Source of the DNA: Streptacidiphilus sp. PB12-B1b
Lineage (GTDB): Bacteria; Actinomycetota; Actinomycetes; Streptomycetales; Streptomycetaceae
Length of the DNA: 64,000 nt
Direction of reading: 5' to 3'
Assembly (NCBI RefSeq): GCF_014084125.1
Contig: NZ_CP048405.1
Span: 5,394,001 to 5,458,000, forward strand
Below, piece by piece: positions 1 to 64,000 of the stretch (position 1 is the stretch's first letter; the number at the start of each line of letters is the position of its first letter). The notes under the pieces were generated by a model. That model was given only the letters and a program-made list of their open reading frames with translations, did no database searches and was not told the origin of the DNA. The translations under genes and the position numbers were made by a program.

Positions 1-568
1 GCCCCGCACCGCAAGCGGCAAGATCCGCCGCTCGGCCCTGACCACGCACAGTCCAGCCCAGAAGGCTCCGGGCAGCGCTCCGGCCGGACCCACGGACAGC
101 CCGGCTGGCCCCACACACAGCGCGGCGGACCCCACGGACGGCGCGGCGGCCACCACGCACGGCGCGGCGAGCCTCACGGACGCCCCGGCGGACCCCACGG
201 ACAGCGCAGTGAGCCTCACGGACGCCCCGGCGGGCCTCACGGGCCGCGCGGCGGACCCCACGGACGCCCCGACGGACCTCACGGACGGCCTGGCGGACCC
301 CACCGGCGCCCCGGCTGGCCCCACGGGCCGCGCGGCGGACCCCACGGACGCCCCGACGGACCTCACGGACGGCCTGGCGGACCCCACCGGCGCCCCGGCT
401 GGCCCCACGGGCCGCGCGGCGGACCCCACGGACGCCCCGACGGACCTCACGGACGGCCTGGCGGACCCCACGGGGGCCCCGGCTGGCCCCACGGGCGACC
501 CGGCTGGCCGCACTGGCGCCCCGGTGGACCTCACGCACGGCGCGGCGGCCGATCGGCGGTCCGGGTGA
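1..568 (+). CDS. Acyl-AMP ligase/synthetase, C-terminal end with heptapeptide-repeat tail (5' partial)
   Basis: The reading frame enters the window at base 2 and stays open to the TGA at 566-568. Its first residues, RTASGKIRRS, match the A10 motif at the C-terminus of AMP-forming ligases, where the Lys contacts the adenylate, so this is probably the end of an acyl-AMP or acyl-CoA ligase. After the motif, instead of ending, the protein runs on for about 175 residues of low-complexity repeats of seven residues, typically xAxDPTD or GAPAGPT. This tail is rich in Ala, Pro, Thr, Asp and Gly and has no predicted fold. The next gene starts inside its stop codon (GTGA overlap), so the two are translationally coupled. 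The ligase identity rests on about 13 residues; the tail is seen directly. A GTG at 209 could start a separate 119-residue ORF, but it lies mid-repeat without a ribosome site and is not preferred. Confidence 0.6.
   Translation, partial: PRTASGKIRRSALTTHSPAQKAPGSAPAGPTDSPAGPTHSAADPTDGAAATTHGAASLTDAPADPTDSAVSLTDAPAGLTGRAADPTDAPTDLTDGLADPTGAPAGPTGRAADPTDAPTDLTDGLADPTGAPAGPTGRAADPTDAPTDLTDGLADPTGAPAGPTGDPAGRTGAPVDLTHGAAADRRSG
83..547 (+). repeat. 21-bp coding minisatellite (heptapeptide repeat) with 84-bp higher-order unit
   Basis: In the reading frame of the partial ligase, the DNA is built of about 22 consecutive 21-bp units that each encode seven residues ending in Thr. Units fall into four sub-types (GRAADPT, DAPTDLT, DGLADPT, GAPAGPT). 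These are arranged as a higher-order 84-bp unit present almost perfectly three times from 241, 325 and 409. The outer units are more diverged than the inner ones, as expected for expansion from the middle. Confidence 0.85.
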
Positions 569-2355
569 CCAGCGACCGGCGGGCGCTGGAGGGCACGGCG
601 CACGACTGGCTGCACCACCACCTGCGGTCGCGGCCGGACGCCTCCGCGGTGGCCGTCTGGCGGCACGGCGCGGTGCGCGCGGCCCTCGACTTCGCCGACC
701 TGTCCGCCCTGGTCGACCGGGCCGCGTCGGCCCTCCCCCGCTACGCCCCGGACCCCGGCGACCGCGTCGTCCTCGCGCTGCCCAACGACGCCTGTTTCAC
801 CGCCGCCCTGCTGGCCTGCCTGGCTGCGGGCCTGATCGCGGTCCCGGCCCCGCCGCTGACGGCCAGCCCGACACCGGCCGTGCTGGCGCGGCTGCGCGGG
901 ATCGTCGCGGACTGCCGCCCGGCGCTCGTCATCGGCTGCGGAGGCCAGGACGGCAACGCGTGGGCCAGCGGCCCGATCGCCGGGGTCCGGCACGTCGTCG
1001 CCTGGGACGACCTGGTCACCTCCGCCGACGGCCCGCTCCGCCGCAGGCGCCGGCCGACGGGCGGCGAGATCGCCCTGCTCCAGTACACCTCCGGCTCCAC
1101 GGGCACGCCCAAGGGCGCCGTCATCACCCACCGGGCGATCCGGGCCAGCTGCGCCCAGGCCGCCCGCGCCTACCGCGAGAGCGCCCAGGACACCGCCGTT
1201 ACCTGGGTGCCGCTCCACCACGACATGGGCCTGGTCACCGGCGTGCTGCGCCCGCTGTTCAGCGGGTACGCGTCCGTGCTGCTGAGCCCGCAGGACTTCG
1301 CCCGCGCGCCGCTGTCCTGGTTGCAGGCGCTGACGGCGGTGCGCGGGACGCTGTCCAGCGCGCCCGACTTCGCCTACCGCCTCTGCGTGCGCAGAGTCCC
1401 CGCCGCACAGCTGCCCCGGCTCGACCTGTCGTCCTGGCGGGTGGCGCGCAACGCGGGCGAGGTGGTCCGGGCCGACACCGCCGACCGGTTCACCGAGCAC
1501 TTCCGCCCGGTCGGCTTCCGCTCCGGCGGCTTCTGCCCCTCCTACGGCATGGCGGAGGCGACCCTCACCGTGACCACCAGCACCCCGGAGGATCCGCCGC
1601 TGCGGCTGGTCGTGGACCACGACGCGCTCCAGGCCGACCGGGTGGTGCCGGTGACGGACCCGGCCGAACCGGGCCGGCGCACCTCGGTGCTGCTCTCCTC
1701 CGGTCGGCCGCTGCCCGGCACCGAGGTGGCGATCGGTGGCCCCGGCGGCCGGACCGAGAGGCCGCAGGACGCGGTCGGCCCCGTCTGGATCTCCGGCCCG
1801 CAGCTGTTCTCCGGCTACTGGCACAGCTCCGGGCCCGACGGCAGCTCCGGCCCCAACGGCGGCCCGGTCGACGGCGGCCCGGTCGACGGCAGCCCGGTCG
1901 GCGGCGCCCCGGTCGACGGCGGCCCGGTCGACGGCTGGCATGCCACCGGAGACCTCGGCTTCGTCCACCAGGGCCGACTGTTCGTCCTCGGGCGCGGCGA
2001 CGACACCGTGATCCAGAACGGGCGGAACGTCCACGCATCAGACGTCCGTGCCGTCTGCGCCGGGATCCCCGGGCTCCGGCCCGGCCGCTGCGTGGCGTTC
2101 ACCACCGGCGGTGCCGGATCCCCCGCGTCCGAACCGGCTCGGGTGTGCGTGGTGGCCGAGGTCGACACCGCCACGCCCCGACCGCCCGCCGAACTGACCG
2201 CCGACGTGCGGCGGCAGCTGGTCGATCAGCTCGAACTCTACGTCCACCACGTCGAGTTGGTGCCGCGCGGGGACCTGCCGGTGACCACCAGCGGCAAACC
2301 CGTGGTCGCCGGGGCCAGGGCCCGCTTCGAGAGCCGAACGCCCGGTGCGCAGTGA
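565..2355 (+). CDS. Fatty acyl-AMP ligase (FAAL-like adenylate-forming enzyme)
   Basis: A 596-residue protein that should activate a carboxylic acid as an acyl-adenylate for transfer to a carrier protein. Visible motifs are the P-loop-like A3 motif YTSGSTGTPKG (about residue 175), WVPLHHDMGL followed by a substrate-pocket region typical of FAALs, SYGMAEATLT (A5), TGDLGF (A7) and a C-terminal TSGKPVVAGARAR containing the A10 Lys. The length fits FAALs, which run near 580-600 residues. It starts at GTG 565, overlapping the previous stop by four bases, and its own end overlaps the next gene by four bases, so the three genes form one transcription unit. The linker before A7 contains five copies of a PVDGG-like pentapeptide. 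The acid substrate cannot be told from the sequence; a CoA ligase is the alternative. Confidence 0.82.
   Translation: MTSDRRALEGTAHDWLHHHLRSRPDASAVAVWRHGAVRAALDFADLSALVDRAASALPRYAPDPGDRVVLALPNDACFTAALLACLAAGLIAVPAPPLTASPTPAVLARLRGIVADCRPALVIGCGGQDGNAWASGPIAGVRHVVAWDDLVTSADGPLRRRRRPTGGEIALLQYTSGSTGTPKGAVITHRAIRASCAQAARAYRESAQDTAVTWVPLHHDMGLVTGVLRPLFSGYASVLLSPQDFARAPLSWLQALTAVRGTLSSAPDFAYRLCVRRVPAAQLPRLDLSSWRVARNAGEVVRADTADRFTEHFRPVGFRSGGFCPSYGMAEATLTVTTSTPEDPPLRLVVDHDALQADRVVPVTDPAEPGRRTSVLLSSGRPLPGTEVAIGGPGGRTERPQDAVGPVWISGPQLFSGYWHSSGPDGSSGPNGGPVDGGPVDGSPVGGAPVDGGPVDGWHATGDLGFVHQGRLFVLGRGDDTVIQNGRNVHASDVRAVCAGIPGLRPGRCVAFTTGGAGSPASEPARVCVVAEVDTATPRPPAELTADVRRQLVDQLELYVHHVELVPRGDLPVTTSGKPVVAGARARFESRTPGAQ
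1861..1935 (+). repeat. 15-bp coding tandem repeat, five units
   Basis: Five in-frame 15-bp units (consensus ggcccggtcgacggc) encode GPVDG/SPVGG/APVDG within the acyl-AMP ligase, just before its TGDLGF motif. Three of the units are identical. Confidence 0.85.
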
Positions 2356-3071
2356 GCATCCGAGCCACGCCGGACCGTTCCGGCCCGAACCGGGGAACCG
2401 CCGTGCCGCCTCCGGCCGCGCGGGGCGCCGCGACCCGGCAGCGGCCGAACGGCGCCTCCGCCGTCCCCGCGACCGTCCGCGCTGCAGCCCCTCCGGCCGC
2501 CCGCGAGGCCGGACGGCTGCCGCTGGACCGCTGTGCCCGCCCGCAGCCCACCGCCCTGCACCTGCCCAGCGGTCTGCCGCTGACCACCTGGGTGCGGATC
2601 GGGGAGCAGCTGCTGGCGGTCCTGGACTCGTCCGCCTGGTGGGCCGGCGACTGGCTCGTCTTCGGCAGCGCGAGCTATCCCCAGCGCTACCGGGAGGCGA
2701 TCCGCAGCACCGCGCTCGACTACCAGACGCTGCGCAACTACGCCTGGGTGGCCCGGAAGTTCGCGCCGCACCGGCGGCGCGAGGAGCTCAGCTTCCAGCA
2801 CCACCAGGAGGTCGCCGCACTGTCGGCGGAGCAGCAGGACCACTGGCTCGACCGGTCGATCGAGCACGGCTGGTCCAAGGCCGAGCTGCGTCGACGGTTG
2901 CGCGCCGACCAGGCAGGCGGCGGCGCGCCCTCCGGGGGCGGCGCCCGGCTCAGCCTGGAGATCCCCGAGCAGCGCTGGACCGTCTGGAGCCGCGCCGCCG
3001 AACGGGAGGGCCAGGACGTGGCCGCGTGGCTCACGGCCCTCGCCGACCGGGCCGCCCACGGCAGCCCGTGA
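2352..3071 (+). CDS. LmbU-family transcriptional regulator
   Basis: A 239-residue protein related to LmbU and NovE, cluster-situated regulators of lincomycin and novobiocin biosynthesis. The recognisable core runs from about residue 65: LPSGLPLTTWVRIGEQLL, then SSAWWAGDWLVFG, YRQAI-like YREAIRSTALDYQTLRNYAW, and LSFQHHQEVAAL followed by WSKAELRRRLR. LmbU proteins bind DNA through this region and usually activate biosynthetic promoters. The first 60 residues are Ala/Pro/Arg-rich and are probably disordered. The start GTG at 2352 overlaps the ligase stop (GTGA), the only legal start in frame near the conserved core. Its presence supports this end of the window being part of an antibiotic-type gene cluster. 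The targets are unknown. Confidence 0.8.
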   Translation: MSIRATPDRSGPNRGTAVPPPAARGAATRQRPNGASAVPATVRAAAPPAAREAGRLPLDRCARPQPTALHLPSGLPLTTWVRIGEQLLAVLDSSAWWAGDWLVFGSASYPQRYREAIRSTALDYQTLRNYAWVARKFAPHRRREELSFQHHQEVAALSAEQQDHWLDRSIEHGWSKAELRRRLRADQAGGGAPSGGGARLSLEIPEQRWTVWSRAAEREGQDVAAWLTALADRAAHGSP

Positions 3072-3126
3072 GGCCGCCGGCCGCCCCCGGTTCCGTGTTC
3101 AACACCGTTGCGTGGAAGGAGATTCA

Positions 3127-4023
3127 GTGCCGAACGAAGAGGACGGGCCGACCGTCCTGGTGCCCGTCGCGTACTACGGGTGTCCGGACTACCTGCGCCG
3201 GGCGGTCGACAGCGTGCTCGGGCAGAGCTATCCGAACGTACGGGTGGTGGTCGTCAACGACGCCGACCCGCAGGCGCCCTGGCCGCTGCTCGCGGACATC
3301 GACGACCCCCGGCTGTGGCGCGTGGAGTTCACCCGGAACAGCGGCGCCTACTTCGCCATCTCCGCGGTCCTCCTCGCCGCGCGCGCCGACTACCTGCTGA
3401 TCCAGGACGCCGACGACTGGAGCGAGCCCGGCCGGGTCCGCGTGCTGCTGGACGCGCTGCGGCGCAGCGGCAGGGGCATGGCCGCGTCCGCCCAGAAGGT
3501 GCACTACGCCGACGGCCGCCACTACCGCGACGGATCGCCGCGCGGCACGCACATCGAGAACTCCGCGACCCGCCTGCACCGGGCGGCCACCGAGGAGTAC
3601 TACATGCCCTGCAACCACCACGGCCTGTTCCGCACCGACTACCTGCGCCGACTGGGCGGGTACTACGGCGGGTTCCGCTACTCCTACGACGGGCTGATCA
3701 TGGCGGCCTCGCACGCGCTCGGCGAGATCACCTACGTCGAGGAGTCGCTGTACAACCGGCTGCGGCGTCCGTTTTCGTTGACCACCCGGCCGGAGACGGC
3801 CAACGGGAGCCCGGCGCGCAACGCCATCGACGACACCCTGGCCGGTCTGTACCGCTCGCTGTTCGCCGCCCTGCACGAGGACCCCGCAGCCGCCGCGCAT
3901 CCGCACACCCACCTGCTGGCGCTGCTGCCGGACGACGACCGGCGCAAGCTGGAGGCGCACGCCGGACAGATCGCGGCCTTCCTGCGGGAACCGTCCCCGG
4001 CGGTCCGCCGGGTAACCGGGTAA
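3127..4023 (+). CDS. Family 2 glycosyltransferase
   Basis: A soluble 298-residue GT-A fold glycosyltransferase. The N-terminus reads TVLVPVAYYGCPDYLRRAVD followed by SVLGQSYPNVRVVVVND, the usual nucleotide-sugar-binding start of GT2. QDADDW near residue 95 is the DxD-type metal/diphosphate motif. No membrane segment is visible, so it is likely cytoplasmic and acts on a small molecule or carrier. Start choice: a GTG at 3112 gives five more residues, but GGAAGGAG at 3114-3121 lies six bases before the GTG at 3127, so 3127 is preferred. It follows the LmbU gene by 55 bases and probably belongs to the same operon. Sugar donor and acceptor are not predictable. Confidence 0.8.
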   Translation: MPNEEDGPTVLVPVAYYGCPDYLRRAVDSVLGQSYPNVRVVVVNDADPQAPWPLLADIDDPRLWRVEFTRNSGAYFAISAVLLAARADYLLIQDADDWSEPGRVRVLLDALRRSGRGMAASAQKVHYADGRHYRDGSPRGTHIENSATRLHRAATEEYYMPCNHHGLFRTDYLRRLGGYYGGFRYSYDGLIMAASHALGEITYVEESLYNRLRRPFSLTTRPETANGSPARNAIDDTLAGLYRSLFAALHEDPAAAAHPHTHLLALLPDDDRRKLEAHAGQIAAFLREPSPAVRRVTG

Positions 4024-4235
4024 CCGTCCGGACGTTCCGCATCCGTCCGTTATGTCTCCTACCGCCTTGCTGCCAGTCAGCTTGTTGAGGGGCGTGCGGT
4101 TTGGACCCGGGTGCCCGGGGTGGGCACGCTTGGGGGTAACGACAGCAGGGCTCCTGGCCCCGTCCGGACAAGCGTGAGGGAACCCTTCGTGAACCGTTTG
4201 AAGCCAACGACCGGCCGTGCCCCGGGCGGTCAGGC
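4024..4235. other. Intergenic region with a short hairpin
   Basis: No gene is supported here. An inverted repeat gtgccc-ggggt-gggcac lies near 4110-4127 and could be part of a terminator for the glycosyltransferase operon or a regulatory hairpin. No T-run follows it. Confidence 0.35.
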
Positions 4236-4487
4236 ATGGTAGTGAGCACCGCATCCGCCGACACCCTGACCCCCCGCGAGCACGAGATCCTCTCCGAGCT
4301 GCCGGGAGGGGCGACCTACAACGCCATCGCCCGGCGCCTGGGGCTCAGCAAGCACACCGTCGACACCTACATCCGGCGCATCCGGCTCAAGACCGGCGCC
4401 ATGAACCGCACCGAGATGGTGGTGCTCGCCCTCGAACTGCGCGACAGCTCCCGCAGCGAGCCCTCGGGAGTACCGGCGAGGATGTGA
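4236..4487 (+). CDS. Orphan LuxR-type HTH protein
   Basis: An 83-residue protein consisting almost only of a LuxR C-terminal helix-turn-helix: LTPREHEILSELPGG, then YNAIARRLGLSKHTVDTYIRRI and LKTGAMNRTEMVVLAL. There is no receiver, PAS or autoinducer domain, so it is either a stand-alone DNA-binding protein or the remnant of a longer regulator. The ATG at 4236 has only a weak ribosome site; GTG codons three and six bases later are alternatives. Its ATGTGA end overlaps the start assigned to the aldo/keto reductase, so the two would be coupled. Confidence 0.6.
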   Translation: MVVSTASADTLTPREHEILSELPGGATYNAIARRLGLSKHTVDTYIRRIRLKTGAMNRTEMVVLALELRDSSRSEPSGVPARM

Positions 4488-5365
4488 CCATCCTCAGCTA
4501 CGGCGCCATGGAGCTGAGGGGCGTGCCTCGTGGCCCCGAGATTGCGGACGACGACGCGGGCCGTCTGCTGAACGCGGTCCTCGACGGCGGCATCAACCTG
4601 ATCGACACCTCGCCCGACTACGGCCGCAGCGAGGAACTGATCGGCACGCACCTCGGGCACCGCAGGGACGAGTTCTTCCTCTCCTCCAAGTGCGGCTGCC
4701 CGCTGGAGACGCCGGCTGACACGCCGCCGCCCTACCCGCACGACTTCAGTCCCGGGAACGTCCGCGCCAACGTCGAGCGGTCGCTGCGGCGGCTGCGCAC
4801 CGACCGCCTCGACCTGGTCCAGGTGCACATGTCGCCGAGCGCGGCGACGCTCCGGGAGGACCGCACGGTCGAGACGCTCAAGGACCTCCAGGCCGAGGGC
4901 AAGATCCGCTTCATCGGCATGTCCGGCATCCTGCCGAACCTGCCCGATCACCTGGCGATGGGCGTCTTCGACGTCTTCCAGATCCCGTACTCGGCGGTGC
5001 AGCGCGATCACGAGGCACTCATCACCCGGGCTGCCGAGGCGGGCGCGGGCACGCTGATCCGGGGCGGCGCGGCGCGCGGCGCAGCGTCGGAGGACAAGAA
5101 CTGGCGGAGCGGGCCGCTGAGCCAGGCCCCCGGGACCGGCCGGCGGAACTGGGAGACCTCCGGCATCGCCGAGCTGCTGAGCGAGGCCGGCATGAGCAAC
5201 ATGGAGTTCGTCCTGCGCTTCACGCTCAGCCACCCCGGCCTGACGACCACGATCGTCGGCACCTCCGACCCGGCCCACCTGGCGGGCAACATCGCCGTCG
5301 CGCAGAAGGGGCCGCTGCCCGACGACCTTTACGAAGCGGCCAAGAAGCGCCTCCCGCTGCCGTAG
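4484..5365 (+). CDS. Aldo/keto reductase, N-terminus apparently clipped
   Basis: A 293-residue NADPH-dependent aldo/keto reductase of the TIM-barrel superfamily. It contains LIDTSPDYGRSEELIG with the catalytic Asp and Tyr, the Lys in FFLSSKCG, LRTDRLDLVQVH, GKIRFIGMSG, and the C-terminal cofactor segment TTTIVGTSDPAHLAGN. The only legal start close to the fold is GTG 4484 (MTILSYGAMELRG). The same frame upstream, within the HTH gene, encodes RALGSTGED, the expected first strand of this family, but has no start codon nearby. Either the first residues were lost or an unusual start is used. A strong bidirectional terminator follows the stop. Confidence 0.75.
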   Translation: MTILSYGAMELRGVPRGPEIADDDAGRLLNAVLDGGINLIDTSPDYGRSEELIGTHLGHRRDEFFLSSKCGCPLETPADTPPPYPHDFSPGNVRANVERSLRRLRTDRLDLVQVHMSPSAATLREDRTVETLKDLQAEGKIRFIGMSGILPNLPDHLAMGVFDVFQIPYSAVQRDHEALITRAAEAGAGTLIRGGAARGAASEDKNWRSGPLSQAPGTGRRNWETSGIAELLSEAGMSNMEFVLRFTLSHPGLTTTIVGTSDPAHLAGNIAVAQKGPLPDDLYEAAKKRLPLP

Positions 5366-5399
5366 GCCCCCGCACGGAGTGAGCCCACGGCAGGCAGGG

Positions 5400-5446
5400 C
5401 CCGCCCGCTGCCGCCCCGGCGTCGTGCCGGGACAGCAGCGGGCGGG
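5400..5446. terminator. Bidirectional intrinsic-type terminator hairpin
   Basis: A perfect 12-bp stem CCCGCCCGCTGC (5400-5411) pairs with GCAGCGGGCGGG (5435-5446), with a nested CCGGC/GCCGG stem in its loop. It sits between the convergent aldo/keto reductase (+) and secreted-protein gene (-). There is no U-tract, as is common in Streptomyces. Confidence 0.8.
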
Positions 5447-5463
5447 TTGCCGGGAAGGAGGAC

Positions 5464-6297
5464 TCAGGAGTCCTTCACCTGGTTGTAGATCTCCTGACCG
5501 GCTGCGTTGTAGGCGTGGATGTACGGGGTCGGGCCCTCGACGACCGAGCCCGGGCCGGAGGAGCCCGACGCGCCGGCGGTCATGTCGGAGGCGTAGAAGA
5601 ACGCGCCGCCGGCCATGGTCGCCGGGTACTCGGTGGGGTTGGAGCCGTAGCTGACGGTGACCTTGGCCACGGCGGAGGTGTAGTGCCCGGCGCCCAGCGA
5701 GAGGTACTGCCCGTGGCCGGCCGACTCACCGAAGGAGTCGAAGAACTCGATGGTGTGACCCGCGTTCCACAGGCGGTTGTTGATGAAGGTCGGCGGGGAG
5801 TCCGGGCTGGTGCCCTGGTCGCCCTTGGTCTCGCACTGCACGTACTGGGCAGCGGAGTTGACGGCGACGACGGTGCCGTCCCAGTCCTTCGAGGCGACGG
5901 GGGTGCGGACGGCGATCACCGCGCGGTACTGCGAGGCGTCCGAGCCCAGGCAGGAGGCCAGGATCTTGGAGACAGCTCCCGCGGGGATCGGGGTCGTCTT
6001 GCCGCTGACGAACGTCCACGAGACGGGCGGGGAGGTCACCGGGCCCGAGGACGCCGAGCCGCCCGCGCCCGTCCCGGCGCCTCGCACCACCACACTGTGA
6101 GCGGACGCCGCGGAGGCGCTGCTGCTGTGGGCTGCGGCGCTGAGGGCGGTGGTGGCCAACACCGGCGCGGCGTTCGCCTGGCCGCCGAAGGCGGTCACCG
6201 CCGCCACGCTCGCCACGGCGGCACCGGCGGCGACGCCCAGCGGCAGCCGCCAGCTGCGGCGCGACGAAGCGGGCGTGGACTCAGGGTTGATCTTCAT
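5464..6297 (-). CDS. Secreted protein of unknown function
   Basis: A 277-residue precursor. The N-terminus has a twin-Arg/basic region (SRRSWRLPLG), a hydrophobic core of Ala/Val, and a plausible cleavage site after GGQANA, so the mature protein is exported. The mature part begins with a Ser/Ala/Gly-rich stretch (about residues 45-80), then a compact domain with only two Cys (SCLGSD and VQCETKGD) that could form a disulphide, and aromatic/Gly segments near the C-terminus. No enzymatic motif or known family is recognised. The ATG at 6297 is preceded by GAGAGGAA, which settles the start against longer in-frame options. It is separated from neighbours by the hairpin downstream and a 426-base divergent region upstream, so it is probably a single-gene unit. 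Confidence 0.7.
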   Translation of the reverse strand: MKINPESTPASSRRSWRLPLGVAAGAAVASVAAVTAFGGQANAAPVLATTALSAAAHSSSASAASAHSVVVRGAGTGAGGSASSGPVTSPPVSWTFVSGKTTPIPAGAVSKILASCLGSDASQYRAVIAVRTPVASKDWDGTVVAVNSAAQYVQCETKGDQGTSPDSPPTFINNRLWNAGHTIEFFDSFGESAGHGQYLSLGAGHYTSAVAKVTVSYGSNPTEYPATMAGGAFFYASDMTAGASGSSGPGSVVEGPTPYIHAYNAAGQEIYNQVKDS

Positions 6298-6723
6298 GAG
6301 CAGTTCCTCTCGGTCCCGCCGACGGTTCGGCGGAACACGATCGGGGAAGCCGCCCGGACGCCCGGTGGGACGTTCATCGTGCGGCCTCCCCACATGGACA
6401 GGATGGTCGGAACCGAACGACGTCCGAACCGTGCGCGCGCCGACGGGCTCGGCCCCCACGCGGACGGCGTGGCCGCCCACCGGCTCCCCTCGACCAGCGC
6501 GGCCGGACCAACGTCGTTCAGTTCCATACCTAGTTGTGTCCGGCACCCGACCGAAGGTTCCCTCCGAACTTCGGCTCCGTACAGGGCACGGATCAGACGG
6601 TCGTTCTCCGAACCGGCAGCGGCGGGAAAGGGGGTGCGGCACCGGGTGCAGCCGTAGGCGATGCCGTTGCGCGGGTCAGCGAAGGCCCGCCGGCCACTCG
6701 CGCCGCTGTGTTAGAAAGCCCTG
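6298..6723. promoter_or_regulatory. Divergent intergenic region (secreted protein / thpR)
   Basis: 426 bases without a supported gene; it must hold the promoters for the two divergent neighbours. An inverted repeat CCGAAG-12 nt-CTTCGG lies near 6551-6574. No convincing -35/-10 pair was identified. Confidence 0.4.
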
Positions 6724-7311
6724 GTGACCGATCATCCTCAGCAGCCCTCGACCGTACGCGTGTTCGTTGCGCTCGCGCCGCCCGACGACGCCAAGGACGA
6801 GTTGGCGGGTGCCCTGCGGCCCGCCTACGAGCAGTACCCCCACCTGCGGTGGAACCGGATCGAGGACTGGCACATCACCCTGGCGTTTCTCGGCGAGCTG
6901 CCGGTGACGGCCGTCCCGCTCCTGCGGCCGGCGCTCGCCCAGCTGGCCGCCTCCCGCCCACCTCTGAACCTGGGCCTGCACGGCGGCGGCCACTTCGACG
7001 AACGCCTGTTGTGGAGTGGGATCCAGGGTGACCTCGGCGGACTCCACCTGCTCGCCGCCGATGTCCGGAACCTGGCGCGGGCCTGCGGTGTCACGTTCCA
7101 GGGGCGCCCGCTACGCCCCCACCTGACCTTGGCGCGGGCACGTCGGAGCGAGCAGGCGGACATCCCGTCGGCGGCTGCGGGCCTCGCCGACTTCGTCGGC
7201 CACCCCTGGCAGGCGGATCGCCTCCACCTGGTGGGCAGCAACATCGGCCGCGGCCCGGGAGCCATCCGCTACCGCGACATCGAGGCATGGCCCTTCGGCG
7301 GCACGACCTGA
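6724..7311 (+). CDS. thpR: RNA 2',3'-cyclic phosphodiesterase (2H phosphoesterase, LigT family)
   Basis: A 195-residue cytoplasmic 2H phosphoesterase. Both catalytic HxT/S motifs are present and properly spaced: HITLAFLG (about residue 56) and HLTLARARR (about residue 133). The N-terminal strand VRVFVALAPPDDAKDEL and length are typical of ThpR/LigT, which opens 2',3'-cyclic phosphates on RNA ends. It starts at GTG 6724 with no clear ribosome site, so it may be leaderless. It converges on the GNAT gene 31 bases downstream and has no obvious functional partner. Confidence 0.88.
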   Translation: MTDHPQQPSTVRVFVALAPPDDAKDELAGALRPAYEQYPHLRWNRIEDWHITLAFLGELPVTAVPLLRPALAQLAASRPPLNLGLHGGGHFDERLLWSGIQGDLGGLHLLAADVRNLARACGVTFQGRPLRPHLTLARARRSEQADIPSAAAGLADFVGHPWQADRLHLVGSNIGRGPGAIRYRDIEAWPFGGTT

Positions 7312-7342
7312 CCGGTCCGCCACGACCGCCCGCTCCTCGTGG

Positions 7343-8377
7343 CTACCGCTCCCGCCGGAGTCCCCCACGCGACGGGGCCAGGAGCGCATCGAGTGCGCCG
7401 AGGTCGGACTCCACGTAGGCCGTGGTGGAGTCGGTCTGGTAGCCGAGTTGGGCATTCACGCGGATCATGTGCAGGTTCCCGGCCGCGGTCACCGTGCGTA
7501 CCTGTTCCAGCCGGGGCAGGTCGGCGGTGAGCCAGCGCATCATGGCGGCCTTGACGGCCAGGCCCAGCCCGAGCCCGCGGAACTGCGACAGCACCGCGGT
7601 GTCCTCCTGGCGGCAGTGGCTCCACTGCCCGGGGACGACGGCGACCTCGGTGAAGCCGGCCAGCTCACCGCTGCGTTCGTCGACGGCCGCGACATAGCGG
7701 TGGGTCTCCCCGCGCTCGAGCATGCCGGCCTCGTACGTCCGCACCTTCTCCACGGTCCACACGGGGTGCCGGAAGCTCGACTCGCTGAGCGGCGCGTCGG
7801 CGATGGCGTTGCGCGCCCGGGCGAAGCTGTGCACCAGGTCGTCCGGCGCGGCGTCCGTCCACCGTTGGAGCCGGAATCCGGAGGCCGGCTCCGCCTGCCA
7901 CCGCGCGGGGTCCGTGGCGCCGATGTCCAGGTGGTGCGTGCAGCGCTGGTGGACCGTCCGGAAGCCGAGCGCATGCGCCCACTTCTCCCCGTCCGCACCG
8001 GCCTCGACCGTGCCGAAGAGCTTCGATCGAGCACTTTCGCGGATCTCCGGCAGCACGGCCTGGAGCAGGCGCGTGCCGACGCCGGCCCGGCGGTTCTGAC
8101 GAGGCACGCCCACCGTGACGAAGGCCAGCTCGCGGTTGTCCTCCGTCGGCAGGCGGACGGTCGCGGTGCCGAGCAGCCGTCCGCCCAGCCAGGCCCCCCG
8201 CCGCAGCACCGGCCCCTGGTGTGACGCAGTCTGCAGCAACTGCCGCGCGTAGGTCTCGTACGGCGGTATCGAGGCGCCCGGAAGGTCCGCGATCACCGCG
8301 ACGGCGACCTCGTACCAGGCACGCAGGTCGTCGGGCGAGGCGAGTCCTGCCACGAACGGTGCTGTCTCCAGGCTCAC
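7343..8377 (-). CDS. GNAT-family acetyltransferase, two tandem domains
   Basis: A 344-residue protein with two GNAT folds. The N-terminal domain has VGVPRQNRRAGVGTRLLQAV, the Q/RxxGxG/A acetyl-CoA loop. The second has EDTAVLSQFRGLGLGLAVK followed by the acceptor-side VTAAGNLHMIRVNAQLGYQ typical of motif B. This arrangement resembles mycothiol-synthase-like or antibiotic-type double-GNAT proteins, but the substrate cannot be named. The GTG at 8377 is chosen because the fold begins right after it and GGAAGG lies about ten bases upstream; the frame stays open far beyond but runs into a different relic. It is convergent with thpR. Confidence 0.8.
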   Translation of the reverse strand: MSLETAPFVAGLASPDDLRAWYEVAVAVIADLPGASIPPYETYARQLLQTASHQGPVLRRGAWLGGRLLGTATVRLPTEDNRELAFVTVGVPRQNRRAGVGTRLLQAVLPEIRESARSKLFGTVEAGADGEKWAHALGFRTVHQRCTHHLDIGATDPARWQAEPASGFRLQRWTDAAPDDLVHSFARARNAIADAPLSESSFRHPVWTVEKVRTYEAGMLERGETHRYVAAVDERSGELAGFTEVAVVPGQWSHCRQEDTAVLSQFRGLGLGLAVKAAMMRWLTADLPRLEQVRTVTAAGNLHMIRVNAQLGYQTDSTTAYVESDLGALDALLAPSRGGLRRER

Positions 8378-8490
8378 GGCGGTCTTGCCTTCCGTAGTCG
8401 CTTCGGGCGGAGGCTCCTGCCGAGTACGGCGACGAGCCGGGCGGTCGGCCGACTGTTCCGCACAGGCGGCCGGCACCGAGACAATCATGA

Positions 8491-8656
8491 TCAGTCGACT
8501 CCGGCGAGCGTGGCCGGTTCCTCGCGCCGCAGGCCGGGGGTGCGCCGTACGCCGGGGCCGGGGGTCAGGCCGGCGGAACTGGGGGCTGGTCTGGGTGCGG
8601 CGGGCGCGCAGGAAGCGTCCCAGCTCCTCGCCGCTGCTGTGCTGCTCGGGTGCCAT
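8491..8656 (-). pseudogene. XRE/MmyB-like helix-turn-helix regulator, N-terminal relic
   Basis: From an ATG at 8656 the frame reads MAPEQHSSGEELGRFLRARR, the classic N-terminus of Streptomyces XRE regulators of the MmyB-like type. The expected continuation, LTPGPGVRRTPGLRREE, is present but in another frame, so a frameshift lies between (near 8570-8580). A stop then follows after LAGVD at 8491. The remainder of the regulator is missing. Regulators of this type often stand divergently beside aldo/keto reductase genes, which fits the reductase relic at 8789. Confidence 0.55.
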
Positions 8657-8788
8657 GCCTCCCAGTGTCCCGCCGGCGCCCCAGCGACACGCCCGCGCAG
8701 GGGGCCCTGTCATACCCCCCGCTGGCGGCTTCCCGGCAGAACTCGGCCTGCCTGGCACGGCCACGACGGGGCAGTCTGGACGGTGTGA

Positions 8789-9112
8789 CGCGAGGGCTTC
8801 GAGGCGCAGCGCGAGCTGGCCGCCTCCACCGACTTCCCCGCCGGGGAATGACCGACCTGGCACGACGACCAGGTCGCCGCCATCGCCACCCGGATCGGCG
8901 CCACCCCCGCCCAGGTCGCCCTGGCCTGGCTGCTGGCCCAGGGCGACGACATCGCCCCCATCCCCGGCACCCGGCGCGTGGCCCGGATCGAGGAGAACGC
9001 CGCCGCCGACGCCGTCCGGCTCACCGCCGAACAGCTCACCCAGCTCAGCAGCCTCCCCCCGGCCGCCGGGGACACCCACAACGAGGCCCAGCTGCGCATG
9101 ATGGAGCGCTGA
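8789..9112 (+). pseudogene. Aldo/keto reductase, C-terminal fragment
   Basis: The last third of an aldo/keto reductase can be read: DQVAAIATRIGATPAQVALA, WLLAQGDDIAPIPGTRR, then ENAAADAVRLTAEQLTQL to a stop at 9110-9112. The same frame is interrupted by a TGA at 8849-8851, and the upstream barrel with its catalytic Asp/Tyr/Lys is absent. There is no credible start codon. It is a decayed remnant sitting upstream of the cupin gene. Confidence 0.65.
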
Positions 9113-9164
9113 CCTCCCTGCGCATCGCAGGCACCCCCGTCCGTACGAGAGCAAGGAGCACCCC

Positions 9165-9584
9165 ATGGAGTTCGTCAAGCCGCAGCCGACCGGCAAGGGG
9201 CCCGAGGACTGGTTCAACGGTGACGTCTGGTTCGACGTCATCCACGCCGGTGCCGAGCCGTCCCGCATCCGCGCCAACATGGTCCGCTTCGCGCCCGGCG
9301 CCCGCACCGCCTGGCACCACCACGCCGTCGGCCAGACGCTGCACATCGTGGCCGGGACCGCCCTGATCGGCACCCGCGACGGCACCGTCATCGAGGCCCA
9401 CCCCGGCGAGACGGTCACCTGCCCGCCCGGCGAGGAGCACTGGCACGGCGCCACCGAGGACCGCTTCATGCAGCACCTCGCCCTGTGGGACGGCACCGCG
9501 CCCGGCGACGACCGCCCCGAGACCACCTGGCTGGAGCACATCACCGACCAGCAGTACAACGCCGATCGCACCCGCAGCCACTGA
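9165..9584 (+). CDS. Cupin-domain protein
   Basis: A 139-residue single-domain cupin. Motif 1 is [15 protein letters not shown], with His residues for a divalent metal; motif 2 is [18 protein letters not shown]. The family includes small dioxygenases, isomerases and sugar-modifying enzymes, and the exact reaction is not predictable. A good ribosome site (AAGGAG) stands before the ATG. In related genomes such cupins often neighbour aldo/keto reductases; here the flanking reductases are both broken, so the cupin may be the survivor of a decayed operon. Confidence 0.75.
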
Positions 9585-9625
9585 CTGAATCGACCATCCT
9601 CACTGCTGCCGGGAGGCACACCGCC

Positions 9626-9799
9626 ATGGACCTCGCCCTCAACAACGGCGTGCAGCTGCCCGCCCTCGGCTTCGGGGTGTTCCAGACACCCCCGGACGTC
9701 ACCGCCGACGCCGTCGAGGCGGCACTCAAAGCCGGTTACCGGCTGATCGACACCGCTGCCGCCTACGGCAACGAACGCGAAGTCGGCGAGGCAGTCACT
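9626..9799 (+). pseudogene. Aldo/keto reductase, N-terminal fragment
   Basis: The ATG at 9626 opens a clean reductase N-terminus: [19 protein letters not shown], then [20 protein letters not shown] with the catalytic Asp and Tyr. Similarity stops abruptly after GEAV near 9795, exactly where the convergent TetR gene ends (9798), and the frame then runs into non-homologous sequence antisense to it. About 58 residues of roughly 280 remain, so a deletion or insertion junction must lie near 9796. Confidence 0.7.
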
Positions 9800-10367
9800 A
9801 ACGCACGGCTGCGGCCGCGCGTACGTCGGCGAGCGCCTGCCGTGCCAGCGGGCCGAAGCCCTCGCTGTTGCCGGTGTCGATCCACTGGTCGTAGGCGATC
9901 TCCCAGACGAGCGTGCCCAGGCTCGCCGCCACGCGCGCGGCCAGGCTCGGGACTCCGCGGCGGTTGAGGGCCTCGATCATCGAGGCGGTGAGGTCGATCC
10001 TTTTCAGGGCTTCGCGTTCACGCAGTTCCGTGTGGGCGTTGAGCACGGCCTGGCGCCGACCGCTGAACTCGCGGCGGTCGGCGGTGAAGAACGTCCGGCC
10101 GAGCGCATCGAGAGCGTCCGCCACCGCGTCGAGCGGCCCGGCCGCCGGCGGCGCCGACGCGATCGCTTCGACGAGCAGACCGGTCACCGCGCCCCTGCCG
10201 AAGAGCACCTCGCGCTTGTCCGGGAAGTACCGGAAGAACGTGCTCTTGGTGAGACCCGCGCGCTCCGCGATCTCGATCACGGTCGTGTTCTCGTAGCCGT
10301 GCTCCTCGAAGAGGTCGAGGGCGGCGGCCTCGAGTCGTCCTGGTGCGTCGGGTTGCCAGCGAGCCAT
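9798..10367 (-). CDS. TetR-family transcriptional regulator
   Basis: A 189-residue repressor with an N-terminal Tet[24 protein letters not shown], then [20 protein letters not shown]. The remaining helical domain (about residues 65-189) would bind a small ligand. It is divergent from the NADPH oxidoreductase at 10450, and the 82-base gap carries a repeated motif suitable as its operator, so control of that oxidoreductase and of itself is likely. The inducer is unknown. Its 3' end coincides with the break in the aldo/keto reductase fragment. Confidence 0.85.
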
Positions 10368-10378
10368 GGGAGCAGTGT

Positions 10379-10433
10379 ACGGGACTTCGTCCCATCACTG
10401 GTGTACGGTCATAAGACCAAGTCCCATCACTGG
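10379..10433. promoter_or_regulatory. Candidate TetR operator in the divergent promoter
   Basis: The 82-base gap between the TetR and oxidoreductase genes holds an inverted repeat GGGAC-TTC-GTCCC (10381-10393). It also holds a direct repeat gtcccatcactgg at 10389-10401 and 10421-10433, 32 bases (three helical turns) apart, which suits binding of dimers on one face of the DNA. Confidence 0.5.
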
Positions 10434-10449
10434 CCAGGAGAAGTCACCG

Positions 10450-11376
10450 ATGAGTAAAGCTGTCCGCTACCGGCGATTCGGCGGTCCCGAGGTACTCGAA
10501 GTACAGGAGATACCCGAGCCGCACGCCGCGCCGGACGAGGTTCGCGTCCGGGTCACGGCCGCCGGGCTGAATCCGATGGACTGGCAGATCACCACACAGC
10601 CCGACATGGCGGCGCGGTTCGGCATCACCCTGCCGGCCGGGTTCGGCAGCGACTTCGCCGGCGTGGTGGACGAGGTGGGCGCCGAAGCCACGGGATTCGC
10701 GGTCGGCGACCGGGTGCACGGGGCTGCGATCGGCCGGTCCGTCGCCGATTTCGTGCTGGTCAAGACGCCCACGGCACACCTGTGGCCCACCCCGGAGGGC
10801 GTTGCCGACGAGGTGGCGGCCACGCTTCCGGTGTCCGCTCTGACGGCCTCCGCCGCGCTCGCCGCGATCGGGCTCCGCGCCGGGGACACCGTCCTGATCG
10901 GTGGCGCGGCGGGCGGCGTGGGCATCTTCGCCGTGCAGTTGGCGAAGCTCGCGGGCGCCCGGGTGCTCGGCACCGCCTCCGAGCGCACGTTCGGGTTCCT
11001 GCGCGGGCTCGGCGCCGAACCCGTGGCGTACGGCCCCGGCCTGGCGGACCGGGTGCGGGCCCTGGCGCCCGAGGGGATCACCGCCGCCACCGACCTGTTC
11101 GGAAGGGAGGCGGCCGAGACCGCGCTCAAGCTCGGCGTGGCACCCGAGCGGATCTCCGTCGTGGCCGACGGCCCCGCCACGCCGCCCGGCGTGCGCCGGA
11201 CCGGTGCGCTCGACGCGCGTCCGGGCACGCTGGAGCGGATCGCCGACGCGATCCGTTCCGGCCAGATCACGGTGCCGATCGCGGCGACCTTCCCGGTCGA
11301 GCAGATCCGCGAAGCCGTGACGACGCAGGCCGAGAGGCACGTCCACGGCAAAATCGTGATCGCCCTGTCGAGCTGA
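10450..11376 (+). CDS. NADPH-dependent oxidoreductase, quinone-reductase (zinc-independent MDR) family
   Basis: A 308-residue medium-chain reductase of the quinone oxidoreductase group. Motifs include an N-terminal GroES-like domain (AVRYRRFGGPEVLEV, VRVTAAGLNPMDWQI, GSDFAGVVDEVG) and the NADPH loop IGGAAGGVGIFAVQLAK. The C-terminus HVHGKIVIAL is typical. Structural zinc Cys residues are missing, as expected for this group. AGGAG at 10436-10440 precedes the ATG at 10450, which fixes the start. Likely repressed by the divergent TetR protein, giving a redox-stress or xenobiotic response. Substrate is unknown. Confidence 0.85.
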   Translation: MSKAVRYRRFGGPEVLEVQEIPEPHAAPDEVRVRVTAAGLNPMDWQITTQPDMAARFGITLPAGFGSDFAGVVDEVGAEATGFAVGDRVHGAAIGRSVADFVLVKTPTAHLWPTPEGVADEVAATLPVSALTASAALAAIGLRAGDTVLIGGAAGGVGIFAVQLAKLAGARVLGTASERTFGFLRGLGAEPVAYGPGLADRVRALAPEGITAATDLFGREAAETALKLGVAPERISVVADGPATPPGVRRTGALDARPGTLERIADAIRSGQITVPIAATFPVEQIREAVTTQAERHVHGKIVIALSS

Positions 11377-11391
11377 GTCCGCGCAGGGGCG

Positions 11392-11844
11392 TCAACTCGT
11401 GCTGAGCGGTGCGTTCTCCGCGGCATCGAGCTGGTGCTCCGCCCAGACGTAGCTCTCGGGAAGCAGATCGGCGATGGCGACGGTGCGGAGGCCGTCCCTC
11501 GTGCCGACGATGACCTTGAGGGCGGGGAAGTAGTCGAGAAGGACCTGGCGGCAACGGCCGCACGGGGGCACCACACCTCGGTCGCGGTCACCCACGGCAA
11601 CGACGGTGTCCAGGTCGTAGCAGCCCTGCGCGGCAGCTGTGCCGATGAGGACCAGCTCCGCGCAGGGGCCGCCGGTGAAGTGGTAGGCGTTCACCGCCGT
11701 GACGATCCGACCGTCCCGGCTGCGGGCCGCGGCGGCCATGGTGTGGTTGTCGCCCCGGCAGCGGGTGGCCGCGACATGCGCTGCAGCCCGGATCAGTTCA
11801 TGGTCGACGGAGTCGGTCTGTGCGGTCATCTTCTCTGCCTTCAT
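11392..11844 (-). CDS. Cytidine/blasticidin-S-type deaminase
   Basis: A 150-residue zinc deaminase. The zinc-binding and proton-shuttle motifs are both intact: GPCAELVLIG (Cys and catalytic Glu) and PPCGRCRQVL (two Cys). The central NAYHFTGGPCAE arrangement and VIVGTRDG are shared by cytidine deaminases and blasticidin-S deaminases, and the two cannot be separated by eye. A second ATG six residues in (near 11829) has AGAGAAG directly before it and could be the real start. The gene is convergent with the NADPH oxidoreductase. Confidence 0.8.
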   Translation of the reverse strand: MKAEKMTAQTDSVDHELIRAAAHVAATRCRGDNHTMAAAARSRDGRIVTAVNAYHFTGGPCAELVLIGTAAAQGCYDLDTVVAVGDRDRGVVPPCGRCRQVLLDYFPALKVIVGTRDGLRTVAIADLLPESYVWAEHQLDAAENAPLSTS

Positions 11845-11935
11845 GTCGTTTCAGGCGGCGTTGGCCCTCCCGGGGTGCTGACACTGCATGATCGACGGAT
11901 ACAGCGGTCACCGTGGAACCCGAGAAGGAGCAACT

Positions 11936-12937
11936 ATGCATCAGCCCAAGCCGTCCGGCGACCTGCGGCACCGCACTGTCGACGCGCCTGCGGGGCGGCT
12001 GCACCTGGTGGAGCAGGGCGACGGGCCACTGGTCCTGCTGGTCCACGGCTTTCCCGAGTCGTGGTACTCCTGGCGGCACCAGTTGCCGGTCCTGGCCGCG
12101 GCGGGGTACCGCGCGGTCGCGCTCGACGTACGCGGTTACGGCCGCTCCTCCAAGCCGGCGGAGGTGGGTGCGTACCGCATGCGCGCCCTGGTGGAGGACA
12201 ACCTCGCCCTGGTCCACGCGCTGGGAGAGGAGACGGCGGTGATCGTCGGCCACGACTGGGGTTCCGCCATCGCCGCGGTGTCGGCACTGCTACACCCCGA
12301 GGTGTTCCGCGCGGTGGGCCTGCTCAGCGTCCCCTACATTCCGCCGGGCGGTCCTCGGCCGTCCGAGGTGTTCGCGCGGATGGGCGGCGAGGAGGAGTTC
12401 TACGTCTCCTACTTCCAGCAGCCCGGCCGGGCCGAGGCCGAGATCGAGCCGGACGTGCGGGGCTGGCTGGCGGGGATCTACGCCGCCCTGTCCGCCGATA
12501 CCACGCCGGGCCCGGACCGACCTGCCCCGACCTTCGTCGCCCGCGGCGGGACCATGCGCGACCGCTTCCCCTCCGGCGGCCTCCCGGCCTGGCTCACCGA
12601 GGCCGACCTCGACCACTACGCCGGGGAGTTCGAGCGCACCGGCTTCACCGGCGCTCTCAACCGCTACCGCAACATGGACCGCGACTGGGAGGAGCTCGCC
12701 GGATACCAGGGCGCCCCGCTGACCCAGCCCTCCCTCTTCATCGGCGGCGCCCAGGACGCCTCCAGCGCCTCGGTGTCCCGCGCCATCGAAGCCCAGGCGA
12801 CCACGCTGCCCGGCCTGGTCTCCTCGACGCTCCTGGACGACTGCGGCCACTGGATCCAGCAGGAACGCCCGCAGCAGGTCAACGAACTGCTGATCTCCTG
12901 GCTGGCGGCACTGCCCGTGGCGACACCCCCGCGGTAG
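11936..12937 (+). CDS. Alpha/beta hydrolase, epoxide-hydrolase type
   Basis: A 333-residue alpha/beta-hydrolase. The oxyanion motif HGFPESWYSWRHQ (about residue 38) and the nucleophile elbow GHDWGSAIAA, with Asp as nucleophile, are the signature of soluble epoxide hydrolases and haloalkane-dehalogenase relatives. The catalytic His is in DDCGHWIQQERP near residue 305, and a lid domain fills residues 140-240. The ATG at 11936 is preceded by GAAGGAG and chosen over an in-frame ATG at 11888. It is probably cytoplasmic and monocistronic, for hydrolysis of epoxides to diols. Confidence 0.85.
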   Translation: MHQPKPSGDLRHRTVDAPAGRLHLVEQGDGPLVLLVHGFPESWYSWRHQLPVLAAAGYRAVALDVRGYGRSSKPAEVGAYRMRALVEDNLALVHALGEETAVIVGHDWGSAIAAVSALLHPEVFRAVGLLSVPYIPPGGPRPSEVFARMGGEEEFYVSYFQQPGRAEAEIEPDVRGWLAGIYAALSADTTPGPDRPAPTFVARGGTMRDRFPSGGLPAWLTEADLDHYAGEFERTGFTGALNRYRNMDRDWEELAGYQGAPLTQPSLFIGGAQDASSASVSRAIEAQATTLPGLVSSTLLDDCGHWIQQERPQQVNELLISWLAALPVATPPR

Positions 12938-13159
12938 CGGGAACCGGAACCGAACCCGTCCCGTTTCCGGGTCACTCACGACAGCCGCACACCGCACGCC
13001 GCTCGGCACTGCAAGCGGCCTCTGGAGCCGGGTGGATCAGCTCGGCGTTGGTGGCAGCGACAATCGACGGGTCGCGGCTTTGGCGCGCACGACGAGGACG
13101 GTCCCGGTGACGCCCCGTACGTTGTGCCGACCAGGCGCGAACGGAGAGTGGAGCTCAGG

Positions 13160-14653
13160 ATGACCGAACTGATCCCGTCGGAAATCACGCGGTCGTCGCC
13201 CGGGGTGGGCAGGCGCACGCTCGGTGTGCTGCCCCTGGTCGGAATCTTCTTCTTCACGGTGTCCGGAGGCCCCTTCGGGCTCGAAGCCTCGCTCTCCAGT
13301 GCCGGTCCGGGCATGACCCTGCTCATGATCGTCCTGGTGCCGGTGGTCTTCGGCGTGCCGAACGCGCTGGTGGCAGCGGAGTTGAGTGCCGCCATACCGG
13401 TCGACGGCGGCTACTACTACTGGGTGAAGATCGCGCTCGGCAGAGGTGCGGCCTTCGTGTTCGGGGCCTGGAACTCGATCGGGTCGGTGCTGAACCTCGC
13501 CCTCTACCCGATCATGCTGGTCGACTACCTGGCCACCTGGGTTCCGGACATCGCCCGCGGGAAGGGGCTGGTGATCGTGGACCTGTTCCATGGCGGTTTC
13601 GTCGTGGACCTGCACTGGATCGTCACCGTCGCCCTCATCGTGCCGATGGCGTACCTGAACTACCGCGGCTCCAAGGCGGTGAGCGAGTACTCGGTCGGGA
13701 TGATGCTGCTGATCCTCGCACCGTTCGCGGTGCTGACGGTCCTCGGCATCTGGCATGCGGTCGGCAACGGGATCAACGTGCTCTCGCCCTTCATGGTGCC
13801 GGGGCAGAGCGTCCACGAGTCGGTGGCCGGCGCGCTCAGCGTGATCGTGTGGCTGTACCTCGGCTTTGACGGCCCGAGCACCGTGCTGGGCGAGATCGCC
13901 GACGCGCACCGGACCTACACCCGGGCGCTGCTCGTCTCGGTTCCGCTGATCATCACCGCCTACCTGCTGCCCACCATGGCTGCCATCGGCAGCGGGCTGC
14001 ACCGGGGTTCGCCCGCCGACTGGGTCGACGGCGACTTCGTCGTGGTCGGCGACATCCTGGGCGGAATCTGGCTGAAGGTGCTGATCTCCCTGGGATCGGC
14101 GCTCTCCCTGGTGGGGCTGTTCATGGCGATCCTGTTGACGACCACCCGGGTTCCACGGGCGCTCGCCGCGGACGCGTACCTGCCGCGCTGGGTGGCCCGG
14201 GACAGCAGACGGTTCCGCACGCCGGTGGGTGCGCTGCTGGCGAGCACCAGCGTCGTCATCGTGCTCTCCGCCGTCGACTTCAGCTCGATCCTGCAGGCCA
14301 CGGTACTGCTCAGCCTGGCCTCGATCCTGCTGGAATTCGCGGCCTTCCTGGTCCTGCGCTGGAGGTATCCGCAGATGCTCCGGCCGTTTCGGGTTCCCGG
14401 CGGCTGGCCCGGCGCGGTCCTGGTCGTCATGCTGCCCACAGCGATGATCGTGTACATGGCGTGGAGTACGGCGGTCGACGACGCCGCGATGTTCGGCACG
14501 AGTCTCGCGGTGGCGCTGCTGGCCGTGCTGCTGTACCCGTTGTGCCGACGGTTCGTCAAAGGCGACCGGCCGGATGCGGAGATCGACTCCTCCCAGGTCG
14601 AGCTGGGTCCGGACCGGTTCGCGGGATTCGGTGCGCGGAAGGCGGGCGTCTGA
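13160..14653 (+). CDS. APC-superfamily amino acid/polyamine permease
   Basis: A 497-residue inner-membrane transporter with about 12 hydrophobic segments. The first helix region LGVLPLVGIFFFTVSGGPFG contains the unwound Gly motif that binds substrate in APC transporters; PVDGGYYYWVKIALG is the conserved TM3 segment. The C-terminus is a polar cytoplasmic tail. The ATG at 13160 follows a GGAGCTCAGG ribosome site. The stop overlaps the next ATG (TGATG), so it is coupled to the serine hydrolase. Together with the nearby PucR and PLP-decarboxylase genes it suggests import and breakdown of an amino acid or small peptide; the substrate is inferred only at that level. Confidence 0.85.
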   Translation: MTELIPSEITRSSPGVGRRTLGVLPLVGIFFFTVSGGPFGLEASLSSAGPGMTLLMIVLVPVVFGVPNALVAAELSAAIPVDGGYYYWVKIALGRGAAFVFGAWNSIGSVLNLALYPIMLVDYLATWVPDIARGKGLVIVDLFHGGFVVDLHWIVTVALIVPMAYLNYRGSKAVSEYSVGMMLLILAPFAVLTVLGIWHAVGNGINVLSPFMVPGQSVHESVAGALSVIVWLYLGFDGPSTVLGEIADAHRTYTRALLVSVPLIITAYLLPTMAAIGSGLHRGSPADWVDGDFVVVGDILGGIWLKVLISLGSALSLVGLFMAILLTTTRVPRALAADAYLPRWVARDSRRFRTPVGALLASTSVVIVLSAVDFSSILQATVLLSLASILLEFAAFLVLRWRYPQMLRPFRVPGGWPGAVLVVMLPTAMIVYMAWSTAVDDAAMFGTSLAVALLAVLLYPLCRRFVKGDRPDAEIDSSQVELGPDRFAGFGARKAGV

Positions 14654-16254
14654 TGGATGTGCAACGGGATGTGCACGAGGTGCTCTCCGGGCTTGCGGAG
14701 CGGTTGCGGTCCCGGTGGCCGGTGCCGGGGATCGCGATCAGCGTCGTCGACGGGGGCGGCGAGTCCGCGTTCGTCACGGCGGGATTCTCGAACGCGGAGT
14801 CCGGAACGCCGGTCTCCCGTGGCACGCGGTTCGAGATCGGTTCCATCAGCAAGACCTTCACCGCCTTCCTGCTCGGCATCCTCGCGGACGAGGGGAAGGT
14901 GGACCTCGACGCGGCGGTCGCCGACCACCTGCCCTGGTTCGCCCCGAACGGCGGCTCCCGCGCGATCACCGTCCGGCACCTCCTTCAGCACACCTCCGGC
15001 CTGGTGGCCGGGGCCGACGCGCTGCCCGACGCCGCCGCACGCGGCTACGCGCTGCGCGACGCGAGGACCTGGGCCGAACCGGGTGAGCTGTTCCACTACT
15101 CCAACGAGGGCTACAACCTGCTGGGGTTGATCATCGAGCAGGTGACGGGGGAACCGCTGGCGGACGCCATGGCCGGACGGCTGCTGCGGCCCCTGGGCAT
15201 GCGCGACTCGGCGGCGCGGATCACTCACGAGGACATCGCCGACGGGGACATCGACAGACTCGCCACCGGGTACCGGTTCCTGCGCGACGACCGGCCGCCG
15301 CTGCCGTCCGCCCCGCTCGCGCCGGCCGGCTTCTTCGAGTACTCGGCGGCCGATGGGAACGTGCTGGCGACCGCGTCCGACCTGGGCCTGTTCGCCCGCA
15401 TGCTGCTGGGCCGGGGCACCCTGGACGGCACCAGGATCATCGGGCCGGAGCGCTTCCGGGAGATCATCACGGTGCCTGCCGAAGCCGCCGGTTCCGGCTA
15501 CGCGCTCGGCGTGGACGTGGAAGTGGTCGACGGCCGCACCTGGCTGACGCACGCCGGCGGGATGGTCGGATACCGCTCGTACCTCGCCGTCGACACCGAC
15601 GGCGGGCACGGCGTCGCCGTGCTGACCAACGCACCCGGCGAGTGTCAGATCATCGACCGCTTCGCCCGCCATGTGCTCGCCGTCGTCCAGGGAGCACCGG
15701 CCGACCCGGCGCTGTTCGACCCGGAGCGGATCCCCGACGCCCGGCGCTACGTCGGGGTCCACGGAACGGCGCCGCGCCGGATCCGCGTCGAGGCCACGGG
15801 GGACGGCCGTCTCTCGCTCACCTCGGGCGGGGTGACCGGCAGGCTGTACGACGCTGGGGACGGACGGCTGGTGTGCGATCACCCAGGTTGGTCCGCCTAC
15901 CACCACCGCCTGGACGGACGCTGGCTCCACGGACCCGAGTCACTGGGCCCCGGCCCCTGCGCGCCGACCGCTCCCCCGCATGCACTCGCAGGTCACTACC
16001 GCAGCTACACCCCCTGGTATCCCAGCTTCAGCATCGTGCAGCGGGCGGGACGACTGCACATGATCGCCGCGACCGGCGTGGAAGCGCCCTGCGACGAACC
16101 GGAACTCGTCCCGCTCGACGACGGGACGTTCCGCATCGGAGCCGACCCCCGGCTGCCGGAGCGCCTGACGCCCGGCCCCGCCCTGGACGGCGCGGTGCTC
16201 TGGGTCGACCTGGACGGGTGCCGCTACACGCGCTCGTTCCGGGATCAGCCGTAG
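14653..16254 (+). CDS. Serine hydrolase, beta-lactamase/D-aminopeptidase family
   Basis: A 533-residue class-C-type serine hydrolase. S64-I-S-K67 (IGSISKTFTAF) is the catalytic SxxK, Y-S-N near residue 150 is the second motif, and HAGGMVGYRS about residue 300 is the KTG-equivalent HAG. Residues 350-533 form a C-terminal extension seen in esterase/aminopeptidase members. No signal peptide is visible, so it is probably cytoplasmic and a peptidase or amidase rather than a resistance lactamase. Its ATG overlaps the permease stop by one base; a cytoplasmic hydrolase directly coupled to a permease suggests hydrolysis of the imported compound. Confidence 0.82.
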   Translation: MDVQRDVHEVLSGLAERLRSRWPVPGIAISVVDGGGESAFVTAGFSNAESGTPVSRGTRFEIGSISKTFTAFLLGILADEGKVDLDAAVADHLPWFAPNGGSRAITVRHLLQHTSGLVAGADALPDAAARGYALRDARTWAEPGELFHYSNEGYNLLGLIIEQVTGEPLADAMAGRLLRPLGMRDSAARITHEDIADGDIDRLATGYRFLRDDRPPLPSAPLAPAGFFEYSAADGNVLATASDLGLFARMLLGRGTLDGTRIIGPERFREIITVPAEAAGSGYALGVDVEVVDGRTWLTHAGGMVGYRSYLAVDTDGGHGVAVLTNAPGECQIIDRFARHVLAVVQGAPADPALFDPERIPDARRYVGVHGTAPRRIRVEATGDGRLSLTSGGVTGRLYDAGDGRLVCDHPGWSAYHHRLDGRWLHGPESLGPGPCAPTAPPHALAGHYRSYTPWYPSFSIVQRAGRLHMIAATGVEAPCDEPELVPLDDGTFRIGADPRLPERLTPGPALDGAVLWVDLDGCRYTRSFRDQP

Positions 16255-16264
16255 CTTTCCGCGA

Positions 16265-17881
16265 TCAGCCGTAGCTCTGGGCAGCGCCCGTCCGCAGCTC
16301 GCGCACCCGGAGCTGAAGGTGCGCCAGCAGCATGGCGTCGGCGTCGGCGAAGTCCAGCCCGGAGACCTCGCGGATACGGCGCAGCCGGTAGCGCATGGTG
16401 TTGGGGTGGATGTGCAGGACCTCCGCCGCGGCGTCGGTGGCTCCCGCGGCGGCGAGATAGGCGGCCAGGGTCGCCGCCAGCGGACCGTCCTGGCCCTCCT
16501 CCTGGCGCAGCCGGTGCAGCGCGCCGCCGGCGTCCGGCAGGCCGAGCGCCTCGGTCGCGTCGGCGAGGTGCAGCAGCAGCACCGCCAGCGCCATGTCCTC
16601 CACGGTGCGCACGGCCGGTCCGCAGACGGCGGGGTGCCTCAGCGCCCGCAGCGCGGCGTCCGCCTGCGCCCGAACGTCGGCGATCCGGCCCATCGATCCG
16701 GCCGGGCCGCCGACGGCGACCACGTAGTCACCGGCCAGCGGGGTCCGCGCGAGGAAGTCGCGGGCCAGGGCGACGGCCGACTCCAGGGCCGTGGCGTGTC
16801 CCGGAGGCCAGGCGGCCAGAACGTACACCGCTCCGGTGCCCGCCACCAGGGCTGAGCGGGGGTGCACGGCCGCCAGGAAGTACTCCAGCGTGTCGGCGAA
16901 GCGGCGCAGCCCGGCGGCGTCCAGCGCGTCCGAGCCTGTGCTTCCGACCAGCCGCGGGGCCGCCGCCAGGACGCAGACCGGGCCGGAGCCCAGCTGCAGC
17001 CGGCTCGCCTCCACCGGGTCGGCCGCCCCGCCGAGTACGGCGGCGGCCAGCTCGCCGCGCTGGCGGCGGGCGTAGCTGGTCTCGGTGCGCAGGCCGACCA
17101 GTTGCAGCGCGACCACGGGCGCGAATTCGCGCAGCCGGGCTGTGGCCGCTTCGTCGAGCGGCCCGGTGACGGCGGCCCAGATGTACCCCAGGACGTCGGA
17201 ACCGGCCCGGACCGCGATCGCCACCCTTGCCAGCTGATCCGCCCCGGTCGCCTCCATGTACACCGGCTCGGTGCTGGCGTGGAGCCGCTCGAACTCCTGA
17301 CGCTCGCGCTGTTCGGCGAGCGTCCGCTGGTGCACGGCCCGCCCCAGGATGGTCTCGATCCGCTCGGAGTCGGTACGGTCCTGCCCCGCCGACCAGGCGA
17401 CCAGCGCGGAGAAACGGTCCTCGATGGTGACCGGGGCGCCGACGGCCTCGTAGACCGCGTTCGCCAGGGCGAACAGCTCCGCGCCGCTGCCGGCCGAGCG
17501 CACGCGGGTCCTCGCGTGCTCGAGCAGCTGCTCACGGACGGTCGTCGCCACGTGCATCCAGGACGCGTCCCGGTTGACCTCGATGATCGCCGGCCTGTCG
17601 TCGGCCGACGGCGGTACCGGGGCCTTCACCGCCAGCACCTCCGCGCCGGCCTGCCGCATGGCCGCGGTCAGCTCGCGCAGTTCGGCCTCCGTGGTCACGC
17701 CGACCCCCAGCACCACGCACCCGGGTCCGAGCTGTGCCGGCGCTCCCGGGGCGTGGATGACGATGTCGGTGAGCGGCCCGCCGTTGCGGGTCCCCTCCTG
17801 GACCAGGCGCAGCAGCGCCGGGCCGATGTTGTCCACGAGCTGACGGACGGGCAGGTGGCCCCGGGCGCCGGACTCCCGCAT
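16265..17881 (-). CDS. PucR-family transcriptional regulator
   Basis: A 538-residue PucR/CdaR-type regulator. The N-terminal half (residues 1-200) is the PucR purine-catabolism-like sensor domain, the middle resembles the GGDEF-like CdaR region, and the C-terminus holds the HTH_30 motif TDAAAEVLHIHPNTMRYRLR followed by RIREVSGLD. Such regulators control uptake and catabolism genes for purines, amino acids or polyamines. It converges on the permease-hydrolase pair (10-base gap) and is divergent from the diaminopimelate-decarboxylase-like gene, so both are natural targets. A perfect TTGAC-GAT-GTCAA palindrome lies in the divergent gap. Confidence 0.85.
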   Translation of the reverse strand: MRESGARGHLPVRQLVDNIGPALLRLVQEGTRNGGPLTDIVIHAPGAPAQLGPGCVVLGVGVTTEAELRELTAAMRQAGAEVLAVKAPVPPSADDRPAIIEVNRDASWMHVATTVREQLLEHARTRVRSAGSGAELFALANAVYEAVGAPVTIEDRFSALVAWSAGQDRTDSERIETILGRAVHQRTLAEQRERQEFERLHASTEPVYMEATGADQLARVAIAVRAGSDVLGYIWAAVTGPLDEAATARLREFAPVVALQLVGLRTETSYARRQRGELAAAVLGGAADPVEASRLQLGSGPVCVLAAAPRLVGSTGSDALDAAGLRRFADTLEYFLAAVHPRSALVAGTGAVYVLAAWPPGHATALESAVALARDFLARTPLAGDYVVAVGGPAGSMGRIADVRAQADAALRALRHPAVCGPAVRTVEDMALAVLLLHLADATEALGLPDAGGALHRLRQEEGQDGPLAATLAAYLAAAGATDAAAEVLHIHPNTMRYRLRRIREVSGLDFADADAMLLAHLQLRVRELRTGAAQSYG

Positions 17882-17935
17882 GGTGCACTCCCGACTCGAA
17901 GGACTGTTGTGGGCGTCAAGTGTGGGAGAGCGGTA

Positions 17936-17948
17936 TTGACGATGTCAA
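17936..17948. promoter_or_regulatory. Palindrome in the pucR/lysA-like divergent promoter
   Basis: TTGAC-GAT-GTCAA is a perfect 5+3+5 inverted repeat in the 138-base gap between the two divergent genes. It is a plausible operator for the PucR-type regulator and also contains a -35-like TTGAC. No good -10 at the right spacing was seen. Confidence 0.4.
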
Positions 17949-18019
17949 CGATGATCCGGAGTGATCGTAGCGGGAGCATGGCGGGAGAGCGGGACGGACG
18001 AGTGGCACAAGGAGCGCGG

Positions 18020-19312
18020 ATGGCAACGACGCAGACGCAGGCAGGCCGGGAACTGGAACTGCTGGGGCTGTTTCCGCCCGGGACCACCCGGGACGCGGAC
18101 GGCGGACTGGTGATCGGCGGCGTACCGGCGGCCGAACTCGCCGAGTCCTACGGCACTCCCGCGCTGATCCTGCACGAGGCGTCGGTCCGCGCCCGCGCCC
18201 GCCGGTACGCCGACGGTCTGGCCGCGCGTTGGCCGAACTCCCGCGCCGTCTTCGCCTCCAAGGCCTTCCCCTGCACCGCCGTCATCCGGCTGCTCGCGGA
18301 GGAGGGCCTCGGTATCGACGTGGCCGGCGGCGGCGAGCTGGCCCTCGCCCTCGCCGCAGGCGCGGACCCGGCCGGCCTGGTCGTCCACGGCAATGCCAAG
18401 ACCGAGGAGGAGTTGCGCCTCGCCGTCGAGGCCGGCGCCGGGACGGTCGTCGTCGACAACTTCGACGACATCGACCGGCTGGAGAAGATCCTCGCCGGTA
18501 CCGCGGCGGAGCAGGGAGTGCTGGTCCGGGTCACCCCCGGCATCCGCCCCGACACCCACGAGGCCGTGTCCACCGGCCAGAACGGCTCCAAGTTCGGTCT
18601 GCCCCTGCCACAGGCCCGGGCGGCGATCGCGCGGCTGCGCGGCAGCGACCGGCTGCGGCTGGACGGCATCCACGTGCACGTCGGATCGCAGATCGTGGAC
18701 CTCGCACCCTTCGCGCAGGCCGTCGAGGCGGTCGCCGAACTCGGCGAGTTCGCCGTCTACGACCTGGGTGGCGGCCTCGGCTCCCGCTACACCTACGCCG
18801 ACCGACCACCGACGGTGGAGGCGTACCTCGACGCCGTCACCGACGCCGCCCGACGCCTGCTGCCCGCCGACGCCCGCATCCTCATCGAGCCGGGCCGCTC
18901 GATGGTCGCCGAGTCCGGCGTCTCGCTGTACCGGGTCGTCTCCGTCAAGCGCGGCGGAGGCCACACCTTCGTCGCCGTCGACGGCGGCATGGGCGACAAC
19001 CTCGAAGTCTCCCTGTACCAGCAGCGCTTCGAGGCAGCCGTCGCCGACCGCCCGACCGGCGGGGGCGAGCTGTGCCGCCTGGTGGGCCGGCACTGCGAGT
19101 CCGGCGACACCCTCAGCGCCGGCGTCCCGCTGGCGGACCCGCGCGTCGGGGACCTGATCGCCGTGCCGGTCACCGGCGCCTACACCTATGCGCTGAGCAA
19201 CAACTACAACGGCGCCCGCCGCCCGCCGGTGGTCTTCGTCCGCGACGGCGCCCACCGCCCCGTGGTGCGCCGCGAGACCTACGCCGACCTGATGCGCCGG
19301 GACCTGCCGTAG
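18020..19312 (+). CDS. Diaminopimelate decarboxylase-like PLP enzyme
   Basis: A 430-residue fold-type III PLP decarboxylase. K81 in VFASKAFPC is the Schiff-base Lys; HVHVGSQI, DLGGGLGSRY, EPGRSMVAESG, CESGDTL and TGAYTYALSNNYNG are the family's PLP-phosphate, carboxylate and dimer-interface motifs in the right order. The known LysA reaction makes L-lysine from meso-diaminopimelate. The setting beside a PucR regulator, permease and serine hydrolase suggests a catabolic or accessory paralogue rather than the housekeeping lysA, so the name is not given. An AAGGAG ribosome site stands before the ATG at 18020. Confidence 0.85.
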   Translation: MATTQTQAGRELELLGLFPPGTTRDADGGLVIGGVPAAELAESYGTPALILHEASVRARARRYADGLAARWPNSRAVFASKAFPCTAVIRLLAEEGLGIDVAGGGELALALAAGADPAGLVVHGNAKTEEELRLAVEAGAGTVVVDNFDDIDRLEKILAGTAAEQGVLVRVTPGIRPDTHEAVSTGQNGSKFGLPLPQARAAIARLRGSDRLRLDGIHVHVGSQIVDLAPFAQAVEAVAELGEFAVYDLGGGLGSRYTYADRPPTVEAYLDAVTDAARRLLPADARILIEPGRSMVAESGVSLYRVVSVKRGGGHTFVAVDGGMGDNLEVSLYQQRFEAAVADRPTGGGELCRLVGRHCESGDTLSAGVPLADPRVGDLIAVPVTGAYTYALSNNYNGARRPPVVFVRDGAHRPVVRRETYADLMRRDLP

Positions 19313-19425
19313 CGGCGCAGCCGGCGCCGCCATGGCAGGTGCGGCCATGTGCAGGTGGCGCGGTCGACGGCGGTGAGTGCAGGGATGAATGAGCCCAGGC
19401 CTCCTGGCCATGCGTCAACTCCCCT

Positions 19426-19662
19426 ATGTCGTCAGCAGCAGCTGAACGGCTCCGAGAGCGCCGGACGGCGGAACCCATCTCCTCTTCGCAGCCCGCCGAG
19501 TCCCACTCCACTGACGTCTTCGCCCTGATACGCCTGTGGCCGATGAGCGAGAAGGGCAAAGACGTAGAGATCCTGGTCCTACGCCACCCACTCACCGTCC
19601 TGCAAGGGCAGGTCGGCCCGGCTTGCCCGCGGTCGCGCGGTCAGGTCAGATCAGGGCAGTGA
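19426..19662 (+). pseudogene. Integrase/transposase N-terminal relic
   Basis: Within this short frame, FALIRLWPMSEKGKDVEILV followed by LRHPLTVLQGQVG matches the N-terminus of a family of Streptomyces DDE integrase-type transposases, which usually read close to LLPMSDRDKDxEILALRHQ. The downstream zinc and DDE parts are absent and the sequence ends against the stop of the FG-GAP gene. No inverted repeats were seen. It is a relic, possibly from the event that truncated the last FG-GAP repeat. Confidence 0.5.
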
Positions 19663-21463
19663 TCCAGTTCCAGTTCCCAGGAGCCTTGAACGCGTTGCCG
19701 AAGGGGTGGGCGGGGTTTCCGGTACCGGGGTAGAGCCAGAGGTTGCCGTGGCCGTCGCGGGCGAGCAGGTCGGGCCTGCCGTCGCCGGTCAGATCGCCCG
19801 ACCCGATCAGGGCGGTGGCCCAGTTCCAGTTCCCAGGGACCTTGAACGCGTTGCCGAAGGGGTGGGCGGGGTTTCCGGTACCGGGGTAGAGCCAGAGGTT
19901 GCCGTGGCGGTCACGGGCGAGCAGGTCGGGCCTGCCGTCGCCGGTCAGATCGCCCGGCCCGATCAGGGCGGTGGCCCAGTTCCAGTTCCCAGGCAGCTTG
20001 ACGGCCTTGCCCAGGGCGTGCGGGCCGGGCAGGCCGACCACGGGGTAGAGCCAGAGGTTGCCGTGGCTGTCACGGGCGAGCAGGTCGCCCCTGCCGTCGC
20101 CGGTCAGTGAGGCACTGCCGACCAGGGCCGTGACCCAGCGCCAGTTGCCGCTCTCGATGTACCAGGCGTACAGGTTGTGGGGGGACTCGTTACTCACCGG
20201 TTCGACCAGTTCGCCGGTGGCCCGGTTGATGGCGAAGACCATGGTCCCGGGCTGCTGGTCCGGAATGTCGGACGGCCCGACCGCGGTGAACATGCCGAAG
20301 GTCGACAGCAGAGAACCGTGTGCGGTCATCGGGGCGAACGGGTGGGTGGCGTTGCCCGTTCCGGGCATCAGCCAGGTGTTGCCCTTGCTGTCCATCACGT
20401 AGAGGTCGGCCTTGCCGTCCCCGGTGAAATCGTGCGGCGGAATGGTGGGGGTCACCCGCAGCGCCTGGTCGGAGGTGGCAAGCACGGTGCCGTCAGCGGC
20501 GTAGGTGGTGAAGGTCCCGTCCACCGTCCCGCGGTGCAGCAGGGTGTAACCGGCTGAGGCCGTGAACGTGACGGAGTCGTTCGACTGGTTCGGCTGGATG
20601 GTGAAGGACGGTACGGAAAGCGTGAGCGAGCCGTCCGCGTTCACCACCCAGGGGTCAGCCTGCCAGGGAGTGCTGGGAGAGCCGGATGCCGTGTAATGCG
20701 ACCGCAGCTGCACCAGCTTGGCGAATTCGGCGGCGGTGTACCCGGCTGAGGTCAGCGACCGCGCGCCGATCGTGTAGGTCAACCGCGCGGCAGGGAAAGC
20801 GGTGGTGGTCGTGTTTTGGTACGCGATGTAGCACTCGGAGACGGGGTAGCCGCTGTCCGACGGGATGCTCTCCGGTGCACTGTCCGACCAGGTTGCCCAG
20901 CTCCCGCTGGGGGTGAGGCAGCCATCGTTCGCAACCGGCTGCACCTCGAACACCTGGAGGTGGGTCTGCAGACCACCCCCACCCTGCGCCAGTACTGTGC
21001 CGGTCGCGGCGTCCACCAGCTGCGCCGACACTTCGAACCCCAGCGCCATCGGGCCGGCGACGCTGAGCTGCAGGGTCGTGGTACCGGCGGCCACCGGTCC
21101 GGAATCGGCGGAACCAAGCTCGACGGCCTCCGAACCCGCCAACGGACCGGGGCCCACCGCGAGCGGGTTCCCCTGCGCGTCGGCGACCGCCAGGTCCACC
21201 CGCCCCGGCTCCCAGCTGTAGCCGTTGTCGAAGACCACCCGGACGAAGGCGTCGGTGGGCGGCGGTGAAGCGACGGTGACCTGCACGTCGACCGGTGTCC
21301 CGCCCTGGCTGACCCCCGCGCCGTTGCCGTTGCCCGGAGTGGTGACCGTGATCGCCGGACCGGTCGCGGCGGCGGCCGCCCCCGGCACAACGACCAGCCC
21401 CAGCGTCGGTACAAGGCTCAGCACGACCGCGGTACCTATGGCTCTGCGCGTGCGCGCGTGCAT
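19646..21463 (-). CDS. Secreted FG-GAP/VCBS repeat protein
   Basis: A 605-residue exported protein. The N-terminus (basic ARTRR, hydrophobic core, Ala-rich cleavage site after PGAAAA) is a signal peptide. Residues 30-340 form a beta-rich region of unknown family. From about residue 345 there are FG-GAP-type repeats with the calcium-binding-like motif DLTGDGRPDLLARD, LWLYPGTG and WNWATALIG; these are expected to build a beta-propeller. The last three units are nearly identical 52-residue copies, and the final unit stops after WNWITALI, so the propeller may end abruptly. The ATG at 21463 is chosen because it begins the signal peptide. Function is probably extracellular binding; no catalytic motif is seen. 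Confidence 0.8.
   Translation of the reverse strand: MHARTRRAIGTAVVLSLVPTLGLVVVPGAAAAATGPAITVTTPGNGNGAGVSQGGTPVDVQVTVASPPPTDAFVRVVFDNGYSWEPGRVDLAVADAQGNPLAVGPGPLAGSEAVELGSADSGPVAAGTTTLQLSVAGPMALGFEVSAQLVDAATGTVLAQGGGGLQTHLQVFEVQPVANDGCLTPSGSWATWSDSAPESIPSDSGYPVSECYIAYQNTTTTAFPAARLTYTIGARSLTSAGYTAAEFAKLVQLRSHYTASGSPSTPWQADPWVVNADGSLTLSVPSFTIQPNQSNDSVTFTASAGYTLLHRGTVDGTFTTYAADGTVLATSDQALRVTPTIPPHDFTGDGKADLYVMDSKGNTWLMPGTGNATHPFAPMTAHGSLLSTFGMFTAVGPSDIPDQQPGTMVFAINRATGELVEPVSNESPHNLYAWYIESGNWRWVTALVGSASLTGDGRGDLLARDSHGNLWLYPVVGLPGPHALGKAVKLPGNWNWATALIGPGDLTGDGRPDLLARDRHGNLWLYPGTGNPAHPFGNAFKVPGNWNWATALIGSGDLTGDGRPDLLARDGHGNLWLYPGTGNPAHPFGNAFKAPGNWNWITALI
19664..20131 (-). repeat. 156-bp near-identical tandem repeats (FG-GAP units)
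   Basis: The segment starting ccagttccagttccc recurs at 19664, 19820 and 19976 with exactly 156-base (52-codon) spacing. The first two units are almost identical at DNA level and the third is more diverged, showing recent duplication at the 3' end of the gene. Confidence 0.85.
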
Positions 21464-21689
21464 GACGACCCCCCGTTTGCCGCTCTCCGGCAGCTCTGAC
21501 GATTGCCCGGCAAGCCGCCGACCAGCCACCATGGTTGCTCATCACCGTGCGCGAAGGAAATCTGGGCCCAGCGCAGGACCACGGCCACGTGCTGCGGCAG
21601 CTCAACCGAGCACCAGACGGCCAGTCCAGCAACGATGAGGAACCTCGCCATTGTCCCTGGACCCGGCTCACGGACTCGCTGCGGTTCCG

Positions 21690-22255
21690 AGCGGTGCGCT
21701 GGCGCCTGCGATCCAGGCGGTCATGGCCGCGGTGCGTTCTTGGATCACCTGCTCCGGTTGATTGTTGAGGACTGTGAAGGCGATCTGCTGTATGCCTGCG
21801 GTGAGGTCGTGAACCCTGGCGCGGTGGAACGTGTCCGCTCCACGGCGGCGGCGACCTTGTCCCATCCGTGCCAGGCCAGGGCTGCCGCGTCGACGGCCGG
21901 GTCATGCGGCTGGGCCAGGTCCCAGTCCAGGACGCCGAGCAAGCGACCGTTCGGCCCAGCAGTCACCGCCGGCGTATTCGTGCGGTCGGGCCTGCAGATC
22001 CGCAACGGCGGTACGGTCGCCCACTGTCAGGACGTCCGTCAACGGAACCGGAACAGCGAACGGTAGCCCCAGGGCGGCAAGTTCATGCAGCAGCCTGGTC
22101 CGGCGAGGCAGCAGGGCGCTTGCGGAAGCGGTCCGAGCGATTCGTACGACGGATGTCCCGGGCAGCAGGACGACATCGTGCGAACCCCTCGTGCGAACCC
22201 AGCCGCAGAAGCTGCTCTCCTCAGGCCACTGCGCCCCGGTCGGCCACGTACCGAA
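21690..22255 (-). pseudogene. Aminoglycoside-phosphotransferase-family kinase, internally deleted
   Basis: Three segments of one APH-family protein are read in order on the minus strand but in different frames. The N-lobe is DVVLLPGTSVVRIARTASAS then LLHELAALGLPFAVPVPLTD (about 22190-22000); next is GRLLGVLDWDLAQPHDPAVD then AALAWHGWDKVAAAV (about 21945-21845); the C-terminal helix is IQQIAFTVLNNQPEQVIQER (about 21800-21735). The middle, including the HGD catalytic loop, is missing: CWAE joins directly to the segment before LDWD. At least one more frameshift separates the last two pieces. Clearly non-functional. Confidence 0.75.
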
Positions 22256-22256
22256 A

Positions 22257-25200
22257 TCACCTCACCGTGTCAGGCTTTGTGAATGCGGCATGAAGCAGAC
22301 GATTGAGCTTCTGGTCGAGACTGCGGGTGAGCGATGGATAGGCGTGCTTTCCCGGGTGCCTGTGCTCGATCACCCTGCGAAAGTCCCGGCCGAAGACCGG
22401 AGCAGCAGCCTGGAACACATCTGCTTCTCTCTCGCCCAGCGTCTGAAGCACGGGAACATCGATGAGCCGGGTCTTCTCGAATATCCCGGCCCGCTCATGG
22501 GCGGGTGACCGCCATCCGGACATTGCGATGAAGAATTTTACGTCACCCAGCCCCACATCATGCCTCAGAGCCTGGCAGTGGAGAGCCGCAGAGGCGATCG
22601 CAGCACCTTCGCCGAATCCGGCGACACCGACGAACGGTCCATGATCCTCTGCAATCGACCCGAGGTACGGAAGGACCGAGTGCAAGGGCCCCTGGGAATC
22701 AGCGATCTCCGCACCGACGGGAACACCGTGGTGTTCGTTCCACAGATCCGAAAAACCCGCTCTCCACTCCCGATAGACACCCGCGACGTCGTAGAGCCCC
22801 TCCTCGGCCAAGGAGTCCAGGCCGTGGATTTCGAGCTGCTCCGCACCGGCAAGTGCCGGCATCGCGTAGGGCGCATCGGGGATGACAAACTCAAGATCTT
22901 CGCGCCTGGTCCAACCAGCCCTTTTCAGCATGGCCCGTGAAAGGCGACCGTCGGTCCCCCGGTCCGCCAGGAACAGCACCCTGTGTCGTCGCGGCACAAA
23001 GATGCTCATCGAGCCGAAGTCGTCGCGCTTGACACGTCGCTCAACGGGAGACGCGGGATCCCGTCGGTGAAGCAGCGACACGGTCGGGGACATCACACTC
23101 CAAAGCCCCTCCCCTTCATCCGCCGATCCGCCCATCAACGCGGAGTACGCCCGCCACTCCGCTTCCCTCTCTTTTTGAAAGCGGTCGAACGGGCAGAGCT
23201 CGGCGGTTCGCGTAGCGACATTTTTCTTCGCCCGCTCGATGAAGTCCCACAACTCCACGAGCAACCGCTCGGAGGACGACCTCTCCGAATTTTCGACAGC
23301 AATTCTGCCGAACAACGCCTCCAGCTCGGCGGGGTTGTCCCGAAAATGTAGATACGCTTCGGCGAAGGCCTGCAGGAAGAAAACGTAACTTGAGCAGAGC
23401 AGGGATTTTGCCTTTTTCGGGATCTGTGCGCCGTCATTGTAGGTGAAAAGATTGGGGTCCCCGTCGACCCAGAACCCTTCGACGCGGCTGCCCTCGCCGA
23501 AAATATTCGAAACGACGCTCCGGTCGGTGTGCGATCCCAGGCATTTGACCAGCACATCGGCACTCACCTCCGTTCCGCTCTCGGTGAGGACCGAACGGGC
23601 CGAAACAGAGGAAATTTCGCTCTCTATGACGGTGACCTTCCCGAGCGCCTGCGCCAGGAAATAGACGTCCGAGGCCGCCGGAACCGTCGACTGGTCCAGC
23701 ACGAAACTTCCGTCTACTTCCTGGGAGAGCGAGGGGAGGGACTCTATGTCTATACCGCAAAGGTCATAGAACGGACGCATGATGTCGACGACATCGTTGA
23801 GCGGCGTCGCTCCCTCGGTTGAGTTGATCACCCAGTTGCAGAGGGTGGACACGACCAGGTTTCGGCGCCGACAAATGATCGTCACGTGTCGCGCACTGTT
23901 CTCCAGGGCGGTTCGCATGTTCTCCAAGGCGAAGGCACCGTGTCCGACGATCACTACCGATGCGTCCTTGAACTTTTCCGGCGGCGTGTCATCGGCAACC
24001 CCCAGCCCGACATGCCCCGCAAAGAGGTGCTCGTCACGAAATCGATGCTGCACGGGCCGGTGGAGCCCGCCCGTCAGTGCCGCGACACCCGAGACCCGGA
24101 CCGACTTGGCAACGCCTCCCTGAAGGTATACGGCCTCGTATTCCCGCTCCCCGACCTTCCTGACGGAAACCACTTCACAGTTGAAGCGGATCGGCTCCTT
24201 CAGATCGGACGACACGGCGTGCGACTGCTGCAGGACCTCGTCCCTGCCCGGGAACACAGCTCGCCAACGATGGTCGCCATGCACTACGGGCGACGCACTG
24301 TCGAAACTGTATGCCGGGGAATCAATCTGCACTCGGGAATCCGCGTTGGCGAGTGAGCTCCACACGCCGCCGACGCGGTCCCGCTTCTCCAGGACCAGTG
24401 CTGGAACACTGAGCTTCTCAAGTCGTCGAGCGAAGCCGATACCGCCCAGGCCCGCCCCTATGACCAGGACCGGCAGACGCGGAGACGCGGGCAACTGCGA
24501 AGCAGCGGGCATCTGCGACACCGGCTGCTGCCGGCTGGAGGCGCCCTCGACCGATCGATTCCGCACCTGCTCGAGGACATCCGGTAGCGGTAACGGCGAA
24601 CTGCTCGCCCGCCGGGTGGTGAAGCGTGAAACGAAACGGTTGCCCGGCGACAGCGTGTCCCAGTCCACGGAGGAAACACAGACTGCTCCCCGCTCGGGCC
24701 CGGCGAGCAACCTGTTCAGGGCCGTGGTTCCCAGATCGTGGTCGATCGCCCCGAACCCCGAGGTCCTCGCCCGTTCGACCGCGTTGCGACCCACCGCAAT
24801 GCCGGCATCGGACCACGCGCCCCACTGGATCGAGAGCACGGGCTCACCCCGCAGCGACCACGAGTCGGCCCACGCGTCCAACGTCGCGTTCGCCGCGGCA
24901 GAGCTCGCCTGACCGGGGGCCCCGAAGATCGAAGCGGCCGAGGAGAACACCACCAGAAAGTCCGGCGGAGCGAAGACCTCCCGAAGATTCGTCGCGCCGC
25001 CGACCTTGACGCCATAGGCCTGCTTCAGCTCCGGCTCCGACTGACGTGCCTCACCGTCGGCCGGGACACCCTCAGCATGAACCACCCCGGCCACCGTCGG
25101 CATACCGGCCTGCGCCATGGCGTCCTTGGTCCGACGAACACTCCGCAGATCACTCACATCACACGTCAGACACTCGACCCGAGCAGATCGACGCAACTCC

Positions 25201-25895
25201 GCGACCTTGGACGGCACATCGGATCCCGCACGCGTCGACCGGGACAGCAGCACCACGTGCCGCGCTCCCCGATCCACCAGGAACTCCGCCGCTACCAGAC
25301 CCGGAGCACCCAATCCGCCGCTCACTACATACGTCGCATCCGGAAGAGCGGTGAAGTCCTCGTCGCCGAGGACCTGTCGTCGCAGTCTCGGCACCTTGAG
25401 TACGCCGGTTGCGGTGAACCGGTAGTCCTCCTTCAGACGGTCGCTCCGACTCAGAGTCAACGCTCGTGAAAGCTGCTCCCTCGAGGCCTCGATGCAGTGA
25501 ACCGCCCGGTCGGACCGCTCCGACCGGGCAGTCCGGCCGAGCCCCCACAGCCCCGCGTCGTCGACCGCACCCGGCACCGGCAGGAAGACGACCCTGCTCG
25601 GGGACGAGAGTGCTCCCTCCGGACAGGCCTGCAGAACTCGAAGCCCCAACAACACATCAGCCTCTCGCCCGTCGCTCAGAACCGCGAGGCATCCCCAGGC
25701 ACGCTCAGCGAGCACATCGCCGAGCGAGTCCGAGGCGCGGACGACGCGGCTGACCCACCCGTCCGGCAGATCGACACCGACCTCCGAACCGGCCAGCAGG
25801 AGATGCGGACCCGGCAACGAAACCCCTGAGGACCCCTCCGCCTCAACCCATACCGTCGAGTAGAAACAGTCAGAATAAGACGCCCCACTGATCAT
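22257..25895 (-). CDS. KR-flavin monooxygenase-FSH1-type hydrolase fusion protein
   Basis: A 1212-residue protein and the last gene of the PKS operon. Residues 1-440 are a type I PKS ketoreductase: structural half with GLWGLGRTARSE, NADPH loop VVSGGLGAPGLVAAEF, then FSSAASIFGAPGQ. The expected QANYAAAN reads QASSAAAN, so catalytic Tyr332 is Ser. Residues 475-960 are a class B flavin monooxygenase: FAD loop IGAGLGGIGFARRLEKL (Gly480), EKRDRVGGVWS, a second Rossmann motif VIVGHGAFALENMRTALE and CRRRN. Residues 965-1212 resemble FSH1-type serine hydrolases, but the nucleophile elbow reads GFGEGAA, with Gly1095 where Ser is expected; HPGKHAYP keeps the His. The monooxygenase may oxygenate the polyketide (Baeyer-Villiger or similar) while the flanking domains bind it. 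The ATG at 25895 has AGGGAGTG upstream; ATG 25916 is an alternative. GC is visibly lower than in neighbours. Confidence 0.8.
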   Translation of the reverse strand: MISGASYSDCFYSTVWVEAEGSSGVSLPGPHLLLAGSEVGVDLPDGWVSRVVRASDSLGDVLAERAWGCLAVLSDGREADVLLGLRVLQACPEGALSSPSRVVFLPVPGAVDDAGLWGLGRTARSERSDRAVHCIEASREQLSRALTLSRSDRLKEDYRFTATGVLKVPRLRRQVLGDEDFTALPDATYVVSGGLGAPGLVAAEFLVDRGARHVVLLSRSTRAGSDVPSKVAELRRSARVECLTCDVSDLRSVRRTKDAMAQAGMPTVAGVVHAEGVPADGEARQSEPELKQAYGVKVGGATNLREVFAPPDFLVVFSSAASIFGAPGQASSAAANATLDAWADSWSLRGEPVLSIQWGAWSDAGIAVGRNAVERARTSGFGAIDHDLGTTALNRLLAGPERGAVCVSSVDWDTLSPGNRFVSRFTTRRASSSPLPLPDVLEQVRNRSVEGASSRQQPVSQMPAASQLPASPRLPVLVIGAGLGGIGFARRLEKLSVPALVLEKRDRVGGVWSSLANADSRVQIDSPAYSFDSASPVVHGDHRWRAVFPGRDEVLQQSHAVSSDLKEPIRFNCEVVSVRKVGEREYEAVYLQGGVAKSVRVSGVAALTGGLHRPVQHRFRDEHLFAGHVGLGVADDTPPEKFKDASVVIVGHGAFALENMRTALENSARHVTIICRRRNLVVSTLCNWVINSTEGATPLNDVVDIMRPFYDLCGIDIESLPSLSQEVDGSFVLDQSTVPAASDVYFLAQALGKVTVIESEISSVSARSVLTESGTEVSADVLVKCLGSHTDRSVVSNIFGEGSRVEGFWVDGDPNLFTYNDGAQIPKKAKSLLCSSYVFFLQAFAEAYLHFRDNPAELEALFGRIAVENSERSSSERLLVELWDFIERAKKNVATRTAELCPFDRFQKEREAEWRAYSALMGGSADEGEGLWSVMSPTVSLLHRRDPASPVERRVKRDDFGSMSIFVPRRHRVLFLADRGTDGRLSRAMLKRAGWTRREDLEFVIPDAPYAMPALAGAEQLEIHGLDSLAEEGLYDVAGVYREWRAGFSDLWNEHHGVPVGAEIADSQGPLHSVLPYLGSIAEDHGPFVGVAGFGEGAAIASAALHCQALRHDVGLGDVKFFIAMSGWRSPAHERAGIFEKTRLIDVPVLQTLGEREADVFQAAAPVFGRDFRRVIEHRHPGKHAYPSLTRSLDQKLNRLLHAAFTKPDTVR

Positions 25896-25963
25896 GCCGA
25901 CACTCCCTGTTCGCATACCTGTTGGCGGAGGTTTCCGGGATCGCTCTGCGGTGTCCTCCGGGA

Positions 25964-26827
25964 TCAGCCGCCGGAAGCCTCGCTCTTCCCGAGATCCCGG
26001 AATTTCTTGGTCGCAATGTTCAGGCAGAGGGACGGCGACAACCTGAAGAGCCACCAGAACAGCTTCCAAAAGGCGGGGACCACGATGATTCCCTTGTTCC
26101 GGGCGACCGCGTCGAGCGACTTCTTGACGAATTCCTCCGGTGAGATCGGTTTCTGCTCCTCCCACATGTCCCGTGTCATCTCACTGGTCACACCCTCGAC
26201 GCTGCGGCCGTACATGCCCCCCTCGATCAGCGGGGTCCGGATGACCCCCGGGCACAGCACGCTCACGCGTACTCCGAGTTGGGCCGCCTCGATGCGCAGA
26301 TTGTGCGAGAGCCCGACCACGGCGTGCTTGGTGGTGACATACGAGGTCGTCCCCGCGCTCGGGACCAGGCCTGCCAGAGAGGCGGTGTTCACGATGTGGC
26401 CGAAACCCTGGTCGATCATGAGGTTGTAGACGGACTGAACGCCGTTGACGCAACCGATGACGTTGACGTCGACCATGCGCCGCCAGTCCTCGATGCGATA
26501 GTGCCGGGCGCCCGCACCCATGCCGTGGCTGATGCCGGCGTTGTTGAACAGGTAGTCCAGACGTCCGGTCCGCGCGACGGTGTCCTTGACGAGCTGTTCG
26601 AACTTCGTGTAGTCGGTGACGTCCAGCCAGGCCGCGGTCGCCTTCCCGCCGGCCGCCCGAAGAGCGGCGGCCGCCTCTTCGGCCTGCTCTATCTGCAGGT
26701 CGGCCAGTACGACCTCACAACCTCGGGCGACGAGTTCCTCGGCCAGCGCACGACCGATTCCGGACGCCGCGCCCGTGATGATCGCGGTGGCGTCCCGATA
26801 GATCCTGATGGCACTCGGTGTCGACAT
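25964..26827 (-). CDS. Short-chain dehydrogenase/reductase
   Basis: A 287-residue classical SDR. Cofactor loop ITGAASGIGRALAEEL (residues 18-33), NNAG at 95-98, and catalytic S150, Y163 and K167 in TSYVTTKHAVVG are all in place. The C-terminus has a hydrophobic stretch (FWKLFWWLFRL) that may contact membrane or a lipophilic substrate. It lies in the PKS operon 33 bases after the AT-like gene with a strong AGGAGGGAC ribosome site, so a post-PKS oxidation or reduction of the polyketide is the likely role. The direction of the reaction is not predictable. Confidence 0.85.
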   Translation of the reverse strand: MSTPSAIRIYRDATAIITGAASGIGRALAEELVARGCEVVLADLQIEQAEEAAAALRAAGGKATAAWLDVTDYTKFEQLVKDTVARTGRLDYLFNNAGISHGMGAGARHYRIEDWRRMVDVNVIGCVNGVQSVYNLMIDQGFGHIVNTASLAGLVPSAGTTSYVTTKHAVVGLSHNLRIEAAQLGVRVSVLCPGVIRTPLIEGGMYGRSVEGVTSEMTRDMWEEQKPISPEEFVKKSLDAVARNKGIIVVPAFWKLFWWLFRLSPSLCLNIATKKFRDLGKSEASGG

Positions 26828-26860
26828 GAACGGATGTCCCTCCTGGATTCCGGCTTGTCC

Positions 26861-27847
26861 TCAGCCACGTAGCGAGGCTGTCTGCGCCTGGAACTCGCGG
26901 AGTGAGTCCAGGTCCTGTCCGAAACGATTGACGGTGTGCACCTGCGTGGAGCCGCTGCCCGACGGCAGGATGTACTTCACGAACGTGGCGAGTGTCGCGC
27001 TCGGCCCGAGGTCGACGAAGGTCGCGTCGCCGACGGCGCTCAGCTTCTCGATGGTCTGCGCGAAATCCACCGGACTCCTCATGGCGTCCCAGATGCCGTC
27101 GGCCGTCACGGCGACGACCCGGTCCGTCGACGCGGACGAGACGATCGGGATTCGCGGCGGGGCGAAGCTCGCGGCGCCGAGGATGCCGCGCACCTGTTCC
27201 TCGACAGGGTCGATGAGTTCGGTATGCACGCCGTAGTTGACCGGGAGCCGCTGGCACACGACGCCCTCGCGGGCCAGGGAGTGCTCGAGCCGCGCCACCG
27301 CCTCGACCCGACCGCTGACCACGAAGTTGCCGCCGAAATTGCGCCCCGTCACCCAGCAGTCGGAGAACAACCCGGCATGGCTGCGCAGGAGTTCCGCGGA
27401 ACCGAGGACGGCCAGCATCCCCGACAGCGGGGTCCGCTCCGCCAGCGCCCGCGCGAACTCCACGGCGAAGGAGATCCCGAACTCCAGCGGGACCACCTCC
27501 GCGACCACGGCCGCGGTGATCTCCCCCAGGCTGTATCCCACCAGGACGTCGGGCCGGTAGCCCATTTCCTGTACCACCCGGGTGAGGCTGTACTCCACAC
27601 ACAGCAGCGCCGCGTTGGAGTCCGCCAGCGAGTCGAACGGATCGCTCTTGGTGCGGTCCGGGTCGAAGATCGTATCCAGCACCGATTTGCCGAGAACGGG
27701 GAAGGCGACGTCGTCGCAGTGCTCCAGCCACAGCCGGTAACGCGGGTGCCGCTCGTAGAGTTCGCGGGTCATGTGGAAGTACTGGGAGCCCTGGCCCGAG
27801 TACATGAACACGGTCGGTCTCGTCATAGCCTCTGCTTTCGTCACCAT
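26861..27847 (-). CDS. Second AT-like protein of the trans-AT system (acyltransferase or proofreading acyl hydrolase)
   Basis: A 328-residue FabD-fold protein. The nucleophile motif is GYSLGE (S107) rather than the GHSLGE of the other AT here, and the early motif is YSGQGSQYFHM, as in PksD/PedC-like members. The downstream His lies in NYGVHTEL. In trans-AT clusters one AT loads malonyl units while a second clade acts as an acyl hydrolase that clears stalled chains; this protein fits the second better, by inference. ATG 27847 overlaps the previous stop by seven bases; ATG 27826, with AGAGG before it, is an alternative start. Confidence 0.75.
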   Translation of the reverse strand: MVTKAEAMTRPTVFMYSGQGSQYFHMTRELYERHPRYRLWLEHCDDVAFPVLGKSVLDTIFDPDRTKSDPFDSLADSNAALLCVEYSLTRVVQEMGYRPDVLVGYSLGEITAAVVAEVVPLEFGISFAVEFARALAERTPLSGMLAVLGSAELLRSHAGLFSDCWVTGRNFGGNFVVSGRVEAVARLEHSLAREGVVCQRLPVNYGVHTELIDPVEEQVRGILGAASFAPPRIPIVSSASTDRVVAVTADGIWDAMRSPVDFAQTIEKLSAVGDATFVDLGPSATLATFVKYILPSGSGSTQVHTVNRFGQDLDSLREFQAQTASLRG

Positions 27848-29088
27848 TTTTCGAGGCAGATCGCCGAGCTGATCCCGCCGAAGCCCATGCTCAGGCTGAC
27901 CGCCGTACGGAACGCGTAGTCCTCCGCCTTCTCACGCACCCAGGGGAACGTCCCGTCCAGCGGGTCGACCAGGTTGCGGGTGGGGTGCAGCTTCTGCTCC
28001 CTCATCTGCAGGAGCGTGGCCACGATCTCCACTGCCCCCGCCGCGGCGAGCCCGTGGCCGGTGATCGACTTGGTCGCGTTGATCCGGGCGTGGGTGAGCC
28101 CGCAGCGCGCGAGCGCCTGCAGTTCGACCGCGTCCCCGGTGGGCGATCCGGTGCCGTGCGGGTTGACGTAGTCGACGGCGGACGCGGACAGGCCGGCCTC
28201 CCGCAGCGCGGCCTCGACGACGGCCACCTCCCCCTCCAGTGAGGGATGGGGGTTGCGGGTACCGTCCATCGCCGTGCCACCGCCGCGGAAGCGCGCATAC
28301 GGCGTCGGATGCCTGCGCCCGTCCGCCCGCTCGACGACCACCGCGGCGCATGCCTCGCCGAAGATGAAACCGTCATGGTTCCGGTCGAAGGGACGACAGG
28401 CCGCGGCCGGGTCGTCGGCCCAGCGGTGCGAGCCCATGGCGCCCATGGCCTGGAACGCCAGACATTCCCAGTACGACAGGTCCATGAGCGCGCCCAGGGC
28501 GACGCAGACGTCGACCTGGCCGGACTGCACCGCCCGCACGGCTTGGAGCACCGCAAGCAGGCCGCTGGCCGAGGCCCCGCCGAGCGTGTGGGCGAACCCC
28601 CGGATCGGGAACTGCTCGGTGCAGAACCCGCACAGGTCCGAATCCATGAAGCCCATGCCGTACGTCGGACGCACGAACTCGGGGCCGTCTGCGTAGCGGG
28701 CGTGCAGCAGCGTCAACTCGCGCTGCTGGACGTTGGATCCACCGATCACCAGGCCGATCCGGGACGGATCGGCATCATCCAGCCCGGCCTCGTGCCATGC
28801 CTCGTCCAATGTGGCCAGGGCCGCTCTGGCCGAGAGCGACGCGGTGCGCACGGTGCGTGCGGCGATGCTCCCGGGCACAGCCGGCTCGCCCATCTCGGCG
28901 CCCAGGAAGACCGTGGTTCCGCCGTCGGGGCGGGCCGGTGGGCGTCGGCCCGGACGCTGCAGGAACCCGAAGGCATGGCGACCGTCGAGGAGCGCTGCGA
29001 TGAAGTCGTCTTTGCCCTGTCCTACCGCGGTGGTGACACCCAGGCCCGTGACGACGACATCGCGGGCGTCAGAGTGCGGACTTGCCAT
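27841..29088 (-). CDS. KS-like malonyl-ACP decarboxylase of the beta-branching (HMGS) cassette
   Basis: A 415-residue ketosynthase homologue. The active-site Cys is replaced by Ser (HTLGGASASGLLAV, S173), while both His motifs (NPHGTGS and SITGHGLAAAG) remain. This Cys-to-Ser change is the hallmark of the PksF/CurC-type enzymes that decarboxylate malonyl on the donor ACP to acetyl-ACP for HMG synthase. The neighbouring donor ACP, ECH1, ECH2 and HMGS confirm the role. The ATG at 29088 is used because homology begins right after it; it lies 20 bases inside the ACP gene. A longer form from ATG 29124 is possible. Confidence 0.88.
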   Translation of the reverse strand: MASPHSDARDVVVTGLGVTTAVGQGKDDFIAALLDGRHAFGFLQRPGRRPPARPDGGTTVFLGAEMGEPAVPGSIAARTVRTASLSARAALATLDEAWHEAGLDDADPSRIGLVIGGSNVQQRELTLLHARYADGPEFVRPTYGMGFMDSDLCGFCTEQFPIRGFAHTLGGASASGLLAVLQAVRAVQSGQVDVCVALGALMDLSYWECLAFQAMGAMGSHRWADDPAAACRPFDRNHDGFIFGEACAAVVVERADGRRHPTPYARFRGGGTAMDGTRNPHPSLEGEVAVVEAALREAGLSASAVDYVNPHGTGSPTGDAVELQALARCGLTHARINATKSITGHGLAAAGAVEIVATLLQMREQKLHPTRNLVDPLDGTFPWVREKAEDYAFRTAVSLSMGFGGISSAICLEKW

Positions 29089-29314
29089 GGATGAGATCCG
29101 CCAGTTCGCCGATGTTCTTCGCATCCGCCAGCTCGACCAGGGGTATGCGTACGGACAGCGACTCCAGGGTCATCATGATGATCTCCGCCCGGTCGATGGA
29201 GTTGGCTCCCAGGCCGCGCAGCGAATCAGAGGGGTCAAAACGGTGGTCGTCGAGTTCGGGTATCACCTCGCGGATGTGCTCCACGATCAGATCGAAGACG
29301 TGTTGGTCCGGCAT
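29069..29314 (-). CDS. Free-standing donor acyl carrier protein of the HMGS cassette
   Basis: An 81-residue ACP. The phosphopantetheine site is S39 in LRGLGANSIDRAEII; the GxNSxDR form is typical of the donor ACPs of beta-branching cassettes (AcpK type). It carries malonyl, then acetyl, for transfer by HMG synthase. A strong ribosome site AGGAGGCTGACCGC precedes the ATG at 29314, and the gene sits between ECH2 and the KS-like decarboxylase. Confidence 0.9.
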   Translation of the reverse strand: MPDQHVFDLIVEHIREVIPELDDHRFDPSDSLRGLGANSIDRAEIIMMTLESLSVRIPLVELADAKNIGELADLIHGKSAL

Positions 29315-29318
29315 GCGG

Positions 29319-30071
29319 TCAGCCTCCTGTGTAGTGGGACGTGATGAGGGCCCGGACCTCGGGCTGGTGGAAGGTCTTCTCGTGCATGGCCACCTCGCGC
29401 GCGATGTAGTGCGGGAGTTCGGCGCGGAGTTCGGCCACGAGATGACTCTTGAGCGTGACCAGGGAGATCCTGGGTTTCTCGGCGAGGGTCTCGGCCAGTT
29501 CGACGGCGTGGCGCAGAACCTCGGCGCGCGGCAGGACCGGGAAGGGCACCCCTCGTTCCTTCAGCTCGTGGCCGTAGTAGGTCTTCGCCGAGAGCAACAT
29601 CTCCCCGGCCAGGCTGAAGCCGAGCTTCCTGGGCAGGACCAGGGTCGCCCCCATACCGGGAGTGAACCCGTACTTCATGAAGTTCGTGGTGTAGATGCTC
29701 TCCTGACTGAGGATCACGAAGTCGGCGAACATGCCCATGGCGAAGCCACCGCCGATGCCGTGGCCCTGCATCGCGGCGATGACGGGAACGGGGCAGTCCA
29801 ACGCCAGGCCGTAGATGTCGGCATCGGTGAAACTGATACGCCGCTCCTGGATCAGCAGCAGGCTTTCCTGGGTTCCGCCACTGGCGAAGTAGTTGCCGTA
29901 GCCGGTGAGAACGACCGCCTTGCACCGGTCGTTCGCCCCGACCCGCGCGAAGGCGTCCTGCAGGCCGGTGATGAGCTGATCGGAGAAGGTGTTCTTGTGG
30001 ACCTGGTCCTGCATCGTGATCTGGACGATGGAAGAGGTGATCTCCCGGTATTCCACGGGTGGGCTCTGCAT
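29319..30071 (-). CDS. Enoyl-CoA hydratase-fold decarboxylase, ECH2 of the HMGS cassette
   Basis: A 250-residue crotonase-fold enzyme. It has the oxyanion segments GNYFASGG and MQGHGIGGGFAMGMFADFVI, and FMKYGFTPGMGATLVLPRKLG. It is the PksI/CurF-ECH2 type, which decarboxylates the 3-methylglutaconyl intermediate on the PKS carrier to give the methyl (or exo-methylene) branch. The ATG at 30071 is two bases after the ECH1 stop, with GGAGAATAGG as ribosome site spanning the end of ECH1. The position next to ECH1 and HMGS supports the call. Confidence 0.88.
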   Translation of the reverse strand: MQSPPVEYREITSSIVQITMQDQVHKNTFSDQLITGLQDAFARVGANDRCKAVVLTGYGNYFASGGTQESLLLIQERRISFTDADIYGLALDCPVPVIAAMQGHGIGGGFAMGMFADFVILSQESIYTTNFMKYGFTPGMGATLVLPRKLGFSLAGEMLLSAKTYYGHELKERGVPFPVLPRAEVLRHAVELAETLAEKPRISLVTLKSHLVAELRAELPHYIAREVAMHEKTFHQPEVRALITSHYTGG

Positions 30072-30073
30072 TC

Positions 30074-30859
30074 CTATTCTCCTTCCCAGGGGAACTGCCC
30101 GGTGCCCACGTAGCGCTCGATCTTGCGCAGGTTCTCCTCGTCGGAGAACACCTCCCGGTTGGCTGCCAGGGCCTTGTCCCGGGAGGGGAGCAGAATGTCG
30201 TCGAGGTCGCGCAGGTATCTCTTGTAGCGGGTCACTCCCGTCTTGGGCAGATAACGCAGCCGTAGGATGTGTCGGCGCAGCAGGTTCTCGCTGTTGTCCG
30301 CACTGGCGTCGACGAGTTGCCAGTTCACGGCCTGCTCGGCGGTGAACGGCTGGGTCGTCAGTGTGATGAAGTTGGACTTGGCCGGCCCGACCTTCCTGAT
30401 CAGGAAGGGCAGGACACAGGCCGGCATCAGCCCGAAGAGCAGCTCGGACAGGCTGAACATGACCGTGTCCGCGCACACCACGATGTCGCACGCGGCGACG
30501 AACCCCACTCCCCCGGCGTTCACCTTGCCGCGCACGTGCGCCACGGAGACGAACGATCCGAAAGCGAGCGAGAGCCACAGATCGTACAGGGCCGCCGCAG
30601 GCGATCCCTCGGCCCCGCCGTCCCCGTCCCTCGCGGCGATCTCCCCGAAGTCGGCGCCCCAGCAGAACACCTCGGGCAGGCCTTCCAGGACGAGGATCTT
30701 GGCGTGCTCCTCGGAGAAGCGCACCACGTCGGCGCACTCCTCGACCAGGCGGGAGTTGATGGTGTTGCCCGCCTCCGGCCGGTGCAGTTGGAGGAAGCAG
30801 ATCTCGTTCTCGAAGCGAACCTTGATGGTCTCGTATCCCGCCGGGTTCAGGACACCCAC
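30074..30859 (-). CDS. Enoyl-CoA hydratase-fold dehydratase, ECH1 of the HMGS cassette
   Basis: A 261-residue crotonase-fold enzyme of the PksH type, which dehydrates the HMG-carrier intermediate. Visible landmarks are LHRPEAGNTINSRLVEEC, VFCWGADFGEI, VRGKVNAGGVGFVAACDI (oxyanion loop) and LSELLFGLMPACVLPFL. Translation probably starts at GTG 30859, which lies inside the end of the HMGS gene (13-base overlap), so expression is coupled. Known chemistry: ECH1 dehydrates and ECH2 decarboxylates. Confidence 0.88.
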   Translation of the reverse strand: MGVLNPAGYETIKVRFENEICFLQLHRPEAGNTINSRLVEECADVVRFSEEHAKILVLEGLPEVFCWGADFGEIAARDGDGGAEGSPAAALYDLWLSLAFGSFVSVAHVRGKVNAGGVGFVAACDIVVCADTVMFSLSELLFGLMPACVLPFLIRKVGPAKSNFITLTTQPFTAEQAVNWQLVDASADNSENLLRRHILRLRYLPKTGVTRYKRYLRDLDDILLPSRDKALAANREVFSDEENLRKIERYVGTGQFPWEGE

Positions 30860-32106
30860 TGGTACTCCCGGTGGAACTCGTCGATCCGCTTCAGGAACAG
30901 GAGTTCCCGGCCGAGCGCGGTCCGGGCCTGCGGAACGATACCGGTGTTCAGCAGCGCGTTCCGGGTGCCGAATTTCACGGCGTGATTGGCCTGCAGCAGC
31001 GAGTCGTACTCCGGCATCGTCAACTCGTACCGGCTGCTGAGGTGCTTCTCGATGCCGAGACCGCGCAGGCGGTCCTGGCTCTCCTGGCGGGAAACGCCGC
31101 TGAAGAACTCGGAGCAGCAGCCGGAGCCGTACGAGAAGACGCCTATGCGCTGGGGGCTGGAGAGGTCCGCGTTGTCGATGGTGCTGGCCAGCGACAGCAT
31201 CGTGGTCGCACCCATGACGTTCCCGACGCGCTGGCAGTACGTCAGGCCCGGGTGCATGCGCCGCTGGAAGTCCTCCTCGATGACCGCCGGACGCGCCTTG
31301 GCGACCTTGCGCATCAGATTGCGGTGCGCGCCCTTGATCATTCCGCCGAAGGGCGTGTGGAACGCGAGGTAACCGAAGGTCGAGACGAAGTCCACCTCAC
31401 CGACCCGCCGTTGGTACTCGCGGAAGGAGTTCTCGCAGCAGTCGAGGTAGGACAGCAGGGACAGGTCCGCGTTGCCCGCTTCGCTGTCGGGCAGGGGACG
31501 GCAGGTGTCCATCACCTCGTAGCCGTGGTAGCCGCTCGCACCGACATCGATCTGGAAGACGTGCGGGGTGTCGCTGACGATCATCGCCACAGCGCCGGCA
31601 CCGCCGCTCGGCTCGGCGAAGGACCAGTCCTCGGAGAGCGCGTCGCCACCGTCCGCCACCATGAACCGCGTGATGTCGGTGGCGATGACCAGTGCCTTCG
31701 CGCCCGGTGATGTCCCCGACAGGATGAAGTTCGCCGCTGTCTGCAGCGCCGCGACACCCGAGTAGCACGCGTTCTTGATCTCGAAGAGCCGGCAGTTCCG
31801 GTTCAGCCCGAGCAGGTCGTGGAAGTACGTGCTCATCGACTTGCCGAAGTCGAACGCCGACTCGGTCGCGGTGATGACCAGCTCGATGGAGTCCCGCTCC
31901 TCGGGCGACAGGGCGTCGATCAGGGGTTTGGCCGCGTTGACACCGAACGTCACCGGATCCTCATAGGGCAGCGCGACGGTCTTCTCCTTCATGAGGAGGT
32001 TGGCGAACCTCGCGGTGTCGAGCCCACGATGGGTCGCCAGCTTCTCCACGTCGAGATAGCAGGTGCCGGCGAAGATGTTGAGTGCTTCGATTCCAACGGT
32101 CGTCAT
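30847..32106 (-). CDS. HMG-CoA synthase-like beta-branching enzyme (HMGS)
   Basis: A 419-residue HMG synthase homologue that condenses acetyl from the donor ACP with the beta-keto group of a carrier-bound polyketide. The catalytic triad is complete: E82 in TATESAFD, C114 in KNACYSGVAAL and H250 in YLAFHTPFGG. GSGCCSEFF near residue 340 is another conserved segment. The ATG at 32106 has GGGGAAGAA upstream; earlier in-frame starts belong to non-homologous sequence. It leads the five-gene cassette, spaced 40 bases from the trans-AT gene. Confidence 0.93.
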   Translation of the reverse strand: MTTVGIEALNIFAGTCYLDVEKLATHRGLDTARFANLLMKEKTVALPYEDPVTFGVNAAKPLIDALSPEERDSIELVITATESAFDFGKSMSTYFHDLLGLNRNCRLFEIKNACYSGVAALQTAANFILSGTSPGAKALVIATDITRFMVADGGDALSEDWSFAEPSGGAGAVAMIVSDTPHVFQIDVGASGYHGYEVMDTCRPLPDSEAGNADLSLLSYLDCCENSFREYQRRVGEVDFVSTFGYLAFHTPFGGMIKGAHRNLMRKVAKARPAVIEEDFQRRMHPGLTYCQRVGNVMGATTMLSLASTIDNADLSSPQRIGVFSYGSGCCSEFFSGVSRQESQDRLRGLGIEKHLSSRYELTMPEYDSLLQANHAVKFGTRNALLNTGIVPQARTALGRELLFLKRIDEFHREYQWVS

Positions 32107-32146
32107 CAGTTCTTCCCCTGTGGCTTGCGGTTCGGTTCGGTCCGGT

Positions 32147-33238
32147 TCACCGTGCAGCGGGGACCGGCTCCAGTTCCTGGAGATCGAAATATCCTCGATA
32201 ACCGTGCATGTAGACGGCTGCGCGGTGCCCAAAGAGAACGGTCGCCGCGGTGGCGGTCTCAAGGTTCCCGTAGTCGCCGGTGGTGGACCGGAACCGAGCG
32301 CCGATCGCATACCGCTCGTTCCACCCGCGGACCATTTCTCCGGCACTCTCGGTCGACTTCTGCACGGCCCGGACCGGAGTGTCCTTCACCTTCGGGAGTT
32401 CGCGGAGGATCTTTTTCAGCAATTTGGTCAGAACCGTGCCGTGGCCGATCTCCTCGAATTCCATTCCGGAATATCCGAGGAGGTGCTCCACCGTGTCGGA
32501 CCAGCGCACGGCATGGACCATCTGCTTCGTCAGACTCTCTCTGACGAGGTGGTCCTCGTAGACCCTCGCGGTCACATTGGAGATCACCGGTATGCGCGGC
32601 TTCGAGAAGGATATCCCGGCCAGGAACTCGCCGAACTCCACGCGGGCCGACTCCATGTATCGGGAGTGAAAGGCCCCGCTCGTCCGCAACGGCATGAACA
32701 GGTGCTTCCCGGTCTGGAACAGCGGCATCGCGGCCTTGATGTCCTCGGCCCGGCCAGAAATCACGATCTGCGACGGCGTGTTGAAGTTCGCCAGATCGAC
32801 GGAGTCGAGCCCGTTCTCTGCGAGAACGGTCCGGACCTCCTTCTCCGAGGCGTTCAGCACGGCAGCCATCCCGCCGCCCGAAGCCCGGCCCATCAGCTCT
32901 CCTCGCTTGCGCACCAGCCGCAGGCCGGTGTCGAAGTCGAAGACCTCGGCCGCCAGCAACGCGTTGTACTCACCAAGGCTGTGACCTGCTAAGAAGTCCG
33001 GAACCAGCCCGGTCTCGCGCAGCTTCCGGTAGTAGGACAGGGCGTTGACGACATACATCGCGGGCTGCGTGTACTGCGTCTGGTCGAGCAGGCCCTCCGG
33101 GTCCTCCAGGCAGAGGTCCTTGATGGAGTAGCCGAGGATCGAGTCGGCCGAGCGGGTGAGATCCTCGAATTCGTCGAAAAGGGAAGCACCCATTCCCTTC
33201 TGCTGCGCCCCCTGCCCGGGGAAGACGTAAGTCCGCAT
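32147..33238 (-). CDS. Trans-acting malonyl-CoA:ACP acyltransferase
   Basis: A 363-residue AT. YVFPGQGAQQKGMG at the N-terminus and GHSLGE with S87 are the canonical malonyl-transferase motifs; SGAFHSRYM holds the catalytic His. After the FabD fold there is a C-terminal extension (from about residue 300, WNERYAIGARFRS to VLFGHRAAVYMHGYRG) found on many trans-AT loading enzymes. No PKS module in this window contains an AT domain, so this protein most likely supplies malonyl units to all of them. The ATG at 33238 with AAAGGA upstream is preferred over an earlier in-frame start. It is followed by the HMGS cassette. Confidence 0.92.
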   Translation of the reverse strand: MRTYVFPGQGAQQKGMGASLFDEFEDLTRSADSILGYSIKDLCLEDPEGLLDQTQYTQPAMYVVNALSYYRKLRETGLVPDFLAGHSLGEYNALLAAEVFDFDTGLRLVRKRGELMGRASGGGMAAVLNASEKEVRTVLAENGLDSVDLANFNTPSQIVISGRAEDIKAAMPLFQTGKHLFMPLRTSGAFHSRYMESARVEFGEFLAGISFSKPRIPVISNVTARVYEDHLVRESLTKQMVHAVRWSDTVEHLLGYSGMEFEEIGHGTVLTKLLKKILRELPKVKDTPVRAVQKSTESAGEMVRGWNERYAIGARFRSTTGDYGNLETATAATVLFGHRAAVYMHGYRGYFDLQELEPVPAAR

Positions 33239-33316
33239 GGGTAATCCTTTCTCGTCATCTTCCTGATCTGGTCGCAACGACCGCGAGCGCGTGTCGTCTG
33301 CATCATGTCAGAAAAT

Positions 33317-34693
33317 CTACGCCAATGCCTGCCGATAGTCCGAAAGAATCGAGGATGCCTCGCGCATCAGCGCCAACGCCATCCGGTCCGGATGCCGATT
33401 TCTCCAGCTCTCCCACGGAGCGCCCCGGGCCCATTGATTGAAAGCCCCCAGGGCGGGCCCGGTGTGAATCTGGACATTGGCCCGATCGTACTCGCTGTCC
33501 ACGAACGACAGTCGACTGCTGTAGCCGTAGTACCAGCGGAAGATCAGCGCCATCCGCCGCTTCGGGCTGCGCTCGGCCCGCTCGATCTCCGACTCCCGGC
33601 CCGTCTTCCGCAGATGCTCGCAGGTTTCCCGCCAGACCTCGTCGACACTCTTCTTGAAGTAGGCGTCCTGGATCTGCCGGCGAATCCCCTGCGGGATCTC
33701 CTCCCACGAGTCGTAGCTCTGGTACAGCGCATGGAGCCGGTTCGCCCGGGCGGGAAACAGCCCGCCCTTCTTCAGCACCTGGACCTGGGCGCCGATCTCG
33801 AACATGTCGCCCGCCGGACAGTAGTCGGTGTCCTGGACGTCGATGGTCTGCAGCCGGTCCTTCACCACGTCACTGATGCCGGCCTCGACCGTGCACTGGT
33901 TGATGGAACCGGTCATGACGTAGTCGGCTCCCAGGGCGAAGGCGGCGGCGACGGCGTGCGGCGTCCCGATCCCCCCGGCCAGCCCCAGCCGGATCTTCTC
34001 GCCGTAGCCGAACTCCCGCGTCGTGTGCAGACGCAGGCTCTGCATCGACGGCAGCAGCACGGTGGACACGCCCCGGTCGGTGTGGCCCCCCGAGTCCGCT
34101 TCGACGGTGAGGTCCTGCGCCACCGGCACGCCCCGGGCCAGTGCGGCCTGCTCGCGGGTGACCCGGCCCTCGGCCACCAGCTGCGCGACGATGTCCTGCG
34201 GCGCGGGCTGCATGAACTCGCGGGCCACCTCGGGCCGCGAGACCTTGGCGACGATCCGCGTGTCCCGGGCGACCCCGCCTCCCGGCCGGGCCCGCAGGCC
34301 CGACAGATGGAACTGGACCAGGGCCGGGGTGACCTTGATGAAGGCCGATGCCTCGATGACGCGCACACCGTGAGCGAGCAGCATGTCGACGTTGGCCGTC
34401 TCCCGTGCCGGGTACTGGAGGTCGCACAGGAGATTGACGCCGAAGGGCTGGTGCGGCGCCAGCTGCCGCCGGATATGGGCGATATCGTCCGTCACCCGCT
34501 CGGGGCTCAGGCCGGCGGCGCCCAGGAAGCCCATGAAGCCGGCCCGCCCCATGGCGACCACCAACTCCTTCGAGGCGATACCGCGGTACATCGACCCCGA
34601 CAGATAGGCGTAGTCGACGCCGAAGTCCCTGCGGAAGGACGCGCAGCCGAGCCGCCCTGCCCTGTCCTCCCCGCGTTCTCCTCCCGCGTTCAC
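33317..34693 (-). CDS. Trans-acting enoyl reductase, PfaD family
   Basis: A 458-residue FMN-dependent trans-ER. The N-terminal YAYLSGSMYRGIASKELVVA and AGFMGFLGAAGLSPE, the central LTVEADSGGHTDRG, and GLAGGIGTPHAVAAAFALGA (FMN-phosphate site) are diagnostic of PfaD/PksE-ER proteins. These reduce enoyl intermediates of modules that lack an ER. The GTG start at 34693 overlaps the stop of the terminal PKS gene by four bases. Here it is separate from the AT, whereas in several clusters the two are fused. Which module it serves cannot be told. Confidence 0.92.
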   Translation of the reverse strand: MNAGGERGEDRAGRLGCASFRRDFGVDYAYLSGSMYRGIASKELVVAMGRAGFMGFLGAAGLSPERVTDDIAHIRRQLAPHQPFGVNLLCDLQYPARETANVDMLLAHGVRVIEASAFIKVTPALVQFHLSGLRARPGGGVARDTRIVAKVSRPEVAREFMQPAPQDIVAQLVAEGRVTREQAALARGVPVAQDLTVEADSGGHTDRGVSTVLLPSMQSLRLHTTREFGYGEKIRLGLAGGIGTPHAVAAAFALGADYVMTGSINQCTVEAGISDVVKDRLQTIDVQDTDYCPAGDMFEIGAQVQVLKKGGLFPARANRLHALYQSYDSWEEIPQGIRRQIQDAYFKKSVDEVWRETCEHLRKTGRESEIERAERSPKRRMALIFRWYYGYSSRLSFVDSEYDRANVQIHTGPALGAFNQWARGAPWESWRNRHPDRMALALMREASSILSDYRQALA

Positions 34694-37600
34694 TTCCGGT
34701 CCTGCACCTTCTGGTGGCGGGTGACCCAGGCCTTCGCCACCGGGAGCCGCTTGTCCCGCCTGCCTGAGTAGAGCAGCTTGCAGAAGGACCGCACGGTGGT
34801 GAGCGCCGCTGGGTCGCCGAGCATCACGAAGTGGTTCGCCGAGTCCACGTCGACCTGGTGGAAGTTCGGCAGCTGCCGCTGCCACTCGGTCCAGTACACG
34901 GCGTGGTCCAGGACCGCGCCGTCCTCCTGCGTCGAGAACAGGGGCTCCAGTTCGCCGTAGAACAGGCCGCTCCGGTTGCGGAAGTAGAAGCAGGTGACCG
35001 ACTCCGGCCGGGGAAGCGGCGCGATGTCGTAGTCCAGTAGTCCGTAGGCTTCCTGGACCCGCAGATTGCGCAGCACCCGGGTGCGCAGCAGCCGGGTGTC
35101 CCCTTTCAGGCCGCGCTTTCGCGCCAGCGTGAGCATCTGGTCGAGGAGGTCGTCCTCGTCCTGGTCCCAGTCGACTTCGCGGCTGGGCACCAGCGTGGCG
35201 GCGAAATCCTTCGGAGCCGGCTTGGACGCGGCGAACAATAGGGCGTTGACCTGCTGCAACAACATGTCGGTGCGCGACATGGTGACATCCCCCACGCTGT
35301 CGTCGTAGGTGTCCACCATGACGATGCTCTCGACCGTCTCGCCCAGCTCCTGGAGCCGCCGCGTCACCTCGTAGGCCAGCAGGCCGCCGAACGAATAGCC
35401 GCCCAGGTCGTAGGGCCCCTCGGGCTGGACCGTGCGGATGATCTGCGCATAGTGCACCGCCAGAGCCGAGATCCCGTGCAACGGTTCGCTGTTGGTCATC
35501 CAGCCGCGGGCCTGGATTCCGTAGAACGGACGCTCGATGCTGTCGGTGATCGGGGCGTAGACCTCCACCCCGCCGAGCCCGCCGTGGAACCAGAAGACCG
35601 GTCGGCCCTCGCGTACGGCATTGAGGTGGACGACCTCCGGGATGCGCACCGGGGCGGCGGGCACCGGCCCGGCGCCGGCGGATGCGACAAGCTCGGACCC
35701 GAAGCGCCGCACCAGGTCCCGGGTCGACCGGCACTCGCTCAGCGCGGCGAGATCGGCCGTGGGGTCGATCTCGGCCTGCAGCACCTGCAGCAGCTGCGTG
35801 GCGTGGATCGAGCTGAAGCCGAAGTCCTCCAGCGGCGTCGCGGGGTCGAGTTCCTCCGTCCGCACCCCCAGCAACTCGGCGACGACGACCGTGATCCGGT
35901 CCGCTGCTCCGGCGACAGGAGCAGCAGCCGGAGCAGCAGCCGCCGGAGCAGCGATCGCGGTCGTGGCATCCCCTCCCGGGGGCAGGGGCACCCAGTACCG
36001 CTTCCGGTCGAAGGGGTAAGCCGGCAGCGACCGGAGCATCCGCGGGGTCCGGTCGCCGCGCGGCACCGACCCCCAGGGGACGTTCCCGCCCCGCGCCCAC
36101 AACAGTGCCAGCTTCTCAAGGTGGTTCTCGGCCAGCAGCTCGCGGACCAGCGCGTCCCCGGCCCGTCCGGTCAGCAGCAGGTCGAGATCCGAGTCGTCCC
36201 GCCCGGCGTTGCCGGTGAACAGCGGCACGGGGGCGGTCTCCTCGGAACCGTCGAGGTAGTGGGCGAGGCCCGCGACGAGTTCCTTGGGGTTCCCCGCCAC
36301 CAGCGCCAGCCGGGAGTCCATCGCCTCGCGCCCGCGCTGCAGCGTGTGGGCGAGGTCTGCCAGGGACAGATCCGCCTGCGCGAGCACGAACTCCGTCAGC
36401 CCGCTCGCTAACGCTTTCAGCCGGTCCTCGGTGCGGGCGGAGAGGACCACGATCTGCGGCGTGTTCTGCGGCATCCGTTCGGCGGCCTCGGCCACCGGCT
36501 CCCCCACGTACTCCTCCACCACCAGATGGGCGTTGGAACCGCCCGCTCCGAAGGAGTTGATGGTCGCCCGTAGCGGGTACTCCCGCTCCTGGCCGTCGAG
36601 GTTCACGACGGGCCGTCGCCACGGCTCCGCCTCCTGCGGCAGATAGAACGCGGTGCCTGCGAGCTCCACTCCCGGGTTGAGCCGCCCGCGCCCGACGAAC
36701 GGGACGAGTCGGCGGTGCCCGAGCTGCAGGACGACCTTGGTCAGCTGGGCTATGCCCGAGGCCGCCTCAAGGTTGCCCAGCGTGGACTTGACCGTGCCGA
36801 CGGCACAGAACTGCTCGTCCCGGGTGTGCTCGCCGAAGGAGTCGCGCAGCGCCGCGAACTCGATGGCGTCGCCCATCTGGGAACCGTTGGCCGACACCTC
36901 GGCGTAGCTGATCGTGCGCGGGTGGACGCCCGCTCGCTCCAGGTTCTCCTCGATCAGCCGCTCCTGCCGCTCCGGGCTGGGCACCATGGGGCCGCTGGTG
37001 CGGCCCTTGTGGTTGGTCGCGCTCGACCGGATCACGGCGAGGATCTCGTCCCCGTCGTCGACGGCCTTGGACAGCGGTTTCAGCAGCACCGCGCCGACGC
37101 CCTCCGCGGGGATGAAGCCGTCCCCGTCGAGGAGGGCCCTGCTGTCGGAGTCGCTGCCGGTCAGGCCGGTCAGGCTCAGCCCCAGGTACTTCTTGGGGTG
37201 CAGGGAGAGGTTGACGCCACCGGCGATCATCATGTCGCAGCCGCCCCGGCGCAGTTCCTCGCACGCCATGTGGACAGCGACCAGCGACGAGGAACAGGTG
37301 GTGTCGATCGCAAGGCTCGGCCCCTGCAGGTCGAAGAAGTGCGACACCCGGTTGGCGATGGCGCTGTAGCTCAGCACCGAGGTGATGGACTCGTGCACGA
37401 TGTCGGACGCCAGCAGCTGGTACTGCTGGTACATCGCGCCGACGTAGACGCCGACCCGGCTCCCGTGCACGTCGCGCAGCCGGTCCCGGGGGTAGCCGGA
37501 GCTCTCCAGCAGGGTCCAGACGCACTCCAGGAACAGGCGCGTCTGCGGATCCATGATCGCGGCCTCGCGCGGTGAGACGTTGAAGAACAGTGCGTCGAAA

Positions 37601-40600
37601 TCGGCTACCCCGTCGAGGAATCCGCCCCACTTGGTGGGGGTGCTTCCGGGCCGGTTCCGGTCGGGGTCGTAGTAGCGGCTGTGCTCCCAGCGGTCCCGGG
37701 GCACCTCCGTCACGCAGTCCGTTCCGGCGACCAGGTTCTCCCAGAACCCGTCCAGGTCCTTCGCGCCGGGATAGCGGCCGGCGAGTCCGATCACGGCGAT
37801 CGCACCCTCGCGGCTCGTGGGCCGCACCGGCCCGGCCGGTGTCGGTGCCCCGGCCGGCACCCCGGTCGGTGCCGCCGGCCGTGTGTCGGCGGCCCTGGCG
37901 GTGACCCGGTCTTCGGCCTCGGGTACGGCCGACCGTTCGGGCTCGCCGTGGATGCCGACGACTGCCCGTACCGCGTCCGGGTGGGCGCGGAGGAAGTAGC
38001 CGCTCAGCTCGTCGAGGTTCCGGTACTCGAAGAACAGCGTCTTCGACAGCGAGCCGAAATCAGCCTCCAGCCGGTTGGTGACCGAGAGCGCCAGCACCGA
38101 GTCGATGCCGAACCGCTCGAAGGGTGCCGCCGGGTCGATCCGGTGGCCGGGCACCTGGATCACCTCGCTCAACGTCCTCCGGAGGTGCGCGACCAAGGCG
38201 GCGGACGCCGCGTCGGCCTCGACTCCCTTCGCCGGCCTGGGCGCCTCCGGCGCCGCGGGCCCGCCCAGCACGGTGCGCCTGATCCGGTCGGCGTCGCCCG
38301 CCACGACCAGGACCTGGCTGAGCGGCGCCTCCAGCGCGGCGTACAGCGCCCCCATGCCCGCGGTGGTCGGCATGGGTGCCATGCCCAGCCGCTCGTTCAT
38401 CATCGCCTGGGTACCGGGGTCCATCCGCATCCCGCCCTCGGCCCACAGCGGCCAGTCGACCGAGACGGAGGCTCCGGAGCGCTCGCCGCGGGCGACCAGC
38501 TGCCGCCGGTGGTGGGTGTAGGCGTCCAGGAACGCGTTGGCCGCCGCATAGTCGCTCTGCCCGGCGTTGCCGAACACCCCTGCCGCGCCGGAGAACGACA
38601 CCATGAAGTCCAGCGGCAGGTCTTTGCCCGCCTCGTCGAGGTTCACCAGCCCGGCGACCTTGGGTGCGAGAACCGCGCGGCACTCCTCGGCGGTCTTGCC
38701 CCGCACGAGGCCGTCGCACAGCACCCCGGCCGCGTGGACGATGCCGTGCAGGGTGCCGTGCTCCCGCACGATGCCGTCCACCAGGGAGCGCACCGCGTCG
38801 GCCCGGGCGACGTCGACCTGTGCGTAGCGGACGTCGGCTCCCCGGCTGCGCAGCGCGTCGAGGACGGACTCCTGTTCGGGTCCGAGTGGCGAGCGGCCCG
38901 CCAGGACGAGCTTGACGTCGCGGACCCCGGCGGCCATGTCCTGTGCGACGAGTGTGCCGATGCCGCCCAGCCCGCCCGTGACGAGATAGACCCCGCCACT
39001 GCGCCAGGGCACTCGGACTTCCGCGGGCGTGTCGGCCTCGCGCCAGGCCAGGGCCTCGACGCGGTCGCCCCGGAACCGCAGGCAGGACTCGTGGGGGTAC
39101 CGGCGGCCGGCGACGAGCCGGGACATCAGCTGCTCGGCGGTCTCGGCAGGGTCGACGAGCAGGACCTGCGGCAGCAGCCCGGGCGCCTCCGCCTGCGCCG
39201 ACTTCAGCAGCCCGAGCAGGCCGCGGGTGGTGCCGAGCCCGGTCCGGTCGGGGACCACGAGCTGCACGCAGACACCGTGCCGCACGCCGTCGGCCAGCAG
39301 ACGCCGCAGGTGGTCGAGCGCCTGGACGGTGTACTCGGTGAACCGTTCCGCGATCCCGGGTGCGACGGAGGTCAGTTCCAGCAGCCGCGCCGCCGGGTCC
39401 TGCCGGGCGAGGATCTCGCCGAGGGCGGGCTGGTCGGGCAGCAGCACGACGGGTTCCGGCGGCCCGGTGTCCGGGCAGCCGGGGACGGCCTCCCGCCACA
39501 CCGGCAGGAAGCTGACGCAGGACACCGCGTCCTGCCCGGTCCCGCCGACCTCACCAGCCAGGACGCGGTAGGACATGCCGCGGATCCGGACGCACACCCG
39601 TCCCCGGTCGTCGCAGAGGTCGATGTCGAGTTTGAAGACCGCACCGTCCGCCCGGGAGCCCGCGCTGGAGCGGATCCAGGCCCACATCGCCTCCGGGCAG
39701 GTGCCGAGTACGTCGAGCTCGTCCAGGGCGAACGGCAGGGAGGGCTTCATTCCGGTCACATCGAGTGCGGCGGCCGTTCCGGACGCGAGACCGATACCGA
39801 GTGACGCCTGCAGGGTCGCGTCGAGCAGGCTCGGGTGCAGGACGAACGCGTCGCGCGCGGCGCGCACCGAGTCCGGCAGTACCAGCCGGGCCAGGACCTG
39901 GCCGCGGCCGACGTGCAACCGCTCCAGGCCGCGGTGCGAGGGGCCGTAGTCGAAGCCGATCGCCTCGTACGCCCGGTACAGCTGGGCCGCGGTCAGCTCC
40001 CCCTGGTCGCACGCGGTCCGGAGGGCCGACACGTCGAGCAGCTCCGGCTCCGCTGTCCGCCGCACCACCTGGCCCTGGCTGTGAACCACCGGGTCGGCGC
40101 CGGGCTCCGCGCCGGCCATGCCGGTGATCTCGTAGTGGGCCTCGTCGGGGCCCCCGGGCGCGAGGGATGTGACGAGGGTGACGGGCTCGGCGTCCACGAC
40201 CACCGGCCGCGCCCACACGACGTTGCGCAGGGCGATGCCGTCGCCGCCGCCACCGTGCTCGAACGCCCCCAGGGTCAGGGCGGCGGCGGCCCGTGCCATC
40301 TCCAGGCAGGCGACGCCGGGCAGTACTTTCCGGCCCTTGACCACGTGGTCGGTGAGGAAGTGCTCCTCACCGGTGAACCGGGTGCGGTAACGCCGAGCGC
40401 CGAAGTCCGAGACGTCCTCGTGCAGCAGCGGGTGCGGCTCGGCCGTGCCGGGGCGGGCCGGAGCGAGCGCCCGCTGTTCGGGCACCCAGTACCGATCGCG
40501 GGCGAACGGGTACGTCGGCAGCGGGACGCGGGTGGGGCGGTCCGCGGCGAACAGGGCGGCGTGGTCCAGGCCGTAGCCCTGGACGTGGAGCTCCGCGACG

Positions 40601-43600
40601 GTCCACAGCAGTTCGGCGCGGGATTCCGGGTCGGTGGCGGCCTGCCGGACGCAATCGTTGCCGAGGTTCCGCAGTGCGGCACGCTCGTCGAGCCCCTGAG
40701 CGGGGACCTCGCCGGCGCACACCCGGGGGTTCTGCCCCCGGTCGAGCCAGCTGCGCAGGCTCTGGACCAGTTCCCCGCGGTCGCGGACGACCCAGGCCAA
40801 CCGGTGCGCGAGGTGCCTGCGGCCGAGGAGCAGGGTGAAGGCGATGTCGCCCGCGTCCAGCTCGGGCCGCTGCTCGCAGTGCTCGAGCAGGCGCTCGGCC
40901 TGCTCGACGAGTTGCCCGGCGGTGGCCGCGGACAGGGTGACCAGGTGGGCGGTGGGTGCGGTGGAGCGGCGGACCGCGCCCGGAGCCTCCTCGAACACGA
41001 TGTGGGCATTGGTCCCGCTGACTCCGAAGGAGCTGACCGCGGCACGTCGTGTGCCGTCGTTCCCGGCAGTCCAGGGGCGGTTCACCGTGTTCACGTAGAA
41101 GGGGCTGTCGGACATGTCGATGTGCGCGTTCGCCCGCTCGAAGTGGATCGAGGGGGGATGCTCCGGTGCTCGAGCGAGAGCAGGACCTTGACGGCTCCGG
41201 CGACGCCGGCGGCGGTGACGGTGTGGCCGAGGTTGGACTTGACCGAGCCCAGGGCGCAGTAGTCCCGACGGTCCGTGTACCGGCGGAAGGACCGTTTCAG
41301 CGCCTGGTATTCGATCGGGTCACCGAGCTTGGTGCCCGTGCCGTGCGCCTCCACCATCTGGATGTCGTCGGGGCGGATCCCGAAGGCGTCGTAGACCGAG
41401 GTCTCCAGCCGCTCCTGGGACGCGGCGCTCGGCGCGGTGATCCCGTTCGACGCGCCGTCCTGGTTGATTCCGGAGCCGCTGATGACGCCGCGGATGTGGT
41501 CGCCGTCGGCGAGCGCGTCGCTGAGCCGCTTGAGGACGAGGACTCCGACGCCCTCGCCGGGCACGAAGCCGTCGGCCCGGTCGTCGAAGGTGTGGCAGCG
41601 GCCGCTCGGGGAGAGCATGCCCGCGCGGCCCGCCAGCAGGTAGAACTGAGGCGTGCACTGGACGGAGACGCCGCCCGCCAGGGCCATCTCGGTCTCACCG
41701 CCCCACAGCCCCTGGCAGGCGAGGTGGATGGCGACGAGCGAACTGGAGCAGGCCGTGTCGACCGCGATCGCCGGGCCCTGAAGGTCGAGGTGATACGAGA
41801 TGCGCGCCGGCATCGCCGACAGCGCGTTGCCCCACATGGACTGCGGAGGCGCCTCGGCGCCGAACAGCTGCGCGTATCCGCTCTCCTGGCAGCCGACGTA
41901 CACGCCGACGCGCCGCCCCCGGGTGTCGGAGCCCGCGTGGCCGGCGTCTTCCAGCGCCTTCCACGACTCCTCAAGGAAGAGCCGCTGCTGCGGGTCCATG
42001 TAGACGGCCTCGACGCCCGAGATGTTGAAGAAGGACGGGTCGAAGCGGTCGATTCCGTCGATGAAACTGCCGCGTTCGCAGCTCTGAGCATCGGCCGGGC
42101 GGTAGCGCGACAGGTCCCAGCGGGTGACCTGCTCGGTGAGGTCGTGGCCCTGCGCGAGGTGGTCCCAGAGCTGCTGGACGTCTGCCGAGCCGCCGAACCT
42201 GCCGCTCATGCCCACGACGGCGATGGGTTCCCTGGACGGAGCGGCTGCGACGGTCCGCCCGACGTCAAGCCCGGTGGTCCGGCGGGACGCGACCGGAGGC
42301 GACGCTTGCTCCTCGGGAGCGCCCGGCCGCCCGGCGGGCAGCGGGGCGGCCGCCCCGCTCCGGAGGGCGTGGTCGTGGTCGTCGACGATGTGCCGCGTCA
42401 GCCTGCTGACGGAGCCGTGGTCGAAGAGGTCGGTGGTGGAGAGGTCGGTGCCGAGCGCGCGGTTGATCTCCTGGATCAGCCGCACCCCGATGATCGAATC
42501 GACGCCGAAGTCCATGAAGGCGTCGTCCGCGGCGATCTGCGTCTGGTCGATCTTCAAGGACAGTCTCAGCTGCTCGAACACCGTCTCCTTGACGTGCTGT
42601 TCCAGCATCTCGCCGGAGGCCGCAGCCGCCGGGGGCGCCGGGGCCTCCCACCGGCCGGGGGCGTCGACGACCGCTGCCGCCGCCGGGGCTGCGGCCTCCT
42701 GAGCCTCCTGGACCTCCTGGACCTCCTGCCGGACGAGGCCGTCGCTGTCTGCGGCGATCACCTGGTAGCCCAGCCCGTGCAGCCGCCGCGCCGGGAAGGA
42801 CACGGAGCCGAATCCCTCGTCCTCGAGCGCCTCCTCCCAGGACTCCGGGGAGAGGCCGGGACCGCCCGGCATGCGCAGCTCGTCGTCCTCGTACAGCCAC
42901 CACCCTTCGAGGAGGCCGAACGTCAGATGTGTGAAGAGCGAGTGGATGGACAGCTCATTGGCGAGCAGGACACCGTGCTGCTTGAGCGCGCTCTTGGCGT
43001 TGCGCAGTGTCCGGCGGATGTCCCTCGTGGCGTGCAGCACGTTGGTGGCCAGGACGAGGTCATAGGAACCGGGTGCTATGCCCTGCGCCGCCGGCGGCGC
43101 CTCGACGTTGAACAACCGGTAGTCCAGATAGGGGTAGCGCGGCCCGTACTCCTGCTCCGCGTACATCAGGAAGGACTTCGACAGATCGGTGTAGGAGTAC
43201 GTCTCGACGTGCGCCGCGAAGGGCTCCAGCCTGTCGAGGACGGTGACGCTCCCACCGCCGGTGCCCGCGCCGATCTCCAGGATGCGGACGCGGGCGGCCG
43301 GGTCGGCGCGCACGATCTCCCGCACCACGGCGGCCGCGGCGTCCGCCAGGATCCCGTTGAAACAGTCGGAGACGGGGTTGTCCCGGTAGATGCGCTCGAC
43401 CAGCTCCATCGACGAGTTCGGGAACATGACATCGGTGGCGAGCAGTTCGCCGCGCAGGATGCCCGGCAGCGCCCGCAGTGTGGCGTCGAGCAGCGTGAAC
43501 TGCGCTCGCAGAGCGGCATCGCCCTGCAGACCGGCGCCGTGGTCCTCCCATTCCGACCACGCGGCTGAGCTGTTCACCGGCACCGCCGGGGTCGGCCGTG

Positions 43601-43898
43601 AGGGGGAGCCCTGCAGGAGTCCGCGAACGCGCAGCCGTCGCACGGATTCGTCCAGCCAGCGCCGCAGTCCGGATCCGGGGAGCAGGGCGGGAGCCGCAGC
43701 GGACAACTGCCCGGCGCCCTCCAGCTGAACCAGCAGCAGACGGCTCAGCAGGTCCTCGTCCAGGCCCGCGGCGGCACCGACCGACGCGCCCGCCGCCGGG
43801 CCCGTCGTTCCGTCCGGTTCCCGACACAGGTGGCGCAGGGGGACCCGGATGCCTCCGGGCATCATCGTGATGGCTTCGCGCCGAATGTCGTTCAGCAT
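34690..43898 (-). CDS. Trans-AT PKS, terminal protein: MT-ACP-KS-DH-KR-ACP-KS0-ACP-TE (frameshifted as written)
   Basis: The frame from ATG 43898 shifts at 41152-41157; adding one base gives 9210 bases, 3069 residues. Order: C-methyltransferase (LEIGAGTGGGSVTVLDRL); ACP (S468); KS (VDTACSSSLVA, C717); DH with HVVKGRKVLP and DATLQ, so intact; KR with SDYAAANAF; ACP (GIDSVLAL); KS0; ACP (GFSSIHA); type I thioesterase (GGYSFGGLLAYE, His in ANHFVMLG). There are no AT domains. The KS0 keeps TCSSS but reads SANGS for HGTGT and LGNLEA for GHLEA, so both catalytic His are lost and it should only pass on the chain. The first ACP has Leu, not Trp, at Ser+6, so it is not a beta-branch carrier. The MT-ACP completes a module begun by the previous protein. 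The thioesterase releases the product. Confidence 0.88.
41152..41157 (-). other. Frameshift site in a C6 run inside a KS domain
   Basis: On the coding strand the KS reads SLEHRSIPP and then leaves frame; the expected continuation SIHFERANAHIDMSDSPFYV is present in the neighbouring frame immediately after a run of six C (six G on the plus strand). Seven C would restore one 3069-residue protein. The break is either a homopolymer sequencing error or a real one-base deletion. Confidence 0.85.
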
Positions 43899-43899
43899 G

Positions 43900-46800
43900 T
43901 CAGGAATTACCCCCGAGGGCCTTGATCAGCCCGAGTTGGTCGAACGTGCTCGAAAGGAGGACGTCGAGAGCCGCCATGCCGTCCGCGGGCTCGATCGATC
44001 CGGCACCCGCCCTGCGCATCCGCTCCCGGTACTCCGGCGCGGCGACGATGCCGACAGTGCCCCAGTAGCCCCAGTTCATGGTCTTGACGGGAAAATCCAG
44101 CTCGCCGGCGAGGCGGTGGGCGTAGGCGTCCTCGAAAACTGATCCCGCCACGTAGTTGCACTGCCCCGACGCCTTCAGGAACGAGTTCATCGAGGAGAAG
44201 AAGAGCAGGAAGTCCAGCGGCTCGCCCCGGAAGACCTGGGCGAGTCGGACGCTCACGTCGACCTTGGCCGTGACCGCGGCGCGGAAGCGCTGCTCGTCCA
44301 TGCGCTCCAGGCTCTGGTCGAGCAGCACGATGGCCGAGTGGACCACACCGTGGACGACCGGATGGATACTCCTGATGTCCTTGTACGCCCGCTCCAGCGA
44401 CGCCCGGTCGGTGGCATCGGCCCGCACGTAGCGCGGTTTGGGGCCGAACTCACCCAGGCGCCGCAGCTTCGCCCGGACCGACTCGTCCTCCTCCCGCCGC
44501 CCGATCCACACCACATGCGCCCCGTAGGTGCGGATCATGTGCTCGGTCCACGCCTCGCCGATGCCTCCCGCGCCGCCGACGACGACGTAGACGCCGCCCT
44601 GCCGGTACACCGTCGGGCGGGTGCGCTCCGTGGCGGTGTCCTGCACGGGCACGAGGGTCTGCCGGTACCAGCGGGAACGGCGGTACGCCCACACGGTGCC
44701 GCTCTCCTCACGGGGCAGCGCGAACAGCTCCGCCACCGGCCAGTCGTGGTCCGGGTCGAGATCGGCCAGACGCACCGTCCAGCCCGGGTACTCCTTCGCC
44801 ACCGAGCCGAGGAGGCCGTGCAGTCCGGCCTGGGTCGGTTCCACCGCGTCCGTACGCCGGACCCGCAGGGTCCGCTCGGTCAGGACCGTGACGTCGAGCG
44901 GGCGGCGGCCGTACCCCTGGCTGAGCAGTGCCTTCAGCGTGCGGAAACAGGCGTACAGACCGACCTCCTGTGCGTCCACCAGCGCGTCGTCCGCGGTGCC
45001 GGCGACTGTCTCCCGGACCGTCTCCCGGGGAGCCAGCCAGACGAGGTGACCGAGGGCTTCGCCGGTGCCGCCGATCCTCGCGGCGATGGTTTCCGTCGTG
45101 TCCGCGGGGTCCAGCGACAGGCGTTCGGCACCCGGATGGACGGCCCGGATCCGCTCCCAGTGCTCCGCGGTGCCGCCGATCACGACGACTCGACCGGACC
45201 GGACCGGGACGTCCTGGGGCACGCGCCTGGGGACCGCGTCCCAGACGGGCGCCAAGAGGATGCTCGTACGGTCCGGGGCCTCGTCGTCCGGGGTCTCGTC
45301 GTCCTGGCCCTCCTCGTCCGGGACCGGTGCGTCGTCGAACCAGTAGCGCTCCCGGGCGAAGGGGTACGTGGGCAGCGGGACGCGGCGAAGCCGGGTCCCT
45401 GAAGACAGGCGCGCCCAGTCGACGGGTGTTCCGTCGACCCACGCGGCGGCCAGGCGCTCGGCTTCCGTCACCGACACCGTGCCGTCCGAATCGACCTGCG
45501 GCACCAGCTCGGCCCGCCCAGCCCGGTCCTTGCCGGCCAGGCCGGTGAACGCGCCGTCCGCCCGGCCGTCCTCGGCGTACCGGGTCAGCCGCTCCAGCAA
45601 CTCCTCCGGCGTGGTCGCCACGACAGCCAGTCGCCGTGCCATGGCTTCCCTGCCCTGCTGCAGTGTGTGCGCGACGTCCGCCAGGGCCGGCGACGGGTGT
45701 GCGCGCAGATGCGCCGCGAGGCGGGCGGCCGACGTCCTCAGCTGCTCCTCGCTCCTGGCCGAGAGCACGAAGACCCGCGGATCCCCGACCGGCCGCTCCG
45801 CGTCGTCCGCGGGCTCCGGCAGGTACTCCTCCACCACCAGGTGGGCGTTGGTTCCGCTGAAACCGAAACCGCTGACGGCCGCGCGCCGTGGGGAGCCCGG
45901 TTCGGTCTCCCAGGGCGCCAGCTCGGTGTTCACCCGGAACGGAGAGCCTTCGAAGTCGAAGTGCTCGTTGGGCTGGTCGAAGTGCAGCGTCGGCACCAGC
46001 TGCTCGTGCCGCATGCACAGCAGCACCTTCTGGATCGAGGCGATGCCCGCGGCGGCGGAGGTGTGGCCGAGGTTGCTCTTCACCGAGCCGATGGCGCAGT
46101 AGCCGGCCTTGTCGGTCCGCCCCCGATAGACGGTCGCCAGCGCCTCGAGCTCGATCGGGTCGCCCAACTTGGTACCCGTACCGTGCATCTCGACGTAACC
46201 GATCCCGGCCGGGTCGATGTCGTACCGCTCGTAGACGTCGCGCTCAAGCTCCATCTGGCTGACCATGCTCGGCGCGGTGATGCCGTTGGTCCGGCCGTCC
46301 TGGTTGATGCCTGAGCCGAGAATCACTCCGTGGATGTGGTCACGGTCTCGAACGGCGTCCTCGACTCGCTTGAGGACGAGCGCACCCACGCCCTCGCCCG
46401 GCACGAACCCGTTCGCACCGTTGTCGAAGGCCTTGCAGCGACCGTCCGGGGACAGCATTCCGGCGCTGCACATGCTGAGGTACGAATCCAGGCCCAGATA
46501 GAGGGTGACGCCACCGACGAGGGCCATGTCGATCTCACCGCTCCGCAGGGCCTGCGTTGCCAGATGAGTGGCCACCAGAGAGGACGAGCAGGCCGTGTCC
46601 AATGCGATGGCCGGACCCTTGAGATTGAGGAAATAGGCGATGCGTGCAGCTGTGATGGCACTGCTGCTGCTGGTGGCCGCCGCACTCGACTCACCGCCCT
46701 GCCGCTGCATGAGCATGCCGTATTCGCTGCCCATGATCCCCAGATAGACACCGCACTTGTGACCGCTCAGCGAACTGGGGGCGTATCCCGCGTCCTCGAA

Positions 46801-49800
46801 CGCGTGATAGGCCTCCTGCAGGAAGAGCCGCTGCTGCGGATCCATCGACTCGGCTTCCGCAGGCGGGATGTTGAAGAACAGCGGGTCAAAGATCTCGATG
46901 TCGTCGAGGTGCCCCATCCACTTGCAGTTGACCTTGCCCTGCTGGTGCGGACGTGCGTCGTAGTGATCGGCGACGGGCCACCGGGAATCGGGCACCTCAC
47001 CCACGCAGTCGCGGCCCAGCGCCAGGTTGTCCCAGTACTCAGGCAGAGTCCCGGACCCCGGGTACCTACCGGACATGCCCACCACGGCGATCGCGCCGAC
47101 CCGACCGGAATCCGCTCGCGGCGGCACGGCGACGGGCTCGACCGGCGTCGTCCGCAGGGTCGCGGGAACCAGCCCGGCCACCCCGATCGGCTCGGCCTCG
47201 ATCGGCTCGGGCCGGACAGCCTGCTCGGTCACCTCACGAAAGGGTCGCCCTTGAGGGGCGCCTCCTTTGGCCAGCTCCTCGACGATGTAGGCCGTCAGCT
47301 CCACAACCGTTGGATGGTCGTAGAGCCGGGTCACCGTCAGATCCAGCCCGTACCTCTTGTTGATCGCCTTCATCCACTCGACGCCGACGATGGAGTCCAG
47401 GCCGATGTCGGTGAACTTGGTGTCCGGATCGATCTCCTCGTCGACCAGGTACAGGGCGTCGGCGAGGCTCGCCGCCAGCTCCCGGGCGAGCGTCTCCTGG
47501 TCCGCGTCAGCAAGCAGGTGCGGGGTGTCGTCCATACCGGTCACCGCAGTCGCATCGGTCTCCTCGGCCGGACCCTCCGGCGCCGGGACGACGACCGGTG
47601 CCGTGGGCCGCGCGGGCGCCGACCCACCGGTGTGCCCGAACCCGGCGTCCAGGGGCGTCAGGCCGATTCCGCGGGGCTTCGCAACGATCCGGGTGCCGGG
47701 TTCCGGGGCAGTGGCCGGCGCGGGCCGGAGCGGCACGGCAGGGAGCGCCGCCGGCTCGGTGGGCCGTGCGCCTTCGGCTATCCAGAACCGCCTGCGGCCG
47801 AACGGGTAGGTCGGCAGTGAGATCCGAGGAGGCAGCGAGCCCGGGTAGTAGCTGCGCCACGGCAGATCCAACCCTTTGGTCCACAGCTCGAGCAGCTTGG
47901 CGAACTTCCTCTTGTCCACCCAGGCCGCGATGGTGCGTTCCATGTCCTCGTCCTCGAAGAGGACGGAGACGACGTCCTTGGAACGCCTGCCGCGGCCCCG
48001 GTACAGCCCGGCGTCGTCCTTGCCCTCGACGTAGTCGCCGAGTCGGGCCGTCAGCTCGGCCGCCGAGTCGGCCAGGAACGCCAGCCGCTCGACCATGTGC
48101 TCACGGCCCACCTGAAGCGTGGCCGCGACACCCGGCACGTCGGCGTCCTCGATCCGTTCCTCGCCCGCCCAGTCCAGCAGGCGCCGGGCCTGCTCGCGCA
48201 GTTGCTCCTCGGTTCGCGCCGAGAGCACGATGACCGACCCCAGGGGCCACTGCGCCGGATCGTCGGCCGGCGCAGGCCCGTCCGGTACGTATTCGCCCAC
48301 GATGACGTGGGCGTTCGAGCCGCCGGCCCCGAACGACGAGATACCGGCGACCCGCGGGTACTCCCGGGGGCCGTCGGGCGTGTCGACCACCGGCCGGCGC
48401 CACTCCGCCGACTCCCGCTGCACTCGGAAGGGTGTCCGGCTGAAGTCGATGTGCGGGTTCAGCGTCTCCGAGTGGATCGAGGGCACCAGGCGGCCGTGCG
48501 CGAGTTGCAGCAGCACCTTGGTGAAGGCCGAGATGCCCGCGGCACTCTCGGCGTGCCCGATGTTGCTCTTGACCGAGCCGATCGCGCAGAACTGCCGATC
48601 ACCGGTGTGCCGGGAGAACGCCTTGGCGAGGCCGGCGATCTCGATCGGGTCCCCGAGCGAGGTGCCCGTACCGTGCGCCTCGACATAACTGACGGTGCGC
48701 GCGTCGATCCCGGCCCGCTCCAGGGCCCGGGTGACCACGTCGGCCTGGGCGTTCGGGTTGGGGACGGTGTAGCCGTTGGTCCGGCCACCGTGGTTCACCG
48801 CCGTCGCCTTGATGACGCCGTGGATGCGGTCGTTGTCGGCGATGGCCCGGTCCAGCCGCTTGAGCAGTACGGCTCCCACTCCCTCGGCGGGCACATAACC
48901 GTCGCCGCCCTGGCCGAAGCTCTCGCAGCGGCCGGTGCTCGACGCGAAGCCGGCCTGGCCCAGCAGAAGGTACTTGGCCGGGTGCAGGGACAGGTTGACA
49001 CCACCAGCGACGGCGACCTCGCAGTCGCCGAACTGCAGGCTCTGGCAGGCGAGGTGGAGGGCTGTCAGGGACGAGGAGCACATCGTCTTGACGGTGAGGC
49101 TCGGTCCCTGCCAGTCGCAGAAGTAGGAGACCCGGTTGGCGATGTTCGCGGCATTGCCCGGGACCACCCGTCCCTCGGCCAACGCCTGCTCGGTCGCGCC
49201 GTAGAGCTGGTACTCGTCGTACATCGCGCCCACGAACACTCCGACGTTGCCGCCGGCTCCTCTCGGGGAGGGCTCCGTCAGGTCCTGGCGCGTGTATCCG
49301 GCGTCCTGGAGTGTCTCGTAGACGCACTCCAGGAACAGCCGCTCCTGCGGGTCCGTGAACTCGGCCTCACGCGGCGACATGTTGAAGAACAGCGGGTCGA
49401 ACTGGTCGACGCCGTCAAGGAAGCCGCCCCACCTGGAGTTCGTCGTACCCGGCTTGGCACGGTCCGCGTCGTAGTAGGCACGGTGGTCCCAGCGGTCCTG
49501 CGGGATCTCGGTGACGCAGTCCCGGCCTTCGGTGAGGTTGCGCCAGAACGTCCGCAGGTCGGGAGCCTGCGGGTAGCGGCCGCCCATGCCGATGACGGCG
49601 ATGTCCGTGCTGCGCGGCGCGGATCCGGACGGCGCCGCGCCGTTCGCCGGCCCGGTCCGGAGTGCCGCTCTCGCCGGTCCGGCGGCGGCGGACGTGGCGG
49701 CGGGCTCTGCCGGTGCCGGAGCAGCGGGCGCCGGGGCGGCCGGGCCGCTCCCCCGCAGCTCCCGCAGTCGGTCCTGGTGCACTTCGATGAAGTACTGGCT

Positions 49801-52738
49801 CAGCTCCCTGATACTCCGGTACTCGAAGAACAGCGTCTTCGGCAGGTTGCCGAAGACGGCTTCGAGCCGGGTGGTGAGGTTGATGGCCTGGATCGAGTCG
49901 ATGCCGTAGCGCTCCAGCCGGCGACCCGGCTCGATGCGCTGTGCGGGCACCTTCAGCACCTCCGACAGCAGCGAGGTGATGTACGGGACGGTCCACTCCG
50001 CCAGGCCGTCGTCCCGGCCCGCCGTCGGGCGGCCGGGAGTCACGGTGTTCGCAACTGCGGTGTGCTGCATCGTCAGCGCCTTCCTGATCCGATCCATGTG
50101 CCCGGCGGCGACGAGTACCTGGTGATGGTTGGTTTGGAGGCACCGGGCGAAGGCTCCGATCCCGGCGCCGCGCCCCAGCGGGGAGATCCCGTAGCGGTCG
50201 CGCAACAGCGTCCTGGTGTCGGCGTCGGCACCCATACCGCCCTCGGCCCACAGCGGCCAGTTGATCGAAAGGGTGCGGCCGGACCGGTGTCCGTCGGCCA
50301 CGAGACCCTGGCGGTACTCCGCGAACGCGTCCATGAACGCATTCGCCGCCGCGTAGTCGGCCTGACCGACGTTCCCGGTGACGGCGGCGCCGGAGGAGAA
50401 CGTGACGAAGAAGTCCAGATCGAGATCCCCGGTGGCTTCGTCGAGGCTCGCCAGGCCGCTCACCTTCGGGGCGAGAACCTCGCGGAACGCGCGTCCGGAC
50501 TTTCTCAGGATGAAGTCGTCCTTGATGACGCCGGCACTGTGGATGACACCGTGGATCGTCCCCGCGGTACGCCGGATCCCGTCGACCAGAGCCTTGACCG
50601 CGACTCGGTCGGCGACGTCGAGAGACTCGTAGGACACCTCCGCGCCGAATGCCCGAAGCTGCTCAAGGACCCGCAGCGACTGCTCCGTCGCCGGGGAGCG
50701 CCCGATCAGGACGATTTTGGCGTCCTTCACCTGACCGGCGATCTCCTCCGCGAAAATGCGACCGAGACCGCCCATGCCACCGGTGATGAGGTAGACGCCT
50801 CCGGCCCGCCACGGCGAGCCGGGGGACTCCGCCGGGGACTCCTCGGCCCAGCTGAGCACCTCGCGCCGGTCTCCACGGAGTCTCACCGTGGCGTCGACGG
50901 GGTTGCGCCGCTCCTTCGCCAGCAGATCGTGCCGTGCCGCGACCGGGGTCTCGGCGGCCACGACGACGATCTGTCCGGTGATCCGCGGGTTCTCCAGGGC
51001 TGCGGTCCTCAGCAGCGCCCCGAGGCCGATCAGTGGCCACGACTCCGGTCGATCGGTCAACAGGATCTGAAGGACGTACGCGGTCTGCGTACCTTCCCGT
51101 AACAGCTGCTGCGTCCGGTCGAACACCTGGAGCGCGTAGTCCGTGTAACGGGCGTCGACTGTGGCGGCCGTGGAGCTGAGCGTCACCACCTGGCAGTCGG
51201 GGTCCACCTCGGCACCGCCCGCGAGTGCGCCGTGCTCGGCGAACACCACGGCGCGCCCGCTGACGGTGGGAACGGCCGGGTCGGGCAACGGGCTCCGCTG
51301 CCAGCGTGGGACGGCGAACACCTCACCGTCCGTCCGCACGGCGGGTGCCCCGGTTGTCGCCAGCGGGTGCGACGCCCGTACCGAGAGGCCCCGAACGCGT
51401 ACCTGGACCCGTCCGGCGTCGTCACACAGATCGAGATCGAAGGAGCGGGTGGCCCCGCCCGCCGTGTCCCGGGCGGTGGGCCTGCCCCAGACCCAGAGGG
51501 TTTCGGCCGGAGCGGCAAGCACCTCGACCCGATCCACCCCGAACGGTAGGAACGCCTGCCGCCGGTGGTCCGGGTTCCCGGCCATCATTGCTGCACATGA
51601 CTGGAGAGCCGCGTCCATCAGGCTCGGAGGCAGACAGCAACCGTCAGCGTCCATGCGCGCCGCTTCGGGCAGCACCAGGCGGGCAAGCACCTGGGACTCA
51701 CCGAGGTACAGATGGTCGATACCGCGGAAGGAATCGCCGTACTCGAGCCCGGCGGATCGGAACGCGGGGTAGATCTCCGCCGCGTCCAACCGCCGTTCAC
51801 CGCATTCGGCCCGCAGCCGCGGCAGGTCCACGGAGGCCGGTGCCGCGTCGCACGGCACCACCGAGCCCGTGCACACCACGGCGGCATCGGCGTCCTCGTC
51901 GGCTGCGAGCAGTTGGAAGTGGACCGCTTCCGCGGAATCGCGCTGGAGCACCACCTGCAGGTCACGGGGGTGATCGTCGATGCGGAACGGCCGAATCCAG
52001 ACCACGTCCGTGAGAGCGGTGCCCGCGCTGTCCGCCACCGGCCTCCCCTCGGAGTCGGCCGCGGCCGCAAGTGCCAGCTCCAGGTGGGCGGTACCGGGCA
52101 GCGTGCGCACCCCGTGCACCAGGTGATCCCTCAGGACCGGCTCTTCGCCGGTGAAGGTCGCGCGGTATCGCCGGCGTCCGGAGTCGGAGGTGTCGCGGTG
52201 CAGCAGCGGATGCAGCACGGCGGTCGCCCGCGGTGCGGAACCGGACCGTGCCTGCGGACCCACCGCCACCCAGTACCGCTCCTTGGCGAACGGGTACGTC
52301 GGAAGCGGAATGCGAAAGGGCCTGTGCTGAGCGTAGAGCAGATCCCAGTCGACCGCGCCGCCGCCGGCCCAGGCCTCCGCGATGCGGCGCCATTCGCCGG
52401 CGGAGATCAGCGAGCGGATCAGGGTACGGTCGTCCTCGCTCTGCTCCTCCCAACCCGACGACTCCGGTGCCCGGCCGCGGAAGAGTTCGACGGTACCGTC
52501 CTGTCCCAGATGCGTCCTCAGCCCCCGGGCCACCGCGTCGAGGGAGTCCGCGGTGAAGGCCAGCCGGCAGTCCAGCGCCGTCCGCCCCTTCTGCAGCGAG
52601 AAGGCCAGGTCGGCCAGGTCAAGGCGCGGCTGTTCCTCGACGAAGGCGAGCAGGTCCCGCACCCGGGTGTCCAACTGCCCTTCTGTTCCAGCCGACACAA
52701 CGATCACGACGGCCGATGGTTCGGCGTGCTTGTGTGTG

Positions 52739-52746
<8 letters not shown>
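43900..52746 (-). CDS. Trans-AT PKS: DH-KR-ACP-KS-ACP(beta)-KS-KR
   Basis: A 2948-residue protein without AT domains. It starts in the post-KS linker of a module whose KS is in the previous protein. Next come DH with H208 (HLVHGVRTLP) and D378 (SLMDAALQ); KR with Y798 (QADYAAANAF) and the B-type Asp in GVIKDD; ACP S951; KS C1223 (TMCSSSLT) with HGTGT and GHAES; a beta-branch ACP with S1785 and Trp1791 (LDSIVGVEWMKAIN); KS C2053 (TACSSSLVA); and KR with Y2865 (QCNYVAGS). The KS-ACP module has no reducing domains, leaving the beta-keto group that HMG synthase needs. The protein ends after the KR, so its methyltransferase and ACP are in the next protein. The ATG at 52746 overlaps the previous stop by eight bases, and one base separates its stop from the next ATG. 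Confidence 0.92.
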
Positions 52747-61017
<8,271 letters not shown>

Positions 61018-61021
<4 letters not shown>

Positions 61022-64000
61022 GAATCCGTCCCATCGGTCGAGAAAGTGGGGAGCTTCGGCTGCGCCGAGACCATCACCTGGCTGTACTCGGAGCGCAGGA
61101 TCCGGTGCAGGTCCCCGATCACGGGGGCCTCCGGCGGGCCGTCGGCCCGCAGCGGCCAGGTGACGGACTGGCTGTGCCCGAACCGCTCACCGCCGGCGAC
61201 GAGGTCCTGCCGGTACCGCGCGTAGCCGTCCAGGAAGGCGTTCGCCGCAGCGCCGTCGACCTGGCCGACGCCGCCGTTCACACCGCAGAGGGACGAGAAG
61301 GTCACGAAGAAGTCCAGCGGGAGCGACCGGGTCGCGGCGTCCAGGTTCACCACCCCCGCCACCTTCGGGGCCAGGACGTCCTGGAAGTCCCGGCCCGACT
61401 TGTCGGCGATGAGCGCGCCGCGGGTGATCCCGGCGCTGTGGATGACTCCGTCGATCCGCCGGTGCCGCTCCAGCACCCGCGCGACCAGTGCGTGCGTCTC
61501 GGCGGGGCTGGAGATGTCGGCCTGCTCGTAGCGCACTGTGCCGCCGGCCACCAGGTCCTGCAAGGCCTCGAGGGTCTCGGGGTCCGCAGGGGAGCGGCCG
61601 ACGAGGATGAGGGTCGCGTTCCCCGTCTGGGTGGCGATCTCCCGCGCGACGGCACGTCCGAGCACACCCGCCCCGCCGGCGACGAGATAGGTTCCGTTCT
61701 CCTTCCACGGCAGCGGGTGAGAGGTGGAGGGAGCATCGCACTCGGCCCAGACCGGTACCTCGCGGCGGCCGTCGACGTACCGGACGAGAGCCTCCTCGGG
61801 GCAGCTGCGGTTCTCCCGGATCCGCAGCACGGCACACTCAGCGGTGTCGGTCCGGTCCAGCACGACGACCTGTCCGGTGACAGCCGGGTTCTCCAGTCGG
61901 GCCGTCCTGAGCATGGCCGCGAGTCCGGGGAGCAGCATCGCGTCCGGGGTACCGGGGACCACCAGCTGGACGTGGCTCCGGCCGGCGGCTCCGCGCACGA
62001 TGGAGCGCAGGTGCTTCAGGACCTGCAGGCCGTAGCCGGTGTACCGGCTGTCCGGGGCCTCGTCCTCGGTGGTCAGCAGGAACACGTCGGCGTCGTCGCC
62101 CCGCAGTAGGGCCGCCACCTGGGGCAGTCCTGCGAGCAGCACGGTCGGTCGCACGGCAGCAGGGCCGGCCGACGACGGGGCCGGTACGGGTCGGGGCCGC
62201 CACTGTGGGCGCAGCAGGACCGTTGATCCGGAGTCGGCCCGGTCGGAGTGGTCACGGTCCGAGTCGGCCCGGTCCGAGTCGGCCAGGTCGAACGAGAGTC
62301 CGCCGATCCGGACCCGGACCCGGCCCTGCTCGTCGGCCAGGTCGAGGTCGAACCCGGGGGCCCCCGCATCACCGGCCTGCTGTGCGCCGGGTCGGACCCA
62401 GACCCACATCGAGGGCGTGCAGGCATCGAGAACGAGGACCTCGTCGATGGCGCGGACCACCGCGGGTCCACCGCCGCCGTACACCCGGTGCCGCCCGGCC
62501 GACCCGCCGAGGACGTCGGAACACGCCTGCACCGCGGCCCCGAGCAGGCCCGGATGCAGCACGAGACCGTCCTCGGTGTCGCACACCGGGTCGGGCAGCG
62601 CCATCTGGACCAGAGCGTGCCCGGATCCGGTCCAGATGTGCTTGACGGCGCGGAAGGCCGGCTCGTGCGCGAGTCCGTGATCGTGGGGGCGCCGGTAGTA
62701 CTGCTCGGCGGTCAGGCCGGACCGCCCGCAGGCCCGCTGCAGCGCGGTCAGGTCGAGCACAGTCTCCTCGGCTCCGTCCGCGAAGTACAGGACGCCCTCG
62801 CTGTGCACGACGGCGTCGGCGTCGCTGTCCCCGCCCCGCGGTGTGCTCCTGATCCGGAACCGGATGTCGCCGTCGTCGTCCGGACGCAGCCCGACGTGCA
62901 CCTCGCGCAGGCCGTCGGCACGACCGAGCGGCCGCGCGAACACGACGTCGCGCAGTACCACCGGCGCCGAGGGCTCGACGGCGGCCCGGCTGCTGAGACA
63001 GCACGCGGCCACGGCCATCTCCAGGAAGGCGGCGCCGGGCACCGTCGGTGCGGCGCGATCGCCCAAGAAGCGTTCCTGTCCGGTGAGGACGGACGTGAAG
63101 CGCTGCTCGGTGAAGTCGGACGTGTTGACCTGAACCAGCGGATGCAGCGGCGCCGGTCCTCCGGGCGCGTTCGCCCCGGGGACGGACAGGCCGTCGAAGG
63201 CGGAGTACCGCTCGGCCGCGAAGGGGTAGGTCGGCAGCGCAACCCGCCGCGGAGTGCCGGTCGGGTAGAGCGACTGCCAGCTCACCGGCACACCGCTGAC
63301 CCACAGTTCGAGCAGCTTCTCGTATTTCCCCTTCTCGGCCCACGCCGCGATCATCACGTCGAGGTCGGAGTCCGACCCGAACAGCGTCAGGGTCCGGGGT
63401 GCTTCGGCGACCGAGCCGCGGATGATCTCACCGCCTGCCAGGTCGCCTGTCAGGAACTGCCCCAGCCTCTCGACCAGCTCCGGCACGGAGACGGCGACGA
63501 CACCGAGGCGTTCCTCCCGTGCTTCGCGTCCGACCTGGAGCGTGTAGGCGATGTCGGTGAGCGCGAGCTCCGCGTTCTCGGGGCGGCCCAGCCACTCCAC
63601 CAGGTGCTCGGCCCGCGCCCTCAGTTGCTCGGTCGTGCGGGCGGACAGCGGTATCACGGCCCGTGGCCCGGCGTCGGCCGACGGACCCGGCGCCGGGCTG
63701 TCCGGGACGTACTCCGCGATCACGACGTGGGCGTTGGAGCCCCCGGCCCCGAAGGCCGACACACCCGCGATGCGCGGCAAAGCAGCGCGGGTGCCGTCGT
63801 CCGATCCGCGGGCCGGCCACTCGGCCAGCTCCTGCTGCACCACGAACGGGGTCTGCTCGAAGTCGATGTGCGGGTTGAGCGTCGAGGCGTGCAGGGACGG
63901 GGCCAGCCGGCCGTGCCGGAGCTGGAGCAGAACCTTGGTGATGCCGGCGATGCCGGCCGCGCTCTCGGCGTGCCCGATGTTGCTCTTCACCGAGCCGATC
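61018..64000 (-). CDS. Trans-AT PKS, 5' partial: KS-DH0-KR0
   Basis: At least 993 residues; the start lies beyond base 64000. It enters within a KS (VKSNIGHAESAAG, then SAFGAGGSNAHVV) and its post-KS linker, followed by a DH-like fold and a KR-like fold. Both look dead: the DH HxxxGxxxxP motif reads FLGDRAAPTVPG with Arg for His (63054-63056), and SLLDAALQ reads GLLGAAVQ with Gly for Asp. The KR reads GQVDGAAANAF, with Gly for the catalytic Tyr (61252-61254), though its cofactor loop LVAGGAGVLGRA survives. The module should therefore leave the beta-keto group unprocessed, or rely on enzymes in trans. The protein ends after the KR; its ACP opens the next protein, whose ATG overlaps this stop. 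Confidence 0.88.

Follow-up and report, generated by a model that had tools for sequence, protein, structure and literature searches.

A naturally ACP-less SdlR-type fusion protein in a trans-AT polyketide synthase cluster of Streptacidiphilus sp. PB12-B1b

At the end of a trans-AT polyketide synthase (PKS) operon in Streptacidiphilus sp. PB12-B1b, one open reading frame joins a PKS-type ketoreductase (KR), a flavin monooxygenase (FMO) and an FSH1-type alpha/beta-hydrolase. Which of these parts could act as an enzyme, and is the combination a new one? The locus was examined within a stretch of 64,000 nucleotides (positions 5,394,001 to 5,458,000 of contig NZ_CP048405.1; hereafter, the window; all coordinates refer to it). 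We consider it likely that the protein is a homologue of SdlR in a shuangdaolide-type trans-AT PKS cluster, with a working FMO epoxidase, inactive KR and FSH1 parts, and a lost ACP that was dispensable.

A three-domain protein closing a trans-AT PKS operon

The fusion gene runs on the minus strand from an ATG at 25895 to a stop codon at 22257-22259; this start is supported by the homologue from S. scabichelini (record L012), which opens with MIS and continues into a shared CFYST(A/V)WVE block. Pfam matches to the protein comprise KR (residues 187-363; 1.8e-45), NAD_binding_8 (478-533; 1.3e-10), with weak Pyr_redox matches spanning residues 476-681, and FSH1 (971-1193; 4.3e-14), and they place a FAD/NAD(P) region of two Rossmann folds from residue 476 onward. 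When the PDB was searched by sequence, the KR part matched PKS ketoreductases, with Lsd14 (7s6b; 2.9e-29) at the top, and the flavin part matched best a Baeyer-Villiger monooxygenase (6jdk; 1.4e-7); the FSH1 part, used alone as the query, gave no match in the same search. An AlphaFold prediction for the FMO and FSH1 part, made with four homologues, had a pLDDT of 32 and gave no model fit for use. Thus, by Pfam and PDB matches, KR, FMO and FSH1 follow one another in one chain, and the three folds that an earlier note on this DNA had read from motifs are confirmed. The features of the gene are as follows:

22257..25895, minus strand: SdlR-type KR-FMO-FSH1 fusion protein, 1212 aa (open reading frame, Pfam, homologues)
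24636..25565, minus strand: PKS-type KR didomain, residues 111-420 (Pfam, alignment to Lsd14/EryKR1 and homologues)
24567..24599, minus strand: KR-FMO junction without an ACP (alignments; PP-binding in homologues)
23076..24476, minus strand: FMO domain, residues 474-940 (Pfam, PDB search, motifs)
22317..22985, minus strand: FSH1-type alpha/beta-hydrolase domain, residues 971-1193 (Pfam, motif)

On the minus strand the gene closes an operon, and the genes lying upstream bear out the terminal place in a trans-AT PKS operon that the earlier note gave it:

25964..26827, minus strand: short-chain dehydrogenase (SDR), directly upstream of the fusion gene (Pfam; 92% aa identity and dN/dS 0.13 against Streptomyces sp. 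ISL-87)
26861..27847, minus strand: stand-alone acyltransferase (AT)
27841..29124, minus strand: ketosynthase (KS) of the beta-branching (HMGS) cassette (PRK07103 match)
29069..29314, minus strand: discrete ACP, 81 aa, with the motif GANSIDRAE (found by hand)
29319..30737, minus strand: ECH2, true start probably near 30074 (PRK07110)
30074..30859, minus strand: ECH1
30847..32346, minus strand: HMG-CoA synthase homologue of the cassette
32147..33277, minus strand: stand-alone AT
33317..34771, minus strand: NMO/FabD-insert (PfaD-like) protein
34690..64000, minus strand: trans-AT PKS genes, continuing past the window to coordinate ~97,700

A domain scan of the PKS genes recovered 16 KS domains, a tandem ACP pair in the open reading frame at 52739-61021 and a terminal TE in that at 34690-41115. 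PKS modules without AT domains, together with the stand-alone ATs and the beta-branching cassette, give the cluster its trans-AT character. The SDR encoded directly upstream is a candidate partner oxidase of the fusion protein. The 81-aa ACP gene between those for ECH2 and the KS lies below the usual open reading frame cut-offs and is conserved in Streptomyces sp. ISL-87; its product probably serves the HMGS cassette as donor ACP. The idea that the ACP of SdlR (see below) supplies a missing donor ACP to this cassette was rejected, given this discrete ACP both here and in ISL-87. Just past the downstream end of the cluster, an FG-GAP repeat protein with near-identical C-terminal repeats is encoded at 19646-21532 (minus strand).

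Over its whole length of about 80 kb, the cluster is collinear with its counterpart in Streptomyces sp. ISL-87, and nucleotide identity is 83-89% across the main blocks of the alignment. Two PKS frames whose ISL-87 orthologues are intact are interrupted here, in both cases by one base in a C-rich run:

41025-41115: PKS frame break 1 (near 41.0-41.1 kb)
~68145-68184: PKS frame break 2 (near 68.15 kb), outside the window

Runs of C are places where long-read assemblies often err, and the two breaks may be either assembly errors or real lesions. With two PKS frames broken, the strain may not make the product of the cluster.

A rare family and the loss of its ACP

Homologues were sought in several sets of genomes. 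A scan of a genome collection recovered three from Streptomyces, with identities over FMO and FSH1 of 84% (Streptomyces sp. ISL-87, record L010), 83% (S. marokkonensis, L011, 8264-12247) and 82% (S. scabichelini, L012), all with the same adjoining gene order as in the window. A tblastn search of plasmids added a protein of Vibrio nigripulchritudo (WP_281833113.1; 48% over FMO and FSH1), and a profile search of 395 genomes of the family added one more, in the genome G362 (record L030, 1-3759), which shares its genus label with most of those genomes and is taken as Streptomyces. The set compared here thus consists of four Streptomyces homologues and one from a Vibrio plasmid. The profile search found no other homologue in 296 genomes of the phylum, nor in a further 13 from the same genus. 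The family of SdlR-type fusions is rare and patchy, and the expectation of a small family adjoining PKS genes held wherever the neighbourhood was examined.

The Vibrio copy lies at 18246-22142 of record L009, on the conjugative plasmid pTUMSAT-V.nig3-1 of this marine gammaproteobacterium. Like the window gene it ends a PKS operon, but it encodes KR-ACP-FMO-FSH1 and belongs to a hybrid NRPS/PKS cluster of different content.

The five fused homologues share the order KR, then FMO-FSH1. This confirms the single chain of 1212 residues at 22257-25895 and rules out a sequencing fusion of separate genes. In the search for the same domain order across genomes suggested by the earlier note, the order itself was found in these five, but all five carry an additional ACP. 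This ACP, marked by a DSL or NSL motif, lies between KR and FMO in each of them (PP-binding was matched in the four records L009-L012 and the domain was seen directly in G362), the four Streptomyces proteins included, whereas no PP-binding domain was found by Pfam in the window protein. The gap in the latter keeps the reading frame; it takes up 68 columns of the alignment and, with a linker that is also shorter, amounts to about 70 lost residues. Judged from the alignment, it is not the product of a simple sequencing error. Because the cluster and the flanking domains are otherwise collinear, the absence of the ACP is best described as a lineage-specific loss. The architecture and the missing ACP are direct observations.

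The combination is not new. The earlier note knew of no such architecture among described trans-AT clusters; however, a figure legend in PMC7619045, which cites Liu et al. 2023 (pmid 37992317), already describes SdlR, of the shuangdaolide pathway of Streptomyces sp. B59, as KR-ACP-FMO-FSH1 with only the FMO active. According to the same source, SdlR epoxidises the 16,17 alkene, and the epoxide is then converted to a 2-hydroxycyclopentenone. The sdl locus of strain B59 is an 80 kb trans-AT PKS cluster, which in S. albus gives shuangdaolides and dumulmycin (PMC11022428); shuangdaolides are among the 20-membered macrolides (PMC11672594). SdlR and the window protein both have KR, FMO and FSH1 in one chain alongside a trans-AT PKS, with the FMO as the sole part expected to be active; both clusters are from Streptomycetaceae and of about 80 kb. 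They differ in the ACP that SdlR has between KR and FMO, which is absent from the window protein. By these comparisons we regard the protein as an SdlR homologue with one domain lost rather than a complete SdlR, the link being drawn from architecture, cluster size, family and lineage. There is also a likeness to MmpE of the mupirocin pathway, described as KS0-ACP-oxidoreductase with a class A FMO (PMC7619045): there too a flavin epoxidase of a trans-AT pathway is fused to PKS-type domains and acts on a remote alkene. Membership of that type was rejected on the different FMO class and partner domains, MmpE having neither KR nor FSH1.

Catalytic residues and constraint on the domains

In alignments to Lsd14, EryKR1 and the homologues, the position of the catalytic Tyr of the KR is occupied in the window protein by Ser332 (nt 24900-24902), and the NADPH loop reads GGLGAPG in place of TGGxGxLG; the protein thus has neither of the two marks of an active PKS ketoreductase. 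The Tyr is retained in Lsd14, in EryKR1 and in the homologues from ISL-87, S. scabichelini and Vibrio, and the assembly-line KRs in which the domain scan recovered the motif all keep it. It is replaced by Cys in S. marokkonensis and by His in G362, apparently independent losses, so that among six family members the Tyr has been replaced in three ways. In the FSH1 part, the nucleophile motif reads GFGEG (residues 1093-1097, nt 22605-22619), with Gly in place of Ser, and not the GxSxG of an active serine hydrolase; every streptomycete copy reads GFGEG, and the Vibrio copy reads GFCEG. On the residues seen, both parts appear to be pseudo-enzymes for which the usual chemistry would be impossible.

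The FMO differs. The two Rossmann GxGxxG/A motifs expected of a class B flavin monooxygenase or Baeyer-Villiger monooxygenase (BVMO) are present, as GAGLGG for FAD (residues 480-485) and GHGAFA for NADPH (651-656), and both are intact in all six family sequences. The class B fingerprint FxGxxxHxxx(W/Y/F) was matched in none of the six (FAGHVGL here, FGGHLGL in Vibrio).

Constraint on the parts was compared among the five streptomycete sequences. The window copy has 54 private amino-acid changes in KR and FSH1 and 15 in the FMO, versus 65 and 60 in the other four pooled (Fisher p=4e-4). The S. scabichelini copy is skewed the opposite way (11:18, p=0.007), and the other three lineages show no departure. 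In the FMO, the 15 private changes of the window copy compare with 12-18 in the other lineages. In pairwise comparisons with the window copy, the FMO has a dN/dS of 0.14-0.20 and the KR one of 0.34-0.39. These counts, like the residue losses, are direct observations, and by them the FMO is kept and the KR and FSH1 are relaxed in the window lineage.

Function of the fusion protein

The proposals on cofactor use, epoxidation, substrate and product made here draw on the motifs, on the SdlR literature and on the likeness of the clusters. Judging from its motifs, the FMO domain would bind FAD and NADPH; by analogy with SdlR, it would most likely epoxidise a remote alkene of a nearly complete polyketide, and the product of the cluster is probably a shuangdaolide-type macrolide. 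The earlier suggestion that the FAD domain is the oxygenating part gains support from the intact motifs and from SdlR, whose FMO is described as the sole active part (PMC7619045). With the fused ACP gone, the substrate would have to reach the FMO either bound to an assembly-line carrier or as a free chain.

Other readings were weighed against this one. In one, the flavin part is a Baeyer-Villiger monooxygenase: it would place an oxygen within the chain, and the hydrolase would cut the resulting ester. The nearest solved structures by sequence are indeed BVMOs (6jdk, as above); but there is no type I BVMO fingerprint, the nucleophile of the hydrolase is gone, and the characterised relative by architecture, SdlR, is reported as an epoxidase (PMC7619045), so that we hold this to be very improbable. 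The cluster could instead be decaying, in which case the missing ACP, the damaged KR and the PKS breaks would all be signs of pseudogenisation and the fusion protein would be idle. The two one-base frame breaks relative to ISL-87, the ACP loss and the faster change of KR and FSH1 would fit such a course; however, the FMO retains its reading frame and motifs, with a private change count in line with that of the other lineages, all cluster genes tested have a dN/dS of 0.13-0.49 against ISL-87, and both breaks fall in the error-prone C runs. We judge decay to be improbable.

A better candidate, though still an unlikely one, is the proposal of the earlier note that the KR-like and FSH1-like parts hold the polyketide: inactive themselves, they would bind it and position it for the FMO. 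Both parts persist from Streptomyces to Vibrio (35-48% identity) despite the lost catalytic residues, which speaks for a binding role. In the window lineage, however, they have changed more quickly than the FMO, and PMC7619045 says of them no more than that they are inactive. The residue losses and the faster drift are explained no less well by a dispensable KR and FSH1. Somewhat more plausible, but tentative all the same, is a further step from the preferred reading of a working epoxidase with inactive partners: the natural deletion may show that SdlR-type epoxidases can do without the fused ACP, the FMO using substrate on other carriers of the assembly line, and that the dead KR and hydrolase are docking or scaffold parts only, now being lost.

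The fusion protein is a known enzyme in reduced form and not a new kind of enzyme; what sets it apart is that here a multidomain epoxidase described only recently occurs naturally without its ACP and with a dead KR. The copy on a Vibrio plasmid extends the family outside the actinomycetes. Within the family, the replacements of the KR Tyr and the loss of the ACP lend comparative support to the FMO as the part that matters, and the Streptacidiphilus protein provides a natural, ready-made ACP-less construct for asking whether epoxidation uses the fused carrier.
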